In this document: one piece after another, positions 1 through 44,728 of the stretch
How the letters are laid out: each line of letters opens with the position of its first letter
Numbering within the stretch: position 1 is the stretch's first letter
Assembly (NCBI GenBank): GCA_015661005.1
Contig: JACTTX010000014.1
Location: forward strand, 1-44,728
Length of the DNA: 44,728 bases
Reading direction: 5' to 3'
DNA from: Candidatus Magasanikiibacteriota bacterium
GTDB taxonomy: Bacteria; Patescibacteriota; Patescibacteriia; Magasanikbacterales; JACTTX01
Notes under the pieces: generated by a model
What the model saw: the letters and a program-made list of their open reading frames with translations, nothing else
Database searches by the model: none
What the model was told of the DNA's origin: nothing
Translations under genes and position numbers: made by a program

Positions 1-249
1 GAAGCACTCGGGGTCCTTGTTGCAGTCCTTGCCGACCCGGGCCAATGCCGTAGGCGTCGCCGTCGCGGTGGGCTCGGTCGTCGCGGTGGGCTCGGTCGTC
101 GCGGTGGCCGTCTCCTCGTTGTGCTTGCGGGTGCCAAACATATAGATCACCAACACCGCCAACACCGCCGTCGACGCCAACATGCTGAGGGCGAAGGCCA
201 TGTTCACTTTCGCGACGGACGGGATCTTCACATCTTTCTCCGTATCCAT
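1..249 (-). CDS. Partial membrane-anchored protein, Thr/Ala/Pro-rich linker
   Basis: The reading frame begins at the ATG at 249 and runs off the left edge of the window, so only the first 83 residues are visible. A strong Shine-Dalgarno sequence (AAGGAGATT) lies just before the ATG. Residues 1-16 are polar, residues 17-41 form one hydrophobic membrane segment (ALSMLASTAVLAVLVIYMF), and then comes a low-complexity TATATTEPTATTEPTAT linker encoded by an 18-bp direct repeat around 61-110. The last visible residues hold two cysteines (KDCNKDPEC), so an extracytoplasmic Cys-containing domain probably follows. I do not recognise the family. The base composition is richer in GC than that of most neighbours and resembles the gene pair at 7482-8405. 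Confidence 0.75.
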   Translation of the reverse strand, partial: MDTEKDVKIPSVAKVNMAFALSMLASTAVLAVLVIYMFGTRKHNEETATATTEPTATTEPTATATPTALARVGKDCNKDPECF

Positions 250-291
250 TTTAATCTCCTTGTGTGAGAACGAAGCCCACGCCGCCCTATG

Positions 292-394
292 CTGCGTGAA
301 CCGATCAAGACCGCATCCCTCCTTCCGGCCTCCTTAATGGCGCAATCGCGCCAAGCGGCCTCAAAGAGGATGTCTTCTTAACCAGTTCACGCAG
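292..394 (-). promoter_or_regulatory. Multi-tier stem-loop in the 5' leader of the left-edge gene
   Basis: Three nested pairings are visible. CTGCGTGAAC (292-301) pairs with GTTCACGCAG (385-394). Inside it, AAGAC (307-311) pairs with GTCTT (372-376) and ATCC (315-318) with GGAT (368-371). A central GGCGC/GCGCC hairpin sits near 340-354. The structure ends about 40 nt before the start codon at 249, so it would be a 5' untranslated leader on the minus strand. It matches no riboswitch that I recognise. A small independent RNA is the main alternative. Apart from this structure I see no gene in 250-669; the rest is AT-rich sequence with a short tandem repeat of TCTTTGACGAT near 580-603. Confidence 0.5.
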
Positions 395-669
395 AAATTT
401 GTAAAGATCGCGCTCACGTTCTTATATAATCGCGATAACCTTTTCCACGTGAGAACTCCGTACTCTAACAGAAAACCATTGCGCCGTCAAGGGGCATTGG
501 CGTAATTTGGCTCAATTAAGCCGTCAATCCCCGGCCCCAGACGCCCCAACCTTACCAAAAATAAAAAAACGGCGCAAATGTTCTTTGACGATTCTTTGAC
601 GATTTGACAAAAGATTATCGTGCAATAATAATGCCAACATGCACGCCGAAAAGATTCTAAATTACGATT

Positions 670-1053
670 TTATTTAATCGTGGAAATCTTTTCTAGTAAT
701 TTTTTAAAATGTTTTAAGGCCTTGGGCAAGTCAAGAAAAATTTTCTCGGCTCCGTCTTCATCATAAGTATGAGCGCTCAAGTTGCGCTTGTCGGTCATCA
801 ATAGCCAATAATCTTCATAATCAATCAACCCTTGTTTGTAAGATTCGCGAAAGCATGATTTAGGCGACGCGCACTCCACGCCAAATTGCCGAGCTAATAC
901 CGTTTTCACTAATTTCCAGCACAGATCAAAAGTAAACTCAAACCGCTTGATAGCCGCGTCCCTCATAAATACATTTTTGGGCTGATCCAGAACTTCTTCT
1001 AACCGACCAACTGATTTGGAATAATCTTCCAGCAATGATTGGTATTTGGTCAT
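670..1053 (-). CDS. hepT: HepT-like HEPN toxin (HI0074 family)
   Basis: This 127-residue, mostly helical protein belongs to the HI0074/HEPN group. Near residue 90 it carries RNLSAHTY, an exact RX4HXY motif, which in HepT toxins forms the RNase active site and whose tyrosine is AMPylated by the antitoxin MntA. Its start overlaps the end of the upstream nucleotidyltransferase gene by 4 bp (ATGA), so the two are translationally coupled. From family knowledge, the unmodified HEPN dimer cuts RNA and the MNT partner neutralises it. The older description, a substrate-binding partner of a nucleotidyltransferase, fits the same pair. Whether it is toxic here is inference. Confidence 0.82.
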   Translation of the reverse strand: MTKYQSLLEDYSKSVGRLEEVLDQPKNVFMRDAAIKRFEFTFDLCWKLVKTVLARQFGVECASPKSCFRESYKQGLIDYEDYWLLMTDKRNLSAHTYDEDGAEKIFLDLPKALKHFKKLLEKISTIK

Positions 1054-1346
1054 AGCCGTAAAATTTTTTCTTTGGCGATACGCCTGAACTTTGACGAGGC
1101 GGCCATGAAATCAACGATATCAACGGAATAGAGAATCGGCAATCCTTCCAGCTCTTCTTTAATTAAAGAAATCATCCACCGGGGCACTGGTTTCTTGCCT
1201 TCAATGCCAACATCAAAATCCGATCGCGCCGTCCCTTGGCCCGTTGCTCGGGAACCAAAAAGAAAAACTTTATAATTTGCACCTAGATGATTTCTGATAA
1301 CGCGCTTAATTTTTCTGATAAATTCCTTTTTTGATGGCGGACGCAT
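1050..1346 (-). CDS. mntA: MntA-like minimal nucleotidyltransferase antitoxin
   Basis: This is a 98-residue MNT-domain protein. It contains GSRATGQGTARSDFD, an exact GSX10DXD nucleotidyltransferase motif, with a further acidic residue in VDIVDF near residue 80. In HepT/MntA (type VII) systems the enzyme transfers AMP to the toxin tyrosine. I chose the ATG at 1346 (MRPPSKK) over an upstream in-frame start at 1379, because a promoter (1355-1383) ends 8 nt before 1346 and would exclude the longer form. It is followed by the HEPN gene with a 4-bp overlap. The order, nucleotidyltransferase first, is the HI0073-HI0074 order. Confidence 0.82.
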   Translation of the reverse strand: MRPPSKKEFIRKIKRVIRNHLGANYKVFLFGSRATGQGTARSDFDVGIEGKKPVPRWMISLIKEELEGLPILYSVDIVDFMAASSKFRRIAKEKILRL

Positions 1347-1354
1347 AAGGTTTG

Positions 1355-1383
1355 ATAGTATCAGATGCCAAGATTTCAAGCAA
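1355..1383 (-). promoter_or_regulatory. Promoter of mntA-hepT
   Basis: On the minus strand TTGCTT (1383-1378) is followed after 17 nt by TACTAT (1360-1355), and the ATG at 1346 lies 8 nt further on. The transcript would carry almost no leader, which is consistent with the absence of a Shine-Dalgarno sequence. Confidence 0.5.
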
Positions 1384-1397
1384 TTTAACGCCGTCCA

Positions 1398-2036
1398 CTA
1401 TTCCAATCCTTCCAAAAACCCCTTGTGCCTTTTCTCGGTCGTCGTCAAAACGTAAACTGCTCCGGCGGCGACGCCAAAAATAAATCCTAAAACCAGCGCC
1501 ATAAAGATATTCGGCTTCTGCGGAAATCTTGAAGCAATGGGCGCGTCCACCAATTTAAATTGCACTTGACTGCCAACGTATTCATGTCCCTTATTTAAAA
1601 TGGTGCTGGCCACGGCTTGCGCGATTTTCACGGCCTGATCTTTTTCTTCATGATAAATTTGAATGTGCAAGAGCGATGAATTCGTGACGACCGACGTCTC
1701 AATCATGTTGTTCCACTGCTTACGACGTTGGCGTTCATCATTTTTAAAATAAGCGCGATCAATTTCATACGGCGACTCCTGGACGGCGTTCAAAAATTGA
1801 CTGGTGCCGACAATGGCCGCTAAATTTTCTCCAATGCGTTCCGCAGATTTGACCGTGGTGTAGGGATCAGCGATGGTGGCCGTGTTGATGATTAAAATGT
1901 TGGCGCCGGCGCCGTAACGCAAAGGAAAAATAATCAGCGCCAAAAACATTGCCGCCACGGCGACCACCCCGCCGGTGGCGAGCAGAATTTTAATGTGATC
2001 AAGGATGTGAAGGAGGTAGGAGTTTTGCGAGGGCAT
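1398..2036 (-). CDS. Wzz-like chain-length determinant family membrane protein
   Basis: The 212-residue product has the Wzz/capsular polysaccharide biosynthesis layout. A membrane helix near residues 16-38 follows a short cytoplasmic N-terminus. A periplasmic-side region of about 140 residues follows, then PxxPxxP-like residues (PIASRFPQKPNIFMAL) leading into a second helix near 180-203. The family controls glycan chain length as an oligomer in the membrane. No polysaccharide gene is adjacent in this window. The ATG at 2036 is preferred. An ATG at 2057 lies in frame inside the terminal repeat of the neighbouring 2047-2265 element, and a longer frame beyond it reads only through that element. 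No Shine-Dalgarno sequence is seen at either. Confidence 0.68.
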   Translation of the reverse strand: MPSQNSYLLHILDHIKILLATGGVVAVAAMFLALIIFPLRYGAGANILIINTATIADPYTTVKSAERIGENLAAIVGTSQFLNAVQESPYEIDRAYFKNDERQRRKQWNNMIETSVVTNSSLLHIQIYHEEKDQAVKIAQAVASTILNKGHEYVGSQVQFKLVDAPIASRFPQKPNIFMALVLGFIFGVAAGAVYVLTTTEKRHKGFLEGLE

Positions 2037-2046
2037 AATTTTTGAG

Positions 2047-2265
2047 TGATCGGCCATGCTCTTTGTTCGGTAGCGCTTCGCGCCGCTCCAGCGGCCACAA
2101 CGCACCCCGCACCCCGTTCTGGGAAACCGGCGGTTTCCCAACCTTCCGCAACGCGGGGTGCGTTGCTCGCTCATTTGTCCTCGCCTCGCTCGTCGTTCGC
2201 CCTGCGGGCGAACGACGCCAAGCCCGCTCGGCTCCGGGCTACCTCACAAAGAGCATGGCCGATCA
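2047..2265. repeat. GC-rich structured element with 20-bp perfect terminal inverted repeats
   Basis: Positions 2047-2066 and 2246-2265 are perfect inverted repeats of 20 bp. Inside are a 13-bp perfect inverted pair (2098-2110 with 2153-2165), a hairpin GGGAAACC/GGTTTCCC at 2121-2139, and an 11-bp hairpin with a TGC loop at 2192-2216. The element starts directly after the stop codon of the protease-like gene and reaches the start region of the Wzz-like gene. It has no credible reading frame. It looks like a miniature inverted-repeat element or a large structured RNA. I see no clear target-site duplication. Confidence 0.65.
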
Positions 2266-3378
2266 TTATTGCAATTGAACCAAAATATCCGTCTCCTTCC
2301 CCTCTCTTAAGATACGCAAATTGACGCTCGCGCCCGGCTTGTAGGCCGCCAAAATTTCCGGCAAAGTTTTTCCCATTCCGAGCGCCTCGTCTTCCACCGC
2401 TAACAGTATATCACCAACTTTAAGCGTCGGCACACCTTTCTTGACCGTCCGCGCCGCCGTTACCACCGCGCCACTGCGGCCCGCGCCGGTAATGCCGCGC
2501 ACCGCCGTGCGGGCAAGATCTAAAAATTTAACACCGAGCGCGGCGCGGGTAGCAACTTTTTTCTCCAGCAAGCCGTCAATTATTTTTGGCAAAGTTTGAA
2601 CCGGCACGATATTAGCAAGAGAATTCAAAACGCCCTCGGTCTCGCCGCTCCTGTAAAGGCCGACTATTTCACCACGGTCATTAAAAACCGGCGCGCCCTG
2701 ATAGGCGGCGACATTTTGAATGGCGCCGGCCGTGTAAAGTTCTTCCGCGGAACGGTTTAAGGCGCACGTTGGCGTGGCGCAAAAAATCGCGTTTGAATTT
2801 TTGAGCAGGGTCTGGGAAATTATGCCGCCGGAAACAGGAATGGAGAGGACGGAGCCGATTTCAGTTTCCGAAAGTTTTCCGAGCGGCGCGACGGTGTACG
2901 GGCCGCCGCCGACATTCGCAAAAACAATTCCGGTCAAAGGATCCTGAACGGTTTCTTTGGCGCGCAAGATTGATCCATCCGGCAGAAGCACGTCAAAAGT
3001 TTGTTTGGCAAACGAGCCGTCCGTCAAAATCCAGCCGTCGGCCGTGAGCAAGACGCCGGCGCCAATTTTGTCTTCCTCTTTCACAATTCGCGCCGCGTAA
3101 GGTGCAGAAGTGGAAACGAAGGACGGTCGCAAAATTGTTACCGTCACCTGCCTGAACAGTGAAACGCGATTCACATCAAGAATTGTTTTTGGCGGCGCTT
3201 GCAAAGACGAATTCAAAAAAATTGACGAAGTCGCCGGTTTGAGCCAGGCAATGGTAACGAATGATCCGACAACACCGGCGAACAATCCAAAGACGCACGC
3301 CAAAATAATGGTGGGGAGACGGCGTAGCGGATCCGACGCGCTCGTATCCGGCGGCAAATGCGGGGCGTGAACGGCCAT
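2266..3378 (-). CDS. Membrane-anchored HtrA/trypsin-like pseudoprotease with PDZ domain
   Basis: The product of about 370 residues has one membrane helix near residues 20-43, a trypsin-like beta-barrel region (about 95-265) and a C-terminal PDZ-like domain (about 275-370, ending VNLRILREGKETDILVQLQ). The catalytic triad looks lost. The His motif reads GWILTDGSFA instead of TNxHV, the Asp region reads DPLTGIVFAN instead of DxAVLK, and the Ser motif GNSGGP reads AYQGAPV. It may therefore be a binding or chaperone protein. The start is uncertain: the ATG at 3378 is used, but an ATG at 3438 overlaps the stop of the upstream gene and would suit coupling. Three copies of an 11-bp repeat lie between them. 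Confidence 0.7.
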   Translation of the reverse strand: MAVHAPHLPPDTSASDPLRRLPTIILACVFGLFAGVVGSFVTIAWLKPATSSIFLNSSLQAPPKTILDVNRVSLFRQVTVTILRPSFVSTSAPYAARIVKEEDKIGAGVLLTADGWILTDGSFAKQTFDVLLPDGSILRAKETVQDPLTGIVFANVGGGPYTVAPLGKLSETEIGSVLSIPVSGGIISQTLLKNSNAIFCATPTCALNRSAEELYTAGAIQNVAAYQGAPVFNDRGEIVGLYRSGETEGVLNSLANIVPVQTLPKIIDGLLEKKVATRAALGVKFLDLARTAVRGITGAGRSGAVVTAARTVKKGVPTLKVGDILLAVEDEALGMGKTLPEILAAYKPGASVNLRILREGKETDILVQLQ

Positions 3379-3413
3379 ATGGAAAGCGCATGGAAAGCGC
3401 ATGGAAAGCGATC
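3379..3413. repeat. Triple 11-bp tandem repeat near a start codon
   Basis: The unit CATGGAAAGCG occurs about three times in tandem at the 5' end of the protease-like gene. If translation starts at 3438 the repeat is coding. If it starts at 3378 the repeat sits in the spacer. Copy-number change could alter the N-terminus or spacing. Confidence 0.6.
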
Positions 3414-3428
3414 GGAGCGAGGCGCGAG

Positions 3429-4157
3429 TTAGAGCCATCGCGCCAAGAGAAGAGTCCCCAGAATAGCACAAACGGAAAGAACGGTAAAGAGTATCAAGGC
3501 GCGACGCCCCCAGCGTTTCATCACGGTTATAATGAGGACGGCCCAGAGAATGACGGCCACGGCGGCGGCTAAGGCGGCGGTGGCAAAAGATTGCAGGGGC
3601 AAAAAAGAAATCGCCCACGCCAGTTCGGCAAAAATCATGGTGAGCGGCGCCAGCCAAACAATCGCGGCCGGGGAAAACGGCGCCACATTCACAAAAATAA
3701 ACATCGTGAGAATGATGAAAAGAATTATTTGCCCCGCGATCATCCAGCCGACCGAGATTTGCAAAAGTGAAATGGCGCCGTAAAAAATATTTGCGCTAAG
3801 AAAAATAATGAGGGTGTTGACGGCAAGCGCACTGCGCAAATATCTCTGCTCCGATGGGCTATGTATTATTTGGAGCAAGTAGCCCGTGAGGACGAGGGCG
3901 GTGACCACGGCGGCGGCCAAAGCGCGGACGGGGTGATCAAAAAAAATTATCGCACCAACGAGCGACCACCAAAGCAAGAGCGGTAGCATCACGCGCCGCA
4001 TCCAGTGAAGATGCGAAGCGGTGCGGAAAATAAAAAATACCGCAAGCAAAAATGTGCCGATGATGATGGTTCTTAACCAGTGGCCGGGATTCTGATTCAC
4101 GACCCAAAACGCCATCGGGGGCGCGGCGAGAAGGATGAGGAGACGGAGAAGGTTCAT
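3429..4157 (-). CDS. Polytopic membrane protein of unknown function
   Basis: The 242-residue protein is almost entirely hydrophobic, with about seven or eight predicted membrane helices and short basic loops (HWMRR, MKRWGRR). I do not recognise a family. It is the first gene of a probable minus-strand run with the protease-like gene and the Wzz-like gene. Its stop overlaps a possible start of the next gene. There is no Shine-Dalgarno sequence before the ATG at 4157. A weak promoter (TTGCGC, 18 nt, TATAGC) ends 8-9 nt upstream. Confidence 0.7.
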   Translation of the reverse strand: MNLLRLLILLAAPPMAFWVVNQNPGHWLRTIIIGTFLLAVFFIFRTASHLHWMRRVMLPLLLWWSLVGAIIFFDHPVRALAAAVVTALVLTGYLLQIIHSPSEQRYLRSALAVNTLIIFLSANIFYGAISLLQISVGWMIAGQIILFIILTMFIFVNVAPFSPAAIVWLAPLTMIFAELAWAISFLPLQSFATAALAAAVAVILWAVLIITVMKRWGRRALILFTVLSVCAILGTLLLARWL

Positions 4158-4199
4158 AGGGAGAAGCTATAGACCGTTCGGAGAGTATGGCGCAAATGA

Positions 4200-4302
4200 C
4201 GTGTTTCTTAGAACAAGAACGCCACAGTGACCGGAGAATGGAAGGGTACAAATATCGTGTTCTCCAATCAAGAACGATATTTGTGCCCTTCCATTCTCCG
4301 GT
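4200..4302. repeat. Palindromic repeat, capped family, locus A (two caps)
   Basis: There are two copies of the cap. The first (4200-4221) reads CGTGTTTC...AAGAACG. The second (4256-4276) reads CGTGTTCTC...AAGAACG and sits on a 26-bp stem with a single mismatch (4230-4255 with 4277-4302). It lies between the starts and stops of two minus-strand genes, in a 175-bp spacer without other content. The cap matches those at 6342, 18356, 23371 and 33816. Confidence 0.75.
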
Positions 4303-4332
4303 CTCCATCTTCCAATCTCCAGCTTCCATTCT

Positions 4333-4764
4333 CTAAAATTCTATCTCCGCAATCTCTTGGGCCAGCCCCAGCCACTCGCCGCGCAAATTAAAGGCCCGTT
4401 CGGCGTTACCGGCATCCGTGGCATTACGCCACTGATTCAACAATAAAACCAATTTCAAATGAGCGAATTTAAAAACCGGCGGCACTTTGAGCGCCAATAA
4501 TTTCTGCGCCAGCTCGGCCGAAGGTTCCAAATTACCGCCTTCTTTTTTGCCGCTTTCTTTTTGGCCATTTTCTTTAACAAAAGCGGCCAGCGCCTTTTGA
4601 TAAGCGCCAATCACCTCCGATGAGCCCATTATTTTTTCCGCAAAAGGCAAAGCCGACTGATTCTTACCGACGATTTTAAGCGTCAACGTCAGCAGACCGC
4701 CGACGAAAACAATCGCGAACAAAAAAAGTATCCACGGGGCAACGGTAAATTTTTGACGGAACAT
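4333..4764 (-). CDS. Small single-pass membrane protein, unknown
   Basis: The 143-residue product has an N-terminal membrane helix (about residues 9-33) and then a soluble, mostly helical, Lys/Glu/Ala-rich region with KKEGG-type low complexity near residue 75. I do not recognise the family. The ATG at 4764 is chosen. An in-frame TTG at 4776 is less likely because it touches the stop codon of the transporter gene upstream (4777). The 12-nt spacing suggests that the two are co-transcribed, the transporter first. Confidence 0.6.
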   Translation of the reverse strand: MFRQKFTVAPWILFLFAIVFVGGLLTLTLKIVGKNQSALPFAEKIMGSSEVIGAYQKALAAFVKENGQKESGKKEGGNLEPSAELAQKLLALKVPPVFKFAHLKLVLLLNQWRNATDAGNAERAFNLRGEWLGLAQEIAEIEF

Positions 4765-4776
4765 ATTAAAGATCAA

Positions 4777-5799
4777 TTAAGCGCGGACGCGTTCACGTTC
4801 CGCAATAATTTCATGAACGATCACCATCACCGCCGTGGCCACCGGAATAGCCAAGAGAACTCCGGCGAACCCGGCCAATTTGGCGCCAATCAAAATACTC
4901 ACAATGGACACGAGCGGATTCAAACCAACGGCCTGTTGCATAACTTTGGGAACAATGATGTGATTTTCAATTTGCTGAAAGATGACAAAAAATATCGTGA
5001 CAAAGAGCGCTTTGATTGGCGAGTCCGCAAAGGTGAAAAAAATGGCGACAATGGCGGCCAAAACCGGCCCAAGATACGGAATCATTTCCAAAAAACCGGC
5101 GATGAGCGCCAGCACCAGCGCGTATTTCACGCCGAGCAACAAGAGAGCAACGTACACAACAACGGCCACGATGATGCTCAATAAAAGTTGGGCGCGAATC
5201 CACTTGGACAGTTGCGCGCGAATTTTGTGAAGAACTTCGGAGACCTTGCCGCGAGCCGACGTTGGCGTGAAAGTTAGAAAAAGTTTTTTGAGCTGGTCCT
5301 CATGCACCACCATATAAAAGGTCAGCGCCACGACAATGATAATGGAAACCAATCCGCCAAAAAAACCGGTAACGCGACTTATCACTTTACCGGCCGTTTG
5401 CGTCAGACCGGCTTGAAAGACGCCGCCTTCGGTCAATTTCTCCAAACCCAAATTATTGGCAACGATTTTTAATTTTCCCAGCGATTCAAAAACCCGCTCG
5501 CGAGTATTGGAGACGCTGGAGGACAATTCGCGAACTTCATTTATAAACTTTGGCGCCACGAGTGAGACCACGCCGCCCGCTGTCGCAATTAATATAATGT
5601 AGATGATGATGACGGAAAGCCCGCGGGGAATTTTTTTACGCTCTAACCAATCGGCAAAGGGATCCACAATCGCGGCCAGCACAAGCGCAATGAAAAGCAG
5701 GAGAATGATGTCCCGAATTTCAATCAAAAACCATAACGCCGCCGCAAAGGCGGTTATTTTAATGAGGGTTTTGAGCGAAATATCAAATGGTTGCGCCAT
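4777..5799 (-). CDS. AI-2E family transporter (PerM/YdbI-like)
   Basis: The 340-residue protein has the family layout: two membrane helices at residues 10-45, a third near 62-82, a soluble amphipathic segment of about 80 residues, and then four or five closely spaced helices from about 145 to 330. The conserved signatures FLEMIPYLGPVLAAI and LIGAKLAGFAGVLLAIPVA are present. The family exports small molecules or ions, and the substrate cannot be predicted. A -10 box TATACT ends exactly 6 nt before the ATG, so the mRNA is probably leaderless. It is divergent from smpB. Confidence 0.88.
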   Translation of the reverse strand: MAQPFDISLKTLIKITAFAAALWFLIEIRDIILLLFIALVLAAIVDPFADWLERKKIPRGLSVIIIYIILIATAGGVVSLVAPKFINEVRELSSSVSNTRERVFESLGKLKIVANNLGLEKLTEGGVFQAGLTQTAGKVISRVTGFFGGLVSIIIVVALTFYMVVHEDQLKKLFLTFTPTSARGKVSEVLHKIRAQLSKWIRAQLLLSIIVAVVVYVALLLLGVKYALVLALIAGFLEMIPYLGPVLAAIVAIFFTFADSPIKALFVTIFFVIFQQIENHIIVPKVMQQAVGLNPLVSIVSILIGAKLAGFAGVLLAIPVATAVMVIVHEIIAERERVRA

Positions 5800-5805
5800 G
5801 TTTTC

Positions 5806-5844
5806 AGTATAGCAATTTTGCGCGATAGTTTGAAGAGGTATAAC
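5806..5844. promoter_or_regulatory. Overlapping divergent promoters of the AI-2E transporter and smpB
   Basis: For the minus-strand transporter, TTCAAA (5834-5829), 17 nt, and TATACT (5811-5806) are followed after 6 nt by the ATG at 5799. For plus-strand smpB, TATAAC (5839-5844) lies 8 nt before the ATG at 5853, with only a weak -35 near 5816-5821. The two promoters overlap within a 53-bp spacer and both give nearly leaderless transcripts. Confidence 0.5.
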
Positions 5845-5852
5845 ATTAAACC

Positions 5853-6290
5853 ATGACCTTTGCGGATAATCGCCACGCCAAATTTGAATATGACATTAAG
5901 GATACGCTTGAGGCCGGCGTGGAACTTTTCGGGCATGAAGTAAAATCAATCCGTGCCGGTCACGCCAGTTTAAAAGGCGCGTATGTGGTGGTGAAAGGCG
6001 GCGAGGCATGGCTTTTGAATATGCATGTCACGCCTTATTCCAAAGCGAGCGCGAGCACGCTGGCCGGTTATGATCCGACGCGATCGCGAAAATTACTGAT
6101 GCACAAATCGCAAATCGTGAAATTGCTTGGCGAGAAAGATACCAAGGGGTTGACAATCGTGCCTTTGTCCGTATATGATAGCGCCGGAAAAATAAAAGTG
6201 AAAGTTGGCGTTGGCCGGAAACGGAAGACCGCTGATAAGCGCGAGTATTTAAAGGAGAAGGACATTGCGCGAGAAAGCAGAGAACAGTGA
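5853..6290 (+). CDS. smpB: SsrA-binding protein SmpB
   Basis: This 145-residue protein is the tmRNA partner that carries tmRNA into stalled ribosomes. Family signatures are visible: NRHAKFEYDIKDTLEAG at the N-terminus, GHEVKSIRAGHASLKGAYV, and the basic C-terminal tail (KADKREYLKEKD-type region, here DKREYLKEKDIARE). Length is normal. The stop codon lies inside the arm of a palindromic repeat (AGAGAACAGTGA), so the last residues may derive from that element. tmRNA itself begins 141 nt downstream on the same strand. Confidence 0.95.
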   Translation: MTFADNRHAKFEYDIKDTLEAGVELFGHEVKSIRAGHASLKGAYVVVKGGEAWLLNMHVTPYSKASASTLAGYDPTRSRKLLMHKSQIVKLLGEKDTKGLTIVPLSVYDSAGKIKVKVGVGRKRKTADKREYLKEKDIARESREQ

Positions 6291-6416
6291 ATGGTAATTG
6301 GCGCGCTTGATGTGTTAGCTCGAAGAGTGAAGCGCAAACGCCGTTCTTGATTGGAGAACACGACATTTGCAAGTTACTATTCATCATACACGCCATTTGA
6401 CGTTCACTGTTCTCTC
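6279..6416. repeat. Palindromic repeat, capped family, locus B (inverted)
   Basis: The cap is present in reverse orientation at 6342-6362 (CGTTCTTG...GAACACG), with short arms GCAAA/TTTGC next to it. Outer arms AGAGAACAGTGAA (from about 6279) and TTCACTGTTCTCT (to about 6416) are inverted repeats. The left outer arm contains the smpB stop codon. The right arm overlaps the probable tmRNA promoter. Confidence 0.65.
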
Positions 6417-6425
6417 TGTCACATT
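6397..6425 (+). promoter_or_regulatory. Probable tmRNA promoter
   Basis: TTGACG (6397-6402), a 17-nt spacer and CACATT (6420-6425) end 6 nt before the first base of tmRNA at 6431. The -10 is poor, but the spacing to the mature 5' end is right. Confidence 0.4.
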
Positions 6426-6430
6426 GTCTT

Positions 6431-6821
6431 GGGGATGCCGGGCTTCGATAATTGTTCTGATTCATGAGGGCATGTCGGGAATGTTCTGCTTCTCGTTAAA
6501 ACGCAGGGCACAAATACATGCAAATGTATTCTCACGCGTGAAGGCGGCATTGGCTCGCGCCTTTGTCCCTTCATTCGCGCCTGTCTTGGCATAACAACCG
6601 AGACACATTTGGGCCTGATGCTCGCTAAGGTTACCCAAGTGTTATAACAGCGAGTGTAGGTTGTCCGCGATTCCTCTCGCGGCGCGCCGAAACTTAGAGG
6701 ATAAGCGATCTGAATTTCGTCACGCTTAAATCAGACCGCCGAAACTTCAAGCGTCTCTACACATGTAGTCCGAATGATGATGCACGATTACACGCGAGTT
6801 CAACTCTCGCCATCTCCACCA
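6431..6821 (+). ncRNA. ssrA: Transfer-messenger RNA (tmRNA)
   Basis: The 5' end GGGGATG (6431-6437) pairs with CATCTCC just before the encoded ACCA (6811-6821), and CGAGTTCAACTCTCG forms the T arm. The tag reading frame ends with TAA at 6592-6594. A resume codon GCA near 6520 would give a tag of about 24 residues, starting ANVFSRVK and ending PSFAPVLA. The usual end is LAA, but the hydrophobic -VLA end should still act as a protease signal. It lies next to smpB, and a strong terminator follows directly. Confidence 0.93.
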
Positions 6822-6822
6822 A

Positions 6823-6858
6823 AACAAATACACCCACTTTAAAGTGGGTGTATTTGTT
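6823..6858 (+). terminator. Terminator after tmRNA
   Basis: An 18-bp perfect palindrome (AACAAATACACCCACTTT followed by its complement) begins 2 nt after the tmRNA CCA and ends in TTTGTT. It should stop transcription in either direction. Confidence 0.8.
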
Positions 6859-6883
6859 CCGTTTGACATGGAATCATTTTGAT

Positions 6884-6912
6884 TTGACAGCACGAATGGC
6901 CGTTGATATAGT
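6884..6912 (+). promoter_or_regulatory. Promoter of the RelE-type toxin-antitoxin operon
   Basis: TTGACA (6884-6889), a 17-nt spacer and TATAGT (6907-6912) form a near-consensus sigma-70 type promoter. It places the transcript start near 6919, 7 nt before the antitoxin ATG at 6926, which excludes longer upstream starts. Confidence 0.75.
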
Positions 6913-6925
6913 GCCAATTAGGAAT

Positions 6926-7117
6926 ATGAAAACTCTGACTGCCAATCTTTTCTGCACTATCCAAAACAAACAAGAGATCCACGGCTTTAAAGCGTACCTG
7001 CGGCATCTTCGCCTACTTTGGAATACTTATTGGTTAGCGCGGGACTCGAAAAAAGGCGTAAAAGAAATTCAAGCTGGTAAAGGCATTGAATTACACTCGC
7101 TCCGTGATCTAATGTAA
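6926..7117 (+). CDS. Small antitoxin of a RelE-type pair
   Basis: The 63-residue product starts at the ATG at 6926, preceded by AGGA and by the promoter at 6884-6912. Its C-terminal end (KGVKEIQAGKGIELHSLRDLM) resembles the toxin-binding tail of type II antitoxins. The N-terminal half is not a clear DNA-binding domain. It is followed after 19 nt by a RelE-family toxin, and this context gives the assignment. An in-frame start at 6848 would lie inside the tmRNA terminator and is rejected. Confidence 0.62.
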   Translation: MKTLTANLFCTIQNKQEIHGFKAYLRHLRLLWNTYWLARDSKKGVKEIQAGKGIELHSLRDLM

Positions 7118-7136
7118 TTTTATTTTAAAGGGGGGT

Positions 7137-7394
7137 ATGCAGATTGTTTACCGGCCAAAATTCGTGCGTGAATTCAAACGGTTTCCGCGTGAAATTCAGG
7201 AACTTGTGGCGCAAAAAGAAGAGATTTTTTATCGCGATCCATTCGATCCACGACTCAAAACACATAAATTACGCGGTCGCCTATATGGATTTTACGCATT
7301 TTGGATGGATTATCGACGAAGAATTATTTTTTACTTTGCCACGCCGGAAATCGCTTATTTTGTTGCCATCGGTGGACGCGAAATTTACGATTAA
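7137..7394 (+). CDS. RelE/StbE-family mRNA interferase toxin
   Basis: This 85-residue protein has the RelE fold pattern: MQIVYRPKFVREFKRFP at the N-terminus, a central helix, the HKLRGRLYGFYAFW strand region, RRRIIFYF, and a C-terminal AIGGREIYD. Family members cut mRNA on the ribosome and are held inactive by the antitoxin encoded upstream. A strong Shine-Dalgarno sequence (AGGGGGG) precedes the ATG at 7137. Confidence 0.85.
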   Translation: MQIVYRPKFVREFKRFPREIQELVAQKEEIFYRDPFDPRLKTHKLRGRLYGFYAFWMDYRRRIIFYFATPEIAYFVAIGGREIYD

Positions 7395-7420
7395 ACATGG
7401 AAATATAAGTGAGCTCATAT

Positions 7421-7459
7421 AAAAAGACAAACCCCGAGACGTTGAGGTTTGTCTCGGGG
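7421..7459 (-). terminator. Terminator of the 8405-7482 gene pair
   Basis: On the minus strand a 9-bp GC-rich stem (CCCCGAGAC with GTCTCGGGG) is followed by TTTGTCTTTTT. It lies about 20 nt after the stop codon of the gene ending at 7482. Confidence 0.8.
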
Positions 7460-7481
7460 AGAAAGTTAGCGGCGGCCACAA

Positions 7482-8096
7482 TTACAGCTTGTAGGAGTTC
7501 TCGTCCCACAGGAACGCTATATACGTGAACGCCCAACCGACGATGCAGGAGTAGACGACGTACCCCGCCCCCATGTACAGGAAGAATGCGACGGGAGATG
7601 TGTCTAAGCCACTAACCCAGCCGCCAAACATGATGCCGCCGCCGATGGCAAGCGGAATCGCCACGATCAGTGGCATGGCTACCACGAACGCCGCCGGCAG
7701 TATGACGAAGATGAGAACTGCACGGAGGATCAACTCCGTGGTCAGCTTGCGCATATCGTGCCACGCCTCACAGAGAGAGCGTTTTGGCGGACGCGACTCT
7801 GCCCGCCGGCACTGAATGCCGACGATATCGTCCTCGTGAAGATAAATCTTCCACCAGTCCCCTGTCGGGACGTTCGGCGTGTGATCGCCAGGCGCCGGAT
7901 TGTGCTCCTCCTGGCGCCAACTGCGGATTTCAATGCCGATTGCGATCACCCTCGCTGCCTCCGAGGACGACATCTTTCGGTTGGCGAGAGACCTGTATTC
8001 GCGGCCGTCGGCGCGGACCGACGAACACTTGACCCTAACCGGCTTCCCGACGCAATGATTCTTCATTGCGTCTTCAAAAGATGTGCTCACGCTCAT
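7482..8096 (-). CDS. Membrane protein of unknown function, GC-rich
   Basis: The 204-residue protein has a soluble N-terminal half, including DWWKIYLHEDDIVGIQC. Three hydrophobic segments follow from about residue 118 (LILRAVLIFVILPAAFVVAM, then a glycine-rich helix, and AFFLYMGAGYVVYSCIVGWAF). I do not recognise a family. A Shine-Dalgarno sequence (GAGGTGG) precedes the ATG at 8096. It is downstream of the small gene at 8106-8405 with a 9-nt gap. Codon use is richer in C and G at third positions than in the nearby ribosomal genes, and it is closer to the left-edge gene. Confidence 0.68.
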   Translation of the reverse strand: MSVSTSFEDAMKNHCVGKPVRVKCSSVRADGREYRSLANRKMSSSEAARVIAIGIEIRSWRQEEHNPAPGDHTPNVPTGDWWKIYLHEDDIVGIQCRRAESRPPKRSLCEAWHDMRKLTTELILRAVLIFVILPAAFVVAMPLIVAIPLAIGGGIMFGGWVSGLDTSPVAFFLYMGAGYVVYSCIVGWAFTYIAFLWDENSYKL

Positions 8097-8105
8097 GTCG
8101 CCACC

Positions 8106-8405
8106 TCACATCTTCTCGGTGGCGCTCGCGCCCCACTTTTCCACGAGTTCGGCGACGACGAGCTTCCCGGGACCGCGGCAGATGCGGATGTAGTGACGTC
8201 GATCTTCCGTTGCCGGAACCGACACCGTCGCCGTTCCCTTGAGCGCCTCCACTACTTCGGCGACGCTGACCGACTCGCTCGCGTACAGCGTCCGCGACTC
8301 GCCGAGCTCCGTGTCCCCGTGGTAACTGATCTGCACGGGCTCGCGACCGCCGCAATGCGGCGCCATTTCCGCGTACACTTCCTTGACCGCGCTTCCCTCA
8401 AACAT
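8106..8405 (-). CDS. Small soluble protein of unknown function, GC-rich
   Basis: The 99-residue product starts at the ATG at 8405 (MFEGSAVKEVY), chosen because AGGGGGC lies 6 nt before it; a longer in-frame start at 8459 has no such signal. It contains CGGREPVQISYHGDTELGE, then a compact alpha/beta region ending KLVVAELVEKWG. I do not recognise the family. It forms a two-gene unit with the membrane protein downstream, with similar GC-rich codon use. Confidence 0.62.
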   Translation of the reverse strand: MFEGSAVKEVYAEMAPHCGGREPVQISYHGDTELGESRTLYASESVSVAEVVEALKGTATVSVPATEDRRHYIRICRGPGKLVVAELVEKWGASATEKM

Positions 8406-8480
8406 TTGTTGCCCCCTTTGGTGAATCGCGTCCAGATTGGCCGCGAAAGTTGGCGCCAATATAACGCCAACCGGCGCTTC

Positions 8481-8509
8481 TTGTCAACCTGACACGGAAA
8501 GCGTATTAT
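8481..8509 (+). promoter_or_regulatory. Promoter of infC-rpmI-rplT
   Basis: TTGTCA (8481-8486), 17 nt and TATTAT (8504-8509) precede the infC ATG at 8524. The leader would be only about 7 nt, so the long attenuator region found before infC in many bacteria is absent. Confidence 0.65.
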
Positions 8510-8523
8510 AAGAATGTTTTCCA

Positions 8524-9102
8524 ATGCGCATTTCCCGCCGCCGTTACAAACCGGTTCCGCAACGACTTCGCTTCCGCCACAACGAAGGCATTTTGGCGCC
8601 GGAAGTCCGCTTGATTGATGAGGAAGGCCAGCATATTGGCACAACGCCAACACCCAAAGCTCTGGCCATGGCGCGCGAACGCGGATATGACTTGGTGGAA
8701 ATCAATCCGGCCGCCAACCCGCCAATCGCGAAAATCGCGGACTATGGACAATTCAAGTACCAAAAAGAAAAAGAGGAGCGTTTGATGAAAGCGCACGCCA
8801 AAGCCACGGAAGTCAAAGGCATTCGTTTGTCTTTGCGTATTGGTGAGCACGATATGCAAATCCGCAAAGAAAAAGCTATGGAATTTTTGGCGGATGGAGA
8901 CAAAGTCAAAGTGGAAATTATTTTGCGCGGCCGAGAGAGGGCCTACGGGCCAATGGCCAATCAGGTGCTCAATAAATTTGTGGAACTGCTCAAAAAAGAT
9001 GTGAATGTAATGATTGAACAAGGACTTCAACGGCAGGAAAATAAAATCACCTTGCTGGTGTCGTCGGCCGGAGCCAAGGCCGAAGGCCCGCCACCCTCTT
9101 GA
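8524..9102 (+). CDS. infC: Translation initiation factor IF-3
   Basis: The 192-residue protein has the two IF-3 domains. The N-terminal domain contains ILAPEVRLIDEEGQHIG and YDLVEINPAANPPIAKI, a linker helix is rich in Lys/Glu (KYQKEKEERLMKAHAK), and the C-terminal domain contains KGIRLSLRIGEHDMQIRKEK and KVKVEIILRGRE. IF-3 binds the 30S subunit and checks start codons. The start is an ordinary ATG, not the rare ATT used for autoregulation in enterobacteria. The gene heads the conserved infC-rpmI-rplT order. Confidence 0.95.
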   Translation: MRISRRRYKPVPQRLRFRHNEGILAPEVRLIDEEGQHIGTTPTPKALAMARERGYDLVEINPAANPPIAKIADYGQFKYQKEKEERLMKAHAKATEVKGIRLSLRIGEHDMQIRKEKAMEFLADGDKVKVEIILRGRERAYGPMANQVLNKFVELLKKDVNVMIEQGLQRQENKITLLVSSAGAKAEGPPPS

Positions 9103-9136
9103 CGGAAAGATGATGAGTATATAGAATTGTGATGTT

Positions 9137-9331
9137 ATGCCAAAACTCAAAACGCACCAGGCGTCGGCCAAAAGATTTAATCGCACCAAAAAAGGAAAAT
9201 ATCTGCACCGCAAAGCCGGACAGAATCATTTTAATGCTCGCGAACCGGGTAGTGTGACCAGAATGAAACGCCGCGATATTGCTTTCTCCGGATCTTTTCA
9301 CCAGACATTGGGGAAGTTGATGCCGGAGTAA
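9137..9331 (+). CDS. rpmI: 50S ribosomal protein L35
   Basis: This is a 64-residue, very basic protein with the L35 pattern MPKLKTHQASAKRFNRTKKGK and a central HRKAGQNH. It lies 34 nt after infC and 120 nt before rplT, in the usual operon order. It has no clear Shine-Dalgarno sequence. Confidence 0.93.
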   Translation: MPKLKTHQASAKRFNRTKKGKYLHRKAGQNHFNAREPGSVTRMKRRDIAFSGSFHQTLGKLMPE

Positions 9332-9451
9332 CGAGACAAATATACGAATGGGTACGAACGGGCTGACGAGTGAGTGAACAGCAAACGAAGTTTGCTATTC
9401 CGAGCGAGAAAGTCCGTTATCGCGAAGCGATTATAATACGAATAATAATGT
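9332..9451 (+). promoter_or_regulatory. rpmI-rplT spacer with hairpins and an internal -10 box
   Basis: The 120-nt spacer holds two short hairpins (GCAAACGAAGTTTGC near 9382-9396, and TCGCGAAGCGA near 9420-9430), followed directly by TATAAT and 14 nt later by the rplT ATG. It may be an L20 autoregulation site or an internal promoter. The sequence does not distinguish between these. Confidence 0.35.
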
Positions 9452-9793
9452 ATGCGCATCAAACGAGGAACAGTTCATGCCAGGAAACGCGCTCGCGTCT
9501 TAAAACAGACGAAGGGTTATAAGTGGGGAAGAAAAAGCAAAATTTCTCTGGCGCGCACGGCCATTTTGAAAGCCGGCGTCAAAGCGTATCGGGACAGGAA
9601 AAATAAAAAACGCAACAATAAAGCGCTTTGGAATATCCGCATCAATGCCGCGGCGCGTCCGCTTGGTGTTTCTTATTCGGAACTGATGGGGAAACTACGG
9701 AAAGCTGGAGTGCTTTTGGATAGGAAGGTGCTGGCTGAACTTGGCGCCAAATATCCGGCCGTGTTTGAGGCGGTGGTGAAGATGGTAAAATAA
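9452..9793 (+). CDS. rplT: 50S ribosomal protein L20
   Basis: The 113-residue protein matches L20 throughout: MRIKRGTVHARKRARVLKQ, KGYKWGRKSKISLART, YRDRKNKKRNNKALWNIRIN, and a C-terminal globular domain with GVSYSELMGKLRKAG. L20 binds 23S rRNA early in 50S assembly and often represses its own operon. Length is normal. Confidence 0.95.
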   Translation: MRIKRGTVHARKRARVLKQTKGYKWGRKSKISLARTAILKAGVKAYRDRKNKKRNNKALWNIRINAAARPLGVSYSELMGKLRKAGVLLDRKVLAELGAKYPAVFEAVVKMVK

Positions 9794-9806
9794 ATTCTGG
9801 TCTTGT

Positions 9807-9831
9807 AAAACTTTTCCCTCGGAAAAGTTTT
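9807..9831 (+). terminator. Hairpin after rplT, probable terminator
   Basis: An 11-bp stem AAAACTTTTCC/GGAAAAGTTTT with a CTC loop lies 13 nt after the rplT stop. The T tract is inside the stem, so it may be a weak terminator. Confidence 0.5.
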
Positions 9832-9888
9832 GCCAGCCATCGTTGCTCGGAAATGAAAATGCAAGCATTTTCCTTTCAATCGCTCCTC

Positions 9889-9967
9889 GGGTCGGTAGCG
9901 TAGCCCGGTTCAACGCGTCTCCCTGTCACGGAGAAGATCACGGGTTCAAATCCCGTCCGGCCCGCCA
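9889..9967 (+). tRNA. tRNA-Asp (GTC)
   Basis: The acceptor GGGTCGG pairs with CCGGCCC. The D arm is GCGT/ACGC. The anticodon arm is TCTCC-CTGTCAC-GGAGA with anticodon GTC. The T arm is ACGGG-TTCAAAT-CCCGT. GCCA is encoded at the 3' end. Confidence 0.93.
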
Positions 9968-10004
9968 TACAAAAGATCCCGCCCGTGAGGCGGGGTCTTT
10001 TGTA
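9968..10004 (+). terminator. Terminator after tRNA-Asp
   Basis: A 16-bp stem (TACAAAAGATCCCGCC with its near-complement ending TCTTTTGTA) directly follows the tRNA CCA end. It contains one mismatch or wobble and a T-rich 3' arm. Confidence 0.8.
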
Positions 10005-10012
10005 TTGAGAGT

Positions 10013-10154
10013 GGGGACGGGATTTGAACGGGGAGGGTTTGGGAACCGGGAGGTTCCCACTTTTGTTGGGGGAGAGTATTGAGAGGGGCGGAAGCCCCTT
10101 TCAAAAGCGAGGAGCGAAAGCGACGAGCGCGTTCAATCCCGTCAACAGTCCCCG
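10013..10154. other. GC-rich segment with an inverted copy of the tRNA-Asp T arm
   Basis: GGACGGGATTTGAAC, starting at about 10017, is the reverse complement of 15 nt of the tRNA-Asp T arm, 60 nt upstream. A similar GACGGGATTGAACG is found in reverse orientation near 10131-10145. Between them are hairpins (GGGAACC/GGTTCCC; GGGGC/GCCCC). It marks the break point of the truncated gene at 10130-10383. Confidence 0.4.
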
Positions 10155-10383
10155 CTTCTTCATTCACCAGTTTAAACGTTCCTAATTTGGTCAGCAACGC
10201 AATTAGTGATTCACTTTGGAATTTGCGCGCGCTAAAAAAATCCAAGTCCATAGACTCGCGATGACCATACTGTAAGGCGAGGGCGGTGCCACCCGCTAAA
10301 TAGAAATTTTTTATAAAGGTCGCACGCCGCAATTTTTTAAAGACTGCCTGTGTCGCCTTATTCAGAGTTTTGATGTGCATCAT
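10130..10383 (-). pseudogene. Truncated AbiEii-like nucleotidyltransferase toxin
   Basis: The first 80 or so residues match the AbiEii/AbiGii toxin nucleotidyltransferase family: FIKNFYLAGGTALALQYGHR, then ESMDLDFFS with the catalytic DxD. A full-length member has 200-300 residues. Here the frame leaves the family after about residue 82 and then reads through a GC-rich repeat and the antisense of tRNA-Asp, stopping at 9946. It is therefore a remnant. Its start overlaps the stop of the DUF6922-like gene by 4 bp (ATGATG context). In intact systems the toxin is a nucleotidyltransferase, and the partner acts as antitoxin or regulator. Confidence 0.65.
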
Positions 10384-10619
10384 ATTATCTTCCAGTAATT
10401 CTTAACTTTCTTACTCACATTTTTACTTCGGGCAACAATTCGACGTATGACGGGAATACCATACGTATTTTTGAGCCAGTGAATATCCGCCCAACCGCCC
10501 TTTTCCGCTACACGCGCAATAATAAACCTGCGATATTTTTTTATACCAAGTTTGCCCGCATGCGGCACGTCCCAAAACATCGGTACGAATTTTTTAGGGA
10601 TGAAACCCAATGATTTCAT
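10380..10619 (-). CDS. DUF6922-like small protein, partner of AbiEii-type toxins
   Basis: The 79-residue product contains MFWDVPHAGKLGIKKYRRFI, then IARVAEKGGWADIHWLKNTYG, and RRIVARSKNVSKKVKNYW. I recognise this as the pattern of DUF6922 proteins, which are often encoded just upstream of AbiEii-type nucleotidyltransferases. The ATG at 10619 is chosen. TATAAT lies exactly 6 nt before it, so the transcript is probably leaderless; a TTG at 10625 would fall inside that gap. With its partner truncated, its present role is unclear. Confidence 0.62.
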   Translation of the reverse strand: MKSLGFIPKKFVPMFWDVPHAGKLGIKKYRRFIIARVAEKGGWADIHWLKNTYGIPVIRRIVARSKNVSKKVKNYWKII

Positions 10620-10743
10620 AGCCAAATTATAGCATATTTATGCTTTTTTTTCACTCTCTCACCCGGTTTGCCCAAAGTGTTAAACGGAGACGTGTTCTTT
10701 TTTCCGCTAAAAATAGTTCTAACATCCTCCACGACGGCCCGCC

Positions 10744-10782
10744 ATGAAAAAAGTCCTGACCTTAAGTCGGTGCTTTTTTCAT
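10744..10782. terminator. Hairpin with A/T flanks after the tRNA-like direct repeat
   Basis: ATGAAAAAAG (10744-10753) pairs with CTTTTTTCAT (10773-10782), with a partly paired GAC/GTC core. It resembles the terminator after the real tRNA-Asp in position relative to the CGGCCCGCCAT copy. Confidence 0.6.
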
Positions 10783-10805
10783 TCTTGACAAGCGTGTAAA
10801 TATGT

Positions 10806-10839
10806 TTGACAAATTATTGATCATCCTATATGATGTCAA
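10806..10839 (+). promoter_or_regulatory. Promoter and palindromic operator of the lone antitoxin
   Basis: TTGACA (10806-10811), 17 nt and TATGAT (10829-10834) form a near-consensus promoter. An imperfect palindrome TTGATCATC...GATGTCAA at 10817-10839 covers the -10 box and is a plausible autorepression site for the ribbon-helix-helix protein encoded next. Confidence 0.65.
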
Positions 10840-10861
10840 AAATGATACAAAACTCATTCAT

Positions 10862-11110
10862 ATGAACACGATCAACGTTTCACTCAATAAAACTTTGATG
10901 GGACTGCTTAAATCATCGCTCCCAAAACGGGGTTATAACAATGTCAGTGAATATTTTCGCGATCTTATTCGGCAAGATTTACACCTAGTGGATTCCAACC
11001 AATATCCATATGATAAAAAATTTCTTAAAGAATTAGCTGATGAAGCGCAACAGGATATCAATAAAAAGCGTTATAAAAAAGTAGCTTCACTTAAAGAATT
11101 GCTCGCATAA
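10862..11110 (+). CDS. Ribbon-helix-helix (ParD/CopG-like) antitoxin, apparently orphan
   Basis: The 82-residue product starts MNTINVSLNKTLMGLLKSSL. The NVSL strand and the following YNNVSEYFRDLIRQD helices match ParD-type ribbon-helix-helix antitoxins. The C-terminal half (FLKELADEAQQDINKKRYKKV) would bind a toxin. The ATG at 10862 is used, because the upstream in-frame start at 10802 lies in the promoter. No ParE/RelE gene follows: the next gene, 4 nt after, is a helicase remnant. The operator at 10817-10839 suggests that autorepression persists. Confidence 0.72.
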   Translation: MNTINVSLNKTLMGLLKSSLPKRGYNNVSEYFRDLIRQDLHLVDSNQYPYDKKFLKELADEAQQDINKKRYKKVASLKELLA

Positions 11111-11114
11111 AGAT

Positions 11115-12295
11115 ATGGAACCAACTTTTAACGGACTGGGCATTGCCCCGGCGCTCTTGGATATTTTGGCGCGGGCAAATTTCAAAACGCCCACGCCCAT
11201 TCAAATCCAGGCCATCCCGCAGGCGCTTGAAGACAAAGACGTCGTCGGGATTGCGCAAACCGGCACTGGTAAAACGCTGGCTTTCGCGATTCCCATTCTG
11301 CAACGCCTCCAGCGCGCTAAAGGCCGCGCCCTGATTGTGGCGCCCACGCGGGAATTGGCCCTGCAAATTGAGGAGATGGTGCAAAAAATCGGACGGCCTT
11401 TTGGCGTTCGCACGGTGGTCATCATGGGCGGCGCCTCCATGGGAATGCAAATTCAAAAATTGCGCCAGAATCCGCGGGTGATTATTGCCACACCGGGACG
11501 CTTGCTTGATCACTTGGAACAGCGGACTTTGCGTCTGACAGACATCCAGATTGTCGTTATGGATGAAGCTGACCGAATGTTTGATATGGGTTTTATGCCG
11601 GCGATTAAAAAAATCTTTGCCGCTCTGCCGCCGCAATCGGCCCGCCAAACCATGCTTTTCTCCGCCACCATGCCGCCAAACTGAAATTGCTGGAAAAAAT
11701 TTTGCAGGAGACGCACGGATCCGTGTTGATTTTTTCCCGCACCAAGCACGGCGCGCGCAAAATGACGAGTATCCTGCGCGCCGCCGGACATAGCGCCGCG
11801 GAAATTCATTCCAACCGCTCACTCGCCCAACGCCGTGAAGCCCTTGATGGTTTTAAAAAAGGAAAATATCGGATCTTGGTGGCCACGGACATTGCGGCCC
11901 GCGGCATTGACGTCAAAGGAATTGAACTCGTTTTGAATTTTGATCTGCCGGATTCATCAGAAGATTATGTGCACCGCATTGGCCGCACCGGCCGCGCCGG
12001 ACATGCTGGACGCGCTATTTCTTTTGCCACGCCGGATCAAAGCGGAGATGTTCGCGCCATTGAACGGCTGATCCGCATGCCGCTCACCGTCAAACAAATG
12101 CCGGGCTACTCCGCGTCCGCAACCGCCAACTTTAAGACGCCGCCATCGTGGCGAACTCGGCATGTCTCGCCCCGCGACCTCGGACGAAACGGTCGTGTGG
12201 TCGGCACACATCTGCGTCCGCCCGTTAGCGCGAGTCGCACCCATCACCGTCCTTACAACTTTCCATCGCGCCGCTTTAAAAGAACTATAATGTAA
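11115..12295 (+). pseudogene. DEAD-box RNA helicase (RhlE-like) with internal deletion and frameshift
   Basis: The N-terminal part (11115-11684, 189 residues) has the Q motif (TPIQIQAIP), AQTGTGKT, PTRELA, TPGR, DEAD (VMDEADRMFD) and SAT. It then stops at TGA right after SATMPPN. The C-terminal part, in another frame from about 11676 onwards, resumes at KLKLLEKIL and has [22 protein letters not shown] and [10 protein letters not shown]. Compared with RhlE, about 40 residues between SAT and the KLLEKIL region are missing and the frame changes. The second half could start at a TTG near 11687. An assembly error at 11670-11690 is a real alternative. Confidence 0.75.
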
Positions 12296-12333
12296 CCAAG
12301 GCGTAATTTTTTGATATACTGTATTAAAATCAT

Positions 12334-14412
12334 ATGAACAACATATTATTGTCACGATTCCGCGGCGCCTTACTCACCGGAATGATTGTTGTTGGAATGA
12401 TTGTTGTTGGAATTTTTTTTATTGGCTCCCCCGCTCTTGCCGCTTGGTATCCATTGTCATCCGGCACCGACAACACTTTAACTGCCGTGAAATTCCGCAG
12501 TGCGGATAACGGGATCGCTGTTGGCTACAGCGGATCTATCCGTTACACCGCGGACGGCGGAAAAACCTGGACCGGCGCCAATCAAACCACACCAAATAAT
12601 CTACGCGACGTTTTCATCATGCCGGGCACGACGCGAACCTTTGCCGTTGGCGACAACGGAACGGTTCTCTATTCATCGTCATCGTGGGCTTTCTGGACGG
12701 AACTCATGACCAACACCGGCGCCAACTTAAACGGCATTTATTGCGTGAGTCCCTTGACTTGTTGGACCGTTGGCGACAGTGGCACGATTCTCAAATCAAC
12801 GAACGGCGGATCATCATGGTCCGTTCAAGCATCCAACACCATTTATCAATTGCGAAGCGTTTTCTTTCGTGACGCCAATACCGGCTGGGCCGCCAGTAAC
12901 AATGGCGCAATCCTCAAAACAACCAATGGCGGAACCACCTGGACGAACATACCGACACCAATCACGGATCCGATTTATGATATTCAATTTGTGGACAGCT
13001 CCATTGGTTACGCCGTCGCCGCAGACCGAAAAATTCTGAAAACCACGAACGGCGGCGCCATCTGGTCGCGCGTTGATGGTGTCTTGCCCGCGTCGTTCAA
13101 TGATCTGACCGGCGTTTTTATGAACAGCGCTACGGAAGGAACGGTGGTCGGCAGTAGCGGTGATATTTTCCATACTGCGGACGGTGGGACATCGTGGACG
13201 CAATTATCGTCCGGCACAAATAATTTGCTAACCAATGTTTATTTCTTTGATGCCAATTTAGGATGGGCGGTCGGGTCAAACGGTACAATTATTAGTTTTG
13301 ACGGCAGTAAGCCCGCCGTCCCGTCCGGCATCGCGATCAACCCAATCAATAATCCCACCAACAACAATAAACCGACTTTTTCTTGGAGCGCCTCCACGGA
13401 TTCCGGCAGTGGTGTGGCCGGTTATGAAGTGCGCGTTGACTCAATAAACTATACGAACATTGGCAACGTGACGCAGTATTCGCCCTCCGCCCTGACTGAT
13501 GGCACACATATTTTTCAAGTGCGCGCTCTTGACGGCGCCGGCAACACAAGCGACAACGGTCAATATGTAATTGTGATTGACACGAACCCGCCAACGGTTA
13601 GCGCCGTTTCACCGACATCGGCCACAGCCGGATCAGCCGTGACGATTTCCGCTTCCTATAATGATTCAATCAGTATGGGTCAATGTAAATTGTATGTTAA
13701 TGGTGGTTTTGTGTCGGAAATGACGGAATCCGGCGGAGTTTCCGGAACAGCAAGCGCGCCCTATACGTTCCCCAACGCCAACACCTATTCCGTTTATGTG
13801 ACTTGCGCGGATACAGTCGGCAATGTCGGCCAAGGACCAACCGTTTCTGTCACGGCGGAGTCGTCGGGAGCGTCGTATGGACCCCCGGCGCCAGCTCCGG
13901 CTCCGGCGCCGTCAACACCCGCGCCATCACCAACACCTTCCGGCATCGGACCGGGTTCACTCATTAAATTGAATTGCCCGTCCGGCGCGGATCTCAACCA
14001 TCCTTGCCGCGCCGTCTATTATTGGGGTAATGACGGCAAACGCCACGCCTTCACCAACTCCAAAGTGTACTTTTCCTGGTACGCCAATTTTGACAGCGTG
14101 CAAATCGTGACGCCGGAGGCAATGGCCGGTCTTACGCTTGGCCGAAACGTAACTTACCGGCCGGGCACACGGCTCATTAAATTCCCTACTGATAAAAATG
14201 TTTACGCGATCGCAAAAAAAGGCGTCTTGCGCTGGCTGACCGATGAAGATGTTGCCAAATCATTATTCGGATCATCGTGGGGCCAACAGGTTGATGACGT
14301 TTCCGACGCTTTCTACTTTGATTATTCGTTTGGAACAAACGTTGCGGCTACCGGTGATTACAATGCGGCGACGGAAACGGCGGCCACGATTAAGATTGAC
14401 GACAACTTTTAA
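12334..14412 (+). CDS. Secreted YCF48/BNR-type beta-propeller surface protein
   Basis: The 692-residue protein has an N-terminal signal or anchor helix (residues about 8-36, with a duplicated MIVVG from a 15-bp tandem repeat, ending SPALAAW). About six or seven propeller blades follow at residues 38-330, each with a GWAVGSNGTI-like or GKTWT-like motif, as in Ycf48. Two Ig/fibronectin-like domains follow at about 330-510. A Pro/Ala-rich linker (about 515-540) leads to a C-terminal domain with YYWGNDGKRHAF and GVLRWLTDEDVAKSLFG. Only the propeller type can be named, and a photosystem role makes no sense here. Cell-surface binding is inferred. A TATACT lies 13 nt before the ATG. Confidence 0.75.
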   Translation: MNNILLSRFRGALLTGMIVVGMIVVGIFFIGSPALAAWYPLSSGTDNTLTAVKFRSADNGIAVGYSGSIRYTADGGKTWTGANQTTPNNLRDVFIMPGTTRTFAVGDNGTVLYSSSSWAFWTELMTNTGANLNGIYCVSPLTCWTVGDSGTILKSTNGGSSWSVQASNTIYQLRSVFFRDANTGWAASNNGAILKTTNGGTTWTNIPTPITDPIYDIQFVDSSIGYAVAADRKILKTTNGGAIWSRVDGVLPASFNDLTGVFMNSATEGTVVGSSGDIFHTADGGTSWTQLSSGTNNLLTNVYFFDANLGWAVGSNGTIISFDGSKPAVPSGIAINPINNPTNNNKPTFSWSASTDSGSGVAGYEVRVDSINYTNIGNVTQYSPSALTDGTHIFQVRALDGAGNTSDNGQYVIVIDTNPPTVSAVSPTSATAGSAVTISASYNDSISMGQCKLYVNGGFVSEMTESGGVSGTASAPYTFPNANTYSVYVTCADTVGNVGQGPTVSVTAESSGASYGPPAPAPAPAPSTPAPSPTPSGIGPGSLIKLNCPSGADLNHPCRAVYYWGNDGKRHAFTNSKVYFSWYANFDSVQIVTPEAMAGLTLGRNVTYRPGTRLIKFPTDKNVYAIAKKGVLRWLTDEDVAKSLFGSSWGQQVDDVSDAFYFDYSFGTNVAATGDYNAATETAATIKIDDNF

Positions 14413-15809
14413 ACAATTTCCGAGCAAGCGGCGCCGACGGCTTCCGCGTAAGTCGGATAAGCGTGAATCATTTGTCCGACCGATGTGTAGGGAATGTTCG
14501 CGTACATGGCCATGGCAATTTCATGAATAATTTCCGACGCTTGCGCACCTACGGCGTGCCCGCCTAAAATTTGTTTGGTTTTTTTATCAACAATTATTTT
14601 CACCAGTCCGGTCATTTCTTCCTCGCCGGCGACCAATGATTTTCCAAAAGCGCTGTATGGCGCCCGGCCAACGGCAATCTTAATTTTTTTGGCGATCGCT
14701 TGCGCCTCCGTCATTCCGACGGAACCGATTTCCGGCGAAACGTAAGTGCCGCGCGGCACGACCCGCAAATTATTTTTTATTTTATTGCCGACGGCGGCGT
14801 TTCGGCCGGTGATATCTCCTTGATAATGCGAGACATGCGTGAAAAACATTTGTCCGGTGGCATCACCGGCCAAATATACGCTTGGTGAACCCTGTAAATA
14901 TTCATTCAAGATCGGCCACCCGCGCTCGTTGAACTTCACACCGGCTTTTTCCAAATGCAGAAAGCCAAGGTTGGGTTGTTTGCCGGTGGCCAGGAGTATG
15001 GCTTCCGCCTCCAACGAACGCGGCGCTGGTTTTTTTCCGGCGGAAACGGCCGCGCCCGCGAGCGACACGATAATCTTTTGGCCGCGTCGGTCAACTGCAT
15101 TTATTTTGGCGCCGGTAAAAATTCTAATCCCGCGCCGTTTGAAACTTTCCGTCAAAATAGCGGCAATCTCCTCATCTTCGCGGGCAACCAGATGCGACGC
15201 GCTTTCAATAATCGTGCAGGCAACACCGAAAGCGTTCAGATACTGCGCTGTTTCCACGCCAATCGGCCCGCCGCCGATAATTACGATGGACGGCGGCAAT
15301 TTTTTCATTTCCAGTAAATCCTCGGCCGTCCAATAAGGAACTTTGTCCAGTCCCGTTATGTCCGGCACAAAAGTTGTGGAGCCGGTGCAAATAATAAATT
15401 TTTTGGCGGTAATGATTTTTCCGGAAACGGAAAGCGTCCGCGCATTTTCAAATCGCGCTGTGCCGCGAAGGAGTTTGACTTTGAGCGACGCCAAATAATT
15501 TTCCAGCCGCGGCGGCTTGGACAAAGCGTCAATCGTCTCCCGCATCCGGATATGGACGCGGCGGAAATCAATTTTTGGACGCGGCGCTTGGATGCCAAAC
15601 TCCGCCGCGCGTTTCATCAAACTGAAAACTTCCGCCGAACGCAAAATGGCCTTGCTGGGGACGCATCCCCAATTGGGACACTCGCCGCCAAGCCGCGCAG
15701 ATGCTTCAACGAGCGCAACTTTTTTTGCGCCGGCGGCGATGGCGCCTTCCACAGCCGAAAAACCGGCCGACCCGGCGCCGACCACAACAACATCAAAATC
15801 AAAGGGCAT
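14409..15809 (-). CDS. Pyridine nucleotide-disulfide oxidoreductase (dihydrolipoamide dehydrogenase/mercuric reductase-like)
   Basis: The 466-residue flavoprotein has an FAD-binding VVVVGAGSAGF near residue 7, the redox disulfide ECPNWGCVPSK (Cys spacing as in the family), a second Rossmann motif VIIGGGPIGVE near residue 180, the ATGKQPN and YLAGDATG FAD motifs, and a C-terminal HAYPTYAEA active-site His-Glu. This is the class I reductase family. No lipoyl-enzyme or mercury genes are nearby, so the substrate is unknown. It is probably the last gene of the nrdR-pyk run. Its stop overlaps that of the convergent gene at 14412. Confidence 0.88.
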   Translation of the reverse strand: MPFDFDVVVVGAGSAGFSAVEGAIAAGAKKVALVEASARLGGECPNWGCVPSKAILRSAEVFSLMKRAAEFGIQAPRPKIDFRRVHIRMRETIDALSKPPRLENYLASLKVKLLRGTARFENARTLSVSGKIITAKKFIICTGSTTFVPDITGLDKVPYWTAEDLLEMKKLPPSIVIIGGGPIGVETAQYLNAFGVACTIIESASHLVAREDEEIAAILTESFKRRGIRIFTGAKINAVDRRGQKIIVSLAGAAVSAGKKPAPRSLEAEAILLATGKQPNLGFLHLEKAGVKFNERGWPILNEYLQGSPSVYLAGDATGQMFFTHVSHYQGDITGRNAAVGNKIKNNLRVVPRGTYVSPEIGSVGMTEAQAIAKKIKIAVGRAPYSAFGKSLVAGEEEMTGLVKIIVDKKTKQILGGHAVGAQASEIIHEIAMAMYANIPYTSVGQMIHAYPTYAEAVGAACSEIV

Positions 15810-15845
15810 AATGCTACTGGAACCAATGAAAACGATGAGAGATTC

Positions 15846-16106
15846 CTACTTCAATCTTTTGGCGTAAGCATTATACACCGAAGCAAAAATCCAACCAAAA
15901 ATAAATCCAACAACAACGTGCAGAACCAGCATCCAAACCATTCCGCCCCAAGTGTACGAGAACCACGGATGCATTGAACCCATCCACATCACAACGCTTT
16001 CAAACCATCCGCCCATTAAAAGCGCCAATGACATTCCGACGAACCAACAAAGTCCGGCCAAAGTGGCCACGGTTGCGCCCCAAGCTTTAGCGTTTAATAA
16101 GTTCAT
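15846..16106 (-). CDS. DUF5676-like small membrane protein
   Basis: The 86-residue protein has two membrane helices (about residues 8-32 and 54-78) with the pattern [17 protein letters not shown] and [10 protein letters not shown], as I recall for DUF5676. The ATG overlaps the stop of pyk by 4 nt, and a strong Shine-Dalgarno sequence (AAGGAGGTG) lies inside the pyk end. Function is unknown. Confidence 0.65.
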
Positions 16107-17485
16107 ATAATCACCTCCTTCACGTTCAAGTTGCTTCCATTTTTTTCAAAAGCAATCCAAGCGACACGATCACCTTTTTTTGCCAGACCGCGTTTTTTTA
16201 TTGTGTTAATCAATCCCGTCGCTGTTTTGGTCACGCTGGCATGAACACCCCAACGAACATTGAACTGCTGGGCATCTTTCAAGGTTTTGACCATTGGACA
16301 AATGCTCGCTTCCGGACGAAATTGGGAAATGAGCGGCGCCAAATGAGCGTGTTTAACATCAAGCGCGATGGCTTTGACTTTTGGCAAACGGCTGATGATC
16401 ATTGCCAAATCGCCCAAAAGTTCCGAAGCCGTATTGTGATCAACCGCGGGAACGGTTACCGGAAGATTGTCAAACTCCGATGCTTCGGTCTCATGGCAAA
16501 TCTTCCCCATCATCAAAACGGTTTCCACCGGATATTTTCCGGTGGCTGATTCACCGGAGAGCATCACACAATCCGTGTGATCAATGACGGCGTTCGCCAC
16601 ATCAGAAACTTCGGCCCGCGTTGGCCGCGGATTTTTGGCCATGGACGCCAGCATTTCCGTGGCGACAATGACGAATTTACCGCGCTCGCGGCACATTTTG
16701 ATCAGCCGTTTCTGAACAAGCGGCACTTCTTCCGCCGCCGCTTCCAAAGCCAAATCTCCGCGCGCCACCATAATGCCGTCAACTTCATCAACAATGGCGC
16801 TCATATTGGTAACCGCTTCATGTTTTTCAATTTTCGCCACCACGAGCGGCGTTACTCCCCGCTTCCATTTTTTGATGAGACCTTTCAGCTGTTTGACGTC
16901 TTCTGCCGTCCGCACAAAAGATAATGACACGATATCCACGTCTTTCCCCAAACCGAATTGCAAATCTTTTTTGTCCTTGTCCGTGATTGAAGGAACGGAA
17001 AGCGAGGCCGTGGGCACATTCATTCCTTTGTGCGGAAGCAAGACGCCGCCGACTTCAATTTTGGTATAAATGAGTTTTCCTTTGACCGTAGTAACGCGAA
17101 CTTGCATCAAGCCGTCATCCAACAAAATGATGTCGTTTTTTTTCACGTCCTTCGGAAGATTCACATAAGTGAAAGGCAGATGACCTTTGCCGCCATCGTT
17201 CGCAAAAATAATTTCCGCGCCGACTTTAAGCGCCACGCCTTCAGCCGGTAAATCACCGACGCGGATTTTTGGGCCGGAGAGATCCTGAAGAATGGCCAGC
17301 GGCTCATTGGTTTGCTTGGCAACGGTGCGAATATTTTTTATGAGCTGGCTATGATTGGCGTAAGTGCCGTGAGAAAAATTCAAACGACAAACATTCAAAC
17401 CAACGGCCACAAGTTTTTTAAGCGTGGCCAATTTTTCCGAGGCCGGACCGATCGTGGCGACAATTTTTGTGCGTTTCATCATCAT
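16103..17485 (-). CDS. pyk: Pyruvate kinase
   Basis: The 460-residue enzyme makes pyruvate and ATP from phosphoenolpyruvate in glycolysis. The signatures [20 protein letters not shown], the catalytic-lysine segment [22 protein letters not shown] and [16 protein letters not shown] are present in order, followed by the C-terminal domain. The start is one of three consecutive ATGs at 17485-17477, and MKRTKIV is the usual family beginning. It is 2 nt after the small membrane gene and is followed with overlap by the DUF5676 gene. Confidence 0.95.
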
Positions 17486-17487
17486 AT

Positions 17488-17790
17488 TTATTTTACGGCT
17501 TTTGTTTGCAGTTCCTTTAAGAATTGTTGTTTCTGGGCTTCCGATAAAGGCAGGTTTTTAAGCAAATCGGCAGGATTGGCTTTTCCTGACAGCACGGACT
17601 GCAATTGACCGGTGTAGGAACTGATAATCCGCGGCGCGTAATAAACGGCCAACCCGAGCGGCACGACCACAATCAAAAATTTTATCCATGACATTACCAT
17701 TTGGTAAATCAGATGCCGCCGGATGCTCCGTGTCACTCGCAAAACTTCTTCGGTCATCGCCAGATTTTTTTGCAAAAGTTCGTCGGACAT
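17488..17790 (-). CDS. Small single-pass membrane protein, unknown
   Basis: The 100-residue protein has a polar, helical N-terminus ([22 protein letters not shown]), one membrane helix at about residues 36-55 and a soluble tail. I do not recognise the family. It lies in the nrdR-pyk operon, 9 nt after nrdR and 2 nt before pyk. Confidence 0.65.
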
Positions 17791-17799
17791 ATAAAGCGA

Positions 17800-18264
17800 T
17801 TATTTTTTATGACCCTTTTTAAGCAATCGCGCCAGTTCTTTTTGAAAAGTGGCCACGTCTTCAAAAGCGCGGTAGACGGACGCAAACCGGATGTACGCCA
17901 CCTTGTCAAAACTTTGCAGATGATTCATCACAATTTCTCCTATGTCGCGGCTGGTGATTTCATCCTTCTTGCGTTTCTGAATGTCCCGTTCAATTTTATG
18001 CACCAGCGTTTTGAAACGATCAACGGTGTAGGGACGTTTTTCCAGAGCCCGTTTGAGACCGTGCTCCAGCTTGCCGCGGTCGTACGCTTCCCGCCGACCA
18101 TTGGATTTGACGACCGTCAAATCCAGAATCTCCACTTCTTCCAAGGTGGAAAAACGATAACCGCATTTGTTACATTGACGGCGGCGGCGAATGCTCACCC
18201 CATCCGGTCCTGATCTGGAATCAATGACCTTGGTGTCACTGCTTTTGCAAAGCGGACAATTCAT
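17800..18264 (-). CDS. nrdR: Transcriptional repressor NrdR
   Basis: The 154-residue protein has a zinc ribbon with Cys3, Cys6, Cys31 and Cys34 (MNCPLC, QCNKCG), the SIRRRRQC signature, and an ATP-cone domain (about residues 47-137). NrdR senses ATP/dATP and represses ribonucleotide reductase genes, none of which is in this window. It heads a minus-strand operon and has a leaderless-type promoter. Confidence 0.94.
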   Translation of the reverse strand: MNCPLCKSSDTKVIDSRSGPDGVSIRRRRQCNKCGYRFSTLEEVEILDLTVVKSNGRREAYDRGKLEHGLKRALEKRPYTVDRFKTLVHKIERDIQKRKKDEITSRDIGEIVMNHLQSFDKVAYIRFASVYRAFEDVATFQKELARLLKKGHKK

Positions 18265-18265
18265 G

Positions 18266-18299
18266 TAAAAAGTATATCAAAAAAATGGCCAGTGGCCAA
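18266..18299 (-). promoter_or_regulatory. nrdR promoter, leaderless type
   Basis: On the minus strand TTGGCC, 17 nt and TATACT are followed after exactly 6 nt by the nrdR ATG at 18264. No Shine-Dalgarno sequence would be on the transcript. Confidence 0.6.
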
Positions 18300-18334
18300 T
18301 TTATTCGAAGAGTGTGACGTAAATGTTGTGTATG

Positions 18335-18434
18335 TTGAATGGCAACCGGAAATATCGTGTTGCTTAGAACAAGAACGATATTTCCGGTTACCATTCAAGC
18401 CCAACAAGAACGCCACAGTGACTGGCTTCCATTC
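18335..18434. repeat. Palindromic repeat, capped family, locus C (nested)
   Basis: The inner cap at 18356-18377 (CGTGTTGCT...AAGAACG) sits on a 21-bp stem with one mismatch (18335-18355 with 18378-18398). A second cap half (CAACAAGAACGCC) follows at about 18404-18416, and the outer left partner TGTGTATG precedes the stem. The locus fills the spacer between nrdR and ftsZ. Confidence 0.75.
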
Positions 18435-18443
18435 TCTGTTCCC

Positions 18444-19688
18444 TTATCCCATCTTTTTTCTGATAAACGCCGGAATCTCCAAATCCTCATCCTCTTTTCC
18501 AAATTCATCACCGTCATCTTTCATCACCGTCTTTTTTTGAAAAACCGTTCGTTGCGGTTCATCAGATATTGCGGGAGTTAGAGGTGCGGAAGTGAAACCG
18601 GCCGGTCGGGAGGCAAGGGGCGCGGCGGCATTCAAAATTGAAGCTGGTCGGCTTGAAACCGGCGACGGATTCATAAAATTACGGCCACCGGCCATAAACT
18701 GCCGGTCATTTGCTCTCTCCACCATAATGGGCGCGTCATCTTCAAAACCGGTGGCAATGACCGTGATCTTCACTTCATCCTTCATACTCTCATCAATGAC
18801 TGCGCCAAAAATAACTTTGGCATTTTCATCCGCGGAACCGGTGATGACTTTGGCGGCTTCACTCACTTCCTGCATTCCCAAAGTTTCCGCGCCGGTAATG
18901 GTGAACAAAATTCCGCGCGCGCCGTCAATGGAAAGATCCAAAAGCGGTGAAGCAATAGCCGCTTTGGCCGCTTCAACGGCGCGATTTTCCCCGCTGGCGC
19001 GACCAATTCCCATCAAAGCCGAGCCCTGATTTTGCATAATGGCCCGCACATCCGCAAAGTCAACATTAATGAGTCCGGGAACAGTTATAAGTTCAGAAAT
19101 TCCTTGCACGCCTTGACGCAAAACATCATCAACAATTCTAAAAGCGTCAAGAAGGGAAGTTTTTTTGTCAATGATTTGGAGCACACGATCATTCGGAATG
19201 GTGATGACCGTATCCACGCGGCGGATCAGTTCTTCATGAGCGGAATCGGCAATGGCTTTGCGTTGGCTGTGCTCAAAAGAAAACGGTCTAGTGACAACGG
19301 CCACGGTCAAAGCCCCGGACTCTTTGGCAATTTCCGCCACCAAGGGCGCCGCGCCGCTTCCCGTTCCTCCGCCCAAACCGCAGGTGATAAAAACCATATC
19401 CGCGCCTTTTAACAAATCGCGAATTTCATTTTGTGATTCTTCAGCGGCGCGCCGACCCATTTCCGGATCCATGCCCGCGCCCAAACCGCGCGTCACGGTT
19501 TTTCCAATGTGCAGTTTGACCGGCGCCAAAGAATGATGCAGGGCTTGCACATCCGTATTCACCGCGACAAAATCAACGCCGCGAATTTTTGACTGCACCA
19601 TCCGGTTCACGGCTGAACCGCCGGAACCGCCAACGCCAATGACTTTAATTTTCGCAAAACTTTCCAAAGCCGGTTTAACTTCAGGCAT
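18444..19688 (-). CDS. ftsZ: Cell division protein FtsZ
   Basis: This is a 414-residue tubulin-like GTPase that forms the division ring. The nucleotide signature GGGTGSG lies at residues 106-112, and the T7-loop NVDFAD at 208-213 completes the catalytic site of the neighbouring subunit. A variable linker rich in Ala, Ser and Pro (about 325-395) leads to the conserved C-terminal peptide [10 protein letters not shown], which binds FtsA. It lies downstream of ftsA, with its own promoter in the spacer (19789-19818). Confidence 0.97.
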
Positions 19689-19759
19689 AAATTTTATGCG
19701 GCTTATCTGCGCAAGTTATGAGTGGCTTATGAATACTTTTTGTGTTCACATTGCCGGAA

Positions 19760-19783
19760 ATAAAATAAGGAGCGCGAGCTCCA
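19760..19783 (-). terminator. Attenuator-like hairpin in the ftsZ leader
   Basis: On the minus strand GGAGC-TCGC-GCTCC is followed by TTATTTTATTT, soon after the inferred start of the ftsZ transcript. It has the form of a short intrinsic terminator. Confidence 0.4.
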
Positions 19784-19788
19784 CTCAT

Positions 19789-19818
19789 AGTGTACGGTGA
19801 ATTGTTATCCACAGTCAA
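19789..19818 (-). promoter_or_regulatory. ftsZ promoter with a DnaA box in its spacer
   Basis: TTGACT (19818-19813), 18 nt and TACACT (19794-19789) form a good promoter on the minus strand, with about 95 nt of leader before ftsZ. The plus strand carries a perfect DnaA box TTATCCACA at 19805-19813, between the two promoter boxes and touching the -35. Confidence 0.6.
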
Positions 19819-19823
19819 GTCAG

Positions 19824-19866
19824 GGGGACAGTTAGCGTGGTAACTGTCCCCAAGGTAATTGTCCCC
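19824..19866. repeat. GGGGACA-type palindrome after ftsA
   Basis: GGGGACAGTTA pairs with TAACTGTCCCC around a 6-nt loop (19824-19851), and a further half copy (AATTGTCCCC) ends at 19866, next to the ftsA stop codon at 19868. It may act as a terminator and belongs with the elements at 21551 and 36648. Confidence 0.65.
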
Positions 19867-19867
19867 G

Positions 19868-21130
19868 TCAAGGCATCAGCGCCTTGAACCATGAACGCAC
19901 TTGAACAGAAACTTTGTTCAAACTTTTAAACTTACCGACCAAAGCGCCAAACCCACTTCTCTCTTCCCCGCTCATTTCCACACCCCAGCGCACCAAACCA
20001 ATAGCCGTGGTGAAAGCCAGATCATTGACTTTATCCGTAACGCTCGTGATATCAAGCGGATAACCAAGTGAAGCCGACAAACGCAAAACGCGCTTGGCCA
20101 CTTCCGTCAAACCCGGAAGTTTGGCGCCGCCGCCGGTGAAAACAATTCCGGCCGGCAACATTCCGCTTTTCCCCACGGCTTGAAGTTCGCGATCAATTTT
20201 TTCCATTATCTCTTCGGCCCGCGCTTCAATAATCTGTGCCACAAACCGACGATCAACCAACTCCGCTTCCGGCGCGCCCAAGGACGCCAATTCAATCTCC
20301 TCTTTTTTGGGAACCATTCTTGGCGCGGCCGTTCCATATTCCAATTTCATCCGCTCGGCCACGTCAATCGCGGTGCGCAATCCAATGGCCAGATCTGAAG
20401 TGATGTGATCGGAACCGATTTGCAAAATGGCCGTGTGCAAGACGTCTCCCTCTTCAAAAACGGCAACGGAGGTGGTGGCGCCGCCAATGTTCACCACAGC
20501 CACACCCAAGTCCTTTTGACGCGATGTTACCACGGCCTCGGCGCACGCCAAAACGCCAAGAACCAGATCATCAATATCCAATCCGGTGCGGTACACGGCC
20601 TTGGTCAAATTTTTTATTTGCGAAGAAACGCCTTGAATAATTTGGGCGTCAACTTCTAACCGCACGCCAGTCATGCCGATTGGATCTTTGATTCCCGTTT
20701 GCCCGTCAACGGAGAAACGTTTAGGAATGACGTGAAGAATTTCATAGTTCATTGGCGTGGCCACGGTCTTGGCCGCTTCCACGGCGCGCTCCACATCTTC
20801 ATTGGCAATTTCCTCGTCCGCTTTGGAAACAGCCACGACACCTTTGCTCTCCTGCGCCAAAACGTGCGTGCCGGAAATTCCAACCCAAGCATGTTCAATG
20901 GGCGCGCCGCACATTCGCTCCGCGCGTTCCAAACAGGCGGAGACGGCAGAGACCGTGTCTTCAATACTCGTGACCACGCCTTTGTGCACGCCGCCGGATG
21001 GCACTTCCGCCGCGCCAATCAAATGCAAAATATCAAGGTTCCCGGTGTTGGCCCGAGCGCCAACGGCAATCCGCACGGCCGTTCCGCCGATATCCAGGCC
21101 GGTAACCAAATTGTTAGCGCGGGATTTCAT
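19868..21130 (-). CDS. ftsA: Cell division protein FtsA
   Basis: This is a 420-residue actin-like ATPase that anchors FtsZ to the membrane. TGLDIGGTAVRIAVG (phosphate 1), the SHS2 insert (about residues 85-170), VAVVNIGGATTSVAVF (phosphate 2) and GIVFTGGGAKLPGL (adenosine motif) are all present. The last residues (KVSVQVRSWFKALMP) form an amphipathic membrane-targeting helix. TATAAA lies exactly 6 nt before the ATG. Confidence 0.95.
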   Translation of the reverse strand: MKSRANNLVTGLDIGGTAVRIAVGARANTGNLDILHLIGAAEVPSGGVHKGVVTSIEDTVSAVSACLERAERMCGAPIEHAWVGISGTHVLAQESKGVVAVSKADEEIANEDVERAVEAAKTVATPMNYEILHVIPKRFSVDGQTGIKDPIGMTGVRLEVDAQIIQGVSSQIKNLTKAVYRTGLDIDDLVLGVLACAEAVVTSRQKDLGVAVVNIGGATTSVAVFEEGDVLHTAILQIGSDHITSDLAIGLRTAIDVAERMKLEYGTAAPRMVPKKEEIELASLGAPEAELVDRRFVAQIIEARAEEIMEKIDRELQAVGKSGMLPAGIVFTGGGAKLPGLTEVAKRVLRLSASLGYPLDITSVTDKVNDLAFTTAIGLVRWGVEMSGEERSGFGALVGKFKSLNKVSVQVRSWFKALMP

Positions 21131-21136
21131 GATTGA

Positions 21137-21142
21137 TTTATA
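21137..21142 (-). promoter_or_regulatory. Leaderless-type -10 box of ftsA
   Basis: On the minus strand TATAAA is separated from the ftsA ATG by 6 nt (TCAATC). The -35 is weak. Confidence 0.45.
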
Positions 21143-21170
21143 ACATTACACATACAACATAAAACATTTT

Positions 21171-21539
21171 TTAAAGGTTCCTGATACTATCCAGCAGATA
21201 CGGCACAAAAATAATCAACCCGACAATCACCGCGCCCAGTGAGGCAATCAAAACCGCGCCGGCCATCATATCTTTGATCACTTCCACATAAGGATGAATG
21301 CGCGGTTTAAGCGCGTCCACTAAACGTTCCACCACCGAATTTAAAATTTCCAAAATCAGCACCATCACGATTGACAAAATCACCACGATCACTTCCCAAA
21401 TGCGCAGTGGAAAAACGCCAATCAAAATTAAAACCACGGCGGCAATGAATGTTTGTACGCGAAAAGATCGCTCTTCCCGCAGAAGGCGGAGGAGTCCTCG
21501 GCCGGCGTAACGGAAACTTTGAAGAAAACGGCGTAACAT
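21171..21539 (-). CDS. dgkA: Diacylglycerol/undecaprenol kinase (DgkA family)
   Basis: This 122-residue membrane enzyme has a basic N-terminus, EERSFRVQTF and three membrane helices. The family signature EILNSVVERLVDALKPRIHP is followed by IKDMMAGAVLIASLGA. In Gram-positive-type relatives the substrate is undecaprenol, which feeds the lipid carrier of wall synthesis. It lies between ybeY and ftsA. Confidence 0.9.
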   Translation of the reverse strand: MLRRFLQSFRYAGRGLLRLLREERSFRVQTFIAAVVLILIGVFPLRIWEVIVVILSIVMVLILEILNSVVERLVDALKPRIHPYVEVIKDMMAGAVLIASLGAVIVGLIIFVPYLLDSIRNL

Positions 21540-21550
21540 AGGATCATCGT

Positions 21551-21619
21551 GGGGACAGTTCTAAAGGGGACACTTCTAAACGCTTTGCGTTTAGAAGTGT
21601 CCCCTTTAGAACTGTCCCC
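21551..21619. repeat. GGGGACA-type palindrome with 33-bp perfect arms
   Basis: Arms 21551-21583 and 21587-21619 are perfect inverted repeats around a 3-nt loop. Each arm is itself a pair of related units (GGGGACAGTTCTAAA, then GGGGACACTTCTAAA). The stop codon and the last residues of ybeY lie inside it. It is probably a REP-like element that also works as a terminator. Confidence 0.85.
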
Positions 21620-22052
21620 TTTCTAAAATCTTCTCTTGAAGCGGCAACATCACGGCCGCGTCTTTAACGCGCACATGATCATAAGATAGCAAATGCAGGG
21701 CGCCGTGCACAAGCAAGCGCGTCATTTCCTGTTTGATACTGGCGCCGTATTCTTTGGCTTGGCGCCGTGCTTGCGGCACACAAATCACAATTTCACCCTG
21801 ATACTTTTCCGTCTCCGCCGATGGCGCCAAAAATTTCCGCCGCTCTTTCCGCCCGCCAAAGGCCAGCACATCGGTCACACAATTTTTCCCGCGATACTTA
21901 AAATTCAACCGCTTCATTTCCGCATCGCCAACCAATGAAACCTCACATTGCGCTTGCGGCGCTCCGCCGGCGCGGAAAGCCGCTGTCACAATTTTTTGGA
22001 TCACGCGGCGAGTGAACGGAGCTTTAACACGGACAAGAATCGGAATCGTCAT
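21606..22052 (-). CDS. ybeY: Endoribonuclease YbeY
   Basis: This 148-residue metalloprotein is needed for rRNA maturation. The zinc motif HGALHLLSYDH (HX3HX5H) is present, preceded by NFKYRGKNCVTDVLAFGG. The last residues (ERGQF) and the TAA stop are encoded by the palindrome at 21551-21619, so the native C-terminus may have been replaced. The start overlaps the stop of the upstream gene (ATGA). Confidence 0.93.
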   Translation of the reverse strand: MTIPILVRVKAPFTRRVIQKIVTAAFRAGGAPQAQCEVSLVGDAEMKRLNFKYRGKNCVTDVLAFGGRKERRKFLAPSAETEKYQGEIVICVPQARRQAKEYGASIKQEMTRLLVHGALHLLSYDHVRVKDAAVMLPLQEKILERGQF

Positions 22053-23287
22053 GGAGACGGAGCTACCGTTTCCGGAATTGGCTGTTCATCCGGGCCGGGT
22101 AGCGTGGTTGGTGTTGGCGCCGTTGGCGTTGTTTCCGGCGCAACCACTGTCTCCGGCGTTGTCACTGATTCCGATTCACTCACAATGGTTGTTTCCGGCA
22201 AAGGCGCAGGCGACGCCACCGGTAAAGGAATATTTTCCGGTTTTGGCGCGCTTTCAAAGCTCTGCACCATCATATTGAAAAGCGCTTTAAAATTTATGTC
22301 CGTCCGCGTGCCGACGTTATAAACCAAAACATAAATAAAATTTTGTCCCGGGAAAAATGCCGCCAAACCGTCCGCCGTTTTCAAACCATCCTGCCCCAAA
22401 CGATTGGTGAAAGTTTGGAGCGATGACAGCGGCACATTAGGGAATTGAAAGACAAACCATTGGGCAAAAGTTTGTCCGGCGGCCAAGGGAATGGCTCGCG
22501 CCTCAACATATTCACCGGAGACGGCAGTGAACATGATCTCGTCATTGGTTGTTTCATCAAGCGGCCGCGCCAGCCACGATTCCGGATAATAAACGGCGTA
22601 GCGGAAAGTCGGATTCACATATTGCCGCACCAATCCCGAGTCCTTTAATTTTTGCGGCGCTTCAGCCCGCGGATTATAAAGATTGGCGAGCTCAACGGCG
22701 TCATCATAAGTGTCATCATCCGTGTCCGGCTTGGCCACGTCCGTGCCGAGCAACGCTTCTTCCGCGTCCGTCAGATTATCGCGATCAAAATCCGGCGTGC
22801 TTGGCAGAGTGGTCGGCAAAATCAGAGGCGTTGGCGCGGGTTTAACCGGCGGCGGCGCTTCCGGCGGAGGAACTTCTTCTGTTGGCGCTGACGGTACTTC
22901 GGCAACCGGCGCGGGCGCCCCCGCCGGTCGCGGCAGAGGCGGGGGCGTTGGCGGGCGCGAGGAAACAATGACGTACCAAGACGCTCCGCCCATGAAAACA
23001 ACCAAAAAGGCAATACCGCCAATCAAAATTAATTTTTTGTGGCTGGCAAAAAAAGCCGCTCCGGCCGCCGGTTTGCTTGGCGCGATTTTTGTCACCTGCC
23101 CGGGAATAGACGGCGCCGCGCCAACAACAGCGCGCGATGGCGCCGCTTTGGCCGGTCCGGTTTCAATCACGGGTTCCAACGGCGAACGTCCGCCGTAAAA
23201 ATCCGGCGGAATGGTGTGGACGGTAATCGGTTCACCTGCCGGTTGTTCCGGTTGGTCAATAACCGTGTGTGGTTTTTTATCAAACAT
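22049..23287 (-). CDS. Membrane-anchored protein with TSP3-type calcium repeats
   Basis: This is a 412-residue protein. A proline-rich cytoplasmic N-terminus of about 85 residues is followed by one membrane helix (about 87-108), a Pro/Ala-rich linker, and TSP3-like acidic repeats (DFDRDNLTDAEEALLGTD, PDTDDDTYDDAVELANLYNP) near residues 170-210. A globular domain (about 220-350) and a low-complexity Thr/Pro tail complete it. The repeats are known to bind calcium. It shares the layout of its neighbour at 23440-24237. Confidence 0.72.
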   Translation of the reverse strand: MFDKKPHTVIDQPEQPAGEPITVHTIPPDFYGGRSPLEPVIETGPAKAAPSRAVVGAAPSIPGQVTKIAPSKPAAGAAFFASHKKLILIGGIAFLVVFMGGASWYVIVSSRPPTPPPLPRPAGAPAPVAEVPSAPTEEVPPPEAPPPVKPAPTPLILPTTLPSTPDFDRDNLTDAEEALLGTDVAKPDTDDDTYDDAVELANLYNPRAEAPQKLKDSGLVRQYVNPTFRYAVYYPESWLARPLDETTNDEIMFTAVSGEYVEARAIPLAAGQTFAQWFVFQFPNVPLSSLQTFTNRLGQDGLKTADGLAAFFPGQNFIYVLVYNVGTRTDINFKALFNMMVQSFESAPKPENIPLPVASPAPLPETTIVSESESVTTPETVVAPETTPTAPTPTTLPGPDEQPIPETVAPSP

Positions 23288-23333
23288 AAATTATGCGCTG
23301 GTGGTGTATCAATTTGTTCGCGATAGTAATGCG

Positions 23334-23435
23334 CAAATGGCGTGTATTGTTGATAGTTACCAGCAAATGTCGTGTTGCTTAGAACAAGAACGCCATTTGC
23401 CGGTAACTATCAACATAAGACAAGAACGCCATTTG
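23334..23435. repeat. Palindromic repeat, capped family, locus D (nested)
   Basis: The inner cap at 23371-23392 (CGTGTTGCT...AAGAACG) has a 22-bp stem with two mismatches (23349-23370 with 23393-23414). Around it, CAAATGGCGTGTA and ACAAGAACGCCATTTG form an outer copy of the same cap and arm, so one unit appears nested in another. Confidence 0.78.
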
Positions 23436-23439
23436 TAGC

Positions 23440-24237
23440 CTATTGCGCCGGAACCTCAAACAACTTTTTACCAACCGCATTCGGATCATAACCGGCTTTG
23501 ACCTCTTGCCCGTCTTTGAAATCATCGCCATCAGTGTCCGGATTCAACGGATCCGTTTTCCAAATTTTCACCTCGGAACCATCAGTCAAACCGTCTGCGT
23601 CCGAGTCCGGATTATTGGGATCGGTTTTTAGCGCCAACTCTTCCGCGTTGTTTAAACCGTCGCCGTCGGCATCAGTTGGCGCGGAGGAAACAGTGGGCGC
23701 GATTGGAGCCGGAGTAACGACGGATGCTGGAGCGGAAGCAGATGCCGGAACAGAGGTTTCATTTGGCGGTGAGGCAATCGGCAAACTCCCGGGCGGCGCG
23801 GCCTGCGCCCCGGGCGCTTGACCTTGCAAAATTTCTTCCAAAGTTTTGGCCGGTGGCGCTGGCGTGCCGACGGCCGACGTGGCAGACGGCGCGACCGGCG
23901 AACTTGAAGTTTTTCCGGCCGGAGAAACATTTTTCCCGCCCACCAAAAACCACCAAACAATAGCGCCAATCGCGGCCAAAACAATTATGACCACAATGGC
24001 AATAAAAATCTTGCTCCCGAAAAATGACGCTTTAACTTCATACTCCTCTTCCGGGCCCGCTGGCGCCAACTCCGGCGAGGTCGGCGAAAGCGGCTTCAAC
24101 TTCCCCGCTTCAATGGCCGATGGGCCCTTGACAATCGGTTCCGCCGTTAGACCGGCAGGCGGCGCCCCGCCGGACGGCGCCGCGGTCGGTTCCACCGGCT
24201 CCACACTTTCAAAGGGATCTTTTGGTTCGTCAAACAT
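23440..24237 (-). CDS. Membrane-anchored protein with TSP3-type calcium repeats (paralogue)
   Basis: This is a 265-residue protein with an acidic and proline-rich cytoplasmic part, one membrane helix at about residues 77-98 and a Pro/Ala/Ser linker. Three TSP3/EF-hand-like repeats follow near the C-terminus (DADGDGLNNAEELALKTDP, DSDADGLTDGSEVKIWKTDP, DTDGDDFKDGQEVKAGYDP). It starts MFDEPKDP, similar to MFDKKPH of the next gene, which suggests duplication. It follows the giant surface protein gene by 18 nt and may be co-transcribed with it. Confidence 0.75.
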   Translation of the reverse strand: MFDEPKDPFESVEPVEPTAAPSGGAPPAGLTAEPIVKGPSAIEAGKLKPLSPTSPELAPAGPEEEYEVKASFFGSKIFIAIVVIIVLAAIGAIVWWFLVGGKNVSPAGKTSSSPVAPSATSAVGTPAPPAKTLEEILQGQAPGAQAAPPGSLPIASPPNETSVPASASAPASVVTPAPIAPTVSSAPTDADGDGLNNAEELALKTDPNNPDSDADGLTDGSEVKIWKTDPLNPDTDGDDFKDGQEVKAGYDPNAVGKKLFEVPAQ

Positions 24238-24255
24238 ATTTTTATGATTTATTTT

Positions 24256-27200
24256 TTATGGTTCGTTGACGGTAAAGGTATTTTTCACATTAAAAATTCC
24301 GTTGAAACCGCTTTGGGAATTATAATCAAATAAATACCAATAGCCGGGCGGCGTTGCGCCGGAACTGTAATTGTTCGGCGTTGTAAACTCCTGAACGGCT
24401 TTAATTATACCATTTACTGCAGGTTGATACACAGTAACTTTCGGTTTAAAATCACGTATGTCCCGCGCCGCGACATTAATGTTAGTTTTTGCGATGCGCA
24501 AATAAAACTTAAATGATACGGGTAAACCACCCACATTTGGCGGGGCCACAGTCGTAACTAACCGTGTATATTTTGGAATCGTTACTCCCTTTTCATCATT
24601 CTTGGTAAATTTCCATGCCTCAATATACGGATATCTATCGGTGCATCGTGAACGAACGTATTGATCAATAATCGAGGCACCGACATTGCCGTTTCCGTCC
24701 CAGCCACGGCATTTTTCGGTGTCCACGATATTGGAGGTTTGTTCATTAAGGCCATTCCATGAAACCCGCACATGATTGACGTCCAAGGTCTCGGCAAACG
24801 CCCGCATCTCAAAACTATTATTAAGCGGCGAGGATGCGTCCCATTCAACCACAATCCGCAACCAATTTTTTGGAAGGATTGGCGTCATTATCCAATTTTT
24901 TTCCGGCAGTAACAATGTTACAAAAGGTCCAACCTGTGGAGGAGGAGAAGAAGAATCAACATCCAATTCCATCACCTTATAAGAAACATCTAACGGTTTG
25001 ACCGGCTTGATAACAAGGCGCCAAGGTGTGCAAGCGGAGTCATCGGCCAAATCTTTAAAATCAAACGAGCTCTCATATTGAGGCTTTAAATCGAGGCCGA
25101 GTAATGGACGCGAATCGGTTTTTAAACTTAGGACCGGTTTATTTTTGTAAGACAAGGCAACGGTTTCATCTCCCGGGAGCCAACCCAACTCATTATCAAT
25201 GACGGCGCCGAGAATATAATTTGCCCCTTTTGCGGTCTGACACTGTTTGCAAAAATTCGGGAAGGCCTCTTCAAAAGAAGATAGTTTGCATTTTGAGTCG
25301 CAGGCGGCCTCCACATAATCCGTTCCGCTTGAACAACCATAATCCTGCACATCGCATTGCTCGTTGCCGTTCTTTTTTCCATCGTCGCAATATCCGCCGC
25401 TTAAATAAACCAGCTTGCAGAAATCTTTGGAACAATATGAGCACGATTGCTCCTTGCCGTAAGGCGGGGAGCAAGGCGTGCCATTAGCCACGCCATTATC
25501 GCATTGTTCGCCAAGGTTGGAATCAAGTTTGCCGTCGCCGCAGGTGGGAATAGGCGCCGTTTTTTGTGGAGGAATTTCTTCGCAGATCGGTTGGCCATTA
25601 TCATCCGTAGAGGCCCACGAACAGAAGCTCGTGCATTTTTGAAGGCCGTATTTTCCGTCAGTGGTAGCGCAAACGACCGGTCCGTCACATTGTTCAAAAA
25701 TCCCTTCCACCGCGCCATTACCGCAAAAAGGACCGGGCCCTTTGCAGTCATAACGACAGGAATCAATGGCGTTTGTGCCAAAGATGTTCATTGAGACGCA
25801 TGGTCCGCTATTCCCCGCCAGAGAGCCGTCGTTTTTGTAAATTAAACAATCGTCATCTTTACCGCACGATTGCTTAGAGTTATTGGAACACCGCTGTCCC
25901 AAATCGCAGGTCTCGCCAAAATTAACGCCGTGTCCGGGAAGCACATCACCCAAAGCGTCTTTTTTGGCATCGTGGATAATTTTGTCTCCGCAATACCCTA
26001 ACGCGGAAAAACCGTTGCAGGTTTTGTTGCAGGAATTGTAAGAGCCGTTTTGCAAACCGTCGTCGCAAAGTTCACCGTAATCCACGGAGCCATTGCCGCA
26101 CGTTGGCGGCCCGGTAACGCAGGAGACATTGGTGAAATCCGGTTGGGAGCAATCCTTGTTGCAAGGCGCGGTTTTGGCGCCGGGCACACCGTCTTTGGTG
26201 CAGGCCACGGACACGTCATAGCCGTGCCAAATGCCTTGATCCAATACACCGTCGCACTCTTCATTCGGGCTTATTTTGCCGTCGCCGCACCCGCCCGCAC
26301 CCGCCACCATATTTTTTACGCAAACATTATTAGTAGTGTATTGAAGCGGCAAGCCGGGAAACGCCGCGTCCTTAAATTCAAAATCCGAAGCCAACTGATA
26401 CCCAGCCGAATTAACGCGATAAACATAAACATGTGAACCGCTCGGGCAGACAAAATCCGCGCTGGCGGCATTCCAGCAAGTGTTGCTGTCATATCCGGCC
26501 GGACACTGATTAAAGACATTCAGCGGATCCGTTGGCAAGGCCTGTCCGAGGGCGTTACCCAAAGTTATCCAAGCGTTCCATTTGCTGACGGCATAACCCG
26601 GAATGAAGGAACCGGCGGCCAAAAGCGGATAGGATCCGCCAAGTTTGGCTTTCCCCAAAAGATTGCTGATATTCACAAAATCTTCAAGACGGATGGTATC
26701 GCGGGCAACTTTTGACCGCGATGACAGACACACGCCGACAACGGCGCCCGCATCACATTCATAATCGGCGCCGCAATTTTTGAGCGTATTTTTTTCACAG
26801 ACGCCACTGCTTTTACCGTCCAAGGAAATGTTGAAGCGGATATTTTTCAAGACCTGCTCAAAAATTTCCGTCGCCTCGGCGCCGGCGGCGGAAGAAAGCG
26901 CCACGGCCATAATGTTGGTGTAAATTGTGTGGCCGCTCACATTGGCAAAATCCACAAAAATGGTGTTGCCGTCCCGCACGGCGCGATAACCGCCGATTTT
27001 GAGTTCCGTTGGCGTCCCTTGAAAATTTTTGCTGTGATACCAGTCCAACGCTGAAAGATGGCCGGGATTTTTAAAAATGCGGATAGCAATGGAATCCTTC
27101 TGGCCGGTCGCGGAATTGATCAGCGGATTTTGCAATTGATAAATGTCCAGCGTCTCCGGATCGCCGGTGGTCGGCACACCGGCCTCATCATAACCCGGGA

Positions 27201-30200
27201 TCTCATTCCATGTCATCTCGGACAGTGCGCCGTTCCCGCCGTCCTTACAATACCAAAGAGCAAAATCATATTTGCTGACGACCTGCTCGGGAAGGCCTTG
27301 CCACGGATGTTCGCAAAGTTGCACTTGCACCGTCCCGGCGCCGCTCACGGTTTTTCCCACAGTTGACACGGCGGAAATGTTGTCCGCGGAAATAACGGCT
27401 TGCACATTAATTTGCGCCACCCCGTTTTTATTTAACGCCTCAACAATGGCGGCTTGACTGTCGGCGCCGCCTGCCAATTTGACGCTGTCACTGTTCCCTC
27501 CCCATTGCCATTTCCAATCATACACATTGGGAATGCCGCTTATTTCCTGCTGGACGCCGCCATGCGTGGAATCGGCAACGGCTTTCAGAGTAATCTGCGC
27601 ACCGGCTTTGGTCAGGGTGGACGCCTTCGGATCAATCGTGACTTTATTTAATGCACAGATATTTTCTCCAGTCCAAAATGCCCAAGACGCCGAGGGCGCA
27701 CCCGACGCGTTGGTAATGGAAACACCGTCCAGACCGGTAACGCCTTTCTTCCCGTCCTTGACGCCATAGACAAAAAATTCATATTGCGTGGCGTAATCTT
27801 TGCCGGGGTCAAGAACTTTATTGACGGGCAAAGTCACGATGGAACCATGGCCGCTATCCGTCACCACCGCCGAGCCGATTATATCCGGAAGCGCGCACGA
27901 ATATCTCAACGGATCACCGAAAGAACGAAGCACCGGCCAATTATTGGCGGCGCAAACGGACGGATCATCCAGAACTTTGGCGAGATATACATTGCCGGAA
28001 AGCGTGGAGGGATCAAGCTTACGGTCAAAGGCAAAAGTAATGGCCGGATTGCGGCAAGCTCCCGGACCGGAGGGCGCGGCCGAAGAAGGAATAATTTTCG
28101 GATGGGGACTGCAACAAGTTTTGTTATCCACGCCAAAGGCGGCGGCGCAATCAGCGTCATTGGTAAACCCGCATTGAATCTTAAAGGTGGCGCTTCCTTC
28201 TTTTAACTCCGCCAGCGCTTTGATGAAGGAACTCTGTGCGCCGTCCAGCAATTTGCCGTTTCCTTTGGCGTAAAAATACTGCACCGGATCAGTCAAACTG
28301 TCGGCGCCGGTTTGGGCTTCACAGGTTTCGCCGGTTTCCCGGACGCCGTTCCCGCAAATGGCGCCGTTTACGGAACCGCCAAAGAGACACTGGGGCGTAC
28401 AGCCCGCGCCGCCGTCGCATTGTTCTCCACCTTCGTTTATTCTTTTGTTCGGATATTCCACTTTGCCGTTGCCGCAAGTTGATTTGCTCAAGATTTTTCC
28501 AACGGAATCCTTCTGCACGAACGAACCTTCCGCCAAACAACCAGCGTTGCAACCGTCGCCGATTTTGGTGTTGTTGTCATCGCAATCTTCGCCCGACTCA
28601 ATTTCTCCATTGCCGCAAACGGCGTCGTGCGGCGCCGACCCTTCACGCAAACAAGAGGTGGAACAACCGTCGTTGCTAATTAAATTTTTATCATCACAGG
28701 CCTCGCCCGGGCCAATATCTCCATTGCCGCAAACCACACCGGCCACGGCGGCCGTGGAAGTGGTTGTGCCGGAACCGGACAAGAGACATTTATCCGTACA
28801 GCCGGGTGTGCCGTCGCATTGTTCCCCGCCGTATTTGGCAAGGTTATGGGAAAATTCCACTTTCTTATTGCCGCAGAGAGATTCAGCCGTGATTTTTCCG
28901 TCCGCATCCTTAATTACATACGCCCCTTCCGCCAAACACGATTTACCGCACCCGTCGCCGTTAATTAAATTGCCGTCGTCGCAATCTTCACCAAGCTCCA
29001 CTTTATTATTGCCGCAAGTGGCTGGAAACGCCGTGGAACCAAGATTGGTGCAGATACTGGTGCAAGCCCCACCGGCCACGGGCAGGACATCAAGCGGCTG
29101 GCCGTAAACCGGCGGCGTGCCGCCGGAGAAAAGCAAAGCCACTTCCGCATCCGTGGAATTCCAGCTCCAATTGTAATCCGTGGCCCTAAGTTCCTGGCCA
29201 GCCTGCGGCGAACAAGAATCTTTAGCGGCATAGGCCTTGGCCGCAAATTTTTGCACGACGCCGATCTTTGAAGTGACGAAAGACAACGGCTGAACGTCCA
29301 CTTTGTCAATCGCGCAAAGTTTGTCATCATCTTTGGTTTTGAATTTCCAAGAAAACGCCGTGGGCGCGTCCAGCGGATAATTCATTCCGGAAAGCGGCGC
29401 CAAGTTGGCGGAAGTCACGCCCGTGTCGCCGCCAAAAAGCGCCGCGCGGTAGTATGTATTTTTCTTGAGACCATTAACGGGTTTAATTTCTATTTCCGTG
29501 ATTTTGGTTTTCTGCGCTGATTCTATTTCCAAAGCACTGACGGTTGCGTCCACGCGGTGGGCGGCGTCATCCAAAGGCACGAGACATCCTTCGTCATCGC
29601 ATGTATAGAGCCGAACGTTCCCGGGAGTGACGGATGCGGCGTTCATTGCTTGATTCACGGTGGCGCTGATTTTAGCGTTCACACAAGCGGCCGCGCAGTT
29701 GGGAGCGTAGGCAATGACTTGCGGATTGGGAATGGCCACGGTCACCTGACTCTCACCGGCAATATTTTGCACCGTGGCCGTAACTTTGGCCGGGCTGGAT
29801 GGCCCCGTTGACTTCAGAGCATCAACTTGTTTTTTTTCAGCCGTCGCCGCATCAGCGAGTTTGACGTTCAACTCATGGGCCGCATCCACCAGCCATTTCC
29901 AGGTATAATCTTGCGGATTAAGAACAATGCAAGGATCATCCGGATGCGGATTGCCAAGAAAATCAACATCAGTTCCATCCTGATTTTTTATCCGGCCGTA
30001 AGTAACCGCCGTGATGGATGATGGTGTCACGTTCACGGAAGTGACAGCGCATTTTTCGTCTGAATCGCGGGTTTTGAAATTGAAACAATAAGCCAAACCA
30101 ACGCCGCAATTTTTATTTTCCGGCATTGATTCATTGGCGGCGCTCTTCACGTTGGTGGAAACCAGCACGCGATACGTTGAGTTCTTGACCAAGCTTGCCG

Positions 30201-33200
30201 CCGGTTCAAAGAGCGCCAAATCAAGATCATCATTTTGGGCGCTGGCGGTGAGCTCCCCTTCCACCGACCCCATCTTTACCGCCGCGTTCACGCAAACATT
30301 GGCGCCACCGGTGCGGCCGTCCCACGGCGTTGGACTTTGAATTTTGGCATCACACTGTTCCAGCACGGCGGGTTTCACCGGTTTGATGGTGAGCAAACCC
30401 TTGCCGAGTTTTTGCGAAGCCATTTCTTTGGCGCTGATGCTCACCGGTTTATTCTCATCCGTTTTTTTCTTGGCGAGCACTTGCTGTTTGTATGCCGATT
30501 CCGTGCCAGCGATAAAATCAATTTGCGCATTCCCATATCCGGAATCCGTCTCCAATGCCGGACGCCAATCCCAATTAAAAAGTTTGGGATTGAGTTGAAT
30601 GCAGGGCTTGCCTTCAGCCAAAGGCGTGGCGCGATAAAACAAAGCCGCCGAAGAATTGGACGGGTCTTTAATGACACCGAGTTTGTCAACCGTCATTTCC
30701 GCCGGTTCAACAATCACGGATCCGACTTTGCACGGCTGATTGTCGGCGTTTGTTTGGAAAAGGAAACAGTACGCGCCGTTAAGGTTCCCGCCGCAGGAGT
30801 CCGTATGCGCCATATTCATCTGATTGTTCAAACCCTTAATGCCGGTTCCCAAAGTAACGCGATAGTAGGTCTGACCGGAAAGCGGTTCGGCCGGCAAAAC
30901 ATTAAATCCGCTTTGCTTGTCTTTCAAAACCGGCAGATATTCCAAATCTTTGAGTTTGACCGGCGCGGGATCAACGGCGGCGCACGTGGCTTCGGCCGTG
31001 CCAACACATTTCTCAACCAGAATTGTGCTCAACGCGCCTTGATTCACGGTCAGCGTTGCCGGATCAACGGGAATGTTAAACTTGACGCCCATTTGAAAAT
31101 TACTGCAGACCGAAGTCCCATCCGGCCACTTGGTTGACGGCGAGGGCGAGGGGAAAGTTTTTCCGCCACCGGTTTGGTCACATTCTTCCACAACTTTCGG
31201 CGGGAAAAGTTCCGGGTCTATTTCTCCGCTGGTGGTGAAAGCCCAGGTGTAAGAGGATGTTTTGGCCGGTGGACTGCAGGTCTCCCCGCAAAAACCGGCC
31301 GGACAACAAGTTGTTCCTTTGGCGCAGGCCTGGGGGGCGGCGTTACAATCCTGCACCAAGAAATTTACGCTGTTTGAACAGATGGACGGGTTTTGATCAC
31401 AGAAAGCGGCGCTATAAGTTGAACCGGCCGGAGCTTTGGCATCTTCAAAAACGCGCACGGCGCCGGAGATGGTACCGGCCGGAACAGCGGTGCTGATTTG
31501 TTTGTCTTTATACGCGCCGGTTGCGAGCCCGCCCAGCTCCGATGTTCCGGCCGTGCCGGTAAAGCGGACGGACCCTTGCGACCCAAAATTTTCCCCATAG
31601 AGTATTACCGGATAGGCGCCGCTGGCCGGGCCGTTGTCCGGCACGATGGAACAAAGCCCCGGTCCGGCCGCGCCGTCCGTCACTTGGAATTTAACTTTAT
31701 TGCTTCCGTCTTTGGCGGAAGAAGAAAAAACTTGCACGAGATATTCTCCGGCGTTCGCCTTTGGCGCTTTCAAAATAAGTTTGGTGTCAGCCCAAGTATT
31801 TTTGCATCCGTCCGGAAAGATTAAATCAGCGAGGACCGGCGTCCCTTCCGCGCCGTCGGCGGCGAGCGGAATAAAGTAAGCTTTATTTTTATACATTCCA
31901 AAACCGGCGCCGGTAACGGTAAGATATTGCCCCGGCGGTCCGACATTTGGTGAAAGTGTTTGGATAGTTGGGGCCGTGCCAAGATTCGGCGCTTCCACAA
32001 TGAAAGGCACGCCGTTACTTTCCGCCGCCACTTTGACAAAAACATTGGTGGCGCCAGCCGAGAGATTGGGAATCGTGGCGGAAAGAACTGTGTCCGACCA
32101 AGTGACGGACGCGGCGGAATTGCCGCCAAAGAGGAGATTGCTTTTGTCCTGCTTGGCGCCAAAGCCGGCGCCGTAAATGGTCACCGGCGTTTCATTGGCC
32201 ACGCCGTGCTCGGGCACAACAGCGCAAACAGATGGCCGCACCACATTGCTCAAAGTGAAGACGCCGGAGAAGAACGGGCCGTAATCGTCGTTAGTTCTAT
32301 CCGTGCCTTTGTCGGTTTTTACTTCCAGCGGACCGTTTTTGGCGGTGGCTGGCGCGATAACAAAAATTTTATTGGTTGTCCACGGAACAAAAGCGCCGTA
32401 GCCGCAAGTGGCATAAGGCGCCGCCACGTCATCAGTTTGATCATTCGGATCGCCCAAAAATTTCACCGTACCGGCGTTCACGCCAAAATTGACGCCGGTG
32501 ATAGTGATGACCGTTCCGGCGGCGCCGTCCTTTGGCGTCACACCGGTAATTTTTGGCAACTCCACGCACGTCCCGTTCTCGCAAAGCCCGCTTCCGCAAT
32601 CGGCTGACTGCTGACAGTTAGCGCCAGCGCACAAACCGCAATCCCCGCCCGCAAGCGAACAATCTACGCCGGTTTCATCTGTGGACGGTGTTTGTTTGCC
32701 GTCAAAGCAATGCGGCGCGCGGGCGATGACGCCGACAGCCGCGGATGTGACATCGTGATCATCAAGATCATAAGCGCGGACTTCCAATTTATGCGTTGAT
32801 TTTGGCGCCAGCGCGTCCGTTAACCAGTTGACCGTTCCGACCTCGCCGGATTTTCCGTAGACGGAATCAATAACCGCGCCATCAGCGATAAATTCCACTT
32901 TGGCAATACCGCTGTCATCATTGACTGTGGCCCGCCAATCCAATGGCGCGCCAATCGCGATTGATTCATTGTTGTCAGGCGTTGTGATAGCCGCGTTTGG
33001 CGCGGTAGCATCAATCAACATGCCAACGGTAAAAGTTCCTTGGCAAGGATTACCGGTTGAGCACGATAAGGAAGAGCCGTCAGCCGCTTTCAGCGTGCCG
33101 GCCACTTGCAGGTTGAATGTCCCGCCCGGACGGAAGCAGTGGATATTTTGGTTGGGCGACTCGCAGAATTCGTCCGGCGTTAAAGTGATTTCACTTCCCT

Positions 33201-33912
33201 GAACCAACTGCGCCACCGGCACGGGTTGACCGCCGGAGGTGATGGTAATATTTTTTCCGACACTGTCCGGTTGAATGTCTTTGCTGAAACCCAAACGAAC
33301 TTTGACGTTCCTGATGCCAACTGTTCCGGTGGGCGTTATTTTTTTGAGGACAAATGTTTTTCCAAATCCGCCGCCGCCGCCGCCCGCGCCGCCCAGTCCC
33401 CCGCCGCCGACAGCGGCCTCGCCCGGAATCTGCGTGCCGGTGGCGGTTTGCAAACTGGTCAAAACAAATTGGGTGATGGCAAAAGCCGAAAGCACAATGA
33501 CCAGTCCAATCGCGCCGTTAGTCAGAATTTTTTTGGCCGTACCGATTTTTTCTTCACTGCCGGCCGCCGTCATCCAGGCAAAACCGCCGTAAAGCACAAT
33601 GCCAATGGCAATGACGCCAAGAAGCGACAGCACAATGCGGATTATCCGCGCGATAATCAAACGAATGTCCGTGGTGGCCAGACCAGTGTTGGCTTGCGCG
33701 AGTTCCGTGAGACCGGTTTCAACTTGAGCATGAACCGGTGGCGCGGAGAACAAAATAAAAAAAGAAAAACTAAAAACCAAGAACAGTGCGCAAAAAAACC
33801 GTGCCGTGCAAAAATCGTGTTCTCCAATCAAGAACGACTTTTGCACGGCACGGTTTTTTTGACCATGCAGTGTTCTCTGTTCTTTGTTCTCTGTTATATT
33901 TATTCTATTCAT
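24256..33912 (-). CDS. Giant secreted surface protein: pilin-like N-terminus, TIG, Ig-like and cysteine-rich repeats
   Basis: The product has about 3,218 residues. A signal peptide (ending PPVHAQ near residue 62) is followed by two membrane helices (about 78-148) of the T4SS-pilin/VirB2-like type (DIRLIIARIIRIVLSLLG...YGGFAWM). Next come four IPT/TIG domains (near 460, 560, 650 and 755), Ig-like domains (about 880-1620), two clusters of DUF4215/Myxococcus cysteine-rich repeats (about 1630-1860 and 2540-2855, for example CGNGEIESGEDCDDNN), and a final beta-rich region. The cysteines imply disulfides outside the cell. A role in host attachment is inferred. The start is uncertain (ATG 33912 or GTG 33927), because a palindromic repeat lies between it and the signal peptide. 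Confidence 0.82.
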   Translation of the reverse strand: MNRINITENKEQRTLHGQKNRAVQKSFLIGEHDFCTARFFCALFLVFSFSFFILFSAPPVHAQVETGLTELAQANTGLATTDIRLIIARIIRIVLSLLGVIAIGIVLYGGFAWMTAAGSEEKIGTAKKILTNGAIGLVIVLSAFAITQFVLTSLQTATGTQIPGEAAVGGGGLGGAGGGGGGFGKTFVLKKITPTGTVGIRNVKVRLGFSKDIQPDSVGKNITITSGGQPVPVAQLVQGSEITLTPDEFCESPNQNIHCFRPGGTFNLQVAGTLKAADGSSLSCSTGNPCQGTFTVGMLIDATAPNAAITTPDNNESIAIGAPLDWRATVNDDSGIAKVEFIADGAVIDSVYGKSGEVGTVNWLTDALAPKSTHKLEVRAYDLDDHDVTSAAVGVIARAPHCFDGKQTPSTDETGVDCSLAGGDCGLCAGANCQQSADCGSGLCENGTCVELPKITGVTPKDGAAGTVITITGVNFGVNAGTVKFLGDPNDQTDDVAAPYATCGYGAFVPWTTNKIFVIAPATAKNGPLEVKTDKGTDRTNDDYGPFFSGVFTLSNVVRPSVCAVVPEHGVANETPVTIYGAGFGAKQDKSNLLFGGNSAASVTWSDTVLSATIPNLSAGATNVFVKVAAESNGVPFIVEAPNLGTAPTIQTLSPNVGPPGQYLTVTGAGFGMYKNKAYFIPLAADGAEGTPVLADLIFPDGCKNTWADTKLILKAPKANAGEYLVQVFSSSAKDGSNKVKFQVTDGAAGPGLCSIVPDNGPASGAYPVILYGENFGSQGSVRFTGTAGTSELGGLATGAYKDKQISTAVPAGTISGAVRVFEDAKAPAGSTYSAAFCDQNPSICSNSVNFLVQDCNAAPQACAKGTTCCPAGFCGETCSPPAKTSSYTWAFTTSGEIDPELFPPKVVEECDQTGGGKTFPSPSPSTKWPDGTSVCSNFQMGVKFNIPVDPATLTVNQGALSTILVEKCVGTAEATCAAVDPAPVKLKDLEYLPVLKDKQSGFNVLPAEPLSGQTYYRVTLGTGIKGLNNQMNMAHTDSCGGNLNGAYCFLFQTNADNQPCKVGSVIVEPAEMTVDKLGVIKDPSNSSAALFYRATPLAEGKPCIQLNPKLFNWDWRPALETDSGYGNAQIDFIAGTESAYKQQVLAKKKTDENKPVSISAKEMASQKLGKGLLTIKPVKPAVLEQCDAKIQSPTPWDGRTGGANVCVNAAVKMGSVEGELTASAQNDDLDLALFEPAASLVKNSTYRVLVSTNVKSAANESMPENKNCGVGLAYCFNFKTRDSDEKCAVTSVNVTPSSITAVTYGRIKNQDGTDVDFLGNPHPDDPCIVLNPQDYTWKWLVDAAHELNVKLADAATAEKKQVDALKSTGPSSPAKVTATVQNIAGESQVTVAIPNPQVIAYAPNCAAACVNAKISATVNQAMNAASVTPGNVRLYTCDDEGCLVPLDDAAHRVDATVSALEIESAQKTKITEIEIKPVNGLKKNTYYRAALFGGDTGVTSANLAPLSGMNYPLDAPTAFSWKFKTKDDDKLCAIDKVDVQPLSFVTSKIGVVQKFAAKAYAAKDSCSPQAGQELRATDYNWSWNSTDAEVALLFSGGTPPVYGQPLDVLPVAGGACTSICTNLGSTAFPATCGNNKVELGEDCDDGNLINGDGCGKSCLAEGAYVIKDADGKITAESLCGNKKVEFSHNLAKYGGEQCDGTPGCTDKCLLSGSGTTTSTAAVAGVVCGNGDIGPGEACDDKNLISNDGCSTSCLREGSAPHDAVCGNGEIESGEDCDDNNTKIGDGCNAGCLAEGSFVQKDSVGKILSKSTCGNGKVEYPNKRINEGGEQCDGGAGCTPQCLFGGSVNGAICGNGVRETGETCEAQTGADSLTDPVQYFYAKGNGKLLDGAQSSFIKALAELKEGSATFKIQCGFTNDADCAAAFGVDNKTCCSPHPKIIPSSAAPSGPGACRNPAITFAFDRKLDPSTLSGNVYLAKVLDDPSVCAANNWPVLRSFGDPLRYSCALPDIIGSAVVTDSGHGSIVTLPVNKVLDPGKDYATQYEFFVYGVKDGKKGVTGLDGVSITNASGAPSASWAFWTGENICALNKVTIDPKASTLTKAGAQITLKAVADSTHGGVQQEISGIPNVYDWKWQWGGNSDSVKLAGGADSQAAIVEALNKNGVAQINVQAVISADNISAVSTVGKTVSGAGTVQVQLCEHPWQGLPEQVVSKYDFALWYCKDGGNGALSEMTWNEIPGYDEAGVPTTGDPETLDIYQLQNPLINSATGQKDSIAIRIFKNPGHLSALDWYHSKNFQGTPTELKIGGYRAVRDGNTIFVDFANVSGHTIYTNIMAVALSSAAGAEATEIFEQVLKNIRFNISLDGKSSGVCEKNTLKNCGADYECDAGAVVGVCLSSRSKVARDTIRLEDFVNISNLLGKAKLGGSYPLLAAGSFIPGYAVSKWNAWITLGNALGQALPTDPLNVFNQCPAGYDSNTCWNAASADFVCPSGSHVYVYRVNSAGYQLASDFEFKDAAFPGLPLQYTTNNVCVKNMVAGAGGCGDGKISPNEECDGVLDQGIWHGYDVSVACTKDGVPGAKTAPCNKDCSQPDFTNVSCVTGPPTCGNGSVDYGELCDDGLQNGSYNSCNKTCNGFSALGYCGDKIIHDAKKDALGDVLPGHGVNFGETCDLGQRCSNNSKQSCGKDDDCLIYKNDGSLAGNSGPCVSMNIFGTNAIDSCRYDCKGPGPFCGNGAVEGIFEQCDGPVVCATTDGKYGLQKCTSFCSWASTDDNGQPICEEIPPQKTAPIPTCGDGKLDSNLGEQCDNGVANGTPCSPPYGKEQSCSYCSKDFCKLVYLSGGYCDDGKKNGNEQCDVQDYGCSSGTDYVEAACDSKCKLSSFEEAFPNFCKQCQTAKGANYILGAVIDNELGWLPGDETVALSYKNKPVLSLKTDSRPLLGLDLKPQYESSFDFKDLADDSACTPWRLVIKPVKPLDVSYKVMELDVDSSSPPPQVGPFVTLLLPEKNWIMTPILPKNWLRIVVEWDASSPLNNSFEMRAFAETLDVNHVRVSWNGLNEQTSNIVDTEKCRGWDGNGNVGASIIDQYVRSRCTDRYPYIEAWKFTKNDEKGVTIPKYTRLVTTVAPPNVGGLPVSFKFYLRIAKTNINVAARDIRDFKPKVTVYQPAVNGIIKAVQEFTTPNNYSSGATPPGYWYLFDYNSQSGFNGIFNVKNTFTVNEP
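33779..33871. repeat. Palindromic repeat, capped family, locus E, inside the start region of the giant gene
   Basis: The cap at 33816-33836 (CGTGTTCTC...AAGAACG) sits on a 24-bp stem with one mismatch (33792-33815 with 33837-33860), and AGAACA.TG outer arms extend it. Read in the gene's frame it encodes about 25 residues just before the hydrophobic signal core. Confidence 0.75.
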
Positions 33913-33948
33913 CTTGTTTGTTGTCACTATGTCCGGCTGTCACTGACT

Positions 33949-35790
33949 TCACTTCACCAAATCACACCCGCTTGACCAACTGCCGTTGCAACAAGTATTC
34001 TGTCCGGCTGGCGGCGTGCCGGTGCAACCCGGACCGGCGGATGGTAAGAAGCAGTTTTGATACAAATCCGTAACGCTGGACGGCAAACTGGGGATGTAGG
34101 TGGATTTTGGCGCAAAAGTTGAATGATTCAAGGAAAGCAGTGTGCCTTTTCCACCGCTGACTTCTTTTTCTTCCGCTGTGCGCCAAAAACCCACCGCGGC
34201 TTTGGCCGGTGTGGCGTCCAAAGTGATGCCGTCAAAGGAAGAATAAGACATCGGACTTGACCACTGCACGGTAATCGGATCCTTGGCGTTCACCTGGCCG
34301 CCGCTGGCGCCCGGGACGGGTTGAACCGCCAGAATTACCGGCGGAGAAATTTTCACTTCGGCCGTGGTGGAAAAAGTCATAGAAAAATTATCATCCGGCG
34401 GCCCATTGGCCACGCCGTTTTTGCCCGCGCCTTTAATGCCGCCGCCGTCCAAAGAATTTCCGGCCACGTCCACGATTCCGTGATAACCAAAATAGCCGTC
34501 AGTGTGAAAACGTCCGAGCGGTTCATTCGGAACTTCCAAATCCGCGGCTTTGACTTCCAAACGGAAAGTATTGCTGGCTGGCAGACAAAAAATATCGGCG
34601 CCGCAAGCGTTTTGTCCGCACTTCTCGTTGGACGTGAATTCAATCGTGCGATAATCATTGCTGATTTTCCAGACGCCCACGACAACGGCGTTATTATTTT
34701 CCGTCAGAACGGCGTTGGCAAATGATTTGAGATCACCTTTTTTAATTGTGCCGGCGGCGGAAAAAGGATCCACCGGTTCGTTGAAACTCACCTGCACGAT
34801 AACATTGCGCGGTTCCGTGGCGTCCGGAATCGGCTGAACGCCCGTAACTTGCGGCGGCGTGTTGTCCGAATTGGTGCTAACTTCAAAATCCCAATCGTAA
34901 TCAGATGCCGTGCCGCCAAAAGCCGAAGCGCCGGAATCCAATTGTAAGGCGGAGGTTAAGTGCGCCGCGTAAGCCGTGTTCTTGACGGTTGAACCCAAAA
35001 GCGGCACCGGATCAAAGACAAAAATGCGCTTGAAGTTTGGATCTTTCTCATCATCAGTGGTGATGACGTTCACGTCGGTCAATAATTGTTTTTCCGCGCC
35101 GGCTTCCGGCTTCGCAAAAAGTTCAAAGGTCTTGGTGTTGATTTTGTCATAAACCAACGCGCCGTTTTTTTCCACCGGCACGCCAAGTTTACCGTCGCCG
35201 TTGGTGTCTTCAATCAATGACGCTAATTTTATTTTTGGTTTGAAAGTGATGATGATCTTGGTGTTGCGCGGAATGTTCACGGCGCCGCGAGCCGGATAAT
35301 GATCGCTGATGACGGTGCCAAGCGCCGAATGACCGTTAAAGCTGGAGAGATCCGGTCCCTCGCCGCCCAGTCCCAGAACTTCCGGAGCCGTGCCGGTGGC
35401 CGCGGCGAGGCGGGACAAAATAAATTGGGTGATGGCAAAGGCCGAAAGAATAATCACCAGTCCGATCACCCCGTTGATCAGAATTTTTTTGGCGGTGTCA
35501 ATTTTTTCCGCATTGCCGGCCGAAGTCATCCACATGAATCCGCCGTAAAGAGTGATGACCAAAGCAATGATGCCCAAAAGTGAAAGAACGATGCGGATGA
35601 TCCGGGCGATAATGATGCGGATATCCGTGGTGCCGAGTCCGCTTTGCGCGCCAACTTGCTCAAGTTCCGTGGCTTGGGCGCGCACCAGGGTCGGGCTGGA
35701 AAAAATCGTGAAAAATCCGACCAAAAGAAAAACCGCCACGGCTAACACAGCCACCGTTTTGGCGGTCTTTCCTTTCTCCGAATTCAGCAT
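33949..35790 (-). CDS. Secreted protein with pilin-like N-terminus and Ig-like domains
   Basis: This is a 613-residue paralogue of the N-terminal part of the giant protein. A signal peptide (about residues 11-37, ending LVRAQA) and two helices (about 58-125) with DIRIIIARIIRIVLSLLG and ILINGVIGLVIILSAFAITQF are followed by Ig-like (Big_5-type) beta domains (PARGAVNIPRNTKIIITF, EPRNVIVQVSFNEPVDP). A short Cys-rich end (CTGTPPAGQNTCC) completes it. The ATG at 35790 is chosen because GAAGGG lies upstream; an in-frame start at 35922 would overlap the yqeY-like gene. Confidence 0.78.
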   Translation of the reverse strand: MLNSEKGKTAKTVAVLAVAVFLLVGFFTIFSSPTLVRAQATELEQVGAQSGLGTTDIRIIIARIIRIVLSLLGIIALVITLYGGFMWMTSAGNAEKIDTAKKILINGVIGLVIILSAFAITQFILSRLAAATGTAPEVLGLGGEGPDLSSFNGHSALGTVISDHYPARGAVNIPRNTKIIITFKPKIKLASLIEDTNGDGKLGVPVEKNGALVYDKINTKTFELFAKPEAGAEKQLLTDVNVITTDDEKDPNFKRIFVFDPVPLLGSTVKNTAYAAHLTSALQLDSGASAFGGTASDYDWDFEVSTNSDNTPPQVTGVQPIPDATEPRNVIVQVSFNEPVDPFSAAGTIKKGDLKSFANAVLTENNNAVVVGVWKISNDYRTIEFTSNEKCGQNACGADIFCLPASNTFRLEVKAADLEVPNEPLGRFHTDGYFGYHGIVDVAGNSLDGGGIKGAGKNGVANGPPDDNFSMTFSTTAEVKISPPVILAVQPVPGASGGQVNAKDPITVQWSSPMSYSSFDGITLDATPAKAAVGFWRTAEEKEVSGGKGTLLSLNHSTFAPKSTYIPSLPSSVTDLYQNCFLPSAGPGCTGTPPAGQNTCCNGSWSSGCDLVK

Positions 35791-35860
35791 AGTTTCCCTT
35801 CGAAGAATACGCATGATGTTTAAGTGCACGATTGCTTTCCAACGTTTGACGATTTTCCGG

Positions 35861-36310
35861 TTATCCGGTCGGCAATATTTTTGCCAAAACGGCTTTAACC
35901 GTGTTGCCGTCAGCGGCGCCACTGACTTTTTTCATTACCATTCCAATCACTTTACCGGCGTCCTTCATGGAGGTGGCGCCAGTTTCCGCCGCCGTGTCCC
36001 GCACGATTTTCTCCAAAGCCGCTGGATCCATTGACGGCGGCAAGAATACTTTCAGAACTGCTTGCTCAACTTTGGTTTTTCCCACAAAGTCGGCCCGGCC
36101 GCCTTTTTCATAATCTGCCAAAGCATCCGTCAACTGTTTCACCTGCCGCCTGACGACGGCAACGACTTCTTCATCAGTGAGAAGGCGCCGGGCCTCAATC
36201 TCCGCGTTTTTCACAGCGGACTTGAGCAGACGCAAAGTCCCAATCTTTGCGTCATCGCGGGCTTTGAAACTGACCATGAATTGTTTTTCAATGTCATCCT
36301 TCAGAGACAT
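35861..36310 (-). CDS. GatB/YqeY domain protein
   Basis: This is a 149-residue, helical protein of the YqeY family, related to the tail domain of GatB. MSLKDDIEKQF, GTLRLLKSAVKNAEIEARR and SMKDAGKVIGMVMKKVSGAADG are typical. The family is linked to tRNA amidation or tRNA binding, without a firm function. The ATG at 36310 is 4 nt after the rpsU stop, so the longer in-frame start at 36349 is not needed. Confidence 0.88.
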   Translation of the reverse strand: MSLKDDIEKQFMVSFKARDDAKIGTLRLLKSAVKNAEIEARRLLTDEEVVAVVRRQVKQLTDALADYEKGGRADFVGKTKVEQAVLKVFLPPSMDPAALEKIVRDTAAETGATSMKDAGKVIGMVMKKVSGAADGNTVKAVLAKILPTG

Positions 36311-36314
36311 AGGT

Positions 36315-36560
36315 CTAAAACTTTCGGCGCGGCTCTTCCTCATCTTCACGGAATTTTCCGACTTTCATCAAGTAAGCGCGCTGTTCCCTCTTGGCTAGAC
36401 GCACGAGCGCGGATTGCCGCAGTAAATTCTTGGATTTTTCCGGCCGACGAAACTGCACTTTTTTGGCTTGGAGCACTTTGCCGGATTCCTGAATGCGTTT
36501 GCGAAAACGACGCATAAAACCGTCAAAGCTCTCCCCTTTTCTTCGTTTCACGATGGCCAC
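36315..36560 (-). CDS. rpsU: 30S ribosomal protein S21
   Basis: This is an 81-residue, highly basic protein with the S21 pattern VAIVKRRKGESFDGFMRRFRK and a tail rich in Arg and Lys. It starts at a GTG at 36560, supported by AGGTGA 6 nt upstream; no ATG fits. S21 helps the 30S subunit bind mRNA. It is followed by the yqeY-like gene, a frequent bacterial pairing. Confidence 0.88.
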   Translation of the reverse strand: MAIVKRRKGESFDGFMRRFRKRIQESGKVLQAKKVQFRRPEKSKNLLRQSALVRLAKREQRAYLMKVGKFREDEEEPRRKF

Positions 36561-36611
36561 AATGTCACCTGCCTTTCTTTTGATGGAAATGAGTAAAAAT
36601 CCCCTGCACAA

Positions 36612-36640
36612 AATGTATCAAAAATGGGGAGAGAGGTCAA
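36612..36640 (-). promoter_or_regulatory. rpsU promoter
   Basis: TTGACC (36640-36635), 17 nt and TACATT (36617-36612) lie about 50 nt before the GTG start at 36560, leaving room for a normal leader with a Shine-Dalgarno sequence. Confidence 0.6.
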
Positions 36641-36647
36641 ATGGATG

Positions 36648-36708
36648 AGGTGTCACTTCTAAAGGTGCCACTTCTAATTTAGAATTGACCCCTTTAGAAG
36701 TGACACCT
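36648..36708. repeat. GGGGACA-type palindrome after hisS
   Basis: Arms of 30 bp (36648-36677 and 36679-36708) match with four mismatches. They contain two units of the AGGTGTCACTTCTAA type, close to the units at 21551. It lies directly after the hisS stop codon and probably terminates hisS. Confidence 0.7.
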
Positions 36709-36710
36709 TT

Positions 36711-38174
36711 TTACTCTCTTCCAATTTTCCGCTTAACGGCACTGACAACTTTCTGAAAATCAACGGTCTCTTGAATGCCGGAGTCCATATCTCTAATAAT
36801 AACGGTCTTGTCAATCACTTCTTTTTGCCCGATGATCAGGGCGTAAGGAATTTTTTTCTCATTGGCGGCTTCCAATTGAAACTTCAAAGAGCCCTTGGAA
36901 AAGGCCTCGGCCGCCGGAATTTTTTCCAAACGCAGCATTTCAAAAAGCACCAAGGCCTTGCGCTTGGCTAGCTCGCCTAATTGCGCCACAAAAAGTTCGT
37001 GTTTATTAATTTCCGGAACGGCAAGCTGACGCATTCGCAACTGTTGAACGGCGCGTTCAATTCCCGGCGCCACGCCGCAGGCCGGCGTTGGCCGACCGCC
37101 CAATTCTTCAACCAACAGATCATACCGCCCGCCGCCGCAAAGCGCGACTTGCGCCGGCATTTTTGCCTCTTCCGCTTCCTTTGGTTCTTTTTCTTTGATC
37201 ACGATTGGCGTCTCATCCGCCACGGCGCCGCTGACGGACAAAACAGCGCCCGGCCCGGCATCAACCGGCGCCACTGGTTCCGCTTTAGGCGTAAACGGCT
37301 CCGGCCAGATTTCAAAAACGGTTTTGGTGTAATAATCAAGCCCGCGGACCAGCGTGTGATTCAAAAAATACGGAATACTAAGCTCATCCAGATATTCCAA
37401 CAAACTCATAAAATGTTTCCGGGATTCTTCCGCCAAAAATTCCAAAATCCGCGGCGCGTTTTCCTTAATGGGTTGACAACCCTCTTCTTTGCAATCAAGA
37501 AGACGCATGGGGTTCTTCACCAGCCGCACTTTGCAATTGTCGCAAAGTTTGCTTCGGTTGGCGCGATAATAATTCACGAGCTCCACCTTATACCGCGTGC
37601 GATCTTCCGCTGTGCCGATGGAATTCAATTGCACGTTCACGGGCAGGCCGAGCTCCGTATAAAATTTGTAGGCCACCAAAATAACTTGCGCATCCGCCAC
37701 CGGCGAGTCATCGCCGATAATTTCATAACCGGCCTGCGTGAATTGACGGAAACGCCCGGCTTGCGGACGATCGTGGCGAAACATTGGCCCCCAATACCAA
37801 AGTTTTACCGGCTGGGGCAGATTCAACATTCCGTGCTGAATGTAAGCACGCACCACGGACGCGGTTGCTTCCGGCCGCAAAGAAATTTTTTCACCGTCCT
37901 TATCTTCAAAAACGTACATTTCTTTTTCCACGATGTCCGTCTGCCTGCCGACAGCGCGAGTGAAAAGCGAGGCCTCTTCCAAAATTGGCGTATCAATGCG
38001 ACCAAAACCATAAGCGTCCGCCAGTTCTTGGGCTTTCCCATAAACCGCCCGCCAATACTTGTCATCTTTGGGCAAAGTGTCTCTCATCCCGCGCAAAAGT
38101 TGCGGCGTTTTTTTGGTGGATTTATAGGGTTCCTTAGGGGCTTCCGGTTTCTTCATAGGGTGATTAAAGGCCAT
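36711..38174 (-). CDS. hisS: Histidyl-tRNA synthetase
   Basis: This is a 487-residue class II synthetase. RGMRDTLP, the motif 2 segment FRHDRPQAGRFRQF, RPEATASVVRAY, RGLDYYTKTVFEI and CGGGRYDLL are present, followed by an anticodon-binding domain. Between FEI and CGGGRYD there is an insertion of about 55 residues rich in Pro, Ala and Glu that is not normal for the family. The start overlaps the end of lepB by 11 bp. Confidence 0.95.
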   Translation of the reverse strand: MAFNHPMKKPEAPKEPYKSTKKTPQLLRGMRDTLPKDDKYWRAVYGKAQELADAYGFGRIDTPILEEASLFTRAVGRQTDIVEKEMYVFEDKDGEKISLRPEATASVVRAYIQHGMLNLPQPVKLWYWGPMFRHDRPQAGRFRQFTQAGYEIIGDDSPVADAQVILVAYKFYTELGLPVNVQLNSIGTAEDRTRYKVELVNYYRANRSKLCDNCKVRLVKNPMRLLDCKEEGCQPIKENAPRILEFLAEESRKHFMSLLEYLDELSIPYFLNHTLVRGLDYYTKTVFEIWPEPFTPKAEPVAPVDAGPGAVLSVSGAVADETPIVIKEKEPKEAEEAKMPAQVALCGGGRYDLLVEELGGRPTPACGVAPGIERAVQQLRMRQLAVPEINKHELFVAQLGELAKRKALVLFEMLRLEKIPAAEAFSKGSLKFQLEAANEKKIPYALIIGQKEVIDKTVIIRDMDSGIQETVDFQKVVSAVKRKIGRE

Positions 38175-38730
38175 ATTGAGGAGCGGTGAAGCGGCTGATT
38201 CTGTTTAACGGCAGTCCCCTGACCCAAGCCCGGCCGACTAAATCATCGCGATGAATGGCGCCGAAACGGCGAGAATCAAAACTTACTTGCCGATGATCGC
38301 CCAAAACAAAATACTGATCTTCATTCAGTTGCAAATCAACGTCGCCCTGCGTGCCCGTTTCCGTCGGCAAATACACCGACTCATCCAATTGTTTTCCCTG
38401 CGGGAGTTCTTGGTTGTAAATAAAGACCTTTCCATTCCCGACTTTCACCCGTTCACCGGGTAGAGCGATGATCCGTTTCAAAAAATACTCCTGCGTGTTT
38501 GGAGCGCGGAATACCACGATGTCGCCACGTAACGGGTCACGAAAGCGATAACTGATTTCATCAATGATCAGATATTCTTTTTCAAAAAAATTCGGCTCCA
38601 TGCTGGCGCCGCGCACCACGAACGGTTTGAACAAAAAATAACGCACGCCAACAATGATGATGGCGGCCATAATAATGACTTTGAGAAACTCGCGCACCGC
38701 GATTAAACGTCTCTGGGCTTCCGGGGTCAT
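38164..38730 (-). CDS. lepB: Signal peptidase I
   Basis: This is a 188-residue protein with one N-terminal membrane helix (about 14-32), the catalytic Ser43 in GASMEPNF and Lys85 in YFLKRIIALPGE, and GDHRQVSFDSRRFG (box E; GDH in place of the common GDN). It removes signal peptides from exported proteins such as the large surface proteins in this window. The gene overlaps hisS downstream. Confidence 0.94.
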   Translation of the reverse strand: MTPEAQRRLIAVREFLKVIIMAAIIIVGVRYFLFKPFVVRGASMEPNFFEKEYLIIDEISYRFRDPLRGDIVVFRAPNTQEYFLKRIIALPGERVKVGNGKVFIYNQELPQGKQLDESVYLPTETGTQGDVDLQLNEDQYFVLGDHRQVSFDSRRFGAIHRDDLVGRAWVRGLPLNRISRFTAPQYGL

Positions 38731-38787
38731 AAGAATTTACTTCAGAATTACGGCAGACTGGTATTATCTGACGACAAAGTAACAATA

Positions 38788-38970
38788 TTATACGCGGGTT
38801 CCGGCAAAAGTCAAGCGCGGACGTTTGATCAATTTTTTGGCCGAGCCGACGTAACCGCGGGTTGTTTCCAATCGCGTCTTTTGGGCGGCTTTGGTGGCGC
38901 CTTTCTGACTGTATCGCGATTTCCTTTGGCGCGTTTCCCGACGTTCGGATTTGGTTTGATGTTGCTTCAT
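38788..38970 (-). CDS. Small, very basic protein
   Basis: The 60-residue product is about one third Lys and Arg (KQHQTKSERRETRQRKSRY). I do not recognise it. Composition suggests a ribosome- or RNA-binding protein. Support for expression is good: AGAGG lies 8 nt before the ATG, and an extended -10 (TGCTATAAT) lies about 40 nt upstream. Confidence 0.6.
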   Translation of the reverse strand: MKQHQTKSERRETRQRKSRYSQKGATKAAQKTRLETTRGYVGSAKKLIKRPRLTFAGTRV

Positions 38971-38998
38971 AAATCGCCTCTAAAAACAGCGCCAACGT

Positions 38999-39007
38999 AT
39001 TATAGCA
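38999..39007 (-). promoter_or_regulatory. Extended -10 promoter of the small basic protein
   Basis: TGCTATAAT on the minus strand is an extended -10 element with a weak -35. It precedes the AGAGG site and the ATG at 38970. Confidence 0.45.
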
Positions 39008-39083
39008 AGCCCTTTTCAAAGGTGATATGATGTGGTAGAGTTGGGGCGAGAAAAACCCGGCATTTGTTCTGCACTCATTCGTT

Positions 39084-39160
39084 GGGCGACTAGCTCAGTT
39101 GGTTAGAGCGCGTCACTGATAATGACGAGGTCTCTGGTTCGATTCCAGAGTCGCCCACCA
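39084..39160 (+). tRNA. tRNA-Ile (GAT)
   Basis: Acceptor GGGCGAC pairs with GTCGCCC. The anticodon loop CTGATAA carries GAT. The T arm is CTCTGGTTCGATTCCAGAG. ACCA is encoded. Confidence 0.95.
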
Positions 39161-39217
39161 TAATCTGACTTTCAGAAAATAGTAGTAGGCCGCCCAAAAA
39201 GCATGGCCTTTGGTGAT

Positions 39218-39246
39218 TTTGCATTATTTAAAATTAGTGATACAAT
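39218..39246 (+). promoter_or_regulatory. Promoter of tRNA-Val
   Basis: TTTGCA (39218-39223), 17 nt and TACAAT (39241-39246) with an upstream TGA lie about 45 nt before the tRNA-Val gene. Confidence 0.5.
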
Positions 39247-39290
39247 CTTTCAAGATTTTTTACGCGATTATTGACGGTCTACTTAATCTT

Positions 39291-39367
39291 GGGCAGCTAG
39301 CTCAGTTGGTTAGAGCGCCACATTGACATTGTGGAGGTCACAAGTTCGACTCTTGTGCTGCCCACCA
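39291..39367 (+). tRNA. tRNA-Val (GAC)
   Basis: Acceptor GGGCAGC pairs with GCTGCCC. The anticodon stem CCACA/TGTGG encloses TTGACAT with anticodon GAC. The T arm is ACAAGTTCGACTCTTGT. ACCA is encoded. Confidence 0.95.
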
Positions 39368-39416
39368 GTTAGGAAATATCAAATTATTCGGCCCAGCTTT
39401 TTTGAATTTTTTGAAT

Positions 39417-39446
39417 TTGACAGTTTTTGCTCAATCGTGCTACACT
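39417..39446 (+). promoter_or_regulatory. Promoter of the RRM protein gene
   Basis: TTGACA (39417-39422), 18 nt and TACACT (39441-39446) put the transcript start near 39453, giving a leader of about 94 nt before the ATG at 39547. Confidence 0.65.
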
Positions 39447-39486
39447 ATTTTTCGCCAATTTATCGTATCGTGTAATCATTTATGTC

Positions 39487-39545
39487 GGTGCATAAATGAG
39501 TAAGCGAAAAGGTAGAGAGGTGCCTTATTACTCATTTAATGCATC
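39487..39545 (+). promoter_or_regulatory. Leader hairpin before the RRM gene
   Basis: TGCATAAATGAGTAAG pairs with CTTATTACTCATTTAATGCA, with small bulges, around a loop that holds the only purine-rich, Shine-Dalgarno-like segment (AGAGAGGTG). It may be a temperature- or protein-controlled switch. An in-frame ATG at 39496 lies in its 5' arm. Confidence 0.45.
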
Positions 39546-39546
39546 T

Positions 39547-39879
39547 ATGGACCAGAATCCAGCCAAACTTTTCGTCGGAAACCTGTCTTATCAGGCCGAC
39601 GAAGCGTCAATCCGGGACCTGTTCTCGCAACACGGGACCGTTTCTGACTTGTATCTCCCGCCGAACAAGGGCTTTGCCTTTGTCACGATGGGATCAGTCG
39701 CTGAAGCTGACGCCGCCATGAATGCCTTGAACAACGCGGACCACATGGGCCGCTCCATCAAGGTTGACAAAGCCCGTCCGCCAAAGCCGCGCTCCGATTT
39801 CGGAGGCGGCGATCGTGGCGGTCGCGGTGGTGGTGGCCGTGGCGGTTACGGCGGCGGTGGTGGTGGCGGCAATTGGTAA
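39547..39879 (+). CDS. Glycine-rich RRM RNA-binding protein
   Basis: This is a 110-residue protein with one RRM: RNP2 LFVGNL at residues 8-13 and RNP1 KGFAFVTM at 41-48. A Gly/Arg-rich tail (GGGDRGGRGGGGRGGYGG) follows, as in cold-induced cyanobacterial Rbp proteins. It should bind single-stranded RNA. The ATG at 39547 gives the family's usual beginning; the in-frame ATG at 39496 would add 17 residues from the leader hairpin. Confidence 0.9.
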   Translation: MDQNPAKLFVGNLSYQADEASIRDLFSQHGTVSDLYLPPNKGFAFVTMGSVAEADAAMNALNNADHMGRSIKVDKARPPKPRSDFGGGDRGGRGGGGRGGYGGGGGGGNW

Positions 39880-39973
39880 TCAGTCGCCCGTAGGCGGCTC
39901 CGACCATTTCGGACACGATGCGCCCTCCGGTTAAACGGGCGCTCACTTCCAAAAGAATCACCGAGTGAGTTAT

Positions 39974-40008
39974 CAAAAATCCGTCTGCCTTCGGGCGACG
40001 GATTTTTG
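39974..40008 (+). terminator. Terminator of the RRM gene
   Basis: CAAAAATCCGTC-TGCC and GGC-GACGGATTTTTG form a long stem with a TTCG loop, ending in TTTTTG. Confidence 0.85.
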
Positions 40009-40036
40009 TTTAGCGAAAATTTCGGTTTGTAAAATG

Positions 40037-40128
40037 AAACACACCTATCTGTTCGACACGGGTCCAGCCGCCTTATCAATTCCGACATTAAGGTGGCGCA
40101 AACCCATGTCTCACAGATAGGTGTGTTT
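40037..40128. ncRNA. Three-tier stem-loop, possible structured RNA
   Basis: A 16-bp perfect outer stem (40037-40052 with 40113-40128) encloses ACACGGGT/ACCCATGT (one mismatch) and a 9-bp inner stem (40067-40075 with 40089-40097). It lies between a terminator and the 3' end of the dehydrogenase-like gene and has no reading frame. It could be a minus-strand terminator structure, a small RNA or a miniature element. Confidence 0.45.
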
Positions 40129-40143
40129 ACATTTTTAGCAATA

Positions 40144-41442
40144 CTACTTTCCGCCAAAAAAAATCCGGTAAATTTTATTTTGATTGTCATCAGACACAAA
40201 CATGGAATCGCCGACGAATAAAATATCCACCGGCCGACCGCGAACAAGACCAGCATTGGAAAGAAACCCATCGACAAAAATTTCTGTTTTTGACGGGTGA
40301 GCCGCGGCTTCGGCCAGTGTGGACGGTGGACCATTTTCAAAAATTATCCGATAGATCCGGTATCCATCGGCTGGTGTCCGGTTCCATGAACCGTGACTGG
40401 CAACAAAAAGATTGTTCGCATATTCTTTTGGCCAAACGCTTCCCGCGCCGCGTTCAAAAAATCTTAAACCCAAGGGCGCAATGTGCGCCGGCATGGTGGC
40501 AACCGGCGCGATGGTTTTGTCACAAGACGCGACGGCGTTAAATTTTTTATCCGGAACTTTATTGCCATAACAATTCGGCCACCCGTAATCGCGCCCGCGT
40601 TCAATAATGTTGACTTCTTCTGGCGGCAGATTATTGCCCAGCAAATCGCGCCCGTTGTCCGTGCCGTAAAGCGCGTCCCCGCGCCAAGCAATACCAACAG
40701 AGTTGCGCAGACCTTTGGCAAAAATCGCACAGCCTTTACCGCCGGAGGAAGTCGGTTCAAGATCGCATTCAAGGACAGCGGCGCGCTCGGCATCCTTTTC
40801 ATTGCAAACATTACAAGATGATCCTACGGAAACATAAGCGCGCCCGTCATGGATAGAAACGGTGCGCGTAAAATGTCCGCCCGAAGGAAGCGGCGCGATG
40901 GTTTGCAGAGTATCCATGTCAGCTTGCAAATTATGGTCAGCGTCTTTGACGCGAATCAATTTATCTTCAAGCGCAATGTAAAGCCACTCCCCGTTCCAAA
41001 CCAAGCCGTGCGGATTTTTTTGATTGGCAATAAAAGTTGTAACAGAGGTGACGTGGCCGACGCCGTCCGCGCCTTTGGCGGCAATAACTTTGCCTTGTTT
41101 GGTGAGAGAAATGTAAAGAACGCCGTCCTTGTAAGCCATCATCCGGGCGCCGGAATTGGGTCCGGGATTGGAAATGAAAGAACCGCCGAACTCAAGAAAG
41201 GTATTGATGCGAAAACCGGCGGGAAGTTGGACAAAAGAAAGAGCGGGATCGGCGACGGGCGGCACGGCCGCGGCATCGGTATTCATGCCTTCTTGCGTCA
41301 GCGGCGCATTTGTTGACGGCGCATAAGAAATCCGAAAGCCGTAGACAAAATAAGCCGCACTCAAAAAGACCGCAAACATCAGGACTAAGATGATGAGCAA
41401 AACTTTGGTTGTCTTTGAAAAATTGCTGGAACCGACGGGCAT
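40144..41442 (-). CDS. Membrane-anchored sorbosone/glucose dehydrogenase-like beta-propeller protein
   Basis: This is a 432-residue protein with a membrane anchor (about residues 9-33) and then a six-bladed propeller of the PQQ-dependent sugar dehydrogenase type: LPAGFRINTFLE, NPHGLVWNGEWLYIA, GLRNSVGIAW, NNLPPEEVNIIERGRDYGWPNCYG, LFVASHGSWNR and GRPVDILF. Whether PQQ is bound is unknown. The ATG at 41442 is chosen, because TATACT ends exactly 6 nt before it; an ATG at 41460 would lie upstream of that transcript start. Confidence 0.85.
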   Translation of the reverse strand: MPVGSSNFSKTTKVLLIILVLMFAVFLSAAYFVYGFRISYAPSTNAPLTQEGMNTDAAAVPPVADPALSFVQLPAGFRINTFLEFGGSFISNPGPNSGARMMAYKDGVLYISLTKQGKVIAAKGADGVGHVTSVTTFIANQKNPHGLVWNGEWLYIALEDKLIRVKDADHNLQADMDTLQTIAPLPSGGHFTRTVSIHDGRAYVSVGSSCNVCNEKDAERAAVLECDLEPTSSGGKGCAIFAKGLRNSVGIAWRGDALYGTDNGRDLLGNNLPPEEVNIIERGRDYGWPNCYGNKVPDKKFNAVASCDKTIAPVATMPAHIAPLGLRFFERGAGSVWPKEYANNLFVASHGSWNRTPADGYRIYRIIFENGPPSTLAEAAAHPSKTEIFVDGFLSNAGLVRGRPVDILFVGDSMFVSDDNQNKIYRIFFGGK

Positions 41443-41448
41443 ATCTTC

Positions 41449-41454
41449 AGTATA
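41449..41454 (-). promoter_or_regulatory. Leaderless-type -10 box of the dehydrogenase-like gene
   Basis: On the minus strand TATACT is followed by GAAGAT and then the ATG at 41442. Confidence 0.5.
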
Positions 41455-41529
41455 ACGCAATGGTGCAACGGATAGAAACGTTTTAGAAAATTAAATGAAA
41501 AAGCCCTCGACCAGCAACGTTTGCTTAGA

Positions 41530-41558
41530 AATGTCAAAAGCCCCTTGCGGGGGCTTTG
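41530..41558 (-). terminator. Terminator downstream of 16S rRNA
   Basis: On the minus strand AAAGCCCC-CGCAA-GGGGCTTTT is followed by a T-rich stretch, about 130 nt after the 16S 3' end. The region between holds further hairpins (GCGCGCTTC/GAAGCGCG) but no tRNA or 23S sequence. Confidence 0.75.
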
Positions 41559-41814
41559 GTAATCGTGATATTCACTTAAGAAATGTGACAGGAACGTGCG
41601 TCTATTCGTGATGAGAGATCCAATTGGAATCTCCCACCTCGACCGGAGATGGACGCGCTTCAAAGAAGCGCGCCGCTTTCTCCCTAGAAAGGAGGTGATC
41701 CATCCACAGCTTCCGCTACGGATGCCTTGTTACGACTTAGTCCCTATTGCTGATCCTACCTTCGGCCCTTGCGGGCCTTCGGGTATTACCAACTCTCTTG
41801 ACTTGACGGGCGGT

Positions 41815-42749
41815 ATTGGGGTCAATTTTCATTGCCTCACACCACCGGACGAACGGTTTTCCCGTATCCTGGCGGTTTCCAAAGAGGCGTCAAAATCGGC
41901 TTTGAAGTTATGCTTCTTGCCAAACTGACGCAAATCGTTCCGCATTTGTTGGATGCGCGCGAAGCCGTCTTCCGTAAGATGTTCTTTCCGACGAATCATC
42001 AGAACGATCTCGCGAAAAATTTTATACGACTTCGCTTTCTTGGCTTGAAGCGGATATTGATCAATGAAAGGAAAAAAAATTTCTTCCATTTCGCGAGCGC
42101 TTGTGATTTTCAACTTGGCATGCGGATACCATCCATAACGCTCATAAGAGCAGTCATAAATTTTCCCGCAGCCCATTGTAACCACAATTCGCTCTAAAAT
42201 TTCACGATCATCGGCTCGAAGCTCAATTTCGAACTCGGCCTTTACTTCTATCCCGCTTCGAAGAGTCCTGTGTTGGTTAATACTTACTGAAAAGGATCCT
42301 TCGCCATCAATAAATCCAGCAACATAATGCGGATTCAATGAATCTCTTTGAATTTGTTCCTTCCCAATCGGTGCGCGCAGAGAAAAATTTCTCTCGTACG
42401 ACTTCCGTTTGGTACTACGAACTCTGCTGACTTCTTGCATAGTATCGGTCATAGATTACTCTATTTCCTTTCTTTCCTCCAAAGAACTATACAAGATCTC
42501 CCCGGGTCATGATTGAAAACATTTTTCCGCATCTCGGTTCAACCGATCACGATATGATTATTTGTGGTTGGCTTCCTCGTGTACTCGATGAGTCGCCAAT
42601 CATATCGCCTGTATGTGAACTCAAGCTACGGAATGCCGCCTGGCCCTTGAGCGCCGTCCTCGCGAACGCGCGCCTGCCTATTGGCTTTCGGTTTTCCACT
42701 AACCGAGCAGGATTTGCACCTGCTTTTTTTAATCACTGCCGGGCACCCG
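41815..42749 (-). other. Intron in 16S rRNA near E. coli position 1396-1400, class uncertain
   Basis: About 935 nt separate TTTTGTACT (ends at 42750) from ACCGCCCGTC (starts at 41814), which are contiguous in normal 16S. The exon end TTTGTACT can pair with GGTGCAAA about 30 nt inside the intron, with a final U-G wobble, as in a group I P1. I could not find a clear P7 pair, and the intron does not end in G directly before the exon. The 3' boundary is uncertain by several nt. The 5' 300 nt are non-coding and full of short hairpins. Confidence 0.75.
41829..42452 (-). CDS. LAGLIDADG homing endonuclease, single motif
   Basis: This is a 207-residue protein with one LAGLIDADG motif (HYVAGFIDGEGSFSV, about residues 42-56), so it should work as a homodimer (LAGLIDADG_1 type). 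Conserved later segments include EIELRADDREIL and HLTEDGFARIQQMRNDL. It would cut the intronless 16S gene and spread the intron. The stop codon is only 14 nt before the 3' exon. An alternative start lies at 42440. Confidence 0.88.
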   Translation of the reverse strand: MTDTMQEVSRVRSTKRKSYERNFSLRAPIGKEQIQRDSLNPHYVAGFIDGEGSFSVSINQHRTLRSGIEVKAEFEIELRADDREILERIVVTMGCGKIYDCSYERYGWYPHAKLKITSAREMEEIFFPFIDQYPLQAKKAKSYKIFREIVLMIRRKEHLTEDGFARIQQMRNDLRQFGKKHNFKADFDASLETARIRENRSSGGVRQ

Positions 42750-43166
42750 AGTACAAAACCCGAGAACGTATTCAACGCGCCATAGATGATACGCGTTTAC
42801 TAGCGATTCCGACTTCATGAGGTCGAGTTGCAGACCTCAATCTGAACTGGGGGGCGTTTTGTTGGGATTTGCTCCGCCTCGCGGCTTGGCTTCCCATTGT
42901 AACACCCCATTGTAGCACGTGTGTGGCCCCAGACGTAAGAGCCATGCTGATTTGGCGTCATCCCCGCCTTCCTCGATCTTGACGATCGCGGTCTGTTGTG
43001 TGCATTTAACACAACATAGGGGTTGCGCTCGATAGACCACTTAAGGCAACATCTCACGACTCGAGCTGACGACAACCATGCAGCACCTGTACAGCACCCT
43101 CGAAGGCGTCCCACTTTCATGGGATTTGCAGCTGTATGTCAAGCCTGGGTAAGGTTACTCGTTTAC

Positions 43167-43204
<38 letters not shown>

Positions 43205-43347
43205 TCCCGTCTATTCCTTTGAGTTTTAGTCTTGCGACCGTACTTCCCAGGCGGAGTGCTTAACGCGTTAGCTTTTGTAAACGACACGGCAAGGGTCGAA
43301 ACTTGCCATATCTAGCACTCATCGTTGAGGGCGTGGACTACAGGGGT

Positions 43348-44353
43348 CAATCTTTGTGTTTCCACAGAGGTTGGACTATATCATTCTCTGAAGCTTTTCC
43401 ATTTATTCTTCTTTTGTTGCATCATCTGTTCCACGATTTCTCGCGGAAACGAGGTGAGTGCAACAACTTCAGAGATCCAGCGTTCTTGAAGTTCAGGATC
43501 GTTGTAAATAAGGATTACCTTAGGGAGCATGCTCGCAACCTTGATGTGCGGAAGAATGATACGGAGAAACTTTTTGAGTTCTTCCGTGGAGAACCATAAT
43601 CGGTAATATTGCGACCGCCGACTATCGCGTCGCCGTCCAATTGCTCCGACATGTGTTCTCACCTTCCACACTTTCTCAAGATATTGTGCAAGCAGAATGA
43701 CGGAATCTTCTTCAAAACCGTCAGTGCACAATACTCCCTTGCGCGCATTGCCCACAATCGAGCCGTCATCTTGCCACCACACGGCAAGTGAAAGCGGTGT
43801 TAACATATTCAGCCACTTGCGCCGAATCAGAAACCGTTTTCTCTTGTGTGTCAACCGATAAAGTTCGGTCAGCGACTCTAACGCCCGACTCTGATAACGT
43901 AATTTTTCGTTCATGCTATATCCGCCATCGCGCTTCTGCCGAAAAATGTTCGCTTCGCTGGAGATCTCTTTTAGCTGATCCGTTTTCGAGCGAAAGTATT
44001 CTTCTCGCACAATGGAATGCCTGAATGAAAAACGCGCGTTTTTGTATCCTTCATTTAGCTTAAGCGAACCATCACCCAGCAATGAACCGAGGATAATTGC
44101 TTTTACACGATCCGACAAAGACACCGAATCTCTTGATGATTGCTCATGCATAGAGTTTAAGAGTGCCTTCTGTCTCCTTACCTTCATAGTCTCTACGGGG
44201 TCGCCTCTTCGCTTAAAACGATTTGCGACTTCCCTCGGGATTGTCCTCAACATGCGTTAAGGAGTTTCCCCGATATAGCTGAATGCACACTCCGACGTCG
44301 CCGTCGGAGGGGACACCTTTTGGTCGTATATTTTTATAGCGCGACCGGGATTT
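43348..44353 (-). other. Group I intron in 16S rRNA at E. coli position 788
   Basis: The 1,006-nt intron lies between GGGATTAGAT and ACCCCTGTAGTCC. The exon ends in U and the intron ends in G, as group I splicing requires. P7 is visible: GACTAT in GAGACTAT (44193-44186) pairs with ATAGTC in GATATAGTCC (43382-43373), the classical R and S elements. The endonuclease gene sits between them, in the P8 region. Confidence 0.88.
43381..44187 (-). CDS. LAGLIDADG homing endonuclease, two motifs
   Basis: This is a 268-residue protein with two motifs, AIILGSLLGDGSL (about 30-42) and LAVWWQDDGSI (about 134-144), so it works as a monomer (LAGLIDADG_2 type). The ATG at 44187 is used: it lies in the P7 5' strand (GAGACTATG), and the TGA stop lies in the P7 3' strand (TGATATAGTCC), so the gene exactly fills the space between them. 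Longer in-frame starts up to 44253 would overlap the intron core. Confidence 0.85.
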   Translation of the reverse strand: MKVRRQKALLNSMHEQSSRDSVSLSDRVKAIILGSLLGDGSLKLNEGYKNARFSFRHSIVREEYFRSKTDQLKEISSEANIFRQKRDGGYSMNEKLRYQSRALESLTELYRLTHKRKRFLIRRKWLNMLTPLSLAVWWQDDGSIVGNARKGVLCTDGFEEDSVILLAQYLEKVWKVRTHVGAIGRRRDSRRSQYYRLWFSTEELKKFLRIILPHIKVASMLPKVILIYNDPELQERWISEVVALTSFPREIVEQMMQQKKNKWKSFRE

Positions 44354-44728
44354 ATCTAATCCCTTTCGCTACCCACGCTTTCGTCCCTTAGTGTCAGAAC
44401 CGTTCCAGCACATTGCCTTCGCCTTTGGTGTTCTTGCTGATATCAACGCTTATTACGACTACACCAGCAATTCCATGTGCCTCTCCCGGCCTCTAGTTTT
44501 GCCGTATCCGCTGCGGCCTCACGGTTGAGCCGTAAGATTTGACAGAGGACGCACAAAACCACCTGCGGACCCTTTACGCCCAATAATTCCGGATAACGCT
44601 TGAGGTCTCTGTATTACCGCTGCTGCTGGCACAGAGTTAGCAACCTCTTATTCGTATGGTACCGTCATCGTTCGTCCCATATAAAAGTGGTTTACACCCC
44701 GAAGGGCTTCTTCCCACACGCGGCGTCG

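Follow-up and report, generated by a model that had tools for sequence, protein, structure and literature searches.

The decoding region of the 16S rRNA gene in the window (the whole stretch of 44,728 nucleotides analysed here, which is an entire contig) is split between C1397 and A1398 (E. coli numbering) by a 934-nt insert that is very probably a IIC-like group II ribozyme, with a LAGLIDADG homing endonuclease rather than a reverse transcriptase in its domain IV (Table 1). The first-pass annotation had recognised the insert, had found no group I core in it and had left the choice between a divergent group I intron and another splicing type. The insert is real, uninterrupted relatives reading its exact ligated sequence, and the second option is the one that held, the group II assignment coming from Rfam matches, EBS1, D5 and D6. 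In keeping with this, P7 and the terminal G were reported missing because the intron is group II, and it appeared to be coreless because the endonuclease ORF runs through the catalytic hairpin D5. That this hairpin is both coding sequence and of slightly unusual shape likewise accounts for the lack of any reported match in the insert to Rfam's own group II D5-D6 model.

Boundaries of the insert and its 16S context

Encoded on the minus strand, the 16S gene runs off the contig end and is the single copy found in a genome of 870 kb that is 98% complete. An order-mate, G400, carries this contig as part of a Magasanikbacteria MAG, which assigns the host to that order of Patescibacteria. The interrupted sequence reads ...TTGTACTC/ACCGCCCGTC, the first intron base being 42748 and the last 41815 on the minus strand, such that position 42749, earlier given as the end of the insert, is the last base of the exon. 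In a search of 57 order-level genomes, the window's own included, an uninterrupted site was absent from that genome and from five others carrying the group II motif. Such a site is present in 43 order-level relatives, 42 of which read exactly TTGTACTCACCGCCCGTC, the product predicted from ligation of TTGTACTC to ACCGCCCGTC, the remaining one carrying A at 1396. Since intronless relatives match the predicted ligated sequence, comparison fixes the splice site at either end, and the boundary is unique because T precedes exon A1398 and no alternative cut restores the 16S sequence. Intron-bearing relatives and relatives with an uninterrupted site occur within one genus (G384/G388, G380/G383). The 3′ end of the insert, AAU, fits AY, from which the 3′ ends of some relatives depart (GGA in L015, CA in L001), while its 5′ end, GGGUGCC, places two bases ahead of a GUGCC-like start, as against GUGYG.

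Rfam detected neither 23S nor 5S downstream of the 16S gene in 30000-41700; what follows, at 39084-41693, is a dehydrogenase-like ORF together with two tRNA genes on the opposite strand, and the rRNA genes therefore look unlinked.

Table 1. Elements of the interrupted 16S gene, with positions counted along the window.
Feature	Position	Strand	Basis
Group II (IIC-like) intron, 934 nt	41815..42748	minus	Rfam matches, EBS1/D5/D6, empty-site comparison
5′ exon end TTGTACTC, 16S up to C1397; last 7 nt UGUACUC = IBS1	42749..42756	minus	sequence, intronless relatives
Domain I, 5′ part: RF02003 group-II-D1D4-4, 29.2 bits (below gathering score), E 5.6e-4	42621..42725	minus	Rfam
EBS1 GAGUACA, then CGAGGAAG; pairs with UGUACUC of the 5′ exon over 7 Watson-Crick bp	42580..42586	minus	similar context in relatives
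Domain IV element: RF01998 group-II-D1D4-1, 42.2 bits (gathering score 35)	42357..42470	minus	Rfam
Domain IV conserved motif AGAAGUCAGCAGAGUUCGUAGUACC, read ..EVSRVRST.. by the ORF	42411..42435	minus	relatives and sequence
ORF, 207 aa, single-motif LAGLIDADG homing endonuclease	41829..42452	minus	profile search, structures, predicted fold
Domain V (D5) ACCGCCAGGAUACGGGAAAACCGUUCGUCCGGUGGU; CGC triad with G.U, extra bulged A, UC bulge, GAAAA loop; wholly inside ORF	41841..41876	minus	covariation, models
D6-like hairpin, single bulged A; apical part holds ORF stop (41831-41829)	41815..41840	minus	predicted fold
Predicted branch-point A, 8th nt from intron 3′ end, single bulge	41822	minus	fold; inferred
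3′ exon ACCGCCCGTCAAG.., 16S from A1398	41795..41814	minus	Rfam and sequence

Exon recognition and the catalytic domains

The two Rfam matches stand in the order expected of a group II intron, RF02003 lying upstream of RF01998. Introns inserted between 1397 and 1398, the window's included, form class 1; apart from L004, the others whose 5′ part could be read have EBS1 at about the same position. Comparison supports the EBS1-IBS1 pairing, with exon base 1396 covarying with the facing EBS1 base in all 29 introns in which EBS1 was located (21 with U facing A, eight with A facing U; Fisher p 2e-7, kinship ignored). This count was used in place of a permutation test of EBS1, some permutations being identical to the real word, and the exon-intron covariation at 1396 provides a ready test of exon recognition.

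The exception, L004, is a Taylorbacteria intron of 1430 nt (737-2166, plus strand) at the same site, having a normal D5 and a divergent domain I. EBS1 was not found in it and it was left out of the analysis. An ORF upstream in this locus reads a KKSAEFVVP-like peptide, which corresponds to the domain IV motif in a different frame; L004 is possibly a nested or rebuilt intron.

The D5 triad of the window's intron reads CGC/GUG. Among class-1 introns D5 is represented by 14 distinct sequences, in which 99% of cells are paired and two-sided changes occur at six pairs, with a covariation score beating all 500 shuffles and all slides; the outcome was the same for class 2, in which the insertion lies one or two bases downstream and the intron starts with an A-rich linker. 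A D5 model (R1), of which the window is itself part, scores 65 bits at 41839-41882, and matches at E<1e-6 were obtained in 22 of 380 sampled genomes. Both classes have an upper stem of 4 bp and a loop of 5 nt. A bulged A between the triad-adjoining pair and the GGR stretch is invariant in 21 of 21 class-1 D5s and absent from class 2, and the n-n′ pair beside it covaries (C-G, G-C, U-A). The extra bulged A, the 4-bp upper stem and the 5-nt loop set the class-1 D5 apart from the usual D5, such that it is not certain to be catalytically competent; if active, the bulged-A D5 would widen the known shapes of the most conserved part of group II introns.

At the 3′ end a clear D6 bulged A is not evident in every relative. 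As previously noted, ATTGACCCC occurs at the 3′ junctions of both introns in this 16S gene (41826 and 43351, minus strand). In the insert it forms the 3′ strand of D6 (AUUG-A-CCCC), the corresponding stretch differing in relatives. A meaning shared by the two introns was rejected, the repeat looking like chance and being present also at 36684.

Overlap of the endonuclease ORF with the RNA core

The ORF is a LAGLIDADG_1 member (E 9e-20; motif VAGFIDGEG) ending 14 nt before the exon, as the first-pass annotation had stated, and the suspected overlap of coding sequence and core was borne out in that D5 lies entirely within it. Its start codon (42452-42450) falls within the domain IV element, and it runs through all of D5 before stopping in D6. 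AlphaFold gives a confident endonuclease fold at residues 41-175 with the α-β-β-α-β-β-α order of the LAGLIDADG fold, and pLDDT below 50 at residues 1-16 and 196-207. Both tails are thus predicted to be disordered and outside the endonuclease fold, and their codons fall in intron RNA elements. Residues of about 35-180 match solved structures of I-OnuI-type LAGLIDADG endonucleases (best E 5e-39); these are double-motif monomers whereas the window's ORF has one motif, from which its product is expected to act as a homodimer.

How D5 relates to the reading frame was tallied by us over 34 introns in which an ORF could be recognised, among them the window's; L081, whose ORF is broken, was omitted. 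Eight read D5 in the window's frame, seven in a second frame and three in a third; in eight D5 holds the stop codon, and in a further eight D5 follows it. An ORF-less intron of 486 nt at the same site (L056) has an identical D5, its relative L017 having the ORF, and in L045 part of the ORF has been lost and D5 stands in another frame yet is unchanged. Among the eight ORFs that share the window's frame through D5, identity at four-fold degenerate sites was seen in 90% of comparisons for D5 and 85% for the domain IV motif, as against 33% for the endonuclease core. The conservation of these sites and the persistence of D5 across frames, stops and an ORF-less intron indicate, by comparison of sequences, that RNA rather than protein constrains both ends of the ORF. 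Selection for an ORF covering D5 was considered and found no support, about half of the ORFs stopping before or inside D5 and those that read through using all three frames; by our own estimate, the read-through frames roughly match the chance expectation for open frames.

A more speculative reading, which we hold to be unlikely, joins two proposals: that ribosomes translating the ORF, which covers the domain IV element at its start and all of D5 at its end, would have to melt the active site, so that each precursor would be either translated or spliced and the overlap would act as a switch limiting endonuclease made from pre-rRNA, and that the invariant bulged A of D5 may represent a further functional variant of the catalytic helix. 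Separately, a small GUAA hairpin (42464-42451, minus strand) within the domain IV element overlaps the ORF start codon and could mask it from ribosomes.

Alternative readings and known relatives

It is improbable that the insert is a dead or non-splicing group II remnant, with the intervening sequence retained or cut out without ligation. The odd D5 and 5′ end would suit such a remnant, as would the existence of relatives with damaged ORFs such as L045; the insert, however, breaks the decoding centre of the only 16S gene found, and D5, EBS1 and the splice sites are kept across many families. Very improbable is the divergent group I intron raised earlier, with a P3-P7 core hidden in the ORF. 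It would suit the conserved rRNA site and the LAGLIDADG ORF, as well as the presence in this 16S gene of a probable group I intron, whereas the Rfam search gave no group I match in the insert at E<=5 and did give group II matches, the empty-site boundaries lack the exon U and intron G, and both D5 and EBS1 are present with covariation. LAGLIDADG genes occur in archaeal rRNA introns too, in keeping with a bulge-helix-bulge intron excised by a protein endonuclease, a reading with next to no probability given that the archaeal-type splicing endonuclease PF01974 was not found in the 98%-complete genome, with four archaeal control genomes positive, and that group II architecture accounts for the sequence.

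The group II intron is of an already catalogued kind, the group II-LHE introns of CPR 16S genes. Group II-like insertions have been described at 16IS9 (position 1400) of these genes, 39 of 53 with LAGLIDADG, in the main text of a 2024 study (PMC11270868). With those insertions the window's intron shares the host group, a 16S site within a few bases of theirs, a Rfam group II match, LAGLIDADG_1 and the lack of a reverse transcriptase; D5, splice sites, EBS1 and the ORF-core overlap, which do not figure in the main-text passages compared, are given here for the window's intron. A bacterial rns-1396 group II-LHE family on a IIC backbone was placed in Thiotrichaceae only by the main text of a 2026 survey (PMC13190283), in which CPR introns do not appear, and the present comparison places the type across many families of Patescibacteria. 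As described there, the rns-1396 introns resemble the window's in the 16S region occupied, in a single-motif endonuclease in domain IV and in IIC features, and likewise in the report of EBS1 but no EBS2 and in the extra bases before the 5′ motif. By description their D5 is 34 nt in most families, as compared with the bulged-A form of class 1. Neither an ORF containing D5 nor a bulged-A D5 was found in the main-text passages compared from PMC11270868 and PMC13190283, and the claim of novelty extends as far as those passages.

Outside rRNA, an ltrA-bearing group II intron from an integron on an E. coli plasmid (L052) has the domain IV motif (AGAAGUCAGCAGA..GGCAUAGUAGCC) and the start and end of D5 (ACCGCC..GGGUGGUGU) in common with the window's intron. 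Unlike the latter it encodes a reverse transcriptase, its domain IV motif being noncoding upstream of ltrA and its D5 following the ORF. From its integron location we take L052 to be of the IIC-attC type. Assignment of the window's intron as IIC-like draws on the domain IV motif it shares with IIC introns, on its triad and on published classification, and is a qualified one, the test being partly based on our own label for L052 and on PMC13190283.

By analogy with these families, splicing, branching, DNA cutting and homing would proceed as follows. In the 16S precursor EBS1 would hold the 5′ exon and D5 would form the active site, the intron leaving by branching from the D6 bulged A or by hydrolysis to restore TTGTACTC-ACCGCCCGTC. 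Homing would consist in endonuclease cleavage of 16S genes lacking the intron, at the same conserved position, with the intron copied in during repair. So tightly is domain IV filled by the ORF that it begins in the domain IV motif and ends through D5 into D6. No group II maturase was found in the genome, and supply of one from elsewhere in it was rejected, the sole reverse transcriptase found (L050, 184 aa) being away from the intron locus, weakly like several reverse transcriptase families and adjacent to a DGR-like variable gene. In the L050 locus (1294-3259, G000 contig 44) this short enzyme carries YADD, and it is in the C-terminus of the neighbouring gene that the DGR-like variability lies.

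The covariance search for group I subtypes proposed earlier gave a divided outcome, with no match in the insert but a weak one (23.9 bits, below the Rfam cut-off) in the other 16S intron (43352-44339, minus strand), which follows ..GATTAGAT and carries a LAGLIDADG_2 ORF of 290 aa. This second intron is probably group I, and two intron types probably share the one 16S gene.
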